From contig NZ_CP110636.1 of NCBI RefSeq assembly GCF_026153355.1, positions 2,418,001 through 2,482,000 of the forward strand: a stretch of 64,000 bases of DNA, in the 5' to 3' direction. Below the pieces are notes generated by a model that made no database searches, was not told the origin of the DNA, and saw only the letters and a program-made list of their open reading frames with translations. A program made the translations under genes and the position numbers. This document shows positions 1-64,000 of this stretch, in pieces. Position 1 is the stretch's first letter. Every line of letters begins with the position of its first letter. Source of the stretch: Streptomyces endophytica. Lineage in GTDB: Bacteria > Actinomycetota > Actinomycetes > Streptomycetales > Streptomycetaceae.

Positions 1-1
1 C

Positions 2-1171
2 GCGCTGGCCGGCAACGAGGCAGCGGGCGCGGAGAGCCTTCCCGCGGAGGGCGAGGGCGGGCGACGGGCGGGCCTGGACGGCGAGGGGCACGCCGCGGCC
101 GAGGCGCTGCGCACGGACGGCGCGGTGATCGTCGTCGGTGAGCGGCTGGCGGCGGTGCCGGGTGCGCTGACCGCCGCGGTGCGCGCCGCCGCCGCGACCG
201 GCGCGCAACTGGTGTGGATCCCGCGGCGGGCGGGCGAACGCGGCGCGGTGGAGGCGGGCGCGCTGCCCGGTCTGCTGCCCGGCGGCCGGCCGGCCACCGA
301 CCCGCGGGCCCGCGACGAGGTCGCCGCCGCCTGGGGCGTGGCCGCGCTGCCGCACCGGCACGGCCGGGACACCGGCCAGATCATCGAGGCCGCGGCGACC
401 GGTGAGCTGAGCGCGCTGCTGGTGGCCGGCGTCGAGGTCGCCGACCTGCCGGACCCGGCCCGGGCGCTGACCGCCCTGGACGAGGTCGGGTTCCTGGTCA
501 GCCTGGAGCTGCGGCCCTCCCAGGTCACCGAGCGGGCCGATGTGGTCCTCCCGGTGGCGGCCGTGGTGGAGAAGGCCGGAACGTTCCTCAACTGGGAGGG
601 CCGGGCCCGGCTGTTCGAGGCCGCGCTCAAGCCCGACCAGATGACCCGCCGCCATCTGCTGCCGGACTCCCGGGTGCTGCACATGCTCGCCGATGCCCTC
701 GACGTCCACCTGGCGCTGCCGGACGTCGCCTCCGTACGCCGCGAACTGACCCGGCTCGGCAACTGGGACGGCCCGTACGCGGGCGACCCGCTGGAGACCG
801 GGCGGCCGCTGCCCCGGCCCGGCACCGGCGAGGCGGTGCTCGCCGGGCACCGGCTGCTGCTGGACCAGGGCGTCCTCCAGGAAGGCGACGAGGCGCTGGC
901 CGGCACCCGGCACGCCGCCGTCGCCCGGCTGTCGGAGACCACCGCCGCCGAGACCGGCGTCAAGGACGGCGACGTGCTGGCGGTCAGCGGGCCGGCCGGC
1001 TCGGTGCGGCTGCCGCTGCAGGTCACGCCGATGCCCGACCGGGTGGTGTGGCTGCCGCTCAACTCCACGGGCGGGGGCGTCGCCGCCGACACCGGTGCGC
1101 GCCCCGGCGAACTGGTGAGGATCTCCGCCGCCCCGGGCACGCCGGAGCCGGCCAAGGAGGTGGACGCATGA
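2..1171 (+). CDS. nuoG: NADH-quinone oxidoreductase subunit G, C-terminal part (5' end outside window)
   Basis: The reading frame is open from the first bases of the window, so this is the last 389 residues of a longer gene. NuoG is the large iron-sulfur subunit of the NADH module of complex I on the cytoplasmic side. The visible part is the molybdopterin-oxidoreductase-like domain that binds no cofactor in NuoG. Recognisable stretches are [18 protein letters not shown] and the following [10 protein letters not shown], typical of this fold, then a C-terminal beta domain. Its stop overlaps the nuoH start as ATGA, showing translational coupling inside the nuo operon. The N-terminal Fe-S domains cannot be seen. 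Assignment is strongly supported by the following nuoH-N order. Confidence 0.93.
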
Positions 1172-2556
1172 TGCAGCTCGGTCAACTGGCCGCCGCGCAG
1201 ACCGCGCTGGCCCAGGAGGACCTGTCGATGTTCGGCCGCGACCCGTGGTGGCTGGTCGTCATCAAGGCGGTCTTCTGCTTCGCGTTCCTGATGCTGACGG
1301 TGCTGTTCTCCATCGTGTGGGAGCGCAAGGTCGTCGCCTGGATGCAGTTGCGCATCGGCCCCAACCGGCACGGGCCCTGGGGCATGCTCCAGTCGCTCGC
1401 CGACGGCATCAAGCTGATGCTGAAGGAGGACCTGGTCGTCCGGCGGGCCGACAAGCTGGTCTACGTCCTCGCGCCGATCGTGGCGGCCATCCCGGCGTTC
1501 ATGGCGATCGCGGTGGTCCCGTTCGGCCCGGCCGACAACGAGATCTCGATCTTCGGCCACCGCACCCCGATGCAGCTGACCGACCTGCCGATCGGCATCC
1601 TCTACATCCTGGCCACCGCCTCGGTGGGCATCTACGGCATCGTGCTGGCGGGCTGGTCCTCCGGCTCGACGTACCCGCTGCTGGGCGGTCTCCGCTCGTG
1701 CGCGCAGATGATCTCGTACGAGATCGCGATGGGCGCCGCTTTCGCCTCGGTCTTCCTGTACTCCGGGTCGATGTCGACGTCGACCATCGTGGAGTCGCAG
1801 CAGAACAGGTGGTACATCCTGCTGCTGCCGGTGTCGTTCCTCATCTACATCGCGACGATGGTGGGGGAGACCAACCGGGCGCCGTTCGACATGCCGGAGT
1901 CCGAGGGCGACCTCGTCGGCGGCTTCAATACCGAGTACTCGTCCATCAAGTTCGCGATGTTCATGCTCGCCGAGTACGTCAACATGGTGACGGTCTCGGC
2001 GGTCGCGACCACCCTCTTCCTCGGCGGCTGGCGGGCCCCGTACCCGATCTCGGCGTTCTGGGAGGGCGCCAACCACGGCTGGTGGCCGATGCTGTGGTTC
2101 ACGATCAAGGTGCAGCTGCTGCTGTTCTTCTTCATCTGGCTGCGCGGCACGCTCCCCCGGGTGCGCTACGACCAGCTGATGAAGCTGGGCTGGAAGGTCC
2201 TCATCCCGGTCTCGCTGGTCTGGCTGCTGCTCGTCGCCAGCGTCCGCGCGCTGAAGAACGAGGGCTACAACTTCTCCCAGATCGTGCTCTACGTCGCCGG
2301 CGGCGCGGTCGCGCTGCTGCTGATCTCGCTGCTCGTGGACTTCTTCCGGCGCGGCGAGAAGGAGGAGGAGCCGGACGGCGAGGGGGCGTTCGATCCGATG
2401 GCCGGCGGGTTCCCGGTGCCGCCGCTGCCCGGGCAGAGCCTGCCGCCGGTGCCGCGCCGACGCCCGCGCCATCAGCGCGAGTTGATTGTCAGTGGTCGGG
2501 TGGACACTGTCAGTGACGGAAACGAAACCGACGGAAAGGGGGGCGACGGTGCCTGA
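1168..2556 (+). CDS. nuoH: NADH-quinone oxidoreductase subunit H
   Basis: Membrane subunit of complex I that joins the quinone cavity to the proton-pumping arm. The 462-residue product starts MMQLGQ at the ATG overlapping the nuoG stop. The first helix is about residues 29-51, followed by the family signature [18 protein letters not shown], and the quinone-site loop [17 protein letters not shown] is intact. About eight hydrophobic segments follow the family pattern. The last ~65 residues form a charged, proline-rich tail ([16 protein letters not shown]) beyond the usual end. A longer in-frame upstream start exists but would run deep into nuoG. The next gene begins just before this stop. Confidence 0.97.
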
Positions 2557-3166
2557 GTTCCAGAACCCCGTGGCCGGCTTCGGCGTGACCTTCAAGGCCA
2601 TGTTCAAGAAGCGGCTGACCGAGCAGTACCCGGAGGAGAAGAAGCCGACGGCGCCGCGCTTCCACGGCCGCCATCAGCTCAACCGGCACCCCGACGGGCT
2701 GGAGAAGTGCATCGGCTGCGAGCTGTGCGCCTGGGCCTGCCCGGCCGACGCGATCTACGTCGAGGGCGCGGACAACACCGACGAGGAGCGCTACTCCCCG
2801 GGCGAGCGCTACGGCCGCGTCTACCAGATCAACTACCTGCGCTGCATCCTGTGCGGCCTGTGCGTGGAGGCCTGCCCCACCCGCGCACTGACCATGACCA
2901 ATGAGTACGAACTCGCCGACCGGTCCCGCGCCTCGCTCATCTACACCAAGGAGGAGCTGCTCGCCGGCCTGGAGGACACGATGGTCGACACGCCGCATGC
3001 CATCCACCCCGGCATGACGGAGAAGGACTACTACAACGGCCTGGTGACCGAGGCCGCCCCGGGGACGGTCCGGCAGGTCGCGGTGTCCAAGGGCGAGCAG
3101 CCCCAGGAGGCCGCCGCCACGACCGGCCCGCAGGAGCCCGCCGCGCGGGAGGTGACCGAGCGATGA
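2549..3166 (+). CDS. nuoI: NADH-quinone oxidoreductase subunit I (two [4Fe-4S])
   Basis: Peripheral-arm ferredoxin-like subunit carrying clusters N6a and N6b that pass electrons to NuoB. The 205-residue product has two CxxCxxCxxxCP motifs, with Cys at 54/57/60/64 and 99/102/105/109, and the actinobacterial start region [16 protein letters not shown]. The GTG start at 2549 has a strong AAAGGGGGG ribosome site; a GTG at 2513 is an in-frame alternative that would add 12 residues. It overlaps the nuoH end by 8 bases and its TGA overlaps the nuoJ ATG. The acidic Ala/Glu-rich last 30 residues are typical of streptomycete NuoI. Confidence 0.97.
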
Positions 3167-4026
3167 TCTCCCTCGCCGCCGCGGCCTCCACCGGCGAGGC
3201 CGTGCAGTTCTGGCTCCTGGGCACCGTCGCCGTCGTCGGCGCCCTCTGCACGATCCTGATGAAGCGGGCCGTGCACAGCGCCCTGTCGCTCGCCGGCACC
3301 ATGATCGTCCTGGCGGTCTTCTACCTCGCCAACGGCGCGTACTTCCTCGGCGTCGTGCAGATCGTCGTCTACACCGGCGCGATCATGATGCTGTTCCTGT
3401 TCGTCGTCATGCTGGTCGGCGTCACCGCCGCGGACTCCCTCAAGGAGACGCTCAAGGGCCAGCGCTGGCTCGCCGCCGGACTGGGCCTCGGCTTCGGCAT
3501 CCTGCTGATCGCCGGCATCGGCAACGCCTCCCTCAAGGAGTTCAACGGCCTCGGCGAGGCCAACGCCGGCGGCAACGTCCAGGGCCTGGCCGCGCTCATC
3601 TTCACCAAGTACGTCTTCGCCTTCGAGATCACCGGCGCCCTGCTGATCACCGCGGCCGTCGGCGCGATGGTGCTCACCCACCGGGAGCGCACCGAGCGCG
3701 CCAGGACCCAGCGCGAGCAGTCCGAGGCCCGGGTCCGCGAGGGCAAGCAGGTGCCGCCGCTGCCCGCCCCCGGCGTCTACGCCCGGCACAACGCCGTGGA
3801 CATCCCCGGCCTGCTGCCCGACGGCACCCCGTCCGAGCTGACCGTCAACCCGACGCTGCGCGCCCGCGGCCAGATCCGGGACGTCTCCCGCGAGTCGCTC
3901 GCCGACCTGAAGGCGCTGGAACGGCGCTCCGAGGACTGGCTGGGCCGCGGCTCCGGCGAGGAGCCCGAAGCCCCGCCGTCCGGTGGCGCATCGCCGAAGG
4001 AGCACAAGGAGGGCGCCAAGAAATGA
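3163..4026 (+). CDS. nuoJ: NADH-quinone oxidoreductase subunit J
   Basis: Small membrane subunit of the complex I proton arm next to NuoK and NuoA. The 287-residue protein has five hydrophobic segments in the first ~170 residues, including the family stretch [17 protein letters not shown] in helix 3. It is followed by a ~115-residue hydrophilic C-terminal extension with no recognised domain; proteobacterial NuoJ is about 180 residues and lacks this. It starts at the ATG overlapping the nuoI stop (ATGA) and ends by overlapping nuoK the same way, so nuoI-J-K are translationally coupled. The function of the extension is unknown. Confidence 0.95.
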
Positions 4027-4322
4027 ACCCGGTCTACTACCTCTATCTCGCCGCCCTGCTGTTCACCATCGGCGCGGCCGGGGTGCTGATCAGGCGGAAC
4101 GCCATCGTGGTGTTCATGTGCATCGAGCTGATGCTCAACGCCTGCAACCTCGCCTTCGTCACCTTCTCCCGCCTGCACGGGAATCTGGACGGCCAGATCA
4201 TCGCCTTCTTCACGATGGTCGTCGCCGCGGCCGAGGTCGTGGTCGGCCTGGCGATCATCGTGACGATCTTCCGCACCCGTCATACGGCCTCGGTCGACGA
4301 CGCCAGCCTGATGAAGCTGTAA
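4023..4322 (+). CDS. nuoK: NADH-quinone oxidoreductase subunit K
   Basis: Three-helix, MrpC-like membrane subunit of complex I. The 99-residue product shows the diagnostic helix [16 protein letters not shown], with the conserved intramembrane glutamate, and a second conserved glutamate in [17 protein letters not shown]. Length and spacing are normal for the family. The ATG overlaps the nuoJ stop as ATGA. The nuoL GTG follows 13 bases after the stop, preceded by AAGGGG as ribosome site. Confidence 0.97.
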
Positions 4323-4335
4323 GGGGTCGCCCAAA

Positions 4336-6282
4336 GTGGAGAACTTGATCGCGCTGCTCGTCGCGGCACCGCTGGTCGGTGCGGCCCTGCTGCTGTGCGG
4401 CGGAAAACGGCTCGACCGCACCGGCCACTGGATCGGCACCCTCTTCGCGGCGGCGTCCTTCGCCGTCGGGGTGGCGCTCTTCGCCGACATGCTCGGCAGG
4501 AGCGCCGACCACCGGGCGCTGCACCAGCACCTGTTCAGCTGGATCCCGGTCGGCGGCTTCCGCGCCGACGTCGCCTTCCAGCTCGACCAGCTGTCCATGA
4601 CCTTCGTCCTGCTGATCACCGGCGTCGGCTCACTGATCCACGTCTACTCGATCGGCTACATGGAGCACGACGAACGGCGCCGCCGCTTCTTCGGCTACCT
4701 CAACCTCTTCCTCGCGGCGATGCTGCTGCTCGTCCTCGCCGACAACTACCTCCTGCTGTACGTCGGCTGGGAGGGCGTCGGCCTCGCCTCGTACCTCCTC
4801 ATCGGGTTCTGGCAGCACAAGCCGAGTGCGGCCACCGCCGCCAAGAAGGCGTTCCTGGTCAACCGCGTCGGCGACATGGGCCTGTCCATCGCGATCATGC
4901 TGATGTTCACGACGTTCGGGACGTTCGCGTTCGGCCCGGTGCTCGCGTCCACCGGCGCCACCTCCGAGGGCAAGCTCACCGCCATCGGGCTGATGCTGCT
5001 GCTGGCCGCCTGCGGCAAGTCGGCCCAGGTACCGCTGCAGTCCTGGCTCGGGGACGCCATGGAGGGCCCCACCCCGGTCTCCGCCCTGATCCACGCCGCC
5101 ACGATGGTCACCGCCGGCGTGTATCTGATCACCCGCTCCGGTGCGATCTTCAACGCCGCACCGGACGCCCAGACCGCCGTCGTCGCGGTCGGCGCGGTCA
5201 CCCTCCTCTTCGGTGCGATCGTCGGTTGCGCCAAGGACGACATCAAGAAGGCCCTGGCCGGCTCGACGATGTCGCAGATCGGCTACATGATCCTGGCCGC
5301 CGGCCTGGGCCCGATCGGCTACGCCTTCGCGATCATGCACCTGGTCACCCACGGCTTCTTCAAGGCGGGCCTCTTCCTCGGCGCCGGCTCGGTGATGCAC
5401 GGCATGAACGACGAGGTCGACATGCGCCGTTACGGCGGCCTGCGGAAGTACATGCCGGTCACCTTCATCACCTTCGGCCTCGGCTATCTCGCGATCATCG
5501 GCTTCCCCGGCCTGTCCGGCTTCTTCTCCAAGGACAAGATCATCGAGGCGGCGTTCGCCAAGGGTGGCACCGAAGGCTGGATCCTCGGCGGCGCGGCCCT
5601 CCTGGGCGCCGCGATCACCGCGTTCTACATGACCCGCGTGATGCTGATGACGTTCTTCGGCGAGGAGCGCTGGCGCAACGCCCCCACCCCCTCACCGGAC
5701 CGGCCCTCCGTCGAACCCGCCGCCGAAACAGGCGGCGAGTACACCCCGCCGCATCCGCACGAGTCGCCGAAGGTCATGACCCTCCCCATGGTCGTGCTGG
5801 CCATCGGATCGGTCTTCGCCGGCGGTCTGTTCAGCCTCAACGAGGCCTTCGTGAAGTGGCTGGAGCCCGTCACGTCCTTCGCACACGGCCACTCCCCGGT
5901 CAGCGCCACGACCGTCACCGCCGCCACCATCGCCGTCCTCCTCCTCGGGGTCGGCGTCGCCTGGCTGATGTACGGCCGCCGGCCGGTCCCGTCGCTCGCC
6001 CCCCGCGGCTCGCTGCTCACCCGCGCCGCCCGCCGCGACCTCCTCCAGGACGACTTCAACCACATCGTCTTCGTCCGCGGCGGCGGCCACCTGACCACCA
6101 CCCTCGTCCAGCTCGACCACACCCTGGTGGACGGCGCGGTCAACGGCACGGCCGCCTCCATGGGCGGACTCTCCGGCCTGCTCCGCCAGTTGCAGAGCGG
6201 CTTCGTCCGCTCCTACGCGGTCCAGATGCTGGGCGGGGCCGCCGTACTCGTCGCCGCGACCCTGCTGATGAGGGGTGTCTGA
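4336..6282 (+). CDS. nuoL: NADH-quinone oxidoreductase subunit L
   Basis: Largest antiporter-like subunit, at the distal end of the complex I membrane arm, with the lateral amphipathic helix. The 648-residue, strongly hydrophobic protein contains the key [18 protein letters not shown] helix with its glutamate. It also has the Lys-containing helix [20 protein letters not shown] and the proton-channel region [15 protein letters not shown] hydrophilic loop rich in Pro and His lies around residues 450-480. The start is GTG at 4336, after the AAGGGG site. The ATG of nuoM follows three bases after the stop. Confidence 0.97.
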
Positions 6283-6285
6283 GCC

Positions 6286-7944
6286 ATGTCGTTTCCCCTG
6301 CTGACGGCGACGGCCGTGGTACCGGCGATCGGCGCGATCGCCACCGCCGCGCTGCCCGCCGCCAAGCGCACCGTGGCCAAATGGCTCGCGCTGCTCTTCT
6401 CCCTGCTCACCTTCGCGCTGGCCCTCGTCGTCGCGTTCCGCTTCGACCCCACCGCCAAGGGCCCCTTCCAGCTCACCGAATCGCACGCCTGGATCAGCGA
6501 CTTCGGCGTCCGCTACGAACTCGGCGTGGACGGCATCGCGGTCGCCCTGATCGCGCTCACCGCCCTGCTCATCCCGTTCGTCATCCTGGCCGGCTGGCAT
6601 GACGCCGACCCCCTGGAGGAAGCCACCCCCAACCGGCGCTGGCGGCCCACCCAGGGCTTCTTCGCCCTGATCCTCGCCGTCGAGGCGATGGTGGTGATCT
6701 CCTTCGAGGCCACCGACGTCTTCCTCTTCTACATCTTCTTCGAAGCCATGCTGATCCCGATGTACTTCCTCATCGGAGGCTTCGGGGACCGCGCCGGCGC
6801 CGACGGCGAGGAGCGCTCCGCGGACCGCAGGTCGCAGGCCGCGGTGAAGTTCCTGCTCTACAACCTCGCCGGCGGACTGATCATGCTGGCCGCGGTCATC
6901 GGGCTGTACGCCGTCACCGCCGACCAGCTCGGCACCGGCACCTTCTCCCTGACACAGATCGTCGAGGCCCGCGCGGCCGGGCAGCTGGACATCGGCACCA
7001 CCACCGAACGCCTGCTGTTCCTCGGCTTCTTCTTCGCCTTCGCCGTCAAGGCCCCGCTCTGGCCGCTGCACACCTGGCTGCCCGGCGCCATGGGCGAATC
7101 GACCGCCCCCGTCGCCGTCCTGATCACCGCCGTGGTCGACAAGGTCGGCACCTTCGCCATGCTCCGCTTCTGCCTCCAGCTCTTCCCGGAGGCCAGCAGC
7201 TGGGCGACCCCGGTCATCCTGGTCCTCGCCCTGATCAGCATCGTCTACGGCGCCCTGCTCGCGGTCGCCCAGCGGGACATCAAGCGGCTGATCGCCTACG
7301 CCTCGATCTCCCACTTCGGCTTCATCATCCTGGGCATCTTCGCCATGACGTCCCAGGGCCAGGGCGGCGCCACCCTGTACATGGTCAACCACGGCATCTC
7401 GACCGCCGCCCTGATGCTGGTCGCCGGCTTCCTCATCAGCCGCCGCGGCTCCCGGCTCATCGCGGATTACGGCGGCGTCCAGAAGGTCGCCCCGGTGCTC
7501 GCCGGCACCTTCCTGATCGGCGGCCTGGCCACCCTCTCCCTGCCCGGCCTGGCCCCGTTCGTCAGCGAATTCCTCGTCCTGGTCGGCACGTTCAGCCGCT
7601 ACCCGGTCATCGGCGTCATCGCCACCCTCGGCATCGTCCTCGCCGCGCTCTACGTCCTCGTCCTCTACCAGCGGACGATGACCGGGCCGGTGAAGAGCGA
7701 GGTCAGCGCCATGCCCGATCTGCGGGTCCGGGAACTGGTGGTGGTCGCGCCGCTGATCGCGCTGCTGCTCTTCCTCGGCGTGTACCCCAAACCGCTCACC
7801 GACCTCGTCAACCCGGCGGTCGAGCACACCCTGTCCGTCGTGGACAAGAAGGACCCCAAGCCCACTGTGCAGGTGAACGCCGTGCCCGGCAGCGGCCGGG
7901 CCGGTCACGCCGCGAGTGATCAAGATGTGGAGGCCGCGAAATGA
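6286..7944 (+). CDS. nuoM: NADH-quinone oxidoreductase subunit M
   Basis: Middle antiporter-like subunit of complex I. The 552-residue product has about 14 hydrophobic segments. It shows the helix FLFYIFFEAMLIPMYFLIGG with its conserved glutamate, the FAVKAPLWPLHTWLPGAM lysine/histidine helix, and the broken-helix motif YASISHFGFIILGIF. The exact ELGVDGIAV signature near residue 78 is also present. It lies in the nuo operon with a 3-base gap after nuoL, and its TGA overlaps the nuoN ATG. Confidence 0.97.
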   Translation: MSFPLLTATAVVPAIGAIATAALPAAKRTVAKWLALLFSLLTFALALVVAFRFDPTAKGPFQLTESHAWISDFGVRYELGVDGIAVALIALTALLIPFVILAGWHDADPLEEATPNRRWRPTQGFFALILAVEAMVVISFEATDVFLFYIFFEAMLIPMYFLIGGFGDRAGADGEERSADRRSQAAVKFLLYNLAGGLIMLAAVIGLYAVTADQLGTGTFSLTQIVEARAAGQLDIGTTTERLLFLGFFFAFAVKAPLWPLHTWLPGAMGESTAPVAVLITAVVDKVGTFAMLRFCLQLFPEASSWATPVILVLALISIVYGALLAVAQRDIKRLIAYASISHFGFIILGIFAMTSQGQGGATLYMVNHGISTAALMLVAGFLISRRGSRLIADYGGVQKVAPVLAGTFLIGGLATLSLPGLAPFVSEFLVLVGTFSRYPVIGVIATLGIVLAALYVLVLYQRTMTGPVKSEVSAMPDLRVRELVVVAPLIALLLFLGVYPKPLTDLVNPAVEHTLSVVDKKDPKPTVQVNAVPGSGRAGHAASDQDVEAAK

Positions 7945-9593
7945 GTTCCGTGGCAAGTGTCCACAGCCTGTGGACAGCGGCGGCCGGAGCACCGGGCAAG
8001 ATCCCGGGGCCGCACATCGAGTACGCCCAGCTCTCGCCCACCCTGATCGTCCTCGGTGCCGCGGTGCTCGGCATCATGATCGAGGCCTTCGTCCCACGCC
8101 GCAGCCGCTACTACTCCCAGCTGCTGCTGTCCCTGGTGGCGCTGGCCGCCGCGTTCGCCGCGGTGATCGGCCTGGCGGCCGCCGGATTCGGCTCGTCCAA
8201 GGCCCATGTCGCCGCGATGGGCGCCGTCGCCGTCGACGGCCCCGCGCTGTTCCTCCAGGGCACGATTCTGCTGGTCTCCCTGATCGCCGTCTTCACCTTC
8301 GCCGAGCGCCGGCTCGACCCGGCGGCACACGGCAAACACGTCGACTCCTTCGCCGCCCAGCCCGCGGCCGTCCCCGGCGGCGCCGCCGAACAGGCCGCCG
8401 TCAAGGCCGGGTTCACCACCACCGAGGTCTTCCCGATCCTGCTCTTCGCGGTCGGCGGCATGCTGATCTTCCCGGCGGCCAACGACCTGCTGACGCTCTT
8501 CGTCGCGCTGGAGGTCTTCTCCCTCCCGCTGTACATCCTGTGCGCACTGGCCCGCCGCCAGCGGCTGCTGTCGCAGGAATCCGCGCTCAAGTACTTCCTC
8601 CTCGGCGCGTTCTCCTCCGCCTTCCTCCTGTTCGGCGTCGCCCTGCTCTACGGCTACGCGGGCACGGTGACGTACGCCGGGATCGCCGAGGTCGTCTCGG
8701 ACGGCGCCAAGCAGATCGACCCCGCCCTGGCCGGCACGATGAGCAACGACGCACTGCTGCTGATCGGCGGTGCGCTGGTGCTGATGGGCCTGCTGTTCAA
8801 GGTCGGCGCGGTCCCGTTCCACATGTGGACCCCGGACGTCTACCAAGGCGCCCCGACACCGGTCACCGGCTTCATGGCGGCCGCCACCAAGGTCGCCGCG
8901 TTCGGTGCGCTGCTGCGGGTGCTGTACGTCGTCCTGCCCGGCATGCGCTGGGACTGGCGGCCGGTGATGTGGGGCGTCGCGATCATCACGATGCTGGGTG
9001 GCGCGATCGTCGCCATCACCCAGACCGACATCAAGCGGCTGCTGGCGTACTCCTCCATCGCGCACGCCGGGTTCATCCTCGCCGGTGTCATCGCCACCAG
9101 TAAGGACGGCGTCTCCTCGGTGCTGTTCTACCTGGGTGCCTACTCCTTCGTGACGCTCGGCGCGTTCGCCGTCGTCACGCTGGTGCGGGACGCGGGCGGT
9201 GAGGCCACCCAGCTGTCCAAGTGGGCCGGCCTCGGCCGGCGTTCGCCGCTGGTCGCCGCGGTCTTCGCGGTGTTCCTGCTGGCCTTCGCCGGCATCCCGC
9301 TGACCTCCGGTTTCGCCGGGAAGTTCGCGGTCTTCAAGGCGGCCGCGCAGAGCGGCGCGGGCTGGCTGGTGGTCGTCGGTGTGATCTCCTCCGCCATCGC
9401 CGCGTTCTTCTACATCCGCGTCATCGTCCTGATGTTCTTCAACGAGCCCAAGGCCGAAGGCCCGACCGTGGCGGTGCCCAGCCCGCTGACCTCCACGGCC
9501 ATCGCCATTGGCGTCACCGCCACCCTGGTTCTGGGCCTGGCGCCGCAGTACTTCCTGGACCTGGCAGGGCATGCGGGAGTCTTCGTGCGCTGA
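7941..9593 (+). CDS. nuoN: NADH-quinone oxidoreductase subunit N
   Basis: Proximal antiporter-like subunit and last gene of the main nuo operon. The 550-residue protein carries the VALEVFSLPLYIL glutamate helix and LLFKVGAVPFHMWTPDVYQG with its conserved lysine, then LAYSSIAHAGFILAG. It starts at the ATG overlapping the nuoM stop. Two oddities: codons 6-12 lie in a perfect 9-bp inverted repeat (7958-7976), and the last codons plus the stop are duplicated in tandem at 9574-9615, so a second in-frame stop follows the first. A strong hairpin terminator lies about 150 bases downstream. Confidence 0.97.
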   Translation: MSSVASVHSLWTAAAGAPGKIPGPHIEYAQLSPTLIVLGAAVLGIMIEAFVPRRSRYYSQLLLSLVALAAAFAAVIGLAAAGFGSSKAHVAAMGAVAVDGPALFLQGTILLVSLIAVFTFAERRLDPAAHGKHVDSFAAQPAAVPGGAAEQAAVKAGFTTTEVFPILLFAVGGMLIFPAANDLLTLFVALEVFSLPLYILCALARRQRLLSQESALKYFLLGAFSSAFLLFGVALLYGYAGTVTYAGIAEVVSDGAKQIDPALAGTMSNDALLLIGGALVLMGLLFKVGAVPFHMWTPDVYQGAPTPVTGFMAAATKVAAFGALLRVLYVVLPGMRWDWRPVMWGVAIITMLGGAIVAITQTDIKRLLAYSSIAHAGFILAGVIATSKDGVSSVLFYLGAYSFVTLGAFAVVTLVRDAGGEATQLSKWAGLGRRSPLVAAVFAVFLLAFAGIPLTSGFAGKFAVFKAAAQSGAGWLVVVGVISSAIAAFFYIRVIVLMFFNEPKAEGPTVAVPSPLTSTAIAIGVTATLVLGLAPQYFLDLAGHAGVFVR

Positions 9594-9615
9594 ACGGGAG
9601 TCTTCGTGCGCTGAA
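9574..9615 (+). repeat. Perfect 21-bp tandem duplication across the nuoN stop codon
   Basis: Bases 9574-9594 (beginning CGGGAGTCTTCG) are repeated exactly at 9595-9615. The unit includes the last codons of nuoN (GVFVR) and its TGA, so the first stop already ends the protein. It looks like a recent slippage or duplication event. Confidence 0.95.
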
Positions 9616-9642
9616 CGGCGGGAGGCCGGCCTCGGCCCGGCC

Positions 9643-9708
9643 GACCGGGACCGGTGCCGCGACCGGGACCGGTGCCGCGACCGGGACCGGTGCCGCGACC
9701 GGTGCCGC
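9643..9708 (+). repeat. 18-bp minisatellite, 3.7 copies
   Basis: GACCGGGACCGGTGCCGC occurs at 9643-9660, 9661-9678 and 9679-9696 without a mismatch, followed by a 12-base partial copy (9697-9708) lacking the first six bases. It is non-coding, between nuoN and its terminator. Copy number is likely variable between strains (inference). Confidence 0.93.
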
Positions 9709-9745
9709 GGATGGGTGCGTGGCGCATCGCATCGCCGCGTGCGGC

Positions 9746-9792
9746 AACGGCCGCCGTCCGGAACCCTCGGGGGGTTCCGGACGGCGGCCGTT
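9746..9792. terminator. Bidirectional hairpin terminator between nuoN and a convergent lipoprotein gene
   Basis: A perfect 21-bp stem (9746-9766 with 9772-9792) closes a 5-base loop. There is no long T tract, as is usual in high-GC actinobacteria. Its place between convergent genes suggests it ends both transcripts. Confidence 0.85.
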
Positions 9793-9845
9793 CGCCGTGC
9801 AAGGCCCGGCCGACCGTCCAGTGGTCGGTCCGGCGGGCCCGGCGG

Positions 9846-10331
9846 TCAGCTCTTGGGCATCCCGCTCGGCAGCTCGGGCATGTCGGGGATCTTCACGCTG
9901 CCGTCGCTGGTCTTGGTGTACTTCTCGGTGGGGCCGTTCTTCCAGTCGACGGTCAGGGTCTTGCCGTCCGAACCAGCCTTGAGCGTGCCCATGGTGCGGG
10001 TGGTGTCCCCGTCGGTGCACTTGAGGGCGGCCATGGTCATCCCGGCCATCTCCTGGACCTTGCCCAGACACGCGGACTTGTGGCCGTTGCTGAACGCGAC
10101 CGTGCCCTTGGTGATCACCAGGATCAGCGGGCTGCTGTCCGTACCGGCCTTCCAGGCACCCTCGACCGCCTTGGGGCTCGCGGGCTTGTCCGCGCCACCC
10201 GGAGTCGACGTCGGAGCCTCCGGCGTCTTGCTCGGCTTGCTGTCGCTGCCGTTGTCGCCGCTGCTTCCGCAACCGCTGAGCAGCATCGCGGCGATGGCTG
10301 CCGCCCCGGCGATCTGTGCTGCCTTGCGCAC
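9846..10331 (-). CDS. Putative lipoprotein, function unknown
   Basis: The 161-residue product begins with a lipoprotein signal: MRKAAQ, then a hydrophobic run, then lipobox LLSGC with the acceptor cysteine near residue 21. It should be lipid-anchored outside the membrane. A Ser/Gly/Lys/Pro-rich linker (to about residue 55) leads to a ~100-residue domain with two cysteines (SACLGKV, LKCTDGD) that could form a disulfide. I recognise no named family; it resembles small secreted lipoproteins common in streptomycetes. The start is GTG at 10331 with GGAGGAG six bases upstream. It is convergent with nuoN and separated from it by the hairpin. Confidence 0.8.
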   Translation of the reverse strand: MRKAAQIAGAAAIAAMLLSGCGSSGDNGSDSKPSKTPEAPTSTPGGADKPASPKAVEGAWKAGTDSSPLILVITKGTVAFSNGHKSACLGKVQEMAGMTMAALKCTDGDTTRTMGTLKAGSDGKTLTVDWKNGPTEKYTKTSDGSVKIPDMPELPSGMPKS

Positions 10332-10431
10332 GTACGTCTCCTCCGTTGTGGGTCAGGGACCGTGAGGCTAACAGCGCCCCCGCCCCACCGTCCGCCCCGT
10401 CATCGCTCTTGCATCAACGTCGGTACGCAGT

Positions 10432-10580
10432 TGGTGTGGGGCTGTGACGTAGGGCGGGGGTGGGGTGGAGGCGGGGTGGGCAGTGGGGGGTGGTGGGTGG
10501 GGGCGGGGCGGCTTCTCTCTTCCTCGGGGGGGCTCCCCCTCCCCCCCCGCCCCACCCCCCCCCTAACCCCCCGCCGCGCT
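10432..10580. other. Strand-asymmetric G-run/C-run intergenic block (quadruplex potential)
   Basis: From about 10432 to 10510 the + strand is almost all G and T, with more than ten runs of three or more G. After a short pyrimidine stretch, 10524-10574 is almost pure C with one G run. The two halves can partly pair (GGGGGCGGGG with CCCCGCCCC). The block lies between a lipoprotein promoter region and the GPP34 gene end. No gene is visible. Confidence 0.7.
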
Positions 10581-11204
10581 CTTGTCCTGCTGTACGGCGT
10601 GGTGGACGGCGCGGGACGTCCAGCACTCCTTGACCAGGCCGCGCAGGGCACGCCGGTGCGGGCGTCCGGCTGCGCCGGGCAGGAGCCTGGCGTCCAGGTC
10701 GCAGGCCGCCACCTGCGCGGCCAGCAGCCGGTCACGCCACCCGGGCAGCCCGGCCTCGACGGCTGCCGTGAAGCGGGCCCGGGCCGGACCGGTGAGGTCC
10801 ACCGGCCCCACGGGGAACCGTTCGTACGGGAACAGGCCCAGCGCCCGGTGGGTCTCCCTGCGCAGCGCGCCGCGCTTCTCCAGCACGCGCAGGCACAGCT
10901 CCTGCAGGGGCCGGCCGGCGCCGTGTACCCAGCGGTGCGCCTTGACGCCCTTGCCGCCCTTGGCCGGGGCGGGCAGTGCCGCCAGCGTGCCGTCCCCTAT
11001 CGCGTTGCCGAGCGGCAGCGGATTGATCACCGTGATCCGGTCGCCGCGCTCCACGGTGATCCGCCCGGCCGCCTCCAGGTCCGCCAGCGCCGCGCCGGCC
11101 AGCCCGTAGTGCAGGTACTTCGGGTTGGTCAGGGGGCGGCCGCGCACCGGGTCGAGGCCGAGGAGGAGCAGTTCCTCGGGGAGGCTGAGCGGGGTGCCGG
11201 TCAT
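10563..11204 (-). CDS. GPP34 (Golgi phosphoprotein 3-like) family protein
   Basis: The 213-residue product begins MTGTPLSLPEELLLLGLDP and continues LAGAALADLEAAGRITV, the N-terminal signature of the GPP34/GOLPH3 fold that many actinobacteria encode in several copies. The eukaryotic relatives bind phosphoinositides on membranes; the bacterial role is unknown. A mid-protein basic segment (KGGKGVKAHRW) and a C-terminal Arg-rich region fit a membrane or nucleic acid surface. Its ATG overlaps the TGA of the upstream fumarylacetoacetase-like gene, so the two are probably co-translated, an unexplained pairing. It ends in the C-rich block. Confidence 0.85.
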   Translation of the reverse strand: MTGTPLSLPEELLLLGLDPVRGRPLTNPKYLHYGLAGAALADLEAAGRITVERGDRITVINPLPLGNAIGDGTLAALPAPAKGGKGVKAHRWVHGAGRPLQELCLRVLEKRGALRRETHRALGLFPYERFPVGPVDLTGPARARFTAAVEAGLPGWRDRLLAAQVAACDLDARLLPGAAGRPHRRALRGLVKECWTSRAVHHAVQQDKSAAGG

Positions 11205-12427
11205 GTCGCGTCGCGGGCCGGGACCGTGGGCGCGGGCAGGATGCGGCCGGTGACCTCGCCCAGACCGATCCGGGCGCCGTCCGGGCCGGGCGCCCAGGCG
11301 GTGAGGGTGACCTCGTCGCCGTCCTGGAGGTACGGGCCCTTGCCCTGGGTGAGTTCGAGCAGGCAGCCGAGCTGGTCGGGTTCCGGGCCGGAGACCGTGC
11401 CGGAGGCGAACAGATCACCGGTGCGCAGCGAGGCGCCGTTGACGGTCATATGGGCCAGCTGCTGGGCGGCGGTCCAGTACATGGCGGAGAAGGGCGGGCG
11501 GGAGATCGTCTCGTCATTGATCCGCACCTCGATACGGATGTCGATGCCGCCCGGTTCCACGCCTGCGTCGTCGAGGTAGGGCAGCAGCGGGTGGTCGCGG
11601 GTGGGCGGGGGCGTACGGGCGTGGTCGAGGGCGTCGAGCGGGGTGATCCAGGCGGAGACGGAGGTGGCGAAGGACTTGCCCAGGAACGGGCCGAGCGGCA
11701 TGTACTCCCAGGCCTGGATGTCGCGGGCGGACCAGTCGTTGACGAGGCAGACGCCGAAGACGTGGTCGCGGAAGGTGTCGAGGCCGACGGGCTCGTGGAG
11801 GGCCGAGGGGGTGCCGACGACGAAGCCGATCTCGGCCTCGATGTCGAGGCGGGTGGACGGGCCGAAGACGGGGGCGTCGTCCGTGGCGGTCTTGTGCTGC
11901 CCGTTGGGCCGGACGACCGGGGTGCCGGTGGCGACGACGGTGCCCGCGCGGCCGTGGTAACCGATCGGCAGATGCTTCCAGTTGGGCGGCAGGGCCGCGC
12001 CGTTGGGGCGGAAGATCCGGCCGACGTTCGTGGCGTGGTGCTCGCTGGAGTAGAAGTCGACGTAGTCGGCGACCTCGAAGGGGAGGTGCAGGGTGACCTC
12101 GGCGAGCGGGTGGAGCAGCGGGGCGACCTCGTCGCGGTGCGCGGGGTCGGTGACCGCGCTGTGGACGGCCGCGCGGATCTGCTGCCATACGGGCCGGCCG
12201 GCCGCCAGCAGCGGGTTGAGGGTGGGTGCGGTGAGCAGCTCGGCGTGCGGGTGGATGGCGGCGGGCAGGGCGCTGGGCAGTGCGCTCAGGTCGAGGACGT
12301 GACTGCCGTAGCGGACGCCGATCCGGTGTTGTCCGGGTGCGTCGGTGGTGCTGAAGACGCCGTAGGGGAGGTTGTGCGGGCCGAAGGGGTCGCCTTCCGC
12401 CAGGTCGAACGGGCTCTGCTCGGGCAT
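11201..12427 (-). CDS. fahA: Fumarylacetoacetase (fumarylacetoacetate hydrolase)
   Basis: Predicted last enzyme of tyrosine/homogentisate breakdown, splitting 4-fumarylacetoacetate into fumarate and acetoacetate in the cytoplasm. The 408-residue length matches full-size eukaryote-type fumarylacetoacetase rather than the short FAHD hydrolases. The N-terminal SH3-like part (residues 1-110) precedes DYVDFYSSEHHATNVGRIFR, the catalytic His/metal region, then RLDIEAEIGFVVG (metal Glu) and NDWSARDIQAWEYMPLGPF. I chose ATG 12427 (MPEQSPF) with GAGGAG upstream; the open frame runs further upstream without good sites. It is translationally coupled to the GPP34 gene, with no homogentisate dioxygenase nearby. 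Confidence 0.92.
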   Translation of the reverse strand: MPEQSPFDLAEGDPFGPHNLPYGVFSTTDAPGQHRIGVRYGSHVLDLSALPSALPAAIHPHAELLTAPTLNPLLAAGRPVWQQIRAAVHSAVTDPAHRDEVAPLLHPLAEVTLHLPFEVADYVDFYSSEHHATNVGRIFRPNGAALPPNWKHLPIGYHGRAGTVVATGTPVVRPNGQHKTATDDAPVFGPSTRLDIEAEIGFVVGTPSALHEPVGLDTFRDHVFGVCLVNDWSARDIQAWEYMPLGPFLGKSFATSVSAWITPLDALDHARTPPPTRDHPLLPYLDDAGVEPGGIDIRIEVRINDETISRPPFSAMYWTAAQQLAHMTVNGASLRTGDLFASGTVSGPEPDQLGCLLELTQGKGPYLQDGDEVTLTAWAPGPDGARIGLGEVTGRILPAPTVPARDAT

Positions 12428-12912
12428 GGACAGCTCCTCGCGTTCGTCGTCGCCGGTGAGCGGCCGGGCCGGCCGGGGCGAGGGGCCCCGGGCCGGTGGC
12501 TCGGTGATCAGAGTACGGCTGGGGGCGTCGCGGCGAAGGAGCCTGTGGATAACTTCCGAAAGGCGTGGTCGGCGCGGTGAACGGCGGGACGGGAACGGCC
12601 CGCGTACGGCTCGGGAAGGCCCCTCGGACGGCCCCGTGGGCATGCCGGGGTGGCGGACGGCGCGGGGAGGGCGACGGCGGGGGCGCGGGACCGGCCCGAG
12701 TCGGAGGGGAGGGGGACAAGGCGGGGCGGCACGGCGCGTCGGGCCGGTGGGGGAGTGAACGGCGCGGGGCGGGGCGGGGCGGCGGGCGGGCACTCGATGC
12801 CGCACGCCCCAAGTCCTGGCAATGTCCTGAAAAGCCTTGCCGCACTGCGCAATTCGGGCCTAACTTCCTGTGCTGGCACGGGCCGGGGCGGGACCGTTCC
12901 GAGGGGGGACAC
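12428..12912. other. 485-bp divergent intergenic region with DnaA-box and promoter-like sites
   Basis: No supported gene; the open frames here are G-rich extensions of neighbours. It holds one perfect DnaA-box-like 9-mer (TGTGGATAA, 12544-12552) near the fahA side and a probable promoter for the ATP-grasp gene near 12837-12866. The middle is very G-rich. Confidence 0.6.
12837..12866 (+). promoter_or_regulatory. Putative sigma70-type promoter of the ATP-grasp/oxidoreductase pair
   Basis: TTGCCG at 12837-12842 and TAACTT at 12861-12866 are separated by 18 bases. Transcription would begin near 12873, about 40 bases before the GTG start. Confidence 0.4.
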
Positions 12913-14264
12913 GTGGCTCGCAGTGGCGCACGGCTCGCGGTCGACCGGAGCGTTCCGGGCCTGATCGTGAAGATCGGGGCGTACCCCCTGCATCACGGCG
13001 GTGTGGGTGCCATCCGCAGTCTGGGGCGGCTGGGCGTCCCCATGTACGCGGTGACGGAGGACCGTTTCACGCCGGCCGCGGCCTCCCGCTATCTGTGCGG
13101 CCGCTTCGTCTGGCCGACCACGGGCCGCGAGGAGCCGGAGCGGCTGGTCGCCGGGCTGCTGCGGATCGGGCGCCGGATCGGCCGGCCGGCGGTGCTGCTG
13201 CCCACCGACGACGAGGCAGCGGTGCTGATCGCCGAGCATGCCGAAGCGCTCGCCGGATCGTTTCTGTTCCCCCGTCCGGCACCTGGCCTGCCGCGGCGGC
13301 TGGCCAGCAAACAGGGGCTGCACGAACTGTGCGCCGCGCACGGCGTCCCGTCACCGGCCGCCGTCTTCCCCGCGTCGTACGCGGACGTCGAAGCGTACGC
13401 CGGGCGGGCGCGGTTCCCCGTGGTGGCGAAGAACCGGGAGGCGTTCGTCCGGCGCAGCCGGCCCGCGGTCGCCGGCACCACCCGGATCGCGGGGCCGGAG
13501 CACCTGCTGGATCTGGCCCGGGACTGGGGCCCGCGGCCCGCCGTGGTCCTGCAGGAGTACCTGCCGCGGGAGCAGGCCGAGGACTGGATCGTGCACGCCT
13601 GCTTCGCGGCGGACGGCGCGCCGCTGGCACTGTTCACCGGGGTCAAGGTGCGCTCGTGGCCGCCGCACGCGGGCATGACGGCCTGCGCGTGGGTGGTCGA
13701 CAATCCCGAACTGGCGCGGCAGGCCGCGCGGTTCGCCCGCCGGATCGGGTTCTCCGGGACCGCCGACCTGGACTGGCGGTTCGACCGGCGCGACGGCCGG
13801 TACAAGCTGCTGGACTTCAACCCCCGTATGGGCGCGCAGTTCCGGCTGTTCGAAACCACGGCGGGCGTCGATGTCGTCCGCGCCCAGCATCTGCACCTCA
13901 CGGGGCGCGTCGTTCCCGGGGCGTCCAGCGGGCGGGGCGCCGCTTCGTCGTCGAGAACGTCGATCTGCCGGCCCGTTTCGCCTACGGGCGCGGCGGTGGC
14001 CGTGGGCCGCACGTACCGGCGCGCCGGCGCGGGACCGAGACGGCGTGGTTCGCCGCCGACGATCCGCTGCCGTTCCTCACCATGCTGGCGCGGTCCGCCG
14101 TGCCGGGCGCCCGGCATCTGTGGCAGCTGCACCGGGCGGCCCGCCGGGCGGCCACCCCGCCCCTGGGGCGCGAGGCGCCATCACCGAAGCACCAGCCACC
14201 CCCGAAGCACGAGGCACCACCTGGGCGCGAGGCACCACCGAGGCAAGGGGAGGAACCGCAGTGA
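12913..14264 (+). CDS. ATP-grasp carboxylate-amine ligase-like protein (frameshifted in this sequence)
   Basis: Probably joins a carboxylate to an amine with ATP hydrolysis; substrate unknown. About 450 residues once the frame is repaired. Seen are an N-terminal Rossmann-like part (IVKIGAYPLHHGGVGAIRSLG), the ATP-binding middle (FPVVAKNREAF, VVLQEYLP) and the metal-binding end of the ATP-grasp fold, KLLDFNPRMGAQF. The frame breaks near 13918-13921 (CCCGGGG): upstream the protein reads to LTGRVVP, and in the -1 frame it resumes as VQRAGRRFVVENVDLPARF, ending at 14264. One missing G explains this. GTG 12913 follows a GAGGGGGG site. The stop overlaps the next GTG start (GTGA), so the pair is coupled. 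Confidence 0.82.
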
Positions 14265-15463
14265 GCACTCCGGTAGCGGTCATCGGGGCCGGTCCCTACG
14301 GTCTGTCGGCGGCGACCCATCTGCGGGCGCAGGGCGTGCCGGTGCGGGTCTTCGGCCGCCCGATGGCCAGCTGGCAGGAGCAGATGCCCGCGGGCATGCT
14401 GCTGAAATCGACGCCCGCGGCGTCCGGCATCGACGTCCCCCTGGAGGGCCACACCCTCGCCGACTACTGCGCCGCGGCGGGCGAGCCGCGGTACGAGTCG
14501 GACTGGGACCTGCTGCCCGTCGGGACGTTCGTCCGTTACGGGCGGTGGGTGCAGCGGCGGCTGCTGCCCGATGTGGAGCAGGTCCGGGTGGTGTCGGTGG
14601 ACAGGCGGGCGGACGGTTTCGAGCTCAAGCTGGACAGCGGTGAACAGGTGGGCGCCCGGGCCGTGGTCGTCGCCACCGGGCTGAGCGGGCTGGCGCATCT
14701 GCCCCGCCGGCTGGCCGCCGCGGTCCCGGACGGGCCGTCCGCCACTGGCCCGGTCTCGCACAGCTCCCAGCACCACGACCTGGCGGCGCTGGCCGGCCGG
14801 GAGGTGGTCGTGGTCGGTGCCGGTCAGTCGGCGCTGGAGAGCGCGGTCCTGCTCGCCGAGGCGGGCGCGGCGTCCGTGCGGGTCGTGGCGCGCGGGCCCG
14901 CCGCGGTGGGCTTCGGGGCGCCGCCGGACCGCCAGCCGCGGCTGCGGCCCGCCTCGCCGTTCGGCAACGCCTGGTCGCTGTACGCGCTGACGCACCACGC
15001 CGGGGCGTTCCGGTTCCTGCCGCCGCCGGTGCGGCGCGCCCTGGTGCGGCGGGTGCTCGGTCCGCTCGGCGCGTGGTGGCTCCGGGACCGGTTCACCGGG
15101 CGGGTACAGGTCACGCAGGGGCGGCGGATCGTACGGGCCACGGTCCGCGACGGCCGCCCCGTACTGGCGCTGCGGGGCGCCGACGGGCACGGGGGTGAGC
15201 TGGCCGCGGACCATGTGCTGGCGGCGACCGGCTACCGGATGGACCTGGCGGCGCTGGACTTCCTCGGGCCGGGGCTGCGCACCGGGGTTGTCGCGCGGGC
15301 CGGCGGTCCTCTTCTGGACGCCGGGTTCGGTTCGTCGGTACCGGGGCTGTACTTCACGGGGCTGCCGGCCGCCGCGTCGTTCGGCCCGGTGATGCGCTTC
15401 GTGTGCGGGACGGCCTTCGCCGGGCCGCGGCTGGCCAGGGCGGTGGCGCGGGCATACGGCTGA
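14261..15463 (+). CDS. FAD/NAD(P)-binding flavoprotein (monooxygenase-like)
   Basis: The 400-residue protein starts STPVAVIGAGPYGLSAA, a FAD-binding Rossmann motif GxGPxG, and has a second nucleotide motif VVVVGAGQSALESA near residue 180 for NAD(P)H. It ends with the ATGYRMDL segment and a C-terminal GLYFTGLPAA, the architecture of flavin-containing and N-hydroxylating monooxygenases. The substrate is unknown. GTG 14261 follows GGGGAGGA and overlaps the ATP-grasp stop, suggesting the two act in one pathway, for example oxidation of an amide or amine product (inference). Confidence 0.85.
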   Translation: MSTPVAVIGAGPYGLSAATHLRAQGVPVRVFGRPMASWQEQMPAGMLLKSTPAASGIDVPLEGHTLADYCAAAGEPRYESDWDLLPVGTFVRYGRWVQRRLLPDVEQVRVVSVDRRADGFELKLDSGEQVGARAVVVATGLSGLAHLPRRLAAAVPDGPSATGPVSHSSQHHDLAALAGREVVVVGAGQSALESAVLLAEAGAASVRVVARGPAAVGFGAPPDRQPRLRPASPFGNAWSLYALTHHAGAFRFLPPPVRRALVRRVLGPLGAWWLRDRFTGRVQVTQGRRIVRATVRDGRPVLALRGADGHGGELAADHVLAATGYRMDLAALDFLGPGLRTGVVARAGGPLLDAGFGSSVPGLYFTGLPAAASFGPVMRFVCGTAFAGPRLARAVARAYG

Positions 15464-15815
15464 CGGTCCGTGGGAGGCCGGCGGCGTCGCGTCGCCGGTG
15501 CGGTGCGCGGGTCGCGAAGATGGCTGAAGTGCGTGTGGTCCGGGTGGATATCCGGCTCCTCGGTGGCCCCTGTGTCTGCTGGGGTTTACGGGGTTCTGTC
15601 GGCCTCCGCCGGGCCGGTACTCCGATGTCAAAGCCGCGCCAAAACGTGATCAACGGTGATCAACAAGGTGTCGGGTCGGGGGTTGCTGTGCTTCCCGGGC
15701 GGTTCGGGGGGCGGGCGCTCATGGTGATCGAACTGCGACCGGATACGCTGGCCAATGGTGGAGACAGCGACAGATCGACATTCAGTTTGATCGTCAGCAG
15801 ACAGGAGTACCCCTC
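15464..15815. other. 352-bp intergenic region with twin TGATCA repeat
   Basis: No gene is supported. GTGATCAAC occurs twice head to tail with a 10-bp period (15646-15654 and 15656-15664), each copy containing the palindrome TGATCA; this is a possible operator for the polyprenyl synthase gene. A TACGCT at 15744-15749 could be a -10 box, but no convincing -35 is present. Confidence 0.5.
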
Positions 15816-16829
15816 GTGACCGTCGTCGGGCCCTTCGGGCTGAGCGTGCGGGACCAGGCTCTTGAGGCCGATGTCCAGGCCGGGTTGGCGGCTGTCGAGG
15901 AGGGCCTGCTGGAGGCCACCAAGAGCGACGTGCCGTTCATCACCGAAGCCGCGCAGCATCTCGTGCGCGCGGGCGGCAAGCGGTTCCGGCCGCTGCTGGT
16001 GATGCTGGCCGCCCAATTCGGTGACCCCCACAGCCCGGGCGTGGTGCCCTCCGCCGTCGTCGTGGAGCTCACGCACCTGGCGACGCTCTACCACGACGAC
16101 GTGATGGACGAGGCGGAAGTGCGCCGCGGGGTGGCCAGCGCCAACGCCCGCTGGGGCAACTCCGTCGCGGTGCTGACCGGCGACTTCCTCTTCGCCCGCG
16201 CCTCGCACATCCTCGCCGACCTCGGGCCGGAGGCCGTCCGGATCCAGGCCCAGGCGTTCGAGCGCCTGGTGACCGGCCAGATCCTGGAGACCGCCGGACC
16301 GCGCGACGGCCGCGACCCCATCGACCACTACCTCGACGTCCTCGCGGGCAAGACCGGCTCGCTCGTGGCCGTCGCCTGCCGCTTCGGCGCCATGATGTCG
16401 GGCGCCCAGGAGTCCACGGCCAACATCCTCACCCAGTACGGCGAGCGGCTGGGCACCGCCTTCCAGCTGGCCGACGACGTCCTGGACATCGCCAGCGACT
16501 CGCACGAATCGGGCAAGACGCCCGGTACGGACCTCCGCGAGGGCATCCCGACGCTGCCGGTGCTGCGGCTGCGGGCCCGCGCCGAGAGCGACGCCGGCAC
16601 GCCCGAGGACCGGGCGCTGTGCGAACTGCTCGCCGGCGACCTCACCGACGACGTCCGGCACGCCGAGGCGCTCGCCGGGCTGCGCGCCCACCCGGCGCTC
16701 GAAGAGGCCCGCCGGGACACCGTCCGCTACGCGGAGGAAGCCCGCGCGACGCTGGCCCCGCTCCCGGCGTGCACGTCCAAGGCGGCCCTGGAAGGCCTCT
16801 GCGACGCGGTGGTCCACCGAGCGGGCTGA
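15816..16829 (+). CDS. Polyprenyl diphosphate synthase (trans, long-chain; probably for menaquinone)
   Basis: Condenses isopentenyl diphosphate onto allylic diphosphates; in streptomycetes such an enzyme supplies the menaquinone side chain. The 337-residue protein has GGKRFRP, the first aspartate-rich motif HDDVMDEAEVRRG (DDxxD) and the second FQLADDVLDIASD, plus GDFLFARA, all typical of trans-prenyltransferases. The start is GTG at 15816 with AGGAG upstream. It stands alone in the same orientation as the nuo genes, consistent with a respiratory quinone role. Chain length cannot be read from sequence with confidence. Confidence 0.92.
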   Translation: MTVVGPFGLSVRDQALEADVQAGLAAVEEGLLEATKSDVPFITEAAQHLVRAGGKRFRPLLVMLAAQFGDPHSPGVVPSAVVVELTHLATLYHDDVMDEAEVRRGVASANARWGNSVAVLTGDFLFARASHILADLGPEAVRIQAQAFERLVTGQILETAGPRDGRDPIDHYLDVLAGKTGSLVAVACRFGAMMSGAQESTANILTQYGERLGTAFQLADDVLDIASDSHESGKTPGTDLREGIPTLPVLRLRARAESDAGTPEDRALCELLAGDLTDDVRHAEALAGLRAHPALEEARRDTVRYAEEARATLAPLPACTSKAALEGLCDAVVHRAG

Positions 16830-17074
16830 CACCCCCTAAGGGTTCGCCCCCCTCTCCTCAGGGTTCGGTCAACCCCAGGTCGTACGGGTTCCGTCGTGTG
16901 ATGACCGGGCGTCATACCTCAGCAGTAGGACGAGTTGGACCCGCGGGCTGACGCGATGCGCCGCGCGAATTGGTGAGATGGAGAACACCACAGCGCGGCG
17001 GTCAGGCCACAATGAGCCCCAGGGGAGGGCGAGTGGACAGCTCGACGGCCGCCGCAGACGACGGAGGTAGGCAG

Positions 17075-18354
17075 ATGCCACGGTACGAACCGACAGAGGT
17101 CACCGACGAAGCGGACGGGGGGCACTCCCCGAGGCGTCGGAAAGCGGTGCGGTACGCCGTGCCGGTCGCGGTGGCGGGGGTGGCGGCGGCGACGATCGGA
17201 CTGGTCCCGGCATTCGCCGGCTCGGGTTCCCCGGACCTGCCGAAGATCTCGGCCCAGGACCTCATAGCCAAGATCGCCAAGTCGGACGTCCAGCAGCTGT
17301 CCGGCACGGTCCGGGTCAGCACGGACCTCGGCCTGCCGGCCCTGCCGGGCGGTGCCGCGGCCGGCGGCTTCGGCGGAGGCCAGGGCGGCGAGAAGGGTGA
17401 GCACGGCCAGGACGACGGCGCGTCCGCGTCGCCCCAGAGCAAGCTGATGGAGCTGGCGTCCGGCGCGCACACGCTCCGCGTCGCCGCCGACGGCCCGAGA
17501 AGCAGCGGGTGTCCATCGTCGACAAGGCCGCCGAATACAGCCTCGTCCACAACGGCAACGAGGTCTGGGCGTACGACAGCGGCAGCAACACCGCGGTGCA
17601 CAGCACCGCACCCGAAGACGGCCGACACGGCACGCACAAGCGGTCCCCCGAGGGCCTTCCGGGCGACCTGAAGAACGCCACCCCGCAGGACCTGGCGAAG
17701 AAGGTCCTCCAGGCTGCCGGTGACACCACCTCGGTCACCGTCGACGGCACCGCCAGGGTCGCCGGACGGGACGCCTACCAGCTGCTGATCAAGCCCAAGC
17801 AGGCCGCCTCGACGGTCGGCTCGATCCGGGTCGCGGTGGACGCCGACAACGGCGTCCCGCTGAAGTTCACCCTGACCCCGAAGAGCGGCGGCGCGGCCGC
17901 CATCGACGTCGGCTACACCAACGTCGACTTCGCCAAGCCGGCCGCGGACCTCTTCTCCTTCACGCCGCCCAAGGGCGCCAAGGTCGTCGACGGCGACAAG
18001 CAGCGGGCGACGGCGCAGCGCGAACACGGCAAGAAGTTCAAGGACTTCGGGTCCCGCAAGGACACGAAGGACCCGCGGAAGGACTTCGGCGGGCTGAACG
18101 TCCTCGGCAAGGGCTGGACGTCCATCGCCACGATCAAGGGCACCGGCGCGGGACTGCCCTCCGGCAAGGACCGGGCCTCCGGTGACGCCGGGAAGTTCCT
18201 GGACAGCTTCGGCGAGAAGGTCAGCGGGTCGTTCGGCTCCGGCCGGATGTTCAGCACCCGCCTGGTCAACGCCCTGATAACGGACAACGGCACGGTCTAC
18301 GTCGGTGCCGTCGACAAGCAGGCCCTGATCCACGCGGCCGACGCCGCGAAGTAA
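17075..18354 (+). CDS. LolA-like membrane-anchored extracytoplasmic protein (frameshifted in this sequence)
   Basis: About 426 residues after repair. A short charged N-terminus (PRRRKAVRY) is followed by one transmembrane or signal-anchor helix (VPVAVAGVAAATIGLVPAF). A large extracytoplasmic part then resembles the LolA/LppX-type beta fold seen in actinobacterial MucB/RseB-like or lipoprotein-carrier proteins. The first frame reads to HTLRVAADGP; the -1 frame then gives QRVSIVDKAAEYSLVHNG and runs to 18354. One missing G near 17494-17498 would restore GPEKQRVS. ATG 17075 has GGAGG upstream; GTG 17032 is an alternative. It lies just before an ABC exporter pair in the same direction, perhaps functionally linked. 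Confidence 0.78.
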
Positions 18355-18439
18355 CGGGCCCCGTCAGCGCGGGACCGCCGTGCCGCCCGTCGGGGCGGTG
18401 CGGTGGCCCGTGGCCCAGCCGCACGACATGGGGGAGCCG

Positions 18440-19510
18440 ATGCCCAAGCAGCCCGCCACGGGCCCCGACGGCGCGCGCCCGCCCACCCGCGGCTCCGGCC
18501 CGGCCGGTACGCCCGCGCCCGGTCCCGGGGTGCCGTCCGCAGGGGAGTGGGCGATCGAGACGCGGGGGCTGACCAAGGCGTACCGAGGGGGGCAGCTCGC
18601 GGTCGAGGGGCTCGATCTGGTCGTGCCGCGCGGCAGCGTCTTCGGGTTCCTCGGTCCCAACGGCTCCGGCAAGACCACCACCATCAGGATGCTGATGGGC
18701 CTGATCGACGCGACCGCCGGCAGCGCGAGGGTGCTCGGGCAGCCGATGCCCGCCGCGGGCCGCCGGGTGCTGCCCAAGGTGGGAGCGCTCATCGAGGGCC
18801 CGGCGCTCTACGGCTTCCTCAGCGGCCGGGACAACCTCCGGCGCTTCGACGCCGCCGACCCGGACGCCGACCCGCGCACCCGCGACGCGCGGGTGGGCCA
18901 CGCCCTGGAGCGGGTCGGCCTGGGGGCGGCGGCCGGGAAGAAGGCGCGGGCCTACTCCCTCGGCATGAAGCAGCGGCTCGGCCTGGCCGCGGCGCTGCTG
19001 CGGCCCCGCGAGCTGCTGGTGCTCGACGAGCCGACCAACGGCCTGGACCCGCAGGGCATGCGGGAGATCCGTTCGCTGGTCCGCGAGCTGGCCGCGGACG
19101 GCACCACGGTCTTCCTCTCCTCACACCTCCTCGACGAGATCGAGCAGGTCTGCACCCACGCGGCGGTGATGGCCCGTGGCCGGCTGATCACCCAGGGCAC
19201 GGTCGCGGACCTCTCCACGACCGTCCTCGGCTCGCGCGGCCCCGGCCGGCTGACGGTCACCACCCCGGACCCGGCGGACGCGGTCCGGGTTCTGAAGGAG
19301 CACGGTCTGACCGGCCTGCAGATCACCGACGACCGGGTCACGGGCGAGCTGCCGGAAGCCGACGACGGGGCCGGCCCGCCCGAGCTCGCCGACCTCAACG
19401 CCGCGCTGGTGCACGCCGGGGTCCGGGTGCGCGGTTTCGGCACCGAACGGGCCACGCTGGAGGACATTTTCGTGCAGCTGACCGGGGAGGGCTTCGATGT
19501 CGCAGGCTGA
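18440..19510 (+). CDS. ABC transporter ATP-binding protein
   Basis: Exporter-type ATPase of the DrrA/CcmA-like class. The 356-residue protein has a Pro/Gly-rich lead of ~40 residues, Walker A GPNGSGKTT, signature YSLGMKQRLGLA, Walker B LLVLDEPTNGLDP and the H-loop SSHLLDE. A ~110-residue C-terminal extension follows. I chose ATG 18440 (MPKQPATG) behind GGGGGAG; in-frame starts at 18380 and 18428 are less well supported. It overlaps the permease gene by 14 bases, so the two form an operon. Substrate unknown. Confidence 0.92.
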   Translation: MPKQPATGPDGARPPTRGSGPAGTPAPGPGVPSAGEWAIETRGLTKAYRGGQLAVEGLDLVVPRGSVFGFLGPNGSGKTTTIRMLMGLIDATAGSARVLGQPMPAAGRRVLPKVGALIEGPALYGFLSGRDNLRRFDAADPDADPRTRDARVGHALERVGLGAAAGKKARAYSLGMKQRLGLAAALLRPRELLVLDEPTNGLDPQGMREIRSLVRELAADGTTVFLSSHLLDEIEQVCTHAAVMARGRLITQGTVADLSTTVLGSRGPGRLTVTTPDPADAVRVLKEHGLTGLQITDDRVTGELPEADDGAGPPELADLNAALVHAGVRVRGFGTERATLEDIFVQLTGEGFDVAG

Positions 19511-20369
19511 GGGCGTGCTGCGCCGACCCCGACCGCTGTGGTCGCTGGGCCTGCTGCGCAGCGAGATCACCATGACCTTCCGGCGCTGGCGGACCCTCGC
19601 GCTGCTGGCGGTGCTCGCAGGCGTGCCGGTGCTGGTCGGCATCGCCGTCAAGATCGAGACGGGGGACGGCGGTCCGGGCGGCGGGGGCGGCCAGGGCGGC
19701 CCGGCGTTCATCTCCCAGGTCACCCACAACGGCCTCTTCCTGGTGTTCACCTCGCTCGCGGTGACGCTGCCGTTCTTCCTGCCGATGTCCATCGGCGTGA
19801 TCGCCGGGGACTCCCTGGCCGGGGAGGCCCACGGCGGCACCCTGCGCTACCTCCTCGTCGCGCCCGCCGGCCGGACCCGCCTGCTGCTGGTCAAATACGC
19901 CACCACCCTGACGTTCTGCCTGGTCGCCACCTTGGTCGTGGCGCTCTCCGCGCTGATCACCGGGGCGCTGCTCTTCCCGCTGGGCGAGGTCACCCTGCTG
20001 TCCGGGACGTCCATATCCTTCGGCGAGGGGCTGCTGCGGGCGCTGGCCATCGCCGTCGTGGTGGCGCTGTCCCTGATCGGCGTGGCCGCCGTGGGCCTGT
20101 TCATCTCGGCGCTCACCAGCAGCGGTATCGCCGCGATGGCGACCACGGTCGGCCTGCTGATCACCGTGCAGATCCTGGACACCATCCCGCAGCTCAGCGC
20201 CGTCCAGCCGTATCTCTTCCCGCACTACTGGCTGTCGTTCGCCGACCTGCTCCGGGACCCGGTCTACTGGGACCAGCTGCAGAAGAACCTCGGACTGCAG
20301 GCGCTCTACGCCGCGGTGTTCGGCTCGGCGGCCTGGGCGCGGTTCACCACCCGCGACATCACGGCGTAG
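19497..20369 (+). CDS. ABC transporter permease (ABC-2 type)
   Basis: The 290-residue partner of the preceding ATPase has six hydrophobic segments, the first around residues 33-50 (LALLAVLAGVPVLVGIAV), and a Gly-rich extracytoplasmic loop. The segment GDSLAGEAHGGTLRYLLVAP is typical of ABC-2 permeases. ATG 19497 follows GGGGAGG inside the ATPase gene. Its last 11 bases overlap the end of the convergent RarD-like gene. Substrate unknown. Confidence 0.9.
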   Translation: MSQAEGVLRRPRPLWSLGLLRSEITMTFRRWRTLALLAVLAGVPVLVGIAVKIETGDGGPGGGGGQGGPAFISQVTHNGLFLVFTSLAVTLPFFLPMSIGVIAGDSLAGEAHGGTLRYLLVAPAGRTRLLLVKYATTLTFCLVATLVVALSALITGALLFPLGEVTLLSGTSISFGEGLLRALAIAVVVALSLIGVAAVGLFISALTSSGIAAMATTVGLLITVQILDTIPQLSAVQPYLFPHYWLSFADLLRDPVYWDQLQKNLGLQALYAAVFGSAAWARFTTRDITA

Positions 20370-21384
20370 GACCGGTGGCGTCCGCCGGACCGGGGCCCGC
20401 CTGCGCGGTCCGGGCCGCCCGGGCCTCTTCCGCGGCCGCCCGGGCCAGTTCCGCGGCCGCCTCGCCCGCGCGGGCGGCGGCGTCGGCCAGCTGGGCCCGG
20501 GCCCGCCGCGCCGTACGCAGCGCGTCCCAGGTCAGCACGGCCAGCGCGACCCACACCAGCCCGAAGCCGGCCCAGCGTTCGGCCGGCATCTCCTCGTGGA
20601 AGACGGTGAGGCCCAGCACGAACTGGAACGTCGGCGCCAGGTACTGCATCATCCCGATCACGGTCAGCGGCAGCCGGACCGCCGAGGCGCCGAAGCAGAT
20701 CAGCGGCACCGCGGTCGCGACCCCGCAGCCGGCCAGCAGCAGCGCCTGGCCCACCCCGCCGCTGACGAACGCCGACTCGCCGCGCGTCCCCAGATAGATC
20801 AGGAAGCCCAGCGCGGGCAGCAGCTGCATCGCCGTCTCGGCGCTGAAGCCCTCGATGCCGTCGAGCTTGATGCCCTTCTTGACCAGCCCGTACGTCGCGA
20901 ACGTAAAGGCCAGGCCGAGCGCGATCCAGGGCATCTTGCCGTAGGCGACGGTCATCACGACGACGGCGAGGGCGCCGACGCCCACCGCCGTCCACTGCAG
21001 CGGCCGCAGTCGCTCGCGCAGGAAGATCACGCCGAAGGCGATGCTGACCAGCGGGTTGATGAAGTAGCCGAGCGACGCCTCCAGGACGTGACCGGCGTTG
21101 ACCGCCCAGATGTAGAGGAACCAGTTCGTCGAGATCACCACGGCGCAGACCAGCACCAGCCCCAGCCGCCTGGGCTGCCGCAGCAGCGGACGTATCCAGG
21201 CCCAGCGGCGCGTCGCGGCCAGGATGACGACCGCGACGGGCAGCGACCACGCCATGCGGTGCGCCAGGATCTCCGACGGCGAGGCCGCGTCCAGCAGATG
21301 CCAGTAGAGGGGCAGCAGGCCCCACATGGTGTAGGCGGCGATGCCGAAGACGAGGCCGGCGCGCTGATCGCTTCGAGACTGCAA
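20359..21384 (-). CDS. rarD: EamA/RarD family transporter
   Basis: DMT-superfamily permease; RarD members are named after a chloramphenicol-sensitivity phenotype, with substrate unknown. The 341-residue protein has about ten membrane helices and the RarD start pattern GLVFGIAAYTMWGLLPLYWHLL, then AHRMAWSLP and STNWFLYIWAVNAGHVLEASLGYFINPL. An Ala/Arg/Glu-rich tail of ~45 residues follows helix ten. The start is TTG at 21384 with AGGAGGG four bases before it. It ends inside the convergent permease gene (11-bp overlap). A good promoter lies at 21435-21464. Confidence 0.9.
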   Translation of the reverse strand: MQSRSDQRAGLVFGIAAYTMWGLLPLYWHLLDAASPSEILAHRMAWSLPVAVVILAATRRWAWIRPLLRQPRRLGLVLVCAVVISTNWFLYIWAVNAGHVLEASLGYFINPLVSIAFGVIFLRERLRPLQWTAVGVGALAVVVMTVAYGKMPWIALGLAFTFATYGLVKKGIKLDGIEGFSAETAMQLLPALGFLIYLGTRGESAFVSGGVGQALLLAGCGVATAVPLICFGASAVRLPLTVIGMMQYLAPTFQFVLGLTVFHEEMPAERWAGFGLVWVALAVLTWDALRTARRARAQLADAAARAGEAAAELARAAAEEARAARTAQAGPGPADATGPTP

Positions 21385-21434
21385 GGAGCCCTCCTGGTTG
21401 TGCTGCGCCGGCTCGGTGACGGTCGCCCCTGTTG

Positions 21435-21464
21435 AAGGTAGCGCCGGACCGGGCCGCGTGTCAT
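21435..21464 (-). promoter_or_regulatory. Putative sigma70-type promoter of rarD
   Basis: On the minus strand ATGACA (21464-21459) and TACCTT (21440-21435) are 18 bases apart. Transcription would start near 21428, about 44 bases before the TTG start codon. Confidence 0.5.
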
Positions 21465-21613
21465 GTGTGTATGCAAAAAACGGTGATGACAGGCGACGTC
21501 GCAGGTCGGCCGCGGACGCGGGGGCGGGACGCGCGCGGGCGGCCGCGGGCCGTCCGGGGTCCGGGCCGTCGCGGGGCTTCCCGGCCGCCCGCCCCGCGGC
21601 CGCGCAGGCCCGT

Positions 21614-22480
21614 TCAACCCTCCAGCCGCGCCAGTGCCTCCGCGAGGGCCTCGGTGATCGGGGTGGTCGGGCGGCCGATGAGCCGGGAGAGGTCGCCGGG
21701 GGTGGACGCCAGTTCCCCGCGCGCGATCCCGGCGTCCGCCTCGGCCGCCATCCGCGCGCCCAGCGCCGGCATGCCCGACTCGATCATCCGGGCCACGTAC
21801 TCCTTCTGCGGCAGATCGCGGTACGGGATCCGGCGGCCGGTCCGCCGGGACACCTCGGCGGCGTACTCGGCCATCGACCAGGCGGTGTCGCCGCTCAGCT
21901 CGTAGACGGTGTTCTCGTGACCGGTGCCGGTGAGCACCACGGCGGCCGCCTCGGCGTAGTCCCGGCGCGCGGCGGTGGCCACCCGGCCCTCGCCGGCACA
22001 GCCGAACACCGCGCCGTTCTTGAGCGTGGTGGCCAGCGCCCCGGTGTAGTCCTCGTGGCACCAGCCGTTGCGCAGCAGGCAGTACGGCACACCCGAGGCG
22101 AGCAGCGCCTGTTCGGTGGCGAGGTGCTCCTCGGCGAGGGTGAAGGTCGCGGTGGGCCCGCCCAGCACGCTGGTGTACGCCAGCAGCGCCACGCCGGCCT
22201 CCCGGGCGGCGTCGATCACCGTGCGGTGCTGGGTGACCCGCTGCCCGGCCTCGCTCCCGGAGACCAGCAGCACCCGGTCGCCGGCCGCGAAGACGTCCTC
22301 CAGGGTCTCGGGCCGGCCGTAGTCCGCGGTCCTGATCCCGACGCCGCGCGCCTCCAGATCGACGGCCCTGGCCGGGTCCCGGGCGAGGCCGACGATGCCG
22401 GCCGGGGCGGTGCGGGTGAGCAGTTCCTCGATGACGAGCCGGCCGAGCGCTCCGGTGGCGCCGGTGACGACGATGCCCAT
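21614..22480 (-). CDS. NmrA/QorB-like NAD(P)-binding oxidoreductase
   Basis: A 288-residue atypical short-chain dehydrogenase. The N-terminal MGIVVTGATGALGRLVIEEL is a GxxGxxG NAD(P) motif. The pattern VLLVSGSEAGQRVTQHRTVIDAA and LLAYTSVLGG matches the QorB-type NADPH:quinone reductase group of the NmrA family, which lacks the usual YxxxK catalytic pair. Predicted role is quinone reduction or redox sensing in the cytoplasm. It starts at ATG 22480; GGGGG upstream is a weak ribosome site. It is read toward rarD but with a ~230-base gap. Confidence 0.85.
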   Translation of the reverse strand: MGIVVTGATGALGRLVIEELLTRTAPAGIVGLARDPARAVDLEARGVGIRTADYGRPETLEDVFAAGDRVLLVSGSEAGQRVTQHRTVIDAAREAGVALLAYTSVLGGPTATFTLAEEHLATEQALLASGVPYCLLRNGWCHEDYTGALATTLKNGAVFGCAGEGRVATAARRDYAEAAAVVLTGTGHENTVYELSGDTAWSMAEYAAEVSRRTGRRIPYRDLPQKEYVARMIESGMPALGARMAAEADAGIARGELASTPGDLSRLIGRPTTPITEALAEALARLEG

Positions 22481-22566
22481 GTTCTGCCCCCTGGTTCGGA
22501 GGCCGCCAGCATGGCACCCGTACCGGACGTGCAGAAGGGACGCGCCGGAAGCCGGGCCGAAGCGGC

Positions 22567-22612
22567 GGGTGCCCGCAGGGGGCGCCGTACGACGCCTCTC
22601 CTACGGGCACCC
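22567..22612 (-). terminator. Compound hairpin terminator downstream of korB
   Basis: Arms 22567-22575 (GGGTGCCCG) and 22604-22612 pair perfectly around 28 bases that can form an inner stem. It lies about 50 bases past the korB stop, before the QorB-like gene. Confidence 0.55.
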
Positions 22613-22658
22613 GGCGAGAGGCCCTCAGCAGGCCCTCAGCAGTTCCTCGGGCAGGTCC

Positions 22659-23745
<1,087 letters not shown>

Positions 23746-23753
<8 letters not shown>

Positions 23754-25698
23754 TGATGGCCTCCTTAAAGACCTCCGCGAGCTGCTCGGCCTTGAACGGC
23801 ATTCCGCTGACCTGGGTGTGCGACCGCGCGTCGACGAGGTACTTGGCGCGCAGCAGGGTGGCGAGCTGTCCGAGGTTCATCTCCGGCACGATCACCTTGT
23901 CGTAACGCGCCAGCACCTCGCCGAGATTCCGCGGGAAGGGGTTGAGGTGGCGCAGATGGGCCTGCGCGATGCGCTCCCCTGCGCCCCGTACGCGCCGTAC
24001 CGCGGCGGTGATCGGGCCGTACGTCGAGCCCCAGCCCAGGACGAGGGTGCCGGCGCCGCGGCCGCCCTCGTCGGTGGGGTCGTCGACCTCGATGTCGGGG
24101 ACCTCGATGCCGTCCACCTTCGCCTGGCGGGTGCGCACCATGAAGTCGTGGTTGGCCGGGTCGTAGGAGATGTTGCCGGTGCCGTCCTGCTTCTCGATGC
24201 CGCCGATGCGGTGCTCCAGGCCCGGCGTGCCGGGGATGGCCCAGGGGCGCGCGAGGGTCTGCTCATCGCGCTTGTAGGGCCAGAACACCTCGGTGCCGTC
24301 CACCGCGACGTGGTTGGGGCCGGAGGCGAACTGCACGCGCAGGTCGGGGAGTTCGGCGACGTCGGGGATCCGCCAGGGCTCGGAGCCGTTGGCCAGGTAG
24401 CCGTCGGAGAGCAGGAAGACCGGGGTGCGGTACGTCAGCGCGATGCGGGCCGCCTCCAGTGCCGCGTCGAAGCAGTCGGCGGGCGTCCTGGGCGCCACGA
24501 TCGGCACCGGCGCCTCGCCGTTGCGCCCGTACATCGCCTGCAGCAGGTCGGCCTGCTCCGTCTTGGTCGGCAGACCCGTCGACGGGCCGCCGCGCTGGAT
24601 GTCGACGATCAGCAGCGGCAGTTCGAGGCTGACCGCGAGCCCGATGGTCTCGGACTTCAGGGCCACGCCCGGGCCGGAGGTGGTCGTCACCGCCAGCGAG
24701 CCGCCGAACGCCGCGCCCAGCGCCGCGCCGATGCCGGCGATCTCGTCCTCCGCCTGGAACGTCCGCACACCGAAGTTCTTGTGCTTGGACAGCTCGTGCA
24801 GGATGTCGGAGGCCGGGGTGATCGGGTACGAGCCCAGGTACAGCGGCAGATCGGCCTGCTGGGAGGCGGCGACCAGGCCGTAGGACAGCGCGAGGTTGCC
24901 GGAGATGTTGCGGTAGGTGCCGGTCGGGAACGCCTTGGTGGCCGGCGCGACCTCGTAGGAGACCGCGAAGTCCTCGGTCGTCTCGCCGAAGTTCCAGCCG
25001 GCCCGGAAGGCGGTGACGTTCGCCTCCGCGATGTCCGGCTTCTTGGCGAACTTGTCCCGCAGGAACTTCTCGGTGCCCTCGGTCGGACGGTGGTACATCC
25101 ACGAGAGCAGACCCAGCGCGAACATGTTCTTGCTGCGCTCGGCCTCCTTGCGGGAGAGCCCGAAATCCTTGAGCGCCTCGATGGTCAGCGTCGTCAGCGG
25201 CACCGGGTGGACGTTGTACGCCGAGAGCGAGCCGTCCTCCAGCGGGCTGGTCGCGTAGCCGACCTTCGCCATCGGGCGCTTGGTGAACTCGTCGGTGTTG
25301 ACGATGATCTCCGCGCCCCGCGGGACGTCCGGGAGGTTCGCCTTCAGCGCGGCCGGGTTCATCGCGACCAGGACGTTCGGAGCGTCACCGGGCGTGAGGA
25401 TGTCGTGGTCGGCGAAGTGCAGCTGGAAGCTGGAGACGCCGGGCAGGGTCCCGGCGGGGGCCCGGATCTCGGCGGGGAAGTTCGGCAGCGTCGACAGGTC
25501 GTTACCGAACGACGCCGTCTCCGATGTGAACCGGTCCCCGGTGAGCTGCATTCCGTCGCCGGAGTCACCGGCGAACCGGATGATCACCCGGTCCAGGCGC
25601 CGGACTTCTTTGCCCTCGCCGCCGCTGCCGGAGGAGCGCTGTCCCCCGACGAGCGCTGCGTCGGCCTGCTCGGCTGGGCTACTGACCTGGCTGGTCAC
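23746..25698 (-). CDS. korA: 2-oxoglutarate:ferredoxin oxidoreductase subunit alpha (gamma-alpha fusion)
   Basis: The 650-residue subunit fuses an N-terminal gamma domain (RVIIRFAGDSGDGMQLTG, about residues 35-220) to the pyrimidine-binding alpha domain (GNLALSYGLVAASQQ, YPITPASDILHEL, TTTSGPGVALKSE). A C-terminal domain II ends AEQLAEVFKEAIND, the arrangement of mycobacterial and streptomycete KorA. GTG 25698 is chosen: GGGAGG lies upstream and the true N-terminus TSQVSSPAEQAD is low-complexity, as in relatives. A longer frame to 25869 crosses the promoter region. It sits between the two nuo loci. Confidence 0.95.
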
Positions 25699-25823
25699 TG
25701 CTTCGGACCTCCCTCTAAGGGGTGCGGCGTCCCCGCCGGAGGCAGGGCTCGGGACGTGTCGTACCGACCGGTTGTCCCATAACCATCGTACGTGGGTAAG
25801 GGTGACCTTCCCTGGGTCGATCA

Positions 25824-25842
25824 CATGGTGGACGTCACCATG
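25824..25842. promoter_or_regulatory. Operator-like inverted repeat upstream of korAB
   Basis: CATGGTG and CACCATG form perfect 7-bp arms around a 5-base spacer (25824-25842), 126 bases upstream of the korA start. The interval 25699-25993 holds no gene; a smaller inverted repeat CTGACA-GCC-TGTCAG at 25975-25989 follows the response regulator stop and may help terminate it. Confidence 0.5.
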
Positions 25843-25993
25843 AGACACCGATCTGGTGCGTTTTGTCATGAAATCACCGCCCCGGTGACCCCTTCTTCAT
25901 GACGCTCCGGACTTCGCCCCCGGTTCTCCGTCCCGGGGCCCGGCCCGGCGGTGAACACCCCGTGAACTGGACGTCTGACAGCCTGTCAGGCGC

Positions 25994-26665
25994 TCAGGAA
26001 TTGAGGTAGGTCAGGACGGCGAGCACCCTGCGGTGATCCCCGTCACTCTGCGCCAGGCCCAGCTTCAGGAAGATGTTGCTGACGTGCTTCTCGACCGCGC
26101 CGTCACTGACCACCAGCTGGCGGGCGACGGCGGAGTTCGTCCGGCCCTCGGCCATCAGCCCCAGCACCTCCCGCTCGCGCGGCGTCAGATGCGCCAGCAC
26201 GTCCTGCTTGCGGCTGCGGCCCAGCAACTGCGCCACCACCTCCGGGTCCAGGGCCGTACCGCCCCCGGCGACCCGCACCACCGCGTCGACGAACTCGCGG
26301 ACCTCGGCCACCCGGTCCTTCAGCAGATAGCCGACGCCCCGGGTCGACCCGGCCAGCAGCTCCGTGGCGTACTGCTCCTCCACGTACTGCGAGAGCACCA
26401 GAACCCCCAGGTCGGGGTGGTCCCGGCGGAGCCGGATGGCGGCCCGTACGCCCTCGTCGGTGTGCGTCGGCGGCATCCGCACGTCCGCCACCACCACGTC
26501 CGGCAGCGCGCCCTCGTCGGCCAGCTCCCCGATCACCTTGATCAGCGCCTCGGCGTCCCCCACGCCCGCCACGACCTCGTGCCCCCGGTCGGTGAGGAGC
26601 CTGGTCAGCCCCTCCCGGAGCAGCACCGAATCCTCGGCGATGACCACCCGCACCTTGTTCTCCAC
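25994..26665 (-). CDS. LuxR/NarL-type two-component response regulator
   Basis: Cytoplasmic DNA-binding regulator. The 223-residue protein has a receiver domain with acidic pair [10 protein letters not shown] (Glu11-Asp12), phospho-acceptor Asp61 in [10 protein letters not shown] and conserved Lys in GYLLKDRV. The LuxR-type helix-turn-helix is [22 protein letters not shown]...[20 protein letters not shown] 26665 is chosen, with GGGGGA upstream; GTG 26653 (VRVVIAED) is equally plausible. Two paralogous sensor kinases follow on the same strand, so both may signal to this one regulator. Confidence 0.92.
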
Positions 26666-26764
26666 GGATCGGATCCCCCATGCCTCGTACGCGCCCGTCC
26701 TGTCGGGACCCAGCATCCCAGGGTGCGGACGGAGCGGGGGAGGGAGGCGGCGTCCCGGGTGGGC

Positions 26765-26812
26765 GGGGGAGGCGTGGGAGAGGTGGGTGGGGGAGGCATG
26801 GGCGAGGTGGGC
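26765..26812 (-). repeat. Imperfect 24-bp tandem repeat before the response regulator gene
   Basis: Two 24-base units starting GGGGGAGGC (26765-26788 and 26789-26812) differ at three positions. They lie between the first kinase stop and the regulator start; G-rich on the + strand. Confidence 0.75.
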
Positions 26813-26839
26813 GGGGCTGTCGGAGGCGCGGGGCCCGGG

Positions 26840-28165
26840 TCAGCCGCGCCAGGGCAGCTCGGCGGTGATGTGGGTCGGGCCGCCGACCGGCGAGTCGACG
26901 ATCAGCAGGCCCTCGACGGCGGTGAGGCGTTCGGCGAGTCCGGCCAGCCCGGTCCCGTCGTCCGTATGGGCGCCGCCCCGGCCGTCGTCCGTCACCAGGA
27001 CCATCAGGCGGTCCCCGGTGCGCCAGACGTCCAGCGTGGCGGCGCCGGCCCGGGCGTGCTTGGAGACGTTCTGCAGCAGCTCGGAGGCGGTGAAGTACGC
27101 GATGCCCTCGATCGCCGCGGCCGGCCGGTGGTCGAGGTCCACGGTCACCGTCACCGGGACCGTGCAGCGCGCCGCCAGCGCCGACAGCGCCGGGCCCAGC
27201 CCCCGGTCGGTGAGGATCGCCGGGTGGATGCCGCGGGCCAGGTCCCGCAGCTCCTGGAGGGCGATCTTCACCTCGCCGTGCGCCTCGTCGACCATCTTCG
27301 CGGCGGCCTGCGGATCCTCCGCCAGCTTCTCCTTGGCCAGGCCCAGGTCCATCGCCAGCGACACCAGCCGGGCCTGCGCCCCGTCGTGCAGATCGCGCTC
27401 GATGCGCCGCAGGTCGGCGGCCGCGGTGTCCACCACCACGCCGCGGTCCGACTCCAGCTGCGAGACCCGGGTGGCGAGGGACGACGGCCCCAGCAGGCCC
27501 TGCACCATGACCCGGTCCACCTGGGTCAGCCCGCGGATCAGCCACGGCCCGGCCAGCACGAGCAGCAGCCCGGTCCCGCTGGCCAGCCCGACCTCCGCCG
27601 GGGTGTCGAGGTAGACGCCGTTGCCCGTGCCGTCGCCCCACAGCTGGATGCCCGGCTGCCCCAGGTAGGCGGAGAAGGTCCACCGCCACAACGGGTACGT
27701 CAGCAGCGTCCAGCCGAGCGTCCAGAACGTCAGCGAGAAGACGAAGGCGAAGATCGCCCACGGGAAGTGCAGCAGGCAGTAGAGGAGGTGCCGCCAGGAC
27801 ACCCCGCTCTTCAGGACGGCCCCGATCCACGCCATCAGACCCGGTTTCGCGGGACGCACCGGCTCCGGGGTGGCCACCTCCAGCCCCAGCAGCGCCCGGG
27901 CCCGCGCCCGCTCCAGGGCGCCCAGCCCCCGCGCGCCGGCCAGACCGCCGGCCAGCACCGGGATGCCGAGGAACGTGACCAGCAGGCCGGCGCCGACCGT
28001 GATCACCCCGATCGCGTAGACGAACATCAGGCAGGCGATCGGATAGCTGAGGAAGAGGTACAGGAACTCCCGCCAGGTGCGCCCGGAGACGGGGGCACGC
28101 AGCGCCACGGGTACCCGGGAGGGACGGGGGTGGGGGCGGGGCTGCGGGGTGTATGCGGATTCCAT
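26840..28165 (-). CDS. Two-component sensor histidine kinase (HisKA_3 type), first copy
   Basis: Membrane sensor kinase, 441 residues. A basic Pro-rich N-terminus is followed by two pairs of helices (about 34-76 and 128-160) with an extracytoplasmic insertion near 165-195 (GQPGIQLWGDGTGNGVYLDTP), then another helix to ~212. The dimerisation/phospho-acceptor motif is DLRRIERDLHDGAQARLV with His260, and the HATPase end has SELLQNVSKHA, VTDDGRGG and GTGLAGLAERL. ATG 28165 has only a weak ribosome site. It is a paralogue of the kinase at 28504-29769 and is preceded 195 bases upstream by an 18-bp motif shared with it. Confidence 0.93.
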   Translation of the reverse strand: MESAYTPQPRPHPRPSRVPVALRAPVSGRTWREFLYLFLSYPIACLMFVYAIGVITVGAGLLVTFLGIPVLAGGLAGARGLGALERARARALLGLEVATPEPVRPAKPGLMAWIGAVLKSGVSWRHLLYCLLHFPWAIFAFVFSLTFWTLGWTLLTYPLWRWTFSAYLGQPGIQLWGDGTGNGVYLDTPAEVGLASGTGLLLVLAGPWLIRGLTQVDRVMVQGLLGPSSLATRVSQLESDRGVVVDTAAADLRRIERDLHDGAQARLVSLAMDLGLAKEKLAEDPQAAAKMVDEAHGEVKIALQELRDLARGIHPAILTDRGLGPALSALAARCTVPVTVTVDLDHRPAAAIEGIAYFTASELLQNVSKHARAGAATLDVWRTGDRLMVLVTDDGRGGAHTDDGTGLAGLAERLTAVEGLLIVDSPVGGPTHITAELPWRG

Positions 28166-28360
28166 CGTCTCGTCGTCCGTTCTGCCGGGTGGCCGTTTCT
28201 GCCGGGTGGCCGTTCTGCCGTTCTGCCGGGTGGCCGGGTGGGCGTGCCGCCATGGGCCGTGGGGCCACGGGGCAATGGGCCGTGGGGCCGTCGCGTTCGC
28301 CGTGACCAGCGTCCGCGACCCGCCCGCCCCGCACCATGAGGCTGCTCGCAGTCCGTTCCG

Positions 28361-28378
28361 GGGGTTTTCCCCACCCCG
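28361..28378 (-). promoter_or_regulatory. Shared kinase-upstream motif, copy A
   Basis: GGGGTTTTCCCCACCCCG on the + strand, identical to copy B at 29829-29846. Its core GGGG-TTTT-CCCC is a perfect hyphenated palindrome. It lies 195 bases before the first kinase gene; such exact reuse before two paralogous genes suggests one regulator binds both. Confidence 0.6.
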
Positions 28379-28487
28379 GGGCCGCGGGTCGGGGGCGCTC
28401 CGCTGCTCAGTGGTGTTACTCCGGGGCCGCGGGTCGGGGGCGCTCCGCTGCTCGGCGGGCGTTACCCGGGCCGCGGGTCGGGGGCGG
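28376..28487. repeat. 45-bp-period tandem repeat between the two kinase genes
   Basis: A 33-base segment starting CCGGGGCCGCGGGTCGG is perfectly repeated (28376-28408, 28421-28453), and a diverged, shortened third copy runs to about 28487. The copies are spaced 45-46 bases and the spacer GTTAC recurs. The 338-bp gap 28166-28503 holds no gene beyond this and motif copy A. Confidence 0.85.
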
Positions 28488-28503
28488 TCGGACGGCCCGC
28501 CGC

Positions 28504-29769
28504 TCAGCGGCGTTTACGTGCCGGCTCCGGGCGGGTCCCGGACGCGGCCCGCCCGGCCCCGGAAGACGGCCCCGCGCCGGCGCCCGGCCGGGCCCGCCAG
28601 GGCAGTTCCGCGGTCACCCGGGTGGGGCCGCCGGCCGGTGAGCTCAGCAGGAAAAGCCCGTCCACCGACCCCAGCCGCTCGGCCAGCCCCGCCAGCCCGC
28701 TGCCGCCGTCCAGCCGCGCTCCGCCCGTCCCGTCGTCCACGACCTGGATCAGCAGCCGGTCCGCGGACCGCCACACCTCGACGGACGCCTGCCGGGCCGT
28801 GCTGTGCTTGGAGACGTTCTGCAGCAGCTCCGAGACGGTGAAGTACGCGATGCCCTCGATCGCCGGCGCGGGCCGCTCGGCCAGATCCACCGCCACCGTC
28901 GCCGGCACCGTGCAGCGCCCGGCCAGCGAGGCCAGGGCCGGCCCCAGCCCGCGGTCGGTCAGGATCGCCGGGTGGATGCCGCGGGCCAGGTCCCGCAGCT
29001 CCTGCAGCGCCAGCTTCACCTCGCCGTGCGCCTCGTCCACCATCGCCGCCACGGTCTCGTCGGCCTGCCCCTCCAGCAGTTTCTCCTTCGCCAGGCCCAG
29101 ACCCATCGCGAGCGCGACCAGCCGGGCCTGCGCACCGTCGTGGAGGTCCCGTTCGATACGCCGCAGATCGGCGGCCGCGGTGTCGGTGACCGTCATCCGG
29201 TCAGCCTCCAGTTCGGCGATCCGCCGCTCCAGCTCGTCCGAGGGCGACAGCAGTCCGCGCACCATCGCCCGGTCCACGTTCGCCAGCCCGCGCGCCACCC
29301 AGGGCAGCACCGGCCAGCCCACGAAGAGCGAGACCAGCACGACCGCGAAGGTGAGCACGGACCACGGCAGCCGGACGAACGCGAACAGCGCGTGCCGCCA
29401 GGCGACCGGGTCTTTCAGACCCGTCCACAACCACGGGAACACCCCCTGGTCGCGCGGACGCAGCGGGCTCGGCTCGGCGACCCGCACCCCGAGCAGCGCC
29501 CGCGCCCGGGCCCGCTCCAGCCTCCCGTACCGGCGGCACGCCTTCAGGCCGAGAGCCAGCAGCGGCAGACCGATGACGGTCACCGACAGCCCGGTGCCCA
29601 GCGTCAGCCACACCACCAGCACCGCGAACGCCGCGACGCCCAACGGCAAGTTGGCCAGCAGATGGCCGATCTCCCGCCAGGTCACGGCGTCGAACGGGGC
29701 GCGCGGCGGCGGAGGTGACACCTCGTCAGAGGTGTCGTCGGCGGCACGGGGTCGGGAACTCACGGTCAT
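28504..29769 (-). CDS. Two-component sensor histidine kinase (HisKA_3 type), second copy
   Basis: A 421-residue paralogue of the adjacent kinase: the same helix pairs (about 35-77 and 126-160), the same linker LERARARALLGV, and phospho-acceptor DLRRIERDLHDGAQARLV with His210. The ATPase motifs are SELLQNVSKHS, VVDDGTGG and GSGLAGLAERL. It lacks the ~50-residue extracytoplasmic insertion of the first copy, so the sensed signal may differ. It has a Gly/Ala/Arg-rich tail. ATG 29769 (MTVSSRPR) was preferred over the longer start at 29805. Motif copy B is 59 bases upstream. Confidence 0.92.
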   Translation of the reverse strand: MTVSSRPRAADDTSDEVSPPPPRAPFDAVTWREIGHLLANLPLGVAAFAVLVVWLTLGTGLSVTVIGLPLLALGLKACRRYGRLERARARALLGVRVAEPSPLRPRDQGVFPWLWTGLKDPVAWRHALFAFVRLPWSVLTFAVVLVSLFVGWPVLPWVARGLANVDRAMVRGLLSPSDELERRIAELEADRMTVTDTAAADLRRIERDLHDGAQARLVALAMGLGLAKEKLLEGQADETVAAMVDEAHGEVKLALQELRDLARGIHPAILTDRGLGPALASLAGRCTVPATVAVDLAERPAPAIEGIAYFTVSELLQNVSKHSTARQASVEVWRSADRLLIQVVDDGTGGARLDGGSGLAGLAERLGSVDGLFLLSSPAGGPTRVTAELPWRARPGAGAGPSSGAGRAASGTRPEPARKRR

Positions 29770-29828
29770 GCGCCCAGCCTGCCCGGCCGCGGCCCGCCGT
29801 GCCATGGGGTGGCCGGAGCAGGGGCGGT

Positions 29829-29846
29829 GGGGTTTTCCCCACCCCG
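29829..29846 (-). promoter_or_regulatory. Shared kinase-upstream motif, copy B
   Basis: The same 18 bases as copy A, here extended to the palindrome GTGGGG-TTTT-CCCCAC (29827-29842). At 59 bases before the second kinase start it would overlap or border the promoter. Confidence 0.6.
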
Positions 29847-29997
29847 CGTGCCGGACGGCGGGCCGGGCGACGGGTCGCCCCGCGGCTCGTGCGGCGGACC
29901 TTCCCGCAGGTCATCGGCACGACGTGGGGAGCGAGCGGGAAGGCGACCCGATCCGCGACCCGGTACGGGGCGTTGGTGCAGGTTGATGCCGGTCTCG

Positions 29998-30041
29998 TTA
30001 TCCACAGCGGTGGACACGGCGCGCCGGCGGGACCTTATTGT
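29998..30041 (+). promoter_or_regulatory. Promoter of the EccD-like gene with adjoining DnaA-box 9-mer
   Basis: TGGACA (30011-30016) and TATTGT (30036-30041) are 19 bases apart; the start would be near 30048, 20 bases before the GTG codon. The perfect DnaA-box sequence TTATCCACA (29998-30006) lies directly upstream of the -35. Confidence 0.45.
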
Positions 30042-30067
30042 GTGGCGATGCACAACGGGAGGGGCGA

Positions 30068-31222
30068 GTGGCGATGGCGCGGGGCGACGACGGCCTGGTA
30101 GTGACGCCGGAATCCGCCGTACGGCAGCCGGCTGACGCGGCGCCGCACACCACCGGCACGGTGGCCGCCTCCCTCGACGTCCGCGGCTGGGGTTGGGGCG
30201 ACCGCAGCAGGACGTGGACGGCGGCGACGTCGAGCGTGCTGCTCGCGGCGGTCGCCGGAGTCTGGGCGCACAGCTGGTTCGGGGACGGTGCCGCCCTGGT
30301 GGCCGGTATCGCCGCCGTCGTGGCCGCCGGGGCCGGAGCGGCCGTCGGTGCGCTCGCCGGGAGGGACGGACAGCGCGCCCCGGGTGCCGTACGGAGCGGG
30401 CAGCACGCCCCCGCGGCCGCCCTGTTGCTGCTCGGCGGCACCCTCGGGGTCACCGCCGCCTGGCAGGCCGCCCCTGGTGGCGGCGCCCGGCTCGCCGCCG
30501 TCGGCCTCACCGCCGCGGCCGTGCTCGCGCTCCTCGGACTCTGCACGGCCGCGGGCCGCGCCGCCCTGACGGGCGCCGCGTCGGTCGCGCTCGCGGTCGG
30601 CGCGTGGGAGCTGGGGCTGGCGCTGACCACCCCCGCCCGTACGGGAGTTGCGCTCGCCTTCGTCTCCGTACTGGTCCTCGGATACCTCCCCCGGCTCGCC
30701 CTGATGACGGCAGGGCTGACCCGGCTCGACGACCAGCGCTCCGGCGGCACCCCGGTCAGCCGCCACCAGGTGGGGGCCGCCCTCGGCGGCGCACACCGGG
30801 AGCTCTCCCTGGCCACGGTGGCGACGGCCGTCTCGGCGGGCGCGGGCGGGGTGCTCGCGGTGCAGACCCCCGGCCTGTGGACGGTGCTCGCAGCGCTGCT
30901 GCTGAGCGTCGTGCTGTGCTCGCGGGCGCGGGCGTACCCCCTGGCGGTGGAGGTCGTCGCGCTGCTCGCGGCCGGCCTCGCGACAGCCGTCCGGCTGATC
31001 CTGCTCTGGGCCACCGACGGCGGCGCCCCGGCGTTCGCGCTGGCCGCCCTCGGAGTGCTGGCGGTGCTGCCCGCCGTGGTCCCGGCGATACGGGTGCCGG
31101 AGCCGCTGCGCACCCGGCTGCGGCGCTGGCTGGACCTGGTCGAGTCGGTGAGCGTGGCGGCACTCATCCCGGTGGCCCTGGGCGCCTTCGGGCTCTACGG
31201 CCTCCTCTTCGGCGCGTCCTGA
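30068..31222 (+). CDS. EccD-like type VII secretion integral membrane protein (no ubiquitin-like domain)
   Basis: A 384-residue, very hydrophobic protein with about 11 helices, beginning near residue 55 (SSVLLAAVAGVWAHSWF) and ending FGLYGLLFGAS. The number of helices and the loop LGYLPRLALMTAGLTRLDDQ after helix 6 fit EccD, the 11-helix ring of the ESX/type VII secretion channel. The YukD/ubiquitin-like domain normally at the N-terminus is missing; only ~50 hydrophilic residues precede helix 1. GTG 30068 follows GGGAGGGG. It is followed 17 bases later by an EspI-like ATPase, the same neighbours as in mycobacterial ESX-1, but no EccB, EccC, EccE, mycosin or WXG100 gene is in this window. Confidence 0.72.
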   Translation: MAMARGDDGLVVTPESAVRQPADAAPHTTGTVAASLDVRGWGWGDRSRTWTAATSSVLLAAVAGVWAHSWFGDGAALVAGIAAVVAAGAGAAVGALAGRDGQRAPGAVRSGQHAPAAALLLLGGTLGVTAAWQAAPGGGARLAAVGLTAAAVLALLGLCTAAGRAALTGAASVALAVGAWELGLALTTPARTGVALAFVSVLVLGYLPRLALMTAGLTRLDDQRSGGTPVSRHQVGAALGGAHRELSLATVATAVSAGAGGVLAVQTPGLWTVLAALLLSVVLCSRARAYPLAVEVVALLAAGLATAVRLILLWATDGGAPAFALAALGVLAVLPAVVPAIRVPEPLRTRLRRWLDLVESVSVAALIPVALGAFGLYGLLFGAS

Positions 31223-31239
31223 CCCGGAGGGATGACGGC

Positions 31240-33795
31240 ATGTCGGCTTCGGGAGCGCCTACGGGCGGGCCTATGGGCGGGCCCACGGGGACGCTGGGGG
31301 ATGCGGGTGCGGGGGCGGACGGTCGCCCGCGGACGGATGCGCGTGCGGGAGCGGATGCGGGCTTGCGGACGGATGCGGGCACGTATCAGGGGACGGGGGC
31401 ACGGAGAGCCGGGGGAGCTGGGGGAGCGGGGGAGTACGGGGCCGGGACCGGATGGGAAGCAGGAGGGGACGTGGACGCGGTGACGAGGAGGGACGGGGCT
31501 GCGGGGGCGGGTAACGACGCCCTTCCGGCGGCCGGTTCCGGGCCGGCGGCTGGGTCCGGGCTGACGGCTGAATCCGGGCCGGTGGCTGAGTCCGGGCTGA
31601 TGGCGGAACAGCGGCCGGGGCAGAGCCAGGCGACTGCTGGCGGTCAGATGCCGAACGCTGGGCAGATGCCGAGCGGCGGACAGGCGTCGAACGGTGGTCA
31701 GGCGTCCAGCGGCGGTCAGATGCCGAACGACGGACAGATGCAGTTCGGCGGGCAGATGCAGTTCGGTGGCCAGGAGCCGGCCCGTGTCCAGGAGCCGGCC
31801 CGTGTCCAGGAGTCAGCCGGTGGCCAGGAGTCGGCCGGTGGCCAGGGGCCGGCCGGCGGGCAGGGATCGGCCGGGTGGCAGGTGTCGGGCGCCGCGGGTG
31901 CCGGGCCGATGCCGGCGCCGGCGCAGCCCGCCGTCCCCCTGGCGCAGCCCGCTGTCACCCTGGCGCAGCCCGCCGTCATCCCCTCGGCAGCCCCGGCGTC
32001 CCCGCAGGTACCCAGCGCACTCTCACAGGCACCCACCGCACCCCCGCAGGCGTCTGTGCCGGGGCCGATGCCGGCGGCCGGGGCGCTGGCCGCGCCGCCC
32101 GTCTACACCCCCACCCCCGTCCCAAGCCCCGCACCCACCTTCGCCCCCACCACCGACCAGGCCCCGGCTTCCGCGCCCGCGCCCGCTCCCGCGCCTGGCC
32201 GATACGGCCGGCCGGGGCCCGGGCTGCCGGCGCGGACGCCGGTCTCCGTGCCGCTGCTGCCGCCCGAACTGGCCGACGGCGGGCCGCGGCCGCGCCGTGG
32301 CGACCCGCTGGCCCGGCGTGCGGGCCGCGCGCTGCGCCGGGTGTTCGCCTCGTCCCCCGCCGCCGAGACGGCCGCCGTCACACAGGCCGCCCACGCCATC
32401 CAGCAGCCGGTGACGACCGGTCGGCAGATAGCCGTGTCGAGCATCCGTGGCGGCGCCGGCAAGTCCACCGTCGCCGCCCTCCTGGCGCTCACCTACGCCC
32501 ACTACCGGCCCGACCCCGTGCTCGCCGTGGAGGCCGACCCGGCGCTCGGCACGCTGCCGCACCGCCTGGGCGCCCGCGAGGTGCGCTGGTCCGGGACGGA
32601 CCTGGCACAGATCGTCGATCCGTCGATGCTGATCACCGACCTGACCGGCTATCTGCTGCCGTTCGCGGGCGGCGGCTGGCTGCTGCCCGGCAGCCAGGGC
32701 TCCATCGGCGCCCGCCTGGACCTCGACACCTACCGCATCGTGATGACCTCCCTGCGCCGGCACTTCGCGGCCACGGTGGTGGACTGCGAGACGCTGCCCG
32801 CCGAGGTGGCGCGGACGGCGCTGGTGACGACGCAGGCGCGGATACTGGTCACCCCGGCGACCCCGGAGGGCGTCGCGGCCACCCGTTCCGTACTCAACTG
32901 GGTCGGCGGGCTGCACCCCGGCCTGCTGCCCACCACGGTTGTCGTGCTCACGCACTCCTCGCCCGACAGCGGCGTCGACGTGCGCAAGGCCGCCGACCAC
33001 CTCGGAGCCGGTGGCGCGGCGGTGCTGCCGTTGCCGTACGACCGCCATCTGGCGGCCGGCGGCGCCATCCGCACCGAGCTGCTCGGGGAGCGGACCCGGG
33101 AGGCGGCGGCCCGGATCGCGGCCGAGGCGATGGACCGCGCGGTCTCCCGGGACCCGGTACGCCGACAGCACCAGGCCCGGCAGCCGGCCCACCAGCCGAG
33201 CCAGCCCGCCCACCAGCCGAGCCAGCCGGCCCACCAGCCCAGCCAGCCCGCCCATCAGCCCGCCCACCAGCCGAGCCACCCGGGCCAGCGGGCACAGCAG
33301 CCTGCCCACCAGCCGGGCCACCCGGACCACCAGCCGGGCCAGCAGCCGCAGCCGCAGCCGCAGAACGGGCAGCCGCAGCAGCCACAACCGCATCAGCCGC
33401 CAAGGGCACCTCACACCCAAGAGACACCGCAGGCCCACCAGGCATCCCACGCCCACCAGGCACCGCAGGCCCACCAGGCATCCCACGCCCACCAGGCGTC
33501 GCAGACCCACCAGGCGTCGCAGATCCAACACGCACCGCAGGCCCACCAGGCACCTCAAGCCCAACAGATGCCTCACCCGCATCCGGCGCCGTCTCAGCCG
33601 CAGCAAGCATCCCCGCCCCATCAACCGCCCCCGATGTACGCACCCCCGGCAGCGCCACCGGCCCAAGCCCCAGCCCCAGCCCAAGCCCAGGCCCAAGCTC
33701 AACCCCAGGCCCCGGCCGCAGCACCGGGTCCCGCTCCGGCGGCTCCCCCCGGCCCCGACCACCGCAGCCCCTTCGACGGCGGTCCGATCCGCTGA
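31240..33795 (+). CDS. EspI/MinD-like P-loop ATPase with long low-complexity tails
   Basis: An 851-residue protein. Residues 1-390 are low complexity (Gly/Gln/Met repeats, an AQPAV repeat, then Pro/Ala). A SIMIBI/MinD-type ATPase follows at about 390-640, with deviant Walker A SSIRGGAGKSTVAALLAL, VLAVEADPALGTLP and ATVVDCETLPAE. Residues 650-851 are a His/Gln/Pro-rich repeat tail (HQPSQPA, HQASHA units). A proline-rich head on a MinD-like ATPase next to EccD is the EspI pattern of ESX-1 loci, where it modulates secretion. Three other frames are open through the tails, a GC artefact. ATG 31240 has GGAGGG upstream. The C-terminal tail is unusual. Confidence 0.75.
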   Translation: MSASGAPTGGPMGGPTGTLGDAGAGADGRPRTDARAGADAGLRTDAGTYQGTGARRAGGAGGAGEYGAGTGWEAGGDVDAVTRRDGAAGAGNDALPAAGSGPAAGSGLTAESGPVAESGLMAEQRPGQSQATAGGQMPNAGQMPSGGQASNGGQASSGGQMPNDGQMQFGGQMQFGGQEPARVQEPARVQESAGGQESAGGQGPAGGQGSAGWQVSGAAGAGPMPAPAQPAVPLAQPAVTLAQPAVIPSAAPASPQVPSALSQAPTAPPQASVPGPMPAAGALAAPPVYTPTPVPSPAPTFAPTTDQAPASAPAPAPAPGRYGRPGPGLPARTPVSVPLLPPELADGGPRPRRGDPLARRAGRALRRVFASSPAAETAAVTQAAHAIQQPVTTGRQIAVSSIRGGAGKSTVAALLALTYAHYRPDPVLAVEADPALGTLPHRLGAREVRWSGTDLAQIVDPSMLITDLTGYLLPFAGGGWLLPGSQGSIGARLDLDTYRIVMTSLRRHFAATVVDCETLPAEVARTALVTTQARILVTPATPEGVAATRSVLNWVGGLHPGLLPTTVVVLTHSSPDSGVDVRKAADHLGAGGAAVLPLPYDRHLAAGGAIRTELLGERTREAAARIAAEAMDRAVSRDPVRRQHQARQPAHQPSQPAHQPSQPAHQPSQPAHQPAHQPSHPGQRAQQPAHQPGHPDHQPGQQPQPQPQNGQPQQPQPHQPPRAPHTQETPQAHQASHAHQAPQAHQASHAHQASQTHQASQIQHAPQAHQAPQAQQMPHPHPAPSQPQQASPPHQPPPMYAPPAAPPAQAPAPAQAQAQAQPQAPAAAPGPAPAAPPGPDHRSPFDGGPIR
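31636..31983 (+). repeat. Coding repeats in the N-terminal tail of the EspI-like ATPase
   Basis: A GGQ-(M/A/E)-(P/S) repeat covers 31636-31872, and three 21-base units encoding AQPAV(P/T/I)L-type heptapeptides follow at 31921-31983. Confidence 0.8.
33175..33580 (+). repeat. Coding His/Gln/Pro repeats in the C-terminal tail of the EspI-like ATPase
   Basis: Near-identical 21-base units (HQPSQPA) at about 33175-33310 and 30-base units (QAHQASHAHQ type) at about 33424-33575. They keep the frame, so copy changes would alter length without breaking the protein. Confidence 0.8.
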
Positions 33796-34060
33796 TCGGG
33801 ATCATCACCCGCGGCTTCGCCCTCCGAAGGCGTGGGCCCCGTGGACGCCCCGTTCGTCCGCTCCGTGAGACGGCTTCTGAGACAACCGGGCCCGCCGTCT
33901 ACGCTGCCAGCCGCCCAGGTAGGGCGAAGTACGGACAAGCTCACCGTCCGCGACGACGCGGCTTCTCGGGGCAGGCCGACCAGGGCCTAGACTCCGGTTC
34001 GTACAGATCACAAATCGTCGAAGTCGTTGAACAAGCGCAGTCAGGGAGCGAGGGGCGGAC

Positions 34061-34462
34061 GTGCCGGACGCGACCGTACGCACCACCGTCGCCGCGGACT
34101 ACTTCCAGGGCTACTCGGTCGTCGGGATCATCGCCGTAATCGGTGTGCTCTTCGTCGCCGTCGCCTTCGGGGCCGGGCGGCTGCTGCGGCCTGTCGTACC
34201 GACGCCCGAGAAGATGCTGACGTACGAGTGCGGCGTGGACCCGGTCGGCGAGGGCTGGGCGCACACCCAGGTCCGCTACTACGTCTACGCCTTCCTCTAC
34301 GTCATCTTCGCCGTCGACTCGATCTTCCTGTTCCCCTGGGCGACGGTCTTCGCCGCCCCCGGTTTCGGCGGCGCGACGCTCGTGGAGATGTTCATCTTCC
34401 TCGGCTTCCTCACCGTCGGCCTGCTCTACGCATGGAAGAAGGGCGTCCTGGAATGGACGTGA
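34061..34462 (+). CDS. nuoA: NADH-quinone oxidoreductase subunit A, second copy
   Basis: First gene of the second nuo module. The 133-residue, three-helix protein has [35 protein letters not shown], close to the conserved loop and second helix of NuoA with its Cys and acidic residues. GTG 34061 follows GGAGCGAGGGG. A TAGACT at 33988-33993 may be a -10 box. The gap 33796-34060 holds no gene. It overlaps nuoB by 10 bases. Confidence 0.94.
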
Positions 34463-35094
34463 CCCCCGCCGCCAACAGCTCCGCGGCCGCGGCCGGGGGC
34501 GCCGCACCGGAATTCCTCCCGGAGCCGCGCCGCCTGGGCACCCTGGCCCGGCTCGCGCCCGAACCGATGAAGGTGGTCCTCAACTGGGGCCGCCGCTACA
34601 GCCTGTGGGTCTTCAACTTCGGGCTGGCCTGCTGCGCGATCGAGTTCATCGCCGCCTCCATGGCGCGCCACGACTTCATCCGCCTCGGGGTGATCCCGTT
34701 CGCGCCCGGCCCGCGCCAGGCCGACCTGATGGTCGTCTCCGGCACGGTGACGGACAAGATGGCCCCGGCCGTCAAGCGCCTCTACGAGCAGATGCCCGAG
34801 CCCAAGTACGTCATCTCCTTCGGCGCCTGCTCCAACTGCGGCGGCCCCTACTGGGACTCGTACTCGGTCACCAAGGGCGTCGACCAGATCATCCCGGTCG
34901 ACGTGTACGTGCCGGGCTGCCCGCCGCGGCCGGAGGCGCTGCTCCAGGGCATCCTCAAGCTGCAGGAGAAGATCGCGCGCGAGTCCCTGGGGGAGCGGTA
35001 CGCACAAGGCGGCGCGGCCCGGCCTTCGGCGGCCGCTCTGCGTAGCGGCCTGGTGACGCCGCCCGCGCCGGCGCCCGCGGGGGAGGAGCCCTGA
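34453..35094 (+). CDS. nuoB: NADH-quinone oxidoreductase subunit B, second copy
   Basis: Carries cluster N2, the electron donor to quinone. The 213-residue protein keeps all four ligands: the adjacent Cys60-Cys61 in GLACCAIEF, Cys126 in [14 protein letters not shown] and Cys156 in [12 protein letters not shown]. About 20 extra residues precede the conserved core and ~35 follow it. ATG 34453 overlaps nuoA; a GTG at 34459 is possible. Intact ligands argue that this second complex is functional even though no NuoD partner is encoded in the module. Confidence 0.95.
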
Positions 35095-36536
35095 TGAGCG
35101 ACCAGCCCCAGCGGCCCGACCAGCCCCAGCGGCCCGATCAGCCTCAGCGGCCCGACCGGGCCCAGCAGCCCGATCAGCCCCAGCCGGCTGACCAGTCCGA
35201 GCAGCAGCCCGAGGCCGTCGCGCCGGTCGAGTCCGTGGAGTCCGTCGGCTCGGCCGACCCCTCCGACTCCTCCGGTTCCGCCGAACCCGTGGAACCCGTT
35301 GAGCCGGTCGTCGGGTGGCTGCCGCGGCCCGCGAGCGAGATCTTCGGCGCCGGCGCCACCGCGGAGCTGGCGTACGACCTGCTGACCGTCGACGTCCCGG
35401 TCGACGGCTGGCTCACCGCGCTGACCGCCGCCCGGGACGACCTCGGCTGCCGCTACTTCGACTGGCTCAGCGCCGTGGACGAGCCCGGCACCGGCTTCCG
35501 TATCTGCGCGCACCTCGCGGACGTCGCCCGCCCGGGCACCGTCCACCGCCTGGTCGTGCGGACCACGGTGCCGCACGACGCGGCCACGCTGCCCACCGCC
35601 GTCGGCGTGTACGCGGGCGCGGGCTGGCACGAGCGGGAGACGCACGAGATGTTCGGCGTCGACTTCACCGGCCACCCCCATCTCGTCCCGCTGCTCCTCC
35701 CGGAGGGCTTCGAGGGCCACCCGCTGCGCAAGGACTTCGTGCTGGCGGCCCGGGTGGCCAAGGCGTGGCCGGGGGCCAAGGAGCCGGGCGAATCGGAGCA
35801 CGGCGGGCCCAAGCGCCGGCAGATGCTGCCGCCGGGCGTTCCCGACCCGAACGAGTGGGGTCCGCTGAAGGGCCAGCTGCCGCCCGCGCCGGCACGTCCG
35901 GCACGGGGTGCGCGGGCGGCCGGCGGCGCGGCGGGCGAGCGTCCGGCGCGGCGTACGCGGTCGGTGAGTGCGGGCTCGGCCAGCCAGCAGGCGGCCCAGG
36001 CCGCGCCGTCCGGGGCTTCCGCGGCCCCGGAGGCAGCGGAAGCACCGGCGGCTCCGGCGCGCGCCGAGCGGCCGGCCCGCCGTACCCGGTCCGCGAGCCA
36101 GGGTTCGGCCAGCCAGCAGCAGCCGGCGGAACCGGCAGCGCCCCCGGCGACCACCGAACCATCGGCGACCACCGAGCCTCCGGCGAACGTCCAACGTCCG
36201 GCGAAGGTCGAACCTCCGGCGAACACCAAGGCACCCGAGGCACCCGAGGCACCCGAGGCACCCGAGGCTCCGGCGGCCCCGCGCTCCTCCGACGCACCGT
36301 GGCACCACGCCCGCCCGGCCTTCGACGAGCCGCAGAAGCAGGCCGAGCCCGAGCCCAAGCGGGAGCCGGAGCCGGAAGCCAAGCCCGAGCCGCAGGCCAA
36401 GCCCGAGCCCGAGCCGCAGGCCGAGCCCGAGCCGCGGCAGAAGCCCGAGCCCGCCCCCGAGGCGCAGGCCGAGTCCGAGCCCGCCCCCGAGACGCAGCCG
36501 CAGAACCACGACCCGGCAGGAGGCGACACCCCATGA
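35094..36536 (+). CDS. nuoC: NADH-quinone oxidoreductase subunit C, second copy, with long disordered tails
   Basis: The conserved 30-kDa subunit domain spans about residues 75-225: [40 protein letters not shown] and [12 protein letters not shown]. It is not fused to NuoD. The N-terminal ~70 residues are DQPQRP repeats and acidic Ser/Glu runs. The C-terminal ~230 residues are Pro/Ala/Glu-rich repeats, making it 480 residues where actinobacterial NuoC is usually near 240. The ATG overlaps the nuoB stop (TGATG), and the stop overlaps the nuoH ATG. The tails may act as tethers or docking arms (inference). Confidence 0.93.
35100..35171 (+). repeat. 18-bp coding tandem repeat at the start of nuoC2
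   Basis: Four 18-base units encode D-Q-P-Q-R-P type hexapeptides; the first two are identical (35100-35117, 35118-35135) and the last two diverged. Confidence 0.85.
36231..36266 (+). repeat. 9-bp coding tandem repeat in the nuoC2 tail
   Basis: GCACCCGAG is repeated four times without mismatch and encodes Ala-Pro-Glu; further imperfect units flank it. Confidence 0.9.
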
Positions 36537-37501
36537 GCGACGCGCTCGACATCGCGCTGCGCCTCATCGCCGTCTTCGTCGTGTTCCTGGTGTTCCCGCT
36601 GGTCATCGGGCAGACCGAGCACAAGGTCATGGCCCATATGCAGGGCCGGCTCGGTCCGATGTACGCGGGCGGGTTCCACGGCTGGGCGCAGCTGGTCGCC
36701 GACGGCGTGAAGTTCGCGCAGAAGGAAGACATCGTGCCGGCCGGCGCCGACCGGCGGATCTTCCAGCTCGCCCCGGCCGTCGCCCTGCTGCCGTACCTCC
36801 TGGTCCTGGTCGCCATCCCGATAGGGCCGCACAACGCCGTCGGGCAGGCCCTGGACGCGGGCATCTTCTTCGTCCTCGCCGTCATGGGCGTCGGCGTGCT
36901 CGGCTCGCTGATGGCCGGCTGGGCCTCGGCGAACAAGTTCTCGCTGCTCGGCGCCCTGCGGACGGCCGCGCAGCTGCTCGCGTACGAGCTGCCGATGCTG
37001 CTCGCCGCGGCCTCCGTCGCGATGGCGGCCGGCACGCTCTCACTGCCCGGCATCGTCGAGGCGTTCCACTGGTGGTGGGTGCCGTGGCAGATCGTCGGCG
37101 GCCTGGTGTTCTTCACCGCGGGCCTCGCCGAGCTGCAGCGGCCGCCGTTCGACATGCCGGTCGCCGACTCGGAGATCATCTTCGGTGCGTACACCGAGTA
37201 CACCGGCCTGCGGTTCGCCCTCTTCCTGCTCGCCGAATACGCGGGCATCGTCGTCCTCTGCGCGCTGACCTCGGTGCTCTTCCTGGGTGGCTGGCACGGC
37301 CCGTTCGGCGCCGACGGCCTGGGCTGGCTGTGGACGCTGCTGAAGACCGCGCTGCTCGCCTTCGGCGTCATCTGGCTGCGGGTCACCTACCCGCGGCTGC
37401 GCGAGGACCAGCTGCAGAAGCTCGCCTGGACGGTGCTCATCCCGCTCGCGCTCGCCCAGATCGCCGTCACCGGCGTCGTCAAGGTGGTGATCTCGTCATG
37501 A
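36533..37501 (+). CDS. nuoH: NADH-quinone oxidoreductase subunit H, second copy
   Basis: A 322-residue membrane protein with about eight helices. It has the NuoH/HyfC-family signature [21 protein letters not shown] after helix 1 and [18 protein letters not shown] in the quinone-facing loop. Compared with the first copy in this window, that loop has lost the PESEGDL acidic pattern (VADSEI instead), and the short C-terminus lacks the proline-rich tail. ATGA overlaps occur at both ends. The altered loop may mean a different quinone pocket or coupling behaviour (inference). Confidence 0.95.
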
Positions 37502-38088
37502 GCTTCCCCGGTTCCGGTCTCGCCAAGGGCCTGGCCGTCACCCTGCGGACGATGACGAAGCGTTCCGTCACCGCGCAGTACCCGGACGTCCAGCCCGACC
37601 TCGCGCCGCGCACCCGCGGCGTCATCGGGCTGTTCGAGGAGAACTGCACGGTCTGCATGCTGTGCGCCCGCGAGTGCCCCGACTGGTGCATCTACATCGA
37701 CTCCCACAAGGAGACCGTGCCGCCGGCCGCGCCCGGGGGCCGTGAGCGCAGCCGGAACGTGCTCGACCGCTTCGCCATCGACTTCGCGCTGTGCATGTAC
37801 TGCGGGATCTGCATCGAGGTCTGCCCCTTCGACGCGCTCTTCTGGTCACCGGAGTTCGAGTACGCCGAGACGGACATCCGTGACCTCACCCACGAGCGCG
37901 ACAAGCTCCGCGAGTGGATGTGGACGGTGCCCGAGCCGCCGGCGCTCGACCCGGCGGCCGAGGAGCCCAAGGAGATCGCCGCCGCCCGTAAGGCCGCGGA
38001 CAAACTCGCCGCCCAGCAGGCGGCCGAGGCCGCGGCGCAGCACGAGAACCAGAACGAGAACCCGAACACCGAGGAGGAGGGGACGTGA
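37498..38088 (+). CDS. nuoI: NADH-quinone oxidoreductase subunit I, second copy
   Basis: A 196-residue ferredoxin-like subunit with two [4Fe-4S] motifs, [12 protein letters not shown] (Cys50/53/56/60) and [12 protein letters not shown] (Cys99/102/105/109), plus one extra cysteine at 64 (DWCIYI). The C-terminal ~45 residues are Ala/Gln/Glu/Asn-rich. It is clearly diverged from the first nuoI in this window. Start overlaps nuoH2 (ATGA), stop overlaps nuoJ2 (GTGA). Confidence 0.95.
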
Positions 38089-38714
38089 CGCTCGCCGCCA
38101 CGGCCGCCGGGCACGGCTTCCTGTCGCCCACCGGCGTCGAGATCGCGTTCCTGCTCGTCGGCATCGGCACCCTGGGGGCGGCCGTCATCACCGTCACCAC
38201 CCGGCAGCTGGTGCACGCCGCCCTCTGGCTGGTCGTCGCGCTCGGCGGGGTCGCGGTCGAATACCTCCTGCTCACGGCCGAGTTCATCGCCTGGGTGCAG
38301 GTGCTCATCTACGTCGGTTCCGTGGTCGTCCTGCTGCTCTTCGGGCTGATGCTGACCAAGGCGCCCATCGGGCACTCCCCGGACGCCGATTCCGGCAACC
38401 GCTGGGCCGCGCTCGTGGTCGCGCTCGCCGCGGCCGCCGCCCTGGTCTGGGTCGTCGTCGACGCCTTCCGCGCCACCTGGATCGACTTCGGCGGGGCCGT
38501 CCAGGGCTCCACCGAGGCCTCGGGGCGCAGCCTCTTCCAGTACTGGGTGCTGCCCTTCGAAGCGCTGTCCGTGCTGCTGCTCGCCGCGCTCGTCGGGGCG
38601 ATCGTGCTGTCCCGCAGGGGCGGTGAGGGCAGGGCCCCGGCGGCCGCCCTGAAGGACGGCGCGGCCCGCGTCTTCGCAGCCCCCGCCACCGCCCCACGAG
38701 AGGAGCAGCGCTGA
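38085..38714 (+). CDS. nuoJ: NADH-quinone oxidoreductase subunit J, second copy
   Basis: A 209-residue protein with five helices, including the family stretch [21 protein letters not shown]. It is close to the usual bacterial length and lacks the 115-residue tail of the first copy. GTG 38085 overlaps the nuoI2 stop; the nuoK2 ATG overlaps its TGA (TGATG). Confidence 0.94.
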
Positions 38715-39082
38715 TGCACCTCGCCTATCCGGCCGTCCTCGCCGTCCTCCTCTTCTGCACCGGTCTGTACGGCGTGCTCGCCCGCCGCAACGCGATCCTG
38801 GTGCTGATGTCCGTCGAGCTGATGCTCAACGCCGTCAACCTCAACCTCGTCGCCTTCGACGTCTGGCTGCGCGACACCCTGCACGCGGGCCAGGCGCTCA
38901 CCCTCTTCACCATCGCCATCGCCGCCGCCGAGATCGGCATCGGCCTGGCGATCGTGCTGCTCGTCTACCGCAACCGCGGCAGCTCCGACATCGACCGGCT
39001 CCGTGACCTCGCCGAGCGGCCGGACGGCACCGACGCCGACGGGACCCCGCAGCCGGACACCAAGGCGGAGGCCACCGCGTGA
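38714..39082 (+). CDS. nuoK: NADH-quinone oxidoreductase subunit K, second copy
   Basis: A 122-residue three-helix protein with [20 protein letters not shown] and its membrane glutamate, and [17 protein letters not shown] with the second glutamate. About 25 extra hydrophilic residues end the protein. It overlaps nuoJ2 (TGATG) and nuoL2 (GTGA). Confidence 0.95.
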
Positions 39083-41075
39083 CCCTCACGACCACCGCCG
39101 TTCTCGTTCCCCTCCTGCCCTTCCTCGGGGCCGTCGCCGGCCTCCTCCTGGGGCGGCGCGCGCCCGGTTTCGTCCGGCCGCTGGCCGTGCTGCCGACGCT
39201 CGCCGCGGCCGGGCTGACCATCGTGGTCGCCGTCGGCCAGGGCGGTGGCCCGGCCACCGACGTCGCCACCCGGCTCACCCCGACCGGGTCGGTCCCGATC
39301 GACCTGGCGCTGCACATCGACGGCTTCGCCGCGCTGATCGCCGTCGTCGTCGGTGTCGTGGCGACCTGTGTGCAGATCTACTCCACCGGCTATCTGCGCG
39401 ACGACCCGCGCTACCCCTCCTACGCGGCCCTGGTCTCGCTCTTCACCGCCGCGATGCTGCTGGTCGTCTACACCGGCGACCTGATGGTGCTGCTGGTCGG
39501 CTGGGAAGTCATGGGCATCTGCTCGTACTTCCTCGTCGGCCACTACTGGGAGACCGAGACCGCCCGGGCCGCCTCCCTCAAGGCGTTCCTGGTCACCAAG
39601 CTCGGCGACGTCCCCTTCCTCTTCGGCATCTTCGCGCTGGCCGCCGACACCGGCACCTTCCGCATCACCGGCATCCTCGGCTCGGTCGCCAACCGCGGCC
39701 TGGACCACCCGACGCTGATCGCGCTGCTGCTGCTGGCCGGCGTCGCGGGCAAGTCCGCGCAGTTCCCGCTGCACACCTGGCTCCCGGACGCGATGGCCGG
39801 CCCGACCCCGGTCTCCGCGCTGATCCACGCCGCGACGATGGTGGCCGCCGGTATCTACGTCGTCGCCCGCCTCCTCCCGGTCTTCGCGGCCTCCGCGGCC
39901 GCGCTGGTCGTGATGGCCGTCATCGCCGCGATCACCATGGTCGGCTCCGGCCTCGCCGCGCTGGCCCAGGACGACATCAAGCGGGTGCTGGCCTATTCGA
40001 CGGTCGGCCAGCTCGGCTACATGCTGGGCGCGCTCGCCGTCGGCGACCGCGGCGCCGCCGTCTTCCACCTCCTTGCGCACGGTGCGTTCAAGGCCCTCCT
40101 CTTCCTCGGCGCGGGCGTGATCATCCACGCCGCGGGCACCAACTCGCTCGCCGCCATGTCCCGGATGAGCGGCCTCTCCCGGCGCATCCCGGACGCCTAC
40201 TGGACCGTGACCGTCGCGCTGCTCGCGCTCGCCGCGATCCCGCCGTTCGCCGGCTTCTTCTCCAAGGAAGCCGTCCTCGGCGCCGCCGAGCACGCCGCGA
40301 CCGGCGCCGCCCACGGCATCCCCGGCGCGGCCGGCTGGACCGTCCTGGTCTCCGGACTGCTCACCGCCCTCCTCACCGCGGCCTACGCCGCCCGCCTGTG
40401 GCTGCTCGCCTTCAAGGGCCGGGGCGTCGAGGTCCCCGACCACGGCCCGCAGCCGGTCGTCATGAACGCCGTCCTGTGGGTGCTCTTCATCCCGACCGTC
40501 GCACTGGGCCTTACCGCTCCCCTCCTGCCCAAGTGGTTCGACGGGCGCTCGCTGGCTCCGACCCTGACCACCGCCGTCCTCGGCACCGGCATCGCCGTCG
40601 TCGGCGGCCTGGTCACCTACGCCACCTGGCGCCACACCACCGCGCTCGCCGCCCGCACCCCCATCGGCGCGGTCGTCGTCGACGCGGACGCGGCCCCCGG
40701 CCTCGCCGAGGAGACGGCCATCGCCACCCACGCCCCGGTCTACGGTGACAACGCCGGCGCCGCGGACCCGGCCGACCCGGCCGCCTCCTCCTCGGCCCGC
40801 TGCACCGCCACGCGGCCGTCGGCTTCCACCTGGACGCCCTCTACTCCGCGCTCTTCGTCCGGCCCGTACGCGCCGCCGCCACGCTCGTCCGCTTCCTGGA
40901 CCGCGAGGTCGTCGACACCTACGTCCGCGGTGCGGGCACCGCCCCGCGTTGGCTGGGCGCCGCCGTCCGCCGCGCCCAGACCGGGAACGTGCAGACCTAC
41001 CTCGGCGCGCTGCTGGCCGGATCCCTCGTCCTGGCCATCGCCGCTGTCCTCGTCGCCACGGGCACGGGAGCCTGA
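39079..41075 (+). CDS. nuoL: NADH-quinone oxidoreductase subunit L, second copy (frameshifted near the 3' end)
   Basis: About 665 residues after repair. The helix [39 protein letters not shown] and [12 protein letters not shown] are intact. The main frame reads to about 40785; the expected NuoL ending ([19 protein letters not shown], then a final helix [19 protein letters not shown]) lies in the -1 frame and stops at 41075. One missing C near 40783-40792 explains it. If the shift were real, the last helix that anchors the lateral arm would be lost. GTG 39079 overlaps nuoK2. The next 97 bases are non-coding. Confidence 0.9.
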
Positions 41076-41172
41076 CCGTGCTGACATCCCCCGGGGGCCG
41101 ACCCCCGTACCCCAGCCGAGAGACCACGTGGCCTGCCTCGCCGGAGCCGAAACCCGCAGGAGGGCCTGAACC

Positions 41173-42807
41173 GTGAATCACACCGCCATGCAGTTCCTCC
41201 TCGTGGGCGTCGTCGTCCTCCCCCTCCTCGGCGCGCTCGCCGCGCTGCTGCCCGCGCCGCCCGGCCTGAAGGGCAAGAACCCCGACCAGGCCGTCCTGCG
41301 CCACGGCGTGACCGTCACCGGCGTCGTGCTCGCCGCCACCGTCGCACTGGCCGCCGGCTTCGACCACGCTCAGCCGGCGCGTATGCAGGCCACCACCGAC
41401 ATCAGCTGGATCCCGGCGCTCGGCATCCGTATCCACCTCGGCGTCGACGGCATCTCGCTCCCCCTCGTCGTCATGACCGCGCTGCTGACCTTCCTCTGCG
41501 CGCTCTACTCCTACTTCCACATGCCAACGGGCCCGTCTCCCAAGGCATTTGTGGCCCTGCTGCTCGTCCTGGAGGCCGGCACCCTCGCCACCTTCGCCGT
41601 CCTGGACCTGATGCTCTTCTTCCTCGCCTTCGAGATGGTCCTCATCCCGATGTACTTCCTCATCGCCCGCTGGGGCGGTGCGGGGAAGCAGGCGGCGGCC
41701 TGGAAGTTCATCCTCTACACGCTGCTCGGCTCCGTCGTGATGCTGCTCGGCCTCCTCCTCATCGGCGTGAAATCCGGCACGTTCGACATGGTCGCACTCG
41801 CCACTGACAACGGCCCGAAAGCCCAGCTCAGCCACACCGTCCAGCTCCTCGCGGTGCTCGCGATCGGCATCGGACTGGTCGTCAAGTCCCCGATGTGGCC
41901 GCTGCACAGCTGGCTGCCCGACGCGCACACCGCCGCCCCCACCGTCGGCTCGGTGCTGCTGGCCGGCGTCCTGCTGAAGATGGGCACCTACGGGTTCGTA
42001 CGGATCGCGTTGCCCATCACCCCCGAGGGCATGCACACCTACGCGCCCTACCTCGCCGCGTTCGCCGCCGTCGGCATCATCTACGGCTCGCTCGCCTGCC
42101 TCGCCCTCGTCCGCAAGGGCGCCAAGGGCGACCTCAAGCGCCTGATCGCCTACAGCTCCGTCGGCCACATGGGGTTCGTCCTGCTCGGCATCGCCAGCAT
42201 GACCCCCACCGGCGTCAACGGCGCCCTGTTCGCCAACATCGCGCACGGCCTGATCACCGGCCTGCTGTTCTTCCTCGTCGGCGCCCTCAAGGACCGCTAC
42301 GGCACCACCGACCTCGACGCCCTGGCCGGCACCACCGGCGCCGCCCTCTACGGCAAGGCCCCCCGCTTCGGCGGCCTGCTCGCCTTCGGGGCCGTCGCCT
42401 CGCTCGGCCTGCCCGGACTCGCCGGCTTCTGGGGCGAGATGCTCGCCATGTTCGGCGCCTTCCGGCCCGCCGCCGGCCTGAGCCGCCCGGCCTTCCTGAC
42501 CTTCATGGTGCTGGCCGGCCTCGGCACCCTGCTGACCGCCGCGTACCTGCTCCTCGTCGTCCGCCGGGTCTGCATGGGCGGCACCCCGCACCTCGCCCCC
42601 ACCGCCCCGCTCGGCGCCGACGGCGACCCGGAACGGCCCGCCGCGGAGGCGCCCGCCCCCGCCCCGGCCGTCCCCGACCTCGCGCGCTACGAGTACGCGG
42701 CCTGGTCCCCCCTGGCCGCCCTCACCGTCCTCGCCGGACTGTGGCCGGCGGCCCTCCTCGGCCTCACCGACCCGGCCGTCCAGCAGCTCCTCGGAGGCGG
42801 TAAGTGA
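41173..42807 (+). CDS. nuoM: NADH-quinone oxidoreductase subunit M, second copy
   Basis: A 544-residue antiporter-like subunit with LGVDGISLPLVVM, FFLAFEMVLIPMYFLIARWG (glutamate), VVKSPMWPLHSWLPDAHTAAPT (lysine) and AYSSVGHMGFVLLGIAS. GTG 41173 follows AGGAGGG. Its stop overlaps the nuoN2 start. The Pro/Ala-rich loop around residues 475-500 is longer than usual. Confidence 0.96.
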   Translation: MNHTAMQFLLVGVVVLPLLGALAALLPAPPGLKGKNPDQAVLRHGVTVTGVVLAATVALAAGFDHAQPARMQATTDISWIPALGIRIHLGVDGISLPLVVMTALLTFLCALYSYFHMPTGPSPKAFVALLLVLEAGTLATFAVLDLMLFFLAFEMVLIPMYFLIARWGGAGKQAAAWKFILYTLLGSVVMLLGLLLIGVKSGTFDMVALATDNGPKAQLSHTVQLLAVLAIGIGLVVKSPMWPLHSWLPDAHTAAPTVGSVLLAGVLLKMGTYGFVRIALPITPEGMHTYAPYLAAFAAVGIIYGSLACLALVRKGAKGDLKRLIAYSSVGHMGFVLLGIASMTPTGVNGALFANIAHGLITGLLFFLVGALKDRYGTTDLDALAGTTGAALYGKAPRFGGLLAFGAVASLGLPGLAGFWGEMLAMFGAFRPAAGLSRPAFLTFMVLAGLGTLLTAAYLLLVVRRVCMGGTPHLAPTAPLGADGDPERPAAEAPAPAPAVPDLARYEYAAWSPLAALTVLAGLWPAALLGLTDPAVQQLLGGGK

Positions 42808-44336
42808 TGAGCCCGGTCACCTCTCTGATCCAGTCCGTCGACTGGGTCGCCGTCGCCCCGCCCACGATCACCGCGGTCGTCGCCCTGGTGGTGCTGGTCG
42901 CCGACCTGTTCGTGCCGGCGGCCCGCAAGCCGCTGCTGGGCTGGGCCGCCACCGGGGGCCTGGTCCTCGCCGGGCTGTCCCTGCTGCCCCTCCTGGGCGG
43001 CGACCGCCGCACGTTCTGCCTCCCCGGGCACCCGGACGCGTGCAGCTACGTCGCCGACCCGTTCACGCTGGTCATCCAGTTCCTGGTGCTCGGCGGCGCG
43101 CTGCTGACCGCCCTGCTGTCCCTCGACACCATCAAGGACCACGACCTGCCCGCCGGCGAGTACTGGTTCCTGCTGCTGTCCTCGGCCGCCGGCGCCGCCC
43201 TGCTGCCCGCCTCCCGGGACCTGGCCACCCTCGTCGTCGCCCTGGAGGTCGCCTCGCTGCCGGCCTTCGCCCTCGTGGGCCTGCGCCGCGGCGACCGGCT
43301 CTCCTCCGAGGCGGCGCTGAAGTTCTTCCTCTCCTCGGTGGCCGCCACCGCCGTGATGCTCCTCGGCGTGAGCTTCGTCTACGCGGCGACCCGCAGCCTC
43401 TACCTCTCCCGGGTGGCGCACGCCCTCACCGACCTCCCCGACGCCCGCCTCGCCACCCTGGCGAGCGCCGGCGTCGCGCTCACCCTGGTCGGCTTCGCCT
43501 TCAAGACGGCGGCCGCCCCGTTCCACTTCTGGGTGCCCGACACCTACGTCGGCGCGCCGCTGCCGATCGCCGGCTACCTCTCCGTGGTCGGCAAGGCCGT
43601 CGGCTTCTCCGGCCTGATCCTCGTCACCGTCCAGGGCTTCCCCGCGTACGCCGACGTCTGGGGCCCCGCGCTGGCCGTCCTCGCCGCGCTCACCATGACC
43701 GTCGGCAACGTCGCCGCGCTCCGCCAGGACCCGCGCCGGGAGCACAGCGCGGTCCGCCTGCTCGCCTGGTCGTCGGTCGGCCAGGCCGGCTACCTCCTGG
43801 TGCCGCTGGCCGCCGCCGGCTACACCCACCGGCCGGCGCACGCCATCGGCGCCACCGTGGCCTACGCCCTGATGTACGCGGCCGTGAACCTCGGCGCGTT
43901 CGCCGTCGCCGCCCTGGTGGCCCGTACGCGCCCCGCCAACCGCATCACCGACTACCGGGGCCTGTACGCCCGCCGGCCCCTCGTGGCGCTCGCCATGGGC
44001 TTCTTCCTGCTCTGCCTGGCCGGTCTGCCGCCGGGCATCATCGGCCTGTTCGCCAAGGTCACGGTCTTCTCCGCGGCCGTCGACGCCGGGCTGGCCTGGC
44101 TCGCCGTGGTCATGGCCGTCAACGTCGTGATCGCGCTCTACTACTACCTGCAGTGGACGGCGGTGCTCTTCCGGGGCGCCGAAGAGCCCACGGCCGCACC
44201 CGCCGGGCCGCGGCCGCCCGCCCCCCGGATCCCGGCCCCGCTGGCCACCGCCATCGCCCTGGCCACCGTCCTGGGCCTCGCCCTCTCCGGCGCGCCCCAG
44301 CTCGTCCTGCGCTTCGCCTCCGGCGCGCTCCTCTGA
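42807..44336 (+). CDS. nuoN: NADH-quinone oxidoreductase subunit N, second copy
   Basis: A 509-residue antiporter-like subunit with VVALEVASLPAFALVG, FAFKTAAAPFHFWVPDTYVGAP and LAWSSVGQAGYLLVPLAA. ATG 42807 (TGATG with nuoM2) is chosen; GTG 42804 is one codon upstream and equally close to the GGAGG site. It is the last gene of the module; no clear terminator hairpin was identified before htpX. Confidence 0.95.
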   Translation: MSPVTSLIQSVDWVAVAPPTITAVVALVVLVADLFVPAARKPLLGWAATGGLVLAGLSLLPLLGGDRRTFCLPGHPDACSYVADPFTLVIQFLVLGGALLTALLSLDTIKDHDLPAGEYWFLLLSSAAGAALLPASRDLATLVVALEVASLPAFALVGLRRGDRLSSEAALKFFLSSVAATAVMLLGVSFVYAATRSLYLSRVAHALTDLPDARLATLASAGVALTLVGFAFKTAAAPFHFWVPDTYVGAPLPIAGYLSVVGKAVGFSGLILVTVQGFPAYADVWGPALAVLAALTMTVGNVAALRQDPRREHSAVRLLAWSSVGQAGYLLVPLAAAGYTHRPAHAIGATVAYALMYAAVNLGAFAVAALVARTRPANRITDYRGLYARRPLVALAMGFFLLCLAGLPPGIIGLFAKVTVFSAAVDAGLAWLAVVMAVNVVIALYYYLQWTAVLFRGAEEPTAAPAGPRPPAPRIPAPLATAIALATVLGLALSGAPQLVLRFASGALL

Positions 44337-44466
44337 CCGACCCGGCGGCCCCGGGGCCCACCCGTACGGCGGCACGGCGCCGTACAGCCCACGGACGGGT
44401 CCTCGGCGCGCGTCCCGGACCCGGTCGCCCGGGCGGCGGGAACCCGGCCCGTTCATCTCGCGTTGA

Positions 44467-44488
44467 CCAGTGAGTAAGGGTCCACTGG
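44467..44488. promoter_or_regulatory. Inverted repeat upstream of htpX
   Basis: CCAGTG and CACTGG, 6-bp arms with a 10-base spacer, overlap a TTGACC hexamer (44463-44468) that could be a -35; no good -10 follows. Possible operator, 56 bases before the htpX start. Confidence 0.3.
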
Positions 44489-44543
44489 AGAGTGGAGCAA
44501 CGCAGCACAGGGTTCCCCTGCCGCACCGCTTGGAGGGCGTACC

Positions 44544-45410
44544 GTGCACCGCCGGCACAACGGGCTCAGAACCGCCGTACTCCTCGGGGGACTGTCCGCA
44601 CTCATCATCCTCATCGGCAGTTTCTTCGGGCGTACGGGCCTGATCGTCGCCGTTCTCGTCGCCCTGGCGACCAACGCCTACGCGTACTGGAACAGCGACA
44701 AACTCGCCCTGCGCGCCATGCGGGCCCGCCCGGTGAGCGAGTTCGAGGCGCCGGAGCTCTACCGCATGGTCCGCGAGCTGTCGACGGCCGCCCGCCAGCC
44801 CATGCCGCGGCTGTACATCTCCCCGACCCAGGCGCCCAACGCCTTCGCCACCGGCCGCAACCCGCGCAACGCCGCGGTCTGCTGCACCGACGGCATCCTC
44901 CGGATCCTCGACGAGCGCGAGCTGCGCGGCGTCATCGGCCATGAGCTCAGCCACGTCTACAACCGCGACATCCTTATCTCGTCCGTCGCCGGCGCGCTGG
45001 CCTCCGTCGTGATGTTCCTGGTCAACTTCGCCTGGCTGATCCCCATAGGCCGCTCCGAGGACGACGAGGGCCCCGGGCTGCTGGGCATGCTCCTGATCGC
45101 GATCCTGGGCCCGATCGCCGCCTCGCTCATCCAGCTGGCCGTCAGCCGCTCCCGCGAGTACCAGGCGGACGCCTCGGGCGCCCAGCTCACCGGCGACCCG
45201 CTCGCCCTGGCCTCGGCCCTGCGCAAGCTGGAGATCGGCACCCAGCAGCTGCCGCTGCCGCCCGAACCGCGACTGGAGACCGCCGGCCACATGATGATCG
45301 CCAACCCGTTCCGGGCCGGCGAGGGCATGTCCAAGCTGTTCTCCACCCACCCCCCGATGCACGAACGCATCGCCCGCCTGGAGCAGATGGCCGGCCACCA
45401 CCGCCCCTGA
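44544..45410 (+). CDS. htpX: Zinc metalloprotease HtpX (M48 family)
   Basis: Membrane-bound stress protease that degrades damaged membrane proteins. The 288-residue protein has an N-terminal helix pair (about 12-50), the zinc motif [14 protein letters not shown] (HExxH), two further helices, and the third ligand in [13 protein letters not shown]. The C-terminus [16 protein letters not shown] is a hallmark of HtpX. GTG 44544 follows GGAGGG. Confidence 0.95.
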
Positions 45411-45543
45411 CCTCCCCTGAGGCCCGACGCCGCCGCTGGCCGCCCCCGGCGACCGGCGCATCATGAACGCAACGCTCCACCGGCCCCGGTGCGTCTAGCA
45501 CGGCAGTTACCCCGTTCGCCGTGCCCGTGGAAGGCTGCCGATC

Positions 45544-45936
45544 ATGAAGCTCATCCTCAACGTCCTCTGGCTGATCCTCAGCGGGTTCTGGCTGGCCCTC
45601 GGCTACGTCCTCGCGGGCATCATCTGCTGCATCCTGATCATCACCATCCCGTTCGGCATCGCGTCCTTCCGCATCGCCGGCTACGCCCTGTGGCCGTTCG
45701 GCCGGACGACCGTCGTCCGGCACGACGCCGGCGCCGGCTCCGCCATCGGCAACGTCATCTGGATCGTCTTCGCGGGCTGGTGGCTGGCCCTGGGCCACAT
45801 CGTCACGGGCCTCGCCCTGTGCGTGACGATCATCGGCATCCCGTTCGGCATCGCCAACTTCAAGATGATCCCGATCTCCCTGCTGCCGCTCGGCCGCGAG
45901 ATCGTCCCCACGGACCAGCCGTTCGCCACCCGCTGA
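45544..45936 (+). CDS. YccF domain membrane protein
   Basis: A 130-residue protein made of two tandem YccF-like halves, LWLILSGFWLALGYVLAG...ITIPFGIASFRIAGYALWPFG and WIVFAGWWLALGHIVTG...IIGIPFGIANFKMIPISLLPLG, each with two hydrophobic segments. It is an inner membrane protein of unknown role. ATG 45544 has GGAAGG upstream. It appears monocistronic. Confidence 0.92.
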   Translation: MKLILNVLWLILSGFWLALGYVLAGIICCILIITIPFGIASFRIAGYALWPFGRTTVVRHDAGAGSAIGNVIWIVFAGWWLALGHIVTGLALCVTIIGIPFGIANFKMIPISLLPLGREIVPTDQPFATR

Positions 45937-45963
45937 CGTACGGGCCCGCCCACGGGCCGGCGG

Positions 45964-46710
45964 TCACTCCCGCACCAGCCCCCGCGGCCCGACGTACCGC
46001 CGGAAGCCGAGCGGTTCCACACCGTCCAGGCCCGCGATGAAGGCCATCACCGGCCCGCCGCGCCTGAGGCCCCCGGCGAGCTCCCGCTCGTGGGCCTCGG
46101 CGGTCGTCCACTCGCTGTAGTTGACGACCCGGGTGCCGTCCTCGCTGATGTGGAAGTGCGAGGCGATCCCGCCCTCGCCCGGCTGCACGCCACCGATCAG
46201 GTCCAGCAGCCCGTCGACGAGCTCCCGGGCCGCGTCGTGCCCCGTCGTACGGAAGGCGACCCGCACGACGCAGCCCGGGGCCGCCGGCTCGCCCTGGGGC
46301 AGCAGGCTGCGGTAGAGCCGGTAACGGGTGTCGCTCCCGCCGGCCTCACCCGTGGCGGCCGGCGCGCCCGCGATCCGCTCCCGCGGCCCGGTGTCCGCAC
46401 CGCGCACGAACTCCTCGTGCGCCGCCTCGCTCGTCCACTGCGCGTAGTCGAGCACGCTGCGCCCGTCCGTCCCGGCGAACAGCACCCGCGACAGGAAGCC
46501 CGCCGGCAGCGGCGTTCCCTCCCACGCCCGGGCCACGCCGTCCAGGACGGCCCGCTGCCCCTCCGGGCTCCCGGCGTCCCACTCACTGATCAGCACGGCC
46601 CCTGCACCCGCCCGCCTGACCTGCGGAAACACATCGGTACGGAAGCCCGCACGGGGACCGGTGGCCGGACTCTCGCCGCTCTGCACGTTCTCGTTCTCCT
46701 GAGAAGTCAT
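45964..46710 (-). CDS. Antibiotic biosynthesis monooxygenase (ABM) family protein, two domains
   Basis: A 248-residue protein with two ABM-like ferredoxin folds: residues ~30-120 (GAVLISEWDAGSPEGQ, LDYAQWTSEAAHEEFV) and ~140-235 (CVVRVAFRTTGHDAARE, VVNYSEWTTAEAHEREL). Single-domain members oxidise small phenols or quinols without a cofactor; whether both halves are active is unknown. ATG 46710 has no ribosome site. The upstream -10 is six bases from the ATG, so the mRNA is probably leaderless. The promoter carries a SoxR-box-like element, suggesting induction by redox-active compounds. Confidence 0.85.
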   Translation of the reverse strand: MTSQENENVQSGESPATGPRAGFRTDVFPQVRRAGAGAVLISEWDAGSPEGQRAVLDGVARAWEGTPLPAGFLSRVLFAGTDGRSVLDYAQWTSEAAHEEFVRGADTGPRERIAGAPAATGEAGGSDTRYRLYRSLLPQGEPAAPGCVVRVAFRTTGHDAARELVDGLLDLIGGVQPGEGGIASHFHISEDGTRVVNYSEWTTAEAHERELAGGLRRGGPVMAFIAGLDGVEPLGFRRYVGPRGLVRE

Positions 46711-46716
46711 GCCAGG

Positions 46717-46747
46717 AGCCTGCAATCTCAACCCAACTTGAGGTCAA
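46717..46747 (-). promoter_or_regulatory. SoxR-box-like MerR-type promoter of the ABM gene
   Basis: Minus strand: -35 TTGACC (46747-46742), 19-base spacer, -10 CAGGCT (46722-46717), then ATG six bases on. The spacer region CCTCAAGTTGGGTTGAGA matches the soxS-type operator CCTCAAGTTAACTTGAGG at 14 of 18 positions (consensus from memory). A 19-base spacer is the hallmark of MerR-family-activated promoters. Confidence 0.65.
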
Positions 46748-46801
46748 GAGTGAACTCGTAAGGGCCCCGGAAGCCGTGCGGCGAAGGGCCCGAAAAGCCG
46801 G

Positions 46802-46832
46802 TGGGGCGGCACGCCCGTGGCGCGCCGCCCCA
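46802..46832 (-). terminator. Hairpin terminator downstream of yajQ
   Basis: TGGGGCGGC and GCCGCCCCA pair perfectly (9 bp) around a 13-base loop, about 30 bases past the yajQ stop. Confidence 0.6.
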
Positions 46833-46862
46833 TCCCGAAGGCCGAAGCCCTGCCCTACCGGC

Positions 46863-47351
46863 TCACCGGTAGTTCACGAACTGGAGGGCGAAGTCCAGGT
46901 CCTTGCCCTTCAGCAGCTGCTGCACCGCCTGCAGGTCGTCCCGGCTCTTGGAGCTGACCCGCAGCTCGTCGCCCTGCACCTGCGCCTTGACGCCCTTCGG
47001 GCCCTCGTCACGGATGATCTTGGCGACCTTCTTCGCGTTCTCCTGCGAGATGCCCTCCTGGAGGGAGGCGAAGATCTTGTACTCCTTGCCCGAGGCCTGC
47101 GGCTCACCGGCGTCCAGCGCCTTCAGCGAGATCCCGCGCTTGACCAGCTTGGACTGGAAGATGTCGAGCACGGCCTTGACCCGCTCCTCGGCGTTGGCCC
47201 GCATCTCGATCTTCTCGCCCGACCATGCGATCGAGGCGTCGACGCCCTTGAAGTCGTAGCGCGTCGAGATCTCCTTGGCGGCCTGGTTGAGGGCGTTGTC
47301 GACCTCCTGCCGCTCTACCTTCGAGACGATGTCGAAACTGGAGTCGGCCAT
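46863..47351 (-). CDS. yajQ: YajQ family nucleotide-binding protein
   Basis: A 162-residue cytoplasmic protein beginning [20 protein letters not shown] and containing [13 protein letters not shown] and [20 protein letters not shown], all typical of YajQ. Some family members bind cyclic di-GMP or nucleic acid; the role in streptomycetes is not established. ATG 47351 is chosen, with GAGGAG 10 bases upstream; a start at 47381 would add ten unrelated residues. Confidence 0.95.
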
Positions 47352-47541
47352 GTTGAGTTGGCTCCTCGTGCGTAGATCCATCAGGGGTGCGGACCGTCCC
47401 CGGACCGCTTGCCAAGCCTAGCCACCCCACCAAGATCCAGCGCTCGCGAATCGAGTGGCGAACCACCCCCAGCCATCGGGTATGGTTTACGTCGTTGCCA
47501 CGGAGCACCGCCGAAAAGCGGCTCTCCCGGCAGCAAACCCC

Positions 47542-47623
47542 GGCGGTGTGCCCGAGCGGCCAAAGGGAGCAGACTGTAAATCTGCCGGCTCAGCCTTCCC
47601 AGGTTCGAATCCTGGCGCCGCCA
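47542..47623 (+). tRNA. tRNA-Tyr (anticodon GTA)
   Basis: An 82-base class II tRNA: acceptor GGCGGTG/CGCCGCC, anticodon loop CTGTAAA with GTA, long variable arm, and T-loop GTTCGAATC. No encoded CCA (discriminator A, then CAG). A 15-bp hairpin terminator follows. Confidence 0.95.
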
Positions 47624-47631
47624 CAGTGAGG

Positions 47632-47669
47632 AACCCCCTCCACTGCGATCAGCAGTGGAGGGGGTTTTT
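47632..47669 (+). terminator. Intrinsic terminator of tRNA-Tyr
   Basis: A perfect 15-bp stem (47632-47646 with 47652-47666), loop GATCA, then TTTCTC, with the stem ending in T: a classical Rho-independent terminator. Confidence 0.92.
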
Positions 47670-47713
47670 CTCGTGCGTGGGGAGCTTCAGCGGGCGCGCG
47701 CCCCCGCCGCCCC

Positions 47714-48376
47714 TCAGTGCGCCGCCACCGTCCCCACCGCGTCCGCCACCGGCACATCGCCGCCGATCAGTTCCAGGGTGCGGCCGATGGTGCGGGGCTC
47801 GTCGAGGAGCTCCACCAGGGTGGCCGCCACGTCGTCGCGGGGGATGTCGCCGCGGCCGGTGGCGTCGGCCAGGGTGACCAGGCCGGTGCCGGGCCCGTCC
47901 GTCAGGCGGCCCGGGCGCAGGATCGTCCAGTCCAGGCCGGCCCGGGACCGTACGTCGGCGTCCGCGGCGCCCTTGGCCCGCAGGTACGCGGCGAAGACCG
48001 GGTCGGTGCCCTCCGGGGGCTCGCGGTCGGCGCCCATCGACGAGATGACCAGGAACCGGCGCACACCCGCCGCCTCGGCCGCGTCCGCGAAGAGCGCCGC
48101 CGCGGCGCGGTCCACGGTGTCCTTGCGTTCGGTGCCGCTGCCCGGTCCGGCACCGGCCGCGAAGACCGCCGCGTCGGCGCCTTCCAGGTGCCGGGCGACA
48201 TCCTCGACCGACGCCGACTCCAGGTCGCAGACCACCGGTTCGGCCCCCGCGGCCAGCAGATCGCCGGCCTGCTCCGGCCGGCGGACGATGCCCGCGACCT
48301 CGTCCCCGCGCTTGGCGAGCAGCCGCTCCAGCCGCAGCGCGATCTGACCATGTCCACCTGCGATGACAATGCGCAT
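47714..48376 (-). CDS. NAD(P)-binding SDR-like protein
   Basis: A 220-residue atypical short-chain dehydrogenase (NAD(P)H-binding, YwnB/HSCARG-like). MRIVIAGGHGQIALRL is the GxxGxxA-type nucleotide motif; FLVISSMGADREPPEG and LDWTILRPGRLTDGPGTG are typical of this subgroup. A YxxxK-like pair (YLRAK) is present. The substrate is unknown. Its ATG at 48376 has only a weak ribosome site. It stands alone on the minus strand. Confidence 0.88.
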   Translation of the reverse strand: MRIVIAGGHGQIALRLERLLAKRGDEVAGIVRRPEQAGDLLAAGAEPVVCDLESASVEDVARHLEGADAAVFAAGAGPGSGTERKDTVDRAAAALFADAAEAAGVRRFLVISSMGADREPPEGTDPVFAAYLRAKGAADADVRSRAGLDWTILRPGRLTDGPGTGLVTLADATGRGDIPRDDVAATLVELLDEPRTIGRTLELIGGDVPVADAVGTVAAH

Positions 48377-48479
48377 GGTGCCGACCGTACGCCGAAGGGC
48401 CGCCGTGGCGCGGGGGACCCGGCCGGGTGAGCGGTGCTTCTCACCGCGTTCTCACCAGGGGCGCGACCGGCCCCCGGCG

Positions 48480-49754
48480 TCAGCGCTGCGACTGCCGGGG
48501 GAGTTCCAGCGCCACCTCGGCCGCCGAGTCGCAGTACTCGCGCACCGCGCTGGTACGGGCCACCACCCGCCCCCGGTGGATCACGATCCGGCTGTACGCC
48601 AGCGACAGCACCCCCGCGATCCGCTCGCCGCGCACCGCCAGCAGCTCCGCCGGGAAGCCCGCCTCGACCCGTACCTCGGGCAGCCCCAGCGTGGTCCGCG
48701 CCGCCGAACTCACCGTCTCGTACGCCGCCTCCGGCGTGGCCTCCCCGAGGGACGCCAGCAGGTACGCGGCCTCCAACGGGTCGCCGCGCCCCACCGGGTT
48801 CGCCACGTCCCGCAGCGCCCCGCTGCCCGCCGCCACCCGCACCCCGGCCGCCCTCAGCAGCCGCACCGGAGCCGGCCGCGACACCCGCGAGCCGTACCGC
48901 TCCAGGCCGGTGCAGTCGCCCTGCGGCAGACAGACCACGGTGACGTCGGCGGCGGCCAGTTGCTCGGCGACCCGCGAGGCCACGCTGCGCGGCATCCGGG
49001 CCATCCCGGCGCACGGGCCCAGCGCGACGCCGGACCGCAGCCCGCCGGACATCGCCGCGAACCGGGCCAGCCGCGCCGGGTCGTCACCGTCCGTGTGCAG
49101 GTCCACCGGGCACCCGTGCTCCCCGGCCAGCTCCAGGACCGTCTCGACGTACCCGGCCGGATCGGGGTCCAGGTCCGGGCAGCCGCCGATGACCGAGGCG
49201 CCCATCTTGACCGCGTCCCGCAGCATCGCCAGCCCGTCGGCCCCGGCGAGCCCCGTCAGCACCCGCGGCACCGCCACCGCCGCCAGGTCCGCCAGCCCGC
49301 GCAGCGACCGCCGGGCCTGCAGCACCGCCTCCAGCGAGCGCAGGCCCGGCACGTCGCCGATCCTGACGTGGCTCCGGGACGCGGTGGCCCCGTGCCCCAG
49401 CTGGAGCAGCGCGGCCTCCGTGGTGCGCCGCTGGACGTCCTCCGGGGAGCCGGAGGCCGGGCCGTCGGAGTCCGCCGTCAGGGCGGTGTCGCAGTGCGCG
49501 TGCGGCTCGGCGGGGGCGGGCAGCAGCAGATAGCCGGCGAGGTCGACGCGGGCCCCCTGGGGGGCGAGGCTGCCGGCCGTGCCCACGGCCTCGATGCGTC
49601 CGCCGCCGAGCCGTACGTCCACGGTGCGGCCGTCGGCGAGCCGGGCGCCGCACAGCACCAGCGCGCCGCCGTCCGATGTGGTGTACCGGCCGGGTCCGCC
49701 GGGCTTTCCCGGCTGGGGGTGCGGCTGCGGCTGCGGCGAACTGCTGTCGGACAT
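48480..49754 (-). CDS. Amidohydrolase-superfamily protein (cytosine deaminase-like), probably catalytically degenerate
   Basis: A 424-residue protein with the amidohydrolase fold: an N-terminal beta sandwich (ARLADGRTVDVRLGGGRIEAVG), HxH motif EPHAHCDTALTAD, and a C-terminal GFPAELLAVRGERIAGVLSL. Compared with cytosine deaminase as I know it, the His-Cys-Asp-Glu segment is DLHTDGDD (catalytic Glu replaced by Gly). The next metal/substrate His position reads VALGPCAGM, and the metal Asp loop reads AAGSGALRDVANP without the usual H-D-D. It may be a pseudoenzyme or have changed chemistry. ATG 49754 has GAGGAG four bases upstream. Confidence 0.83.
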   Translation of the reverse strand: MSDSSSPQPQPHPQPGKPGGPGRYTTSDGGALVLCGARLADGRTVDVRLGGGRIEAVGTAGSLAPQGARVDLAGYLLLPAPAEPHAHCDTALTADSDGPASGSPEDVQRRTTEAALLQLGHGATASRSHVRIGDVPGLRSLEAVLQARRSLRGLADLAAVAVPRVLTGLAGADGLAMLRDAVKMGASVIGGCPDLDPDPAGYVETVLELAGEHGCPVDLHTDGDDPARLARFAAMSGGLRSGVALGPCAGMARMPRSVASRVAEQLAAADVTVVCLPQGDCTGLERYGSRVSRPAPVRLLRAAGVRVAAGSGALRDVANPVGRGDPLEAAYLLASLGEATPEAAYETVSSAARTTLGLPEVRVEAGFPAELLAVRGERIAGVLSLAYSRIVIHRGRVVARTSAVREYCDSAAEVALELPRQSQR

Positions 49755-49896
49755 CGCGCTCCTCGAAGCCACGGGCGTGCAAGATCACGCAGCGTTGACC
49801 TGAGCGTAGGGCGCCGCCGGGAGAGCTTCGCGCAGGCGCGAAATAGTCGTACCGGTGTGGTGCGCGGGGCCGTTGGGACGCGGCGCGGATACGGAT

Positions 49897-49925
49897 TTCA
49901 CGTTTGGCGGCGGGCCGTGTAATGT
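49897..49925 (+). promoter_or_regulatory. Putative promoter of the tRNA-Thr/tRNA-Met unit
   Basis: TTCACG (49897-49902), 17-base spacer, TAATGT (49920-49925). The start would fall about five bases before the mature tRNA-Thr end. Confidence 0.5.
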
Positions 49926-49936
49926 CTTCATCGCTC

Positions 49937-50009
49937 GCCCCAATAGCTCAGTCGGCAGAGCGTCTCCATGGTAAGGAGAAGGTCTACGGTTCGATTCCGT
50001 ATTGGGGCT
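49937..50009 (+). tRNA. tRNA-Thr (anticodon GGT)
   Basis: A 73-base tRNA: acceptor GCCCCAA/TTGGGGC, D-arm GCTCAGTCGGCAGAGC, anticodon loop ATGGTAA (GGT) on a TCTCC/GGAGA stem, T-loop GTTCGATTC, discriminator T. No encoded CCA. Confidence 0.96.
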
Positions 50010-50055
50010 CTGATGTGTGAGGTTCCCGCCTTCGGGCGGGCGCCCCTCGCATCGC

Positions 50056-50128
50056 AGCGGTGTAGCTCAGTCGGTAGAGCAAGCGGCTCATAATCGCTGT
50101 GTCACCGGTTCAAGTCCGGTCACCGCTA
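50056..50128 (+). tRNA. tRNA-Met (anticodon CAT, elongator type)
   Basis: A 73-base tRNA: acceptor AGCGGTG/CACCGCT, D-arm GCTCAGTCGGTAGAGC, anticodon loop CTCATAA (CAT), T-loop GTTCAAGTC, discriminator A. The paired first acceptor base excludes the initiator. A CAT anticodon modified to read Ile AUA cannot be fully excluded, but the Thr-Met-rpmG order supports elongator Met. Confidence 0.93.
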
Positions 50129-50133
50129 CTGAC

Positions 50134-50177
50134 AGTAGCCGATTGTGGGGTCGGTCCTTCGATCGGCTACTCTTTTC
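50134..50177 (+). terminator. Hairpin terminator between tRNA-Met and rpmG
   Basis: AGTAGCCGAT (50134-50143) pairs perfectly with 50162-50171, then CTTTTCT. It would end tRNA transcripts and limit read-through into rpmG. Confidence 0.75.
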
Positions 50178-50216
50178 TGCGTTCATCCGTCCATCCGTCC
50201 GTCAAGGAGCACTCAC

Positions 50217-50381
50217 GTGGCTGCCACCGACGTCCGCCCGAAGATCACGCTGGCCTGCGTGGAGTGCAAGGAGCGGAATTACATCACCAAGAAGAACCGG
50301 CGCAACGACCCGGACCGTCTTGAGATGAAGAAGCACTGCCCGCGCTGCAACTCGCACACCGCGCACCGCGAGACGCGATAA
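50217..50381 (+). CDS. rpmG: 50S ribosomal protein L33
   Basis: A 54-residue protein [21 protein letters not shown]...[14 protein letters not shown], complete L33. Two CxxC pairs (CVEC, CPRC) mark the zinc-binding form. GTG 50217 follows AAGGAG; an in-frame ATG at 50145 lies in the tRNA terminator region and is rejected. A hairpin terminator follows its stop. Confidence 0.97.
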
Positions 50382-50392
50382 CACAGGCTCGT

Positions 50393-50430
50393 CCGTGAGG
50401 CCGTCCCCATTCCTGGGGGCGGCCTCACGG
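50393..50430 (+). terminator. Hairpin terminator after rpmG
   Basis: CCGTGAGGCCGTCCCC (50393-50408) pairs with 50415-50430, with one T-G pair, around a 6-base loop. It lies 11 bases past the rpmG stop. Confidence 0.8.
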
Positions 50431-50465
50431 CGTTATCACCATCAGTACACGGAGGTTGCGAGCCC

Positions 50466-50918
50466 ATGGCGCTCGACCAGTCTTTTGTCGGACGCACGTA
50501 CCCGCCCACCGAGCCCTACGAGGTCGGCCGGGAAAAGATCCGCGAATTCGCCGAGGCGATCGGGGACCCCAACCCCGCCTACACCGACGCGGATGCCGCC
50601 AAGGCGCTCGGGTATCCCGATGTGATCGCACCGCCGACTTTTGTGTTCGCGATCACTTTCAAGGCCGCGGGGTTGGTCATCGAGGACCCGCAACTCGGCC
50701 TGGATTACAGCCGGGTGGTGCACGGCGACCAGAAGTTCGCCTACACCCGGCCGGTGCGCAGCGGCGACCGGCTGGCCGTCACCTCCACCATCGAGGCGAT
50801 CAAGACCATGGCGGGCAACGACATCATCGACATCCGCGGCGAGGTGCACGACGAGACCGGCGCACACGTCGTGACCGCCTTCACCAAGCTGGTGGCCCGG
50901 CGCACCGAGGAGGACTGA
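50466..50918 (+). CDS. MaoC-like (R)-hydratase, HadA-type half
   Basis: A 150-residue hot-dog protein with VGREKIREFAEAIGDPNPAYTD, APPTFVFAITF and HGDQKFAYTRPVRSGDRL. It matches the MaoC N-terminal-type subunit that pairs with a catalytic HadB-like subunit in actinobacterial 3-hydroxyacyl dehydratases. It lacks the full Asp/His hydratase dyad context of its neighbour, so it is probably the structural or substrate-binding partner. The next gene starts after a 1-base gap. Confidence 0.9.
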   Translation: MALDQSFVGRTYPPTEPYEVGREKIREFAEAIGDPNPAYTDADAAKALGYPDVIAPPTFVFAITFKAAGLVIEDPQLGLDYSRVVHGDQKFAYTRPVRSGDRLAVTSTIEAIKTMAGNDIIDIRGEVHDETGAHVVTAFTKLVARRTEED

Positions 50919-50919
50919 G

Positions 50920-51354
50920 ATGACCGCGAAGATCTCTTACGACGACGTCGAGGTCGGCACCGAACTCCCGGCGCAGACCTTCCCCGTGAACCGCGCCACA
51001 CTCGTCCGCTACGCGGGCGCCTCCGGCGACTTCAACCCGATCCACTGGAACGAGAAGTTCGCCAAGGAGGTCGGCCTGCCCGACGTCATCGCCCACGGCA
51101 TGTTCACCATGGCCGAGGCGATCCGGGTGGTCACCGACTGGGCCGGCGACCCCGGCGCGGTCGCCGAATACGGCGTGCGCTTCACCAAGCCCGTCATCGT
51201 CCCCAACGACGACCAGGGCGCGCTGATCGAGGTCAGCGCCAAGGTCGCGGCCAAGCTCGACGACGACGCCCGCACGGTCCGGGTCGACCTCACCGCGATG
51301 AGCGCGGGCCAGAAGGTGCTGGGCATGTCCCGCGCGGTCGTCCGCCTGGCCTGA
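50920..51354 (+). CDS. MaoC-like (R)-hydratase, HadB-type catalytic half
   Basis: A 144-residue hot-dog protein with the hydratase motif GDFNPIHWNEKFAKEVGLPDVIAHGMFT (catalytic Asp and His five residues apart). Predicted to dehydrate or hydrate 3-hydroxyacyl thioesters together with the preceding subunit. ATG 50920 lies next to the previous stop (TGAG-ATG), so the two are co-translated. A strong hairpin follows before murB. Confidence 0.92.
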   Translation: MTAKISYDDVEVGTELPAQTFPVNRATLVRYAGASGDFNPIHWNEKFAKEVGLPDVIAHGMFTMAEAIRVVTDWAGDPGAVAEYGVRFTKPVIVPNDDQGALIEVSAKVAAKLDDDARTVRVDLTAMSAGQKVLGMSRAVVRLA

Positions 51355-51374
51355 GCCGGCCGGAGAGCGGAGCC

Positions 51375-51408
51375 GGGGGCGGCCGGACGGGATCGTCCGA
51401 CCGCCCCC
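51375..51408 (+). terminator. Hairpin terminator between the MaoC pair and murB
   Basis: 15-base arms (51375-51389 with 51394-51408) pair with a single mismatch around loop GGAT, leaving murB to its own promoter (TACCCT, 51410-51415). Confidence 0.8.
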
Positions 51409-51422
51409 GTACCCTTGTGCGC

Positions 51423-52487
51423 GTGCAGGAACGCCACGGAGAAGCAAACGCCCCGCTCGCCCCGCTGACCACCTTCCGGCTCGGCGGACCGGCGAACCGC
51501 CTCGTCACGGCCACCACCGACGACGAGGTGGTCGCCGCCGTCCGCGCGGCCGACGACGCCGGCACGCCACTGCTGATCATCGGCGGCGGCAGCAACCTCG
51601 TCATCAGCGACAAGGGCTTCGACGGCACGGCCCTGCGCATCGCCACCACCGGCTTCGAGCTGGACGGCACCGCCCTCACCCTCGCCGCGGGCGAGAACTG
51701 GTCCGACGCGGTCGCCCGCACCGTCGAGGCCGGACTGGCCGGCGTCGAGTGCCTGGCCGGCATCCCCGGCTCGGCCGGCGCCACCCCCGTGCAGAACGTC
51801 GGCGCGTACGGCCAGGAGGTCGCCACCACGATCACCGAGGTCGTCGCCTACGACCGCCGCTCCGGCGAGACCGTCACCCTCAGCAACGAGGAGTGCGGCT
51901 TCGCCTACCGCGACAGCCGCTTCAAGCAGCACCCCGACCGCTTCGTGGTCCTGCGGGTCCGCTTCGCCCTGGAGGACGCCGGCGGCCGCTCCGCGCCCCT
52001 GAAGTACGCCGAGACCGCCCGCGCCCTCGGCGTCGAGGTCGGCGACCGGGTCCCGCTGGACATCGCCCGCAAGACCGTCCTGGCGCTGCGCGCCGGCAAG
52101 GGCATGGTGCTGGACCCCGACGACCACGACACCTGGTCGGCCGGGTCGTTCTTCACCAACCCGATCCTCACCGAGGCCGAGCACGCCGCCTTCCTGGAAC
52201 GCGTCCGGGACCGCCTCGGCCCCGACACCGCCCCGCCCGCCTTCCCGGCCGGCGACGGCCTGGTGAAGACCTCTGCGGCCTGGCTCATCGACCGCGCCGG
52301 CTTCACCAAGGGCTACGGCAGCGGCCCGGCCCGCATCTCGACCAAGCACACCCTCGCGCTCACCAACCGCGGCGAGGCCACCACCGAGGACCTCCTCGCC
52401 CTGGCCCGCGAGGTCCGGGACGGCGTCCACGCGGCCTTCGGCATCACCCTCGTCAACGAACCCGTGACGGTCGGCGTCAGCCTCTAG
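51423..52487 (+). CDS. murB: UDP-N-acetylmuramate dehydrogenase
   Basis: Reduces UDP-GlcNAc-enolpyruvate to UDP-MurNAc, committing to peptidoglycan. The 354-residue flavoprotein has FAD motif LIIGGGSNLVISD, GIPGSAGATPVQNVGAYGQE, catalytic Ser in WSAGSFFTNP, and the C-terminal glutamate region LVNEPVTVG, a type I MurB. GTG 51423 (VQERHGEAN) is chosen; GTG 51417 is two codons earlier. There is no ribosome site, but TACCCT at 51410-51415 would place transcription start at the GTG, so the mRNA may be leaderless. Confidence 0.95.
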   Translation: MQERHGEANAPLAPLTTFRLGGPANRLVTATTDDEVVAAVRAADDAGTPLLIIGGGSNLVISDKGFDGTALRIATTGFELDGTALTLAAGENWSDAVARTVEAGLAGVECLAGIPGSAGATPVQNVGAYGQEVATTITEVVAYDRRSGETVTLSNEECGFAYRDSRFKQHPDRFVVLRVRFALEDAGGRSAPLKYAETARALGVEVGDRVPLDIARKTVLALRAGKGMVLDPDDHDTWSAGSFFTNPILTEAEHAAFLERVRDRLGPDTAPPAFPAGDGLVKTSAAWLIDRAGFTKGYGSGPARISTKHTLALTNRGEATTEDLLALAREVRDGVHAAFGITLVNEPVTVGVSL

Positions 52488-52584
52488 ACGGGCCGCCAGG
52501 CGCCGCGACGGGCCGCTGCGGCCCTGCGGCGGCGCGCTGAGGCCTGCGGCGGCCCGCTGAGCGCCTACGACGCCCGCCGGCGCC

Positions 52585-53660
52585 CTACGCGGCCAGCCAG
52601 GCGTCGATCTCCGCCAGCAGCCGCCGCTGCTCGCCCTCGGGGGCGCACGAGCCGCGGACGGACTGCCGGGCCAGCTCGGCCAGCTCCGCATCGCTGAAGC
52701 CGTGCGCGGTGCGGGCGAGCTCGTACTGCGCGGCCAGCCGCGAGCCGAACAGCAGCGGGTCGTCCGCGCCCAGCGCCATCGGCACCCCGGCGTCGAAGAG
52801 CGTCCGCAGCGGTACGTCCTCGGGCTTCTCGTAGACGCCCAGCGCCACGTTGGAGGCCGGGCACACCTCGCAGGTCACCTGGCGCTCGGCCAGCCGGGCA
52901 AGCAGCGCGGGATCCTCCGCGGCCCGTACGCCGTGCCCCACCCGGCCGGCGTGCAGATCGTCCAGGCAGTCCCGGACACTGGCCGGCCCGGACAGCTCAC
53001 CGCCGTGCGGCGCCGCCAGCAGACCGCCCTCCCGGGCGATCGCGAAGGCCCGGTCGAAGTCCCGGGCGAATCCCCGGCGTTCGTCGTTGGAGAGCCCGAA
53101 ACCGATCACGCCCCGGTCCGCGTAGCGCACCGCCAGCCGCGCCAGCGTGCGGGCGTCCAGCGGGTGCTTCATGCGGTTCGCCGCGATCAGCACGCGGATC
53201 CCGAGGCCGGTGTCCCGGGAGGCGGTGCGCACCGCGTCCAGGATGATCTCCAGGGCCGGGATCAGCCCGCCCAGCCGGGGCGCGTACGAGGTCGGGTCGA
53301 CCTGGATCTCCAGCCAGCGCGAGCCGTCCCGGACGTCCTCCTCGGCGGCCTCGTGCACCAGCCGCTGGATGTCCTCGGGCGCGCGCAGGCACGAGCGCGC
53401 GATGTCGTACAGCCGCTGGAAGCGGAACCAGCCCCGCTCGTCCGTGGCCCGCAGCCGGGGCGGCTCACCGCTGCGCAGGACCTCGGGCAGATGGACGCCG
53501 TACTTGTCGGCGAGGTCCAGCAGGGTCGCGGACCGCATCGAACCGGTGAAGTGCAGGTGCAGATGGGCCTTCGGCAGCCGGCGCAGGTCCCGGGCGGCGA
53601 CACCGTCGCGGGCAGGAGTGCACGGGGGTCCGGGGTGTGTGCCGCTGAAAACTGCTCCAT
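52585..53660 (-). CDS. add: Adenosine deaminase (probable N-terminal frameshift in this sequence)
   Basis: Deaminates adenosine/deoxyadenosine to inosine; about 358 residues after repair. Zinc ligands KAHLHLHFTGSM, catalytic PHGGELSG, GHGVRAAEDP and ALGADDPLLFGS are all in one frame. That frame has no start codon near the core and only a GTG at 53769, beyond the aminotransferase terminator. The expected start MEQFSAAHTPDPRALLPA (ATG 53660) is in another frame and joins by a -1 shift near 53600-53620. One missing base explains it. It is convergent with murB. Confidence 0.88.
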
Positions 53661-53734
53661 CTGAGGATCTTGCCGTATCGGGGCGGCACGCCGGTAGGCC
53701 CTTTCCCGAAGGGGTGTCCGGAAGAACGCGCGAA

Positions 53735-53763
53735 CGGGCGGCCGGAATGCATCCGACCGCCCG
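53735..53763 (-). terminator. Hairpin terminator after the aminotransferase gene
   Basis: 12-base arms (53735-53746 with 53752-53763) pair with one mismatch around ATGCA, about 27 bases past the aminotransferase stop. Confidence 0.75.
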
Positions 53764-53789
53764 CTTCACCCACCGAAACCGGTGTGCGC

Positions 53790-55025
53790 CTACTTCGCCT
53801 CCGCCAGCAGCTTCTGGATCCGGGACACGCCCTCGACCAGGTCCTCGTCGCCCAGCGCGTAGGAAAGCCGCAGGTAGCCGGGGGTGCCGAAGGCCTCACC
53901 CGGGACGACGGCGACCTCCGCCTCCTCCAGGATCAGCTCGGCCAGTTCCACGCTGCTCTGCGGGCGCTTGCCGCGGATCTCCTTGCCGAGCAGCTCCTTC
54001 ACCGACGGGTACGCGTAGAACGCGCCCTCGGGCTCCGGGCACAGCACGCCGTCGATCTCGTTGAGCATCCGCACGATCGTCTTGCGGCGCCGGTCGAAGG
54101 CGACCTTCATCTCCTCGACGGCCGTCAGATCGCCGGAGACGGCCGCGATGGCCGCCGCCTGCGCGACGTTGGAGACGTTGGAGGTGGCGTGCGACTGGAG
54201 GTTCGTCGCGGCCTTGATGACGTCCTTGGGGCCGATCGCCCAGCCCACCCGCCAGCCGGTCATCGCGTACGTCTTGGCCACGCCGTTGACGATGATGCAC
54301 TTGTCGCGCAGCTCGGGCACGACCACCGGCAGCGACGCGAACTGCGCGTCGCCGTAGACCAGGTGCTCGTAGATCTCGTCGGTGAGGACCCACAGGCCGT
54401 GCTCGGCGGCCCACCGGCCGACCGCCTCGATCTGCTCGCGGGAGTAGACCGCACCGGTCGGGTTCGACGGCGAGACGAACAGCAGCACCTTGGTGCGCTC
54501 CGTCAGGGCCGCCTCCAGCTGCTCGACGGTCACGCGGTAGCCGGTGGTCTCGTCCGCGACCACGTCGACCGGCACACCGCCCGCCAGCCGGATCGACTCC
54601 GGGTAGGTGGTCCAGTACGGAGCGGGCACGATGACCTCGTCACCCGGGTCGAGGATCGCCGCGAACGCCTCGTAGATCGCCTGCTTGCCGCCGTTGGTCA
54701 CCAGGACGTTCGCCGCCTCGATCTCGTAGCCCGAGTCGCGCAGCGTCTTCGCCACGATCGCGGACTTCAGCTCGGGGAGGCCGCCGGCCGGGGTGTAGCG
54801 GTGGAACTTCGGGTTGCGACAGGCCTCCACGGCCGCCTCGACGATGTAGTCGGGCGTCGGGAAGTCGGGCTCACCGGCACCGAAGCCGATCACCGGGCGT
54901 CCGGCGGCCTTGAGGGCCTTCGCCTTGGCGTCGACGGCGAGGGTCGCGGACTCGGAGATCGAACCGACGCGGGCCGAGACCCGGCGGTCGGCGGGGGACG
55001 AAACGGAAGGGTTCGCAGCGCTCAT
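53790..55025 (-). CDS. aspC: Pyridoxal phosphate-dependent aspartate aminotransferase
   Basis: A 411-residue fold type I aminotransferase, subgroup I gamma. [23 protein letters not shown] at the start, [26 protein letters not shown] (substrate Asn), [11 protein letters not shown] (PLP Asp/Tyr) and [17 protein letters not shown] with the PLP lysine and phosphate Arg. Most likely uses aspartate/2-oxoglutarate; prephenate activity is known in relatives. ATG 55025 (MSAANPS) is chosen; the open frame continues upstream with no good start. Confidence 0.93.
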
Positions 55026-55094
55026 ACATGCATCGTTGCAGACCTCCGCCGGGCCCGGTACGCGGGTTTGTGGCCACCACCCGGAAGGATCGTG

Positions 55095-55124
55095 TTCGAC
55101 GCCCGGCCCGGAAGCACGTACACT
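55095..55124 (+). promoter_or_regulatory. Possible promoter for tRNA-Trp/secE
   Basis: TTCGAC (55095-55100), 18-base spacer, TACACT (55119-55124); the -10 is good, the -35 poor. The start would lie about 75 bases upstream of the tRNA. Confidence 0.3.
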
Positions 55125-55208
55125 CGCTGACCGTTGGCCCTCAACAGGCAGGCGAGGCGAACGCACTTAGTGCAGTCGCCCGTATGCGGTAGGTTGGGGG
55201 AACCACAA

Positions 55209-55281
55209 AGGGTCGTAGCTCAATTGGTAGAGCACTGGTCTCCAAAACCAGCGGTTGGGGGTTCAAGTCCCTCCGGCCCTG
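55209..55281 (+). tRNA. tRNA-Trp (anticodon CCA)
   Basis: A 73-base tRNA: acceptor AGGGTCG/CGGCCCT with one T-G-type pair, D-arm GCTCAATTGGTAGAGC, anticodon loop CTCCAAA (CCA), T-loop GTTCAAGTC, discriminator G. It lies just upstream of secE, as usual in actinobacteria. Confidence 0.97.
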
Positions 55282-55387
55282 CTACACGCACTCTCACCGC
55301 AGTGCGTGCACGTGTACGTATGAAATGCACCGCCGTGCGGCAGGGCAGGGCGCGGCACGGCCACGAACCGGATTCAGGTGAGGACGA

Positions 55388-55684
55388 GTGACGGACGCCC
55401 TGGGCTCCATCGACATGCCTGAGCGCGGTCGCTCCGAGGACGAGGCCGCCGAGTCCCAGAAGAAGCCCCGGCGCGGCGGCAAGCGCGGCAAGAAGGGTCC
55501 CTTCGCGCGTCTTGCGCTTTTCTACCGCCAGGTCATCGCGGAGCTCCGCAAGGTCGTCTGGCCCACGCGCAGCCAGCTGTCGACGTACACCAGTGTGGTG
55601 ATCGTCTTCGTTGTCATCATCATCGGTCTCGTAACCGTGATTGACTTGGGAATCAACCGAGTCGTCGGGTACGTCTTCGGCTGA
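55388..55684 (+). CDS. secE: Preprotein translocase subunit SecE
   Basis: A 98-residue single-span protein: a basic linker KKPRRGGKRGKKGP, then the SecE signature FYRQVIAELRKVVWPTRSQL and one helix TSVVIVFVVIIIGLVTVIDLG. It clamps SecY in the membrane. GTG 55388 follows AGGACGA. It is followed by nusG as in nearly all bacteria. Confidence 0.97.
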   Translation: MTDALGSIDMPERGRSEDEAAESQKKPRRGGKRGKKGPFARLALFYRQVIAELRKVVWPTRSQLSTYTSVVIVFVVIIIGLVTVIDLGINRVVGYVFG

Positions 55685-55756
55685 TCCCGCGGAGGGCGCC
55701 TGCGCGGGCGCCATTTCGCATGTTCAACCCCTTGAAGCCAGGAAGAAGCAGCCACC

Positions 55757-56632
55757 GTGTCTGACCCGAACCTGAACGACGCCGCCGAATCCGCCGAGAC
55801 GGCAGCGGCCGACGTTGACGCGGCCGCCTCGGCCGAGGTCGAGGGCGAAGACACCGCGCAGGAGATCGTCGAGGGCGCCGACACCGTCGACGAGCTCGAC
55901 GCCGAGGACGCCGCCGCCGGCGAGCCCGCCGAAGAGGCCGCGGTGCACGTCGAGGAGGACGCCGAGGCCACCGCCGAGGTCGCCGAGGACGAGCTGGCCG
56001 AGGAGCAGGAGCCGGTCGACCCGGTGGCCGCCCTCCGCGACGAACTGCGCGGTCTGCCCGGTGAGTGGTACGTCATCCACACCTACGCGGGCTACGAGAA
56101 CCGCGTGAAGACCAACCTCGAGCAGCGCGCCGTCTCGCTGAACGTCGAGGACTACATCTTCCAGGCCGAGGTGCCGCAGGAAGAGGTCGTCCAGATCAAG
56201 AACGGCGACCGCCGTACCGTCCGCCAGAACAAGCTCCCGGGCTACGTGCTCGTGCGCATGGACCTGACGAACGAGTCCTGGGGCGTGGTCCGCAACACCC
56301 CCGGCGTCACCGGCTTCGTCGGCAACGCCTACGACCCCTACCCGCTGACGCTGGACGAGATCGTCAAGATGCTCGCCCCGGAGGCCGAGGAGAAGGCCGC
56401 CAAGGAGGCCGCCGCGGCCGAGGGCAAGCCGGCGCCGTCCCGCAAGGTCGAGGTCCAGGTCCTGGACTTCGAGGTGGGCGACTCCGTCACGGTCACCGAC
56501 GGCCCGTTCGCGACCCTCCAGGCGACGATCAACGAGATCAACGCCGACTCGAAGAAGGTCAAGGGCCTGGTCGAGATCTTCGGCCGGGAGACCCCGGTCG
56601 AGCTGTCCTTCGACCAGATCCAGAAGAACTGA
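55757..56632 (+). CDS. nusG: Transcription termination/antitermination protein NusG
   Basis: A 291-residue protein. The first ~100 residues are an acidic Ala/Glu-rich extension typical of streptomycetes. The NGN domain follows ([46 protein letters not shown]), then an Ala/Glu linker and the KOW domain ([39 protein letters not shown]). It links RNA polymerase to ribosomes or Rho. GTG 55757. A terminator follows. Confidence 0.97.
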
Positions 56633-56646
56633 TCGAGTTCCCCTGA

Positions 56647-56674
56647 TCCGGGAGGGCCGTACGGCCTTTCCGGA
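56647..56674. repeat. 28-base palindrome after nusG
   Basis: Complete 14+14 self-complementarity with three G-T pairs; the centre GGCCGTACGGCC is a perfect palindrome. It precedes the main terminator and may act with it. Confidence 0.6.
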
Positions 56675-56690
56675 CCACCAGCCACCGGCC

Positions 56691-56729
56691 AGGTCAGACG
56701 GGCGCAGCCTGTCTGACCTGTCGGTTTTT
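56691..56729 (+). terminator. Intrinsic terminator after nusG
   Basis: A 12-bp stem (56691-56702 with 56708-56719), loop CGCAG, followed by GTCGGTTTTT. It separates secE-nusG from the rplK unit. Confidence 0.88.
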
Positions 56730-56755
56730 GGCCGCGCGACCATACCCGTTATCGT
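56728..56755 (+). promoter_or_regulatory. Putative promoter of rplK-rplA
   Basis: TTGGCC (56728-56733), 16-base spacer, TATCGT (56750-56755), 72 bases before rplK and directly after the nusG terminator. Confidence 0.4.
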
Positions 56756-56826
56756 TGTGCGGTATGCCTCCATCCGGATGACCGGATGGATTGGCGAAAC
56801 ACCTCTCACTAGGACCCGGAGAGAGC

Positions 56827-57261
56827 ATGCCTCCCAAGAAGAAGAAGGTCACGGGGCTCATCAAGCTCCAGATCAGCGCCGGCGCCGCAAACCCGGCCCC
56901 GCCGGTCGGCCCCGCGCTGGGTCAGCACGGCGTCAACATCATGGAGTTCTGCAAGGCCTACAACGCCGCGACCGAGTCGCAGCGTGGCATGGTCGTGCCG
57001 GTGGAGATCACGGTCTACGAGGACCGTTCCTTCACCTTCGTCACCAAGACCCCCCCGGCCGCCAAGCTCATCCTGAAGGCCGCGGGCGTGGAGAAGGGCT
57101 CCGGCGAGCCGCACAAGACCAAGGTCGCCAAGATCACCCGCGACCAGGTCCGTGACATCGCCACCACCAAGATGCCCGACCTGAACGCCAACGACCTGGA
57201 CGCCGCCGAGAAGATCATCGCCGGCACCGCCCGTTCCATGGGCATCACGGTCGAGGGCTGA
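56827..57261 (+). CDS. rplK: 50S ribosomal protein L11
   Basis: A 144-residue protein [45 protein letters not shown]... with the C-terminal rRNA-binding domain ending [12 protein letters not shown]. It is part of the GTPase centre and the thiostrepton site; the proline-rich hinge [10 protein letters not shown] is normal. ATG 56827 (GGAGAGC upstream) is chosen over 56791. Confidence 0.98.
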
Positions 57262-57343
57262 TCCCAGCCCCCTCTTGGCACCCCGTGGCAGGACCAGGCG
57301 CTGGTCCGGACCACGACTCCATCCCACTGCATCAGGAGCAGAA

Positions 57344-58060
57344 GTGAAGCGCAGCAAGACTCTTCGCAACGCGGACGCGAAGATCGACCGGGAGCGTCTG
57401 TACGCCCCGCTCGAGGCCGTCCGTCTCGCCAAGGACACCACGTCCGTCAAGTTCGACGCGACCGTCGAGGTCGCCATGCGTCTGGGCGTTGACCCGCGCA
57501 AGGCCGACCAGATGGTCCGTGGCACCGTGAACCTCCCGCACGGCACCGGTAAGACCGCCCGGGTCCTGGTCTTCGCGACCGGTGACCGTGCTGCGGCCGC
57601 GGAAGCCGCCGGCGCCGACATCGTCGGCTCGGACGAACTGATCGACGAGGTCTCCAAGGGCCGTCTGGACTTCGACGCCGTCGTCGCCACCCCGGACCTG
57701 ATGGGCAAGGTCGGCCGCCTCGGCCGCGTGCTCGGTCCCCGTGGTCTGATGCCGAACCCGAAGACCGGCACGGTCACCCCGGACGTCGCGAAGGCCGTCA
57801 CCGACATCAAGGGCGGCAAGATCGAGTTCCGCGTGGACAAGCACGCGAACCTCCACTTCATCATCGGCAAGGTCTCCTTCGACGAGACCAAGCTGGTGGA
57901 GAACTACGCCGCGGCCCTTGAGGAGATCACCCGCCTCAAGCCGTCCGCCGCCAAGGGCCGGTACATCAAGAAGACCACCATCACCACCACGATGGGCCCC
58001 GGCATCCCGGTGGACAGCAACCGCACCCGCAACCTCCTCGCCGAGGACGAGGCCGTCTGA
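57344..58060 (+). CDS. rplA: 50S ribosomal protein L1
   Basis: A 238-residue protein starting [19 protein letters not shown] with [22 protein letters not shown] and [21 protein letters not shown], all diagnostic. It binds 23S rRNA at the L1 stalk and in many bacteria its own mRNA. GTG 57344 follows AGGAGCAG. Terminator downstream. Confidence 0.98.
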
Positions 58061-58097
58061 TCTCCCTGATCGACGCCTCGTAGCGCGCGTTACGCCT

Positions 58098-58132
58098 CAG
58101 GCCCCGCTCTCCCGCACGGAGAGCGGGGCCTG
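58098..58132 (+). terminator. Hairpin terminator after rplA
   Basis: A perfect 15-bp stem (58098-58112 with 58118-58132) with loop CGCAC. Confidence 0.85.
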
Positions 58133-58205
58133 ACGCATGCGGTGTCACCCCTCTGGTCTAAAGTCCTCCCGACGCCCAGTAAGGGATATCTCAAGGGGGA
58201 GCCCA

Positions 58206-59051
58206 GTGCGCAGCACGCGTATGACCGCCGTGGTGGCGGGAGTTGTCATGATGGCCGGTCTGACCGCCTGTAACGGCAGCAAGAGCGACGACGCCGGCGG
58301 CAGCGGCGGCGGATCCGGCTCCGGCCAGTCCCCGCTCCAGGTCGCGCTGGCGTCGCTGAAGACGGCCGCGCAGCAGACGGACGGCAAGAAGTCCGCCGAG
58401 GTCGACGGCACGCTCAAGAACGCCACCTCCACCCAGTCGATGAAGGGTGCGATGGACTGGTCCCAGGGCATGCGGATGAACCTCGACATCAAGCAGTCCG
58501 CGGGGATGATGGCCGGCCGGCCCACGAAGGCGGTGTACACGTCGGACGCGATGTACATGAACATGGGCACGCCGGTGGGCGGCAAGTCCTGGATCAAGTA
58601 CGACTACGACGCCCTGGCCAAGAAGATGGGCCCGGCAGGCGCCCTCATCAAGGACCAGATGAACAACAACAACCCGACCCGGGCGATGGAGCTGCTGATC
58701 GCCTCCGGCAAGGTCAAGGCGGCCGGCAAGGAGGACGTCCGGGGCGTCCAGGCCACCCACTACACCGGCACCCTCTCGATCTCCGAGCTGACCCGCATGC
58801 AGTCGAAGAACGTCAGCGAGACGGACATGAAGGCGCTGGAGCAGCAGCTCAAGACGTCCGGTGCGGGCCAGGAGTCCATCGACCTGTGGATCGGTCCGGA
58901 CAACCTGCTGGTCAAGAAGCGCGAGCAGCTGGTCGGCGGCAAGGTTCCGTACGACTCGACGGTCTTCTACTCGCACTACGGCACCAAGGTCACCGACCAG
59001 ACGCCGTCGGCCGGTGACACGGTGGACTTCGACAAGGTCGGCAAGCCGTAA
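58206..59051 (+). CDS. Putative lipoprotein (LppX/LprG-like fold suspected)
   Basis: A 281-residue protein with signal VRSTRMTAVVAGVVMMAGL and lipobox LTAC, so lipid-anchored outside the membrane. A Ser/Gly linker precedes a domain with repeated short beta-type stretches (AEVDGTLKNATSTQSMKGAMDW, SESDLWIGPDN-like region near the end), which resembles LppX/LprAFG lipid-carrier folds (tentative). GTG 58206 follows AAGGGGGAG; ATG 58221 is possible. It is an insert between rplA and rplJ, a placement also seen in streptomycetes, with its own terminator upstream. Confidence 0.82.
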   Translation: MRSTRMTAVVAGVVMMAGLTACNGSKSDDAGGSGGGSGSGQSPLQVALASLKTAAQQTDGKKSAEVDGTLKNATSTQSMKGAMDWSQGMRMNLDIKQSAGMMAGRPTKAVYTSDAMYMNMGTPVGGKSWIKYDYDALAKKMGPAGALIKDQMNNNNPTRAMELLIASGKVKAAGKEDVRGVQATHYTGTLSISELTRMQSKNVSETDMKALEQQLKTSGAGQESIDLWIGPDNLLVKKREQLVGGKVPYDSTVFYSHYGTKVTDQTPSAGDTVDFDKVGKP

Positions 59052-59105
59052 TTGAGTCGTTGAACGGCGGGCAGGGGGCGCGGCCGGCGCCCCCTGTCGG
59101 CCGAT

Positions 59106-59134
59106 TTGCCTGACGCGGGTCGCTCCCGTACCGT
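59106..59134 (+). promoter_or_regulatory. Putative promoter of rplJ-rplL
   Basis: TTGCCT (59106-59111), 17-base spacer, TACCGT (59129-59134). Start predicted near 59141, giving a ~216-base leader. Confidence 0.5.
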
Positions 59135-59140
59135 ATGCGG

Positions 59141-59356
59141 GAAGCCAAAGACCGCTGGTTGTCGCTGCGCGTCCGAACCCGGGCGTGTGGAGGCCGAAGG
59201 ATCCGCTAGCTGCGGACGACCTGCGCAGGTGACTGAGGAAGAAAGCTCCCGGGCGTTAGCCTGGTCGAGTTCTCGCCCCGTGCGCCTGCGCCGGGGCGTT
59301 TGTTTTGCCCAGCCCCTTCTGCGCGGTCCTCATCACCCGGAAGGAGGCCGAGGCTC
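59141..59356 (+). ncRNA. Ribosomal protein L10 leader (cis-regulatory)
   Basis: The ~216-base leader before rplJ starts with GCCAAAGACCGCTGGTT and contains the complementary block CTAGCTGCGGACGACC (59207-59222). This resembles the L10 leader kink-turn RNA that binds the L10(L12)4 complex. It ends with a terminator-like hairpin at 59274-59306, so regulation by attenuation or translation is likely (inference). No other gene lies in 59052-59356. Confidence 0.6.
59274..59306 (+). terminator. Attenuator-like hairpin in the rplJ leader
   Basis: CGCCCCG (59274-59280) pairs with CGGGGCG (59292-59298), followed by TTTGTTTT. It lies 50 bases before the rplJ start. Confidence 0.75.
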
Positions 59357-59884
59357 ATGGCGACGTCTGACAAGATCGCAGCCGTTGAGGAGATCACGCA
59401 GAAGCTGCGTGACTCCAACGCAGCTGTTGTGACTTCTTACACCGGACTGACTGTGGCGCAGCTCAAGGAGCTGCGTCGTTCTCTCGGCGAGAACGCTCAG
59501 TACCGTGTGGTGAAGAACACGCTGACCAAGATCGCGGCCAATGAGGCCGGGATTCAGCTGGACGAGCACCTCAGTGGCTCGACGGCTGTCGCCTTTGTGA
59601 CCGGTGACCCGGTCGAGGCGGCGAAGGGTCTTCGTGACTTCGCCAAGGACAACCCCGCTCTCGTCATCAAGGGCGGTGTCCTTGAAGGCAAGGCGCTGTC
59701 CGCCGACGAGATCAAGAAGCTTGCGGACCTCGAGTCCCGCGAGGTTCTGCTCAGCAAGCTGGCCGGGGCCATGAAGGGCAAGCAGTCGCAGGCTGCCGCG
59801 CTCTTCCAGGCGCTGCCGTCGAAGTTCGTCCGCACCGCGGAAGCGCTTCGCGCCAAGCAGGCCGAGCAGGGCGGTGCCGAGTAA
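59357..59884 (+). CDS. rplJ: 50S ribosomal protein L10
   Basis: A 175-residue protein [55 protein letters not shown]..., with the C-terminal helix that binds L12 dimers ([30 protein letters not shown]). ATG 59357 with AAGGAGG upstream. Co-transcribed with rplL. Confidence 0.98.
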
Positions 59885-60012
59885 TTCGGCTCGCACATTG
59901 GCACCCCGCGCCCAGGTGAACGCCTAGGCCGGGAGGCCACAGCGGGCCCGAACGTACGCCCGCCTCACATGTACATCCGGCACCAGCCGAATTAGTGGAA
60001 GGACCGCCCATC

Positions 60013-60399
60013 ATGGCGAAGCTCAGCCAGGAAGACCTGCTCGCGCAGTTCGAGGAGATGACCCTCATCGAGCTCTCCGAGTTCGTGAAGGCGTTCGAGG
60101 AGAAGTTCGACGTCACCGCTGCCGCCCCGGCCGCCGTCGTCGCCGCCGGTGTCCCGGGTGCCCCGGCCGCCGCCGCCGAGGAGGAGAAGGACGAGTTCGA
60201 CGTCATCCTCACCGGTGCCGGCGACAAGAAGATCCAGGTCATCAAGGTCGTGCGTGAGCTGACCTCCCTGGGCCTGAAGGAGGCCAAGGACCTCGTGGAC
60301 GGCACCCCGAAGCCGGTCCTCGAGAAGGTCGCCAAGGACGCCGCCGAGAAGGCTGCCGAGGCCCTCAAGGGCGCCGGTGCCTCCGTCGAGGTCAAGTGA
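60013..60399 (+). CDS. rplL: 50S ribosomal protein L7/L12
   Basis: A 128-residue stalk protein: N-terminal dimerisation helix [31 protein letters not shown], Ala/Pro hinge, and globular factor-binding domain [47 protein letters not shown] 60013 follows GGAAGGA. A 14-bp hairpin follows. Confidence 0.98.
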
Positions 60400-60455
60400 C
60401 CCACTGAGTCTCCGACTCACGTCCGTGGCACCTGAGGTGTAACGGACACCCAGCC

Positions 60456-60487
60456 AAGGGCGATCACCCATACGGGTGGTCGCCCTT
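60456..60487 (+). terminator. Terminator/attenuator between rplL and rpoB
   Basis: A 14-bp stem (60456-60469 with 60474-60487) with loop ATAC. Partial termination here would set the ribosomal protein to polymerase ratio. Confidence 0.85.
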
Positions 60488-61022
60488 CGGCGTGCTCGCC
60501 CGGGCTGCGTTGTCTCCGGCCGGAGTGCGAGTATGGTGATCTTCGTTGCCCGGACGTGCTCCCATGTGACGATCTCGCAGAGGTGGGGGGCCTTGACGAA
60601 CCGGACGCGGCGCGCAATTCTCGGGACGCGACGCAGAAGCGATCCAGGTTCGAGGCATGGATCGCCGACGAAGAGGGAAGCATCGGTGTGCGCCACTGGC
60701 GCAGGGCTTTCGGCAGGCGCAGGGCATTGAGAAGAACAAACGAGGGGATCCTCCGGCGCGACGGAGGACGCGACTTCCCGGAGGGAGAAGATCGGTATCA
60801 CGGTGCTGTACCGGTCTCCGGAAACTCGCCCTGGACATCAGTGGGCCTTGTGGCTACACTGACCCTTTGCGCTGCCTGTTAGCTGCTCCCTGCCCGTCAC
60901 CAGGGGCATATCCGAGCCCGAGCAAAGCTGGATGATCCGCCCTGACCTGGGCTTTCCCTCAGTCTGCTCGATTCGGGACCGGTACGCGCGTAGTGAGTCC
61001 GAGCCCTCGGAAGGACCCCCTC
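60488..61022 (+). other. Long rplL-rpoB intergenic region and rpoB leader
   Basis: 535 bases without a supported gene. Short open frames exist (for example 60556-60882), but they lack ribosome sites and family features. The region contains the rpoB promoter at 60832-60860 and a ~155-base leader. Confidence 0.6.
60832..60860 (+). promoter_or_regulatory. rpoB promoter (sigma70/HrdB type)
   Basis: TGGACA (60832-60837), 17-base spacer, TACACT (60855-60860). Strong match to housekeeping promoters; start near 60867. Confidence 0.7.

Positions 61023-64000
<2,978 letters not shown>

What the first reader, a model, noticed from the sequence alone, without database searches (positions are those of the whole stretch)
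30068..33795. Orphan EccD/EspI-like pair next to the second complex I
An 11-helix EccD-like protein without its ubiquitin-like domain is followed by a MinD-type ATPase with a proline-rich head, the same two neighbours found in mycobacterial ESX-1 loci. None of EccB, EccC, EccE, mycosin or WXG100 is present. The pair could be a stripped-down membrane platform with a different job.
Basis: partly seen in the sequence, partly recalled or inferred. Interest (0 to 1): 0.65.

Follow-up and report, generated by a model that had tools for sequence, protein, structure and literature searches.

The report
Secretion-system remnant: EccD plus ATPase
Some Streptomyces keep just two genes, a membrane protein and its partner ATPase, from a once complete type VII secretion system beside their second complex I, and similar two-gene or ATPase-only leftovers occur elsewhere in the genus, which suggests that this pair does something useful without the rest of the machine.

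Summary
Window 30074-31222 encodes an EccD with eleven predicted membrane helices and no ubiquitin-like (Ub-like) domain; 31240-33795 encodes a MinD/ParA-type ATPase like EspI. Neighbourhoods show a cut-down remnant. In S. pinistramenti and S. natalensis a complete ESX locus of this kind (EccC, DUF6507, DUF6177, WXG100-type genes) sits at the same kinase/nuoA2 site and nests among the pair-bearing strains on the best trees. So the flanking genes were lost, probably more than once.

Orphan pairs occur in five more of 392 genomes and one named genome; at one of these sites relatives carry the full locus. Eight genomes keep the ATPase alone. EccC has no clear orphan.

The Ub-like domain, which touches EccC in ESX-3, is lost or cut in 22 of 31 orphan EccDs and in 0 of 58 with ESX neighbours. 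The orphan ATPase is strongly constrained (dN/dS 0.015-0.167), so simple decay is unlikely.

Likely mechanism (inferred): the ATPase docks, ATP-dependently, on EccD's cytosolic loops as a stand-alone membrane switch. nuo2 is near-universal without the pair, so a complex I role is unlikely. New variant of a known kind; function unproven.

The parts
30074..31222 (+). EccD-like membrane protein, 382 aa, 11 predicted membrane helices, ubiquitin-like domain lost (alternative start GTG 30068)
   Evidence: PF19053 74.4 bits, no YukD; AlphaFold2 model; EccD3/EccD5 Z 19.8-22.3
30710..30772 (+). Conserved cytosolic loop TM6-TM7 of the EccD-like protein; candidate docking site (inference)
   Evidence: Mean conservation 0.86 in 26 nuo2-pair rows, 0.82 in ESX rows, measured over residues 208-234; coordinates
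30920..30955 (+). Most conserved cytosolic loop, TM8-TM9, with two invariant Arg; candidate docking site (inference)
   Evidence: Mean conservation 0.93 in pair rows, 0.87 in ESX rows, measured over residues 283-295; coordinates
31240..33795 (+). EspI-like MinD/ParA-type ATPase, 851 aa
   Evidence: fold MinD Z 24.6; homologue beside eccD in a Nocardia plasmid ESX locus
31240..32376 (+). Ala/Gly/Pro-rich repetitive head of the ATPase
   Evidence: Tandem repeats, composition
32377..33171 (+). ATPase core; P-loop RGGAGKST 32446-32469, EADPALG 32530-32550, VVDCETLP 32776-32799
33172..33792 (+). His/Gln/Pro-rich repetitive tail of the ATPase
33981..33995 (+). Conserved promoter-like motif upstream of nuoA2, kept between the ATPase gene and nuoA2
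   Evidence: In 34 of 37 upstream regions of pair, full and empty sites; 1 match in window, 0.01 expected
28504..29805 (-). Sensor kinase, left border of the insertion site
   Evidence: PF13796, PF07730; lies beside nuoA2 with no gene called between in 26 of 27 sites without the pair
34061..34462 (+). nuoA2, right border of the insertion site
   Evidence: PF00507 110.5 bits

Best explanation
The pair is the retained core of a complete ESX (type VII secretion) locus that once sat between a sensor-kinase gene and nuoA2. WXG100-type genes, DUF6507, a large protein, EccC and DUF6177 were lost; EccD and its partner ATPase were kept under purifying selection. With EccC gone, the ubiquitin-like domain of EccD that contacts EccC lost its use and was deleted repeatedly. 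Well supported: origin, constraint, domain loss; more than one reduction is likely but not forced at this one site. Inferred: the ATPase binds ATP, dimerises like MinD and docks on the conserved cytosolic loops (TM6-7, TM8-9) of an EccD dimer. There it works as an ATP-state-dependent membrane switch, most likely the same regulatory or gating step that EspI performs in an ESX machine, now free of secretion. The output (a lipid or small molecule in the EccD cavity, or a signal to the envelope or to the canonical ESX) is open. My confidence in the origin is about 0.9; in a retained function about 0.8; in this mechanism about 0.3.
For: (1) Same-site complete ESX loci in S. pinistramenti (L071/L089) and S. 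natalensis (L090). (2) EccD tree: 26 pair rows plus these 2 full rows form one clade (SH-aLRT 100), full rows nested; ATPase tree: L071 pairs with the pair-bearer L088 (96); kinase plus NuoABC tree: 22 pairs plus 2 full one clade (99), all 27 empty sites outside. (3) Kinase beside nuoA2 in 26 of 27 sites without the pair. (4) Off-site orphan pairs in 5 of 392 genomes plus L131, 5 changes on the ATPase tree, at least 4 forced by starred branches; L156 and L159 share three to five flanking genes with full ESX loci L032, L122 and L124, a second site with both states. (5) ATPase without EccD in 8 genomes, one with an in-frame deletion scar of EccD. (6) ATPase dN/dS 0.015-0.167 in 12 overlapping nuo2-pair comparisons, like NuoB2/NuoH2/NuoL2; EccD 0.19-0.48, like the neighbouring kinase SKa. 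(7) P-loop present in all 130 ATPase matches that reach it, of 132 loci, duplicates included. (8) Ub-like domain lost or cut in 22 of 31 orphans, 0 of 58 rows with ESX neighbours; 7 changes. (9) In ESX-3 the EccD Ub-like domains contact the EccC DUF, and the EccD dimer encloses a hydrophobic cavity (PMC6986878, passages). (10) M. tuberculosis EspI lowers ESX-1 secretion when ATP is low (stated in PMC11302016 and PMC6979476, passages).
Against: No expression, interaction or phenotype data. Well-supported branches alone force only 1 change of the nuo2-pair state on the EccD tree, 2 on the ATPase tree and 1 on the kinase-Nuo tree, so a single reduction there is not excluded. EccD itself is only moderately constrained, no more than the kinase. 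Orphan ATPases with no EccD exist (8 genomes), so EccD is not always needed. Other ESX genes can be orphans too: DUF6177 hits occur far from any EccD. Sister-pair test of EccC loss with Ub-like loss is underpowered (4 pairs, median p 0.5; this run counted four Microbacteriaceae rows as lost). The nuo2-pair ATPase is not significantly more constrained than in full loci (p 0.14), and lone ATPases are a little less so (0.16-0.31). No deletion scars found in 22 nuo2-pair loci. The signature Lys of the MinD P-loop (recalled) is Arg here, so MinD-like dimerisation is unproven. The window ATPase is not the reciprocal best match of the Nocardia EspI-position protein.
Confidence: 0.65

Rival explanations
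1. The pair still serves type VII secretion: it works in trans with the EccC and other parts of the canonical ESX locus (C1:177 kb on), for example as a spare or regulatory EccD-EspI.
For: The genome has a separate ESX locus with EccD, an EccC-like gene and WXG100-size genes, and an EspI-type ATPase at C1:204 kb near it. EspI regulates secretion in M. tuberculosis (PMC11302016, passages). Six of the 16 surveyed nuo2-pair genomes also hold a second EccD match in a full-type locus or at a contig end.
Against: The Ub-like domain that contacts EccC in ESX-3 is gone in 17 and cut in 2 of 26 nuo2-pair EccDs. Ten of the 16 show no second EccD match of this kind and no DUF6177. The canonical EccD lies on the far side of a very long branch.
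Confidence: 0.17
2. A non-functional relic on its way out, kept so far by chance.
For: Flanking genes are gone, the EccD domain was lost repeatedly, EccD evolves moderately fast, and further loss to the ATPase alone occurs. A decayed ESX locus exists in S. philanthi.
Against: ATPase dN/dS 0.015-0.167 over a clade in which EccD identity to the window falls to 57%; no stop inside any of the 16 nuo2-pair EccDs of the survey; P-loop kept; the same two genes kept at several sites; 29 ATPases without EccC (31 less two at contig ends) but no clear EccC without the ATPase.
Confidence: 0.13
3. The pair is an accessory of the second complex I (assembly, energy sensing or regulation).
For: It lies directly upstream of nuoA2 on the same strand in the nuo2-linked loci whose contigs reach that far, and ESX genes stand next to nuoA2 also in S. 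gossypii, S. chumphonensis and sp. 549, outside the pair clade.
Against: nuo2 is present in 59 of 61 genomes, and 27 of the 30 best-scoring nuo2 loci have no pair; a promoter-like motif is kept right upstream of nuoA2 with or without the pair; no nuo gene was recognised near the off-site pairs.
Confidence: 0.07

Closest known systems
EccD of mycobacterial ESX systems (EccD3, EccD5)
   Same: Eleven-helix membrane fold, Z 19.8-22.3 over 309-344 residues; sequence profile hit E 5e-8 to EccD3.
   Different: No Ub-like domain and no EccC, EccB or EccE beside it; scores 35.6 against the 94.95 cut-off of the T7SS_EccD equivalog.
EspI-type MinD/ParA ATPase of ESX loci
   Same: Adjacent to eccD, Pro-rich low-complexity head, MinD fold; homologous (30.7% over 89%) to the ATPase next to eccD in a Nocardia plasmid ESX locus.
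   Different: Order eccD-espI is reversed; second, not first, match of that Nocardia protein in this genome (E 6.7e-26 against 1.6e-51); P-loop has Arg in place of the signature Lys (the Lys rule is recalled); long repetitive tail.
The Streptomyces ESX locus with EccC and DUF6177 (L071, L090 and others)
   Same: Likely source: same two genes in the same order, same site in two species.
   Different: WXG100-type genes, DUF6507, large protein, EccC and DUF6177 are missing in the window, and EccD has lost its Ub-like domain.
MinD, FleN, BcsQ and Ssd/CpaE-like ATPases
   Same: Fold; best NCBIfam match is the actinobacterial CpaE homologue Ssd at 42 bits.
   Different: Far below the curated cut-off (154 for Ssd); the neighbour is an EccD, not a septum or pilus protein.

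Membership tests
EccD | EccD transmembrane domain (PF19053) | tested here: met
   74.4 bits, cut-off 30; structure Z up to 22.3
EccD | N-terminal ubiquitin-like (YukD) domain | tested here: not met
   No YukD hit up to E 1; 1.0 bit in a custom profile that gives over 60 bits in 54 of 58 rows with ESX neighbours, training rows included
EccD | NCBI T7SS_EccD equivalog cut-off | tested here: not met
   35.6 of 94.95 bits
EspI | MinD/ParA-type ATPase with P-loop | tested here: met
   RGGAGKST P-loop; MinD Z 24.6; Pfam CbiA itself is below its cut-off (18.8 of 25.4)
EspI | Next to eccD | tested here: met
   Window; the related locus in Nocardia has the ATPase before eccD
EspI | Reciprocal best match with an EspI-position protein of an ESX locus | tested here: not met
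   The Nocardia protein's best match is the ATPase at C1:204817 near the canonical locus
EspI | Lowers ESX secretion at low ATP | not testable with these tools
   Stated for M. tuberculosis in PMC11302016 (passages)
Type VII secretion system | EccC motor ATPase at the locus | tested here: not met
   No EccC of this type in the genome at E 1e-40; only EccD and the ATPase were called between the kinase and nuoA2
Type VII secretion system | WXG100 substrates at the locus | tested here: not met
   No such gene called between the kinase and nuoA2 in the window; two small genes of that kind stand at the same site in L071 and L090; of L071's, one has a WXG100 match of 21 bits, under the 27.3 cut-off, and the other none
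Complex I operon | Conserved with nuo2 across genomes | tested here: not met
   59 of 61 genomes have nuo2; 27 of the 30 best-scoring nuo2 loci lack the pair

The most novel reading that the evidence does not exclude
Type VII secretion loci contain a separable two-part machine, an EccD membrane dimer driven or gated by an EspI-type ATPase, that is useful without any secretion motor or substrate. Streptomyces has freed this module from full ESX loci several times, and in some lineages has gone further to the ATPase alone. EccD with EspI would then have its own job, for example an ATP-state switch on a lipid-filled membrane cavity, also inside complete ESX machines.
Probability: 0.35. Interest if true: 0.75.

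Novelty: new variant of a known kind. Interest (0 to 1): 0.57.

Why it matters
What EspI does, and what the large EccD cavity is for, are open questions of type VII secretion. Streptomyces supplies a natural deletion series at one genomic site: empty, full ESX, pair with Ub-like domain, pair without it; and, at other sites, the ATPase alone. This makes it possible to ask in harmless laboratory strains what EccD and EspI do without a motor. It also gives an evolutionary reading of which EccD domain serves EccC.

Tried and rejected
Complex I accessory: rejected as the main reading because nuo2 is near-universal without the pair and keeps its own promoter-like motif. Defence system: no PADLOC hit for either protein. 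Recent insertion of a ready-made pair: disfavoured because complete ESX loci sit at the same site and nest among the pairs on the best trees; one loss plus two regains is as short by plain counting (3 changes) but needs insertion on both sides of the pair twice. Deletion scars of EccC, WXG100-type and other genes in 22 nuo2-pair loci: none at E 0.01. Stronger constraint on the orphan ATPase than in full loci: not significant (p 0.14). Conserved cytosolic rather than periplasmic face of orphan EccD: not borne out overall (0.73 against 0.76); only loops 6 and 8 stand out. Shared flanks of off-site orphans with full loci: found for L156 and L159, three genes for L151, one each for L131, L177 and L175, none for the other eight. 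Print: no listed title or abstract start names an orphan EccD-EspI pair in Streptomyces; the lists were capped at 12-20 where more papers matched. Passages were seen of PMC6986878, PMC11302016, PMC6979476 and PMC4791881. Subscription papers are mostly not held. Gene starts come from my own simple caller, which missed two EccDs (L068, L098) that tblastn found (for L068; for both).
Full report
WHAT IS THERE. Two genes lie between a sensor-kinase gene (28504-29805, minus) and nuoA2 (34061, plus). The first, 30074-31222, is a 382-residue membrane protein that passes Pfam's EccD transmembrane model (74.4 bits, cut-off 30) and shows no ubiquitin-like domain. Its predicted structure has eleven long helices and aligns with EccD3 and EccD5 at Z 19.8-22.3; the next unrelated entry is at Z 9.4. 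The second, 31240-33795, is an 851-residue protein with a MinD/ParA-fold ATPase core (Z 24.6) between a repetitive Ala/Gly/Pro-rich head and a His/Gln/Pro-rich tail. The genome is a Streptomyces close to S. nigrescens HEK616 (97% identity in the first protein). It holds one other EccD with a Ub-like domain, in a separate ESX locus.

WHERE ITS RELATIVES LIVE. In 81 related genomes the first protein has a match in 15, all in the same genus. In 392 genomes of the genus it matches in 127. Of the 11, six have their ATPase match within 460 bases of the start of another contig of the same genome, one (G255) has it on another contig, two more in G048 abut a contig start, and two (G145, G167) lie on contigs of 4-5 kb. 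The 23 include 15 nuo2-linked pairs, 5 orphan pairs at other sites, two loci with EccC but no DUF6177 nearby (L178, L179) and one at a contig end. A sixteenth nuo2-linked pair, in G048, is split by a contig break.

THE SAME SITE IN THREE STATES. In S. pinistramenti (L071, again as L089) and S. natalensis (L090) the kinase-nuoA2 gap holds a complete ESX locus of this kind: two small WXG100-type genes, DUF6507, a large protein, EccD, ATPase, EccC, DUF6177 (labels in L090 by blastp). In L071, Pfam confirms EccC (FtsK/SpoIIIE 228.7 bits), DUF6507, DUF6177 and the Ub-like domain of EccD (62.7 bits); one small gene has a WXG100 match of 21 bits, under its 27.3 cut-off, the other none. Of 26 distinct pair loci, 22 including the window show kinase, EccD, ATPase and nuoA2 in one stretch; the other four (L023, L085, L091, L105) end at a contig end and are placed by the kinase next door. 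Four (L023, L024, L066, L075) have one more gene before EccD, an RDD-type membrane protein where scanned. In 27 sampled genomes with neither, the kinase lies beside nuoA2 with no gene called between in 26; in L197 no kinase gene was called within the stretch. Streptomyces sp. 549, S. gossypii and S. chumphonensis also carry ESX genes next to nuoA2, with EccD, ATPase, EccC and DUF6177; no WXG100-type gene was seen in the S. chumphonensis stretch. They fall outside the pair clade, so the link to nuo2 probably predates the reduction.

HISTORY. On a quick tree of the EccD membrane part (92 rows), the 26 nuo2-linked pairs and the two same-site full loci form one clade with SH-aLRT support 100, the full ones nested inside. 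On the ATPase tree L071 joins the pair-bearer L088 (96). A tree of the neighbouring kinase and NuoA, B, C (54 rows) again puts 22 pairs and the two full loci in one clade (99), with all 27 empty sites outside. The best trees need three changes of the pair state: three losses of the flanking genes, or one loss and two regains. Well-supported branches alone force one, two and one changes on the three trees, so repeated loss at this site is likely, not proven.

THE PATTERN IS NOT LIMITED TO THIS SITE. Five genomes of 392 (G093, G316, G321, G340, G347) and the named Streptomyces sp. HPF1205 (L131) keep an EccD-ATPase pair elsewhere, without EccC in the stretch examined. On the ATPase tree these six need 5 changes, at least 4 forced by well-supported branches. 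G316 and G321 share one site; there three to five flanking genes (63-99% identity in the cases printed) match those of the full ESX loci L032, L122 and L124, so a second site shows both states. Eight genomes keep the ATPase with no EccD (L168-L175). In one of them (L168) about 18 residues of the start and 13-15 of the end of EccD are still there, joined in frame: a clean deletion scar. Among 142 strong ATPase matches, 31 have no EccC within 6 kb: 16 nuo2-linked, 5 off-site pairs, 8 alone, 2 at contig ends. Among 116 EccC matches, 5 have no strong ATPase match within 6 kb: two are at contig breaks, one is a second copy with an ATPase fragment beside it (a 91-bit row), and two (G145, G167) lie on other contigs than their EccD. 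Against a special status of the pair: DUF6177 also occurs far from any EccD.

SELECTION. Pairwise dN/dS of the ATPase core is 0.015-0.167 in 12 comparisons of nuo2-linked pairs; some share a row, so they are not independent. In the same comparisons NuoB2 gives 0-0.32, NuoH2 0.017-0.24, NuoL2 0.056-0.33, EccD 0.19-0.48, and the neighbouring kinases 0.23-0.50 (SKa) and 0.27-0.72 (SKb). Between the two same-site full loci the ATPase gives 0.16. Other full-type ATPases give 0.10-0.19 (8 comparisons), lone ATPases 0.16-0.31 (3), an off-site pair of pairs 0.20 and L168 against L177 0.11. The difference between six sister comparisons of pairs and the eight of full loci is not significant (p 0.14). 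The P-loop (RGGxGK, HGGxGK in three) is present in 130 of 132 ATPase loci, duplicates included; the other two are partial matches that do not reach it, L181 (cut by the stretch) and L139, from the decayed S. philanthi locus.

THE LOST DOMAIN. The profile was built from 14 full-type rows, which therefore score high by construction. Among 58 EccDs with EccC or WXG100-type genes beside them (in four, L107, L115, L130 and L132, EccC was not seen in the stretch) 54 score over 60 bits; the other four, from Microbacteriaceae, score 40-51 bits and I count them as intact. In 26 nuo2-linked pairs the domain is intact in 7, half left in 2 and gone in 17; in 5 off-site pairs it is intact in 2 and gone in 3. 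A sixth off-site pair, L177, is intact. Lost or cut: 22 of 31 orphans against 0 of 58, with 7 changes on the tree. The Fisher p of 5e-14 ignores relatedness; a sister-pair test had only 4 usable pairs. The losses differ in form: new start after the domain (window, L063-L065), internal deletion with a leader kept (L068, apparently also L069, L070), and loss of the first half only (L073, L074). In the ESX-3 structure these domains touch the EccC DUF, and the EccD dimer encloses a hydrophobic cavity whose cargo, if any, is unknown (PMC6986878, passages). Losing the domain after losing EccC fits.

HOW IT MAY WORK. Shown: fold of both parts by prediction, nucleotide-site sequence, shared retention, constraint. 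Inferred: the ATPase binds ATP and docks on EccD's cytosolic side. Loops TM6-7 and TM8-9 are the best conserved in both orphan and ESX forms. In M. tuberculosis EspI turns ESX-1 down when ATP is low (PMC11302016, passages), so an ATP-state switch on EccD is the simplest shared function. It would be freed here from secretion. The sequence does not tell the output.

EspI OR NOT. The ATPase is homologous to the MinD/ParA protein between espG and eccD in a Nocardia plasmid ESX locus (30.7% identity over 89%). That protein's best match in this genome is an ATPase near the canonical ESX locus (E 1.6e-51); the window protein comes second (E 6.7e-26). So: same family and same neighbour, but a separate subfamily, not a strict orthologue.

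VERDICT. The reading as an orphan platform is refined to a reduced ESX locus whose EccD-ATPase core is kept by selection, a reduction that also happened at other sites. New variant of a known kind; the function needs a bench test.

Noticed in passing
window 34061-44336 and 22659-25698: The second complex I has no NuoD: NuoC2 carries only the 30 kDa domain, and NuoD-type matches in the genome lie at C1:2413404 and C1:1552046, outside this operon. Two-subunit 2-oxoacid:ferredoxin oxidoreductase genes lie close by, so ferredoxin may be the electron donor (inference).
   Followed up: partly
window 33981-33995: CAGGGCCTAGACTCC lies upstream of nuoA2; its core is kept in 34 of 37 upstream regions of pair, full and empty sites and may be a promoter or regulator site of nuo2. 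It is altered in L071, where the full ESX locus stands.
   Followed up: partly
L139 (S. philanthi bv. triangulum): An ESX locus of the same kind is broken into fragments (EccD, ATPase and EccC in pieces), as expected for genome reduction in a symbiont (its lifestyle is recalled).
   Followed up: no
L024 8323-9033, L023, L066, L075: Proteins with a repetitive Gln/Gly/Pro/Tyr-rich head before EccD in some pair loci; the L024 one is an RDD-family membrane protein (78.5 bits), the others are its relatives by blastp. Similar genes occur near some full ESX loci.
   Followed up: no
L211 (Mycolicibacterium sp. CBMA 213 plasmid) 7183-8385: An ATPase of this family without annotated ESX genes in the 17 kb shown, so lone members may exist outside Streptomyces too.
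   Followed up: no
L156, L159 against L032, L122, L124: A second genomic site where relatives carry either the full ESX locus or only the EccD-ATPase pair, by shared flanking genes.
   Followed up: partly
genus survey, DUF6177 (PF19674): Many strong DUF6177 matches lie far from any EccD of this kind, some several in one genome; no paper in the library holds the term DUF6177.
   Followed up: no
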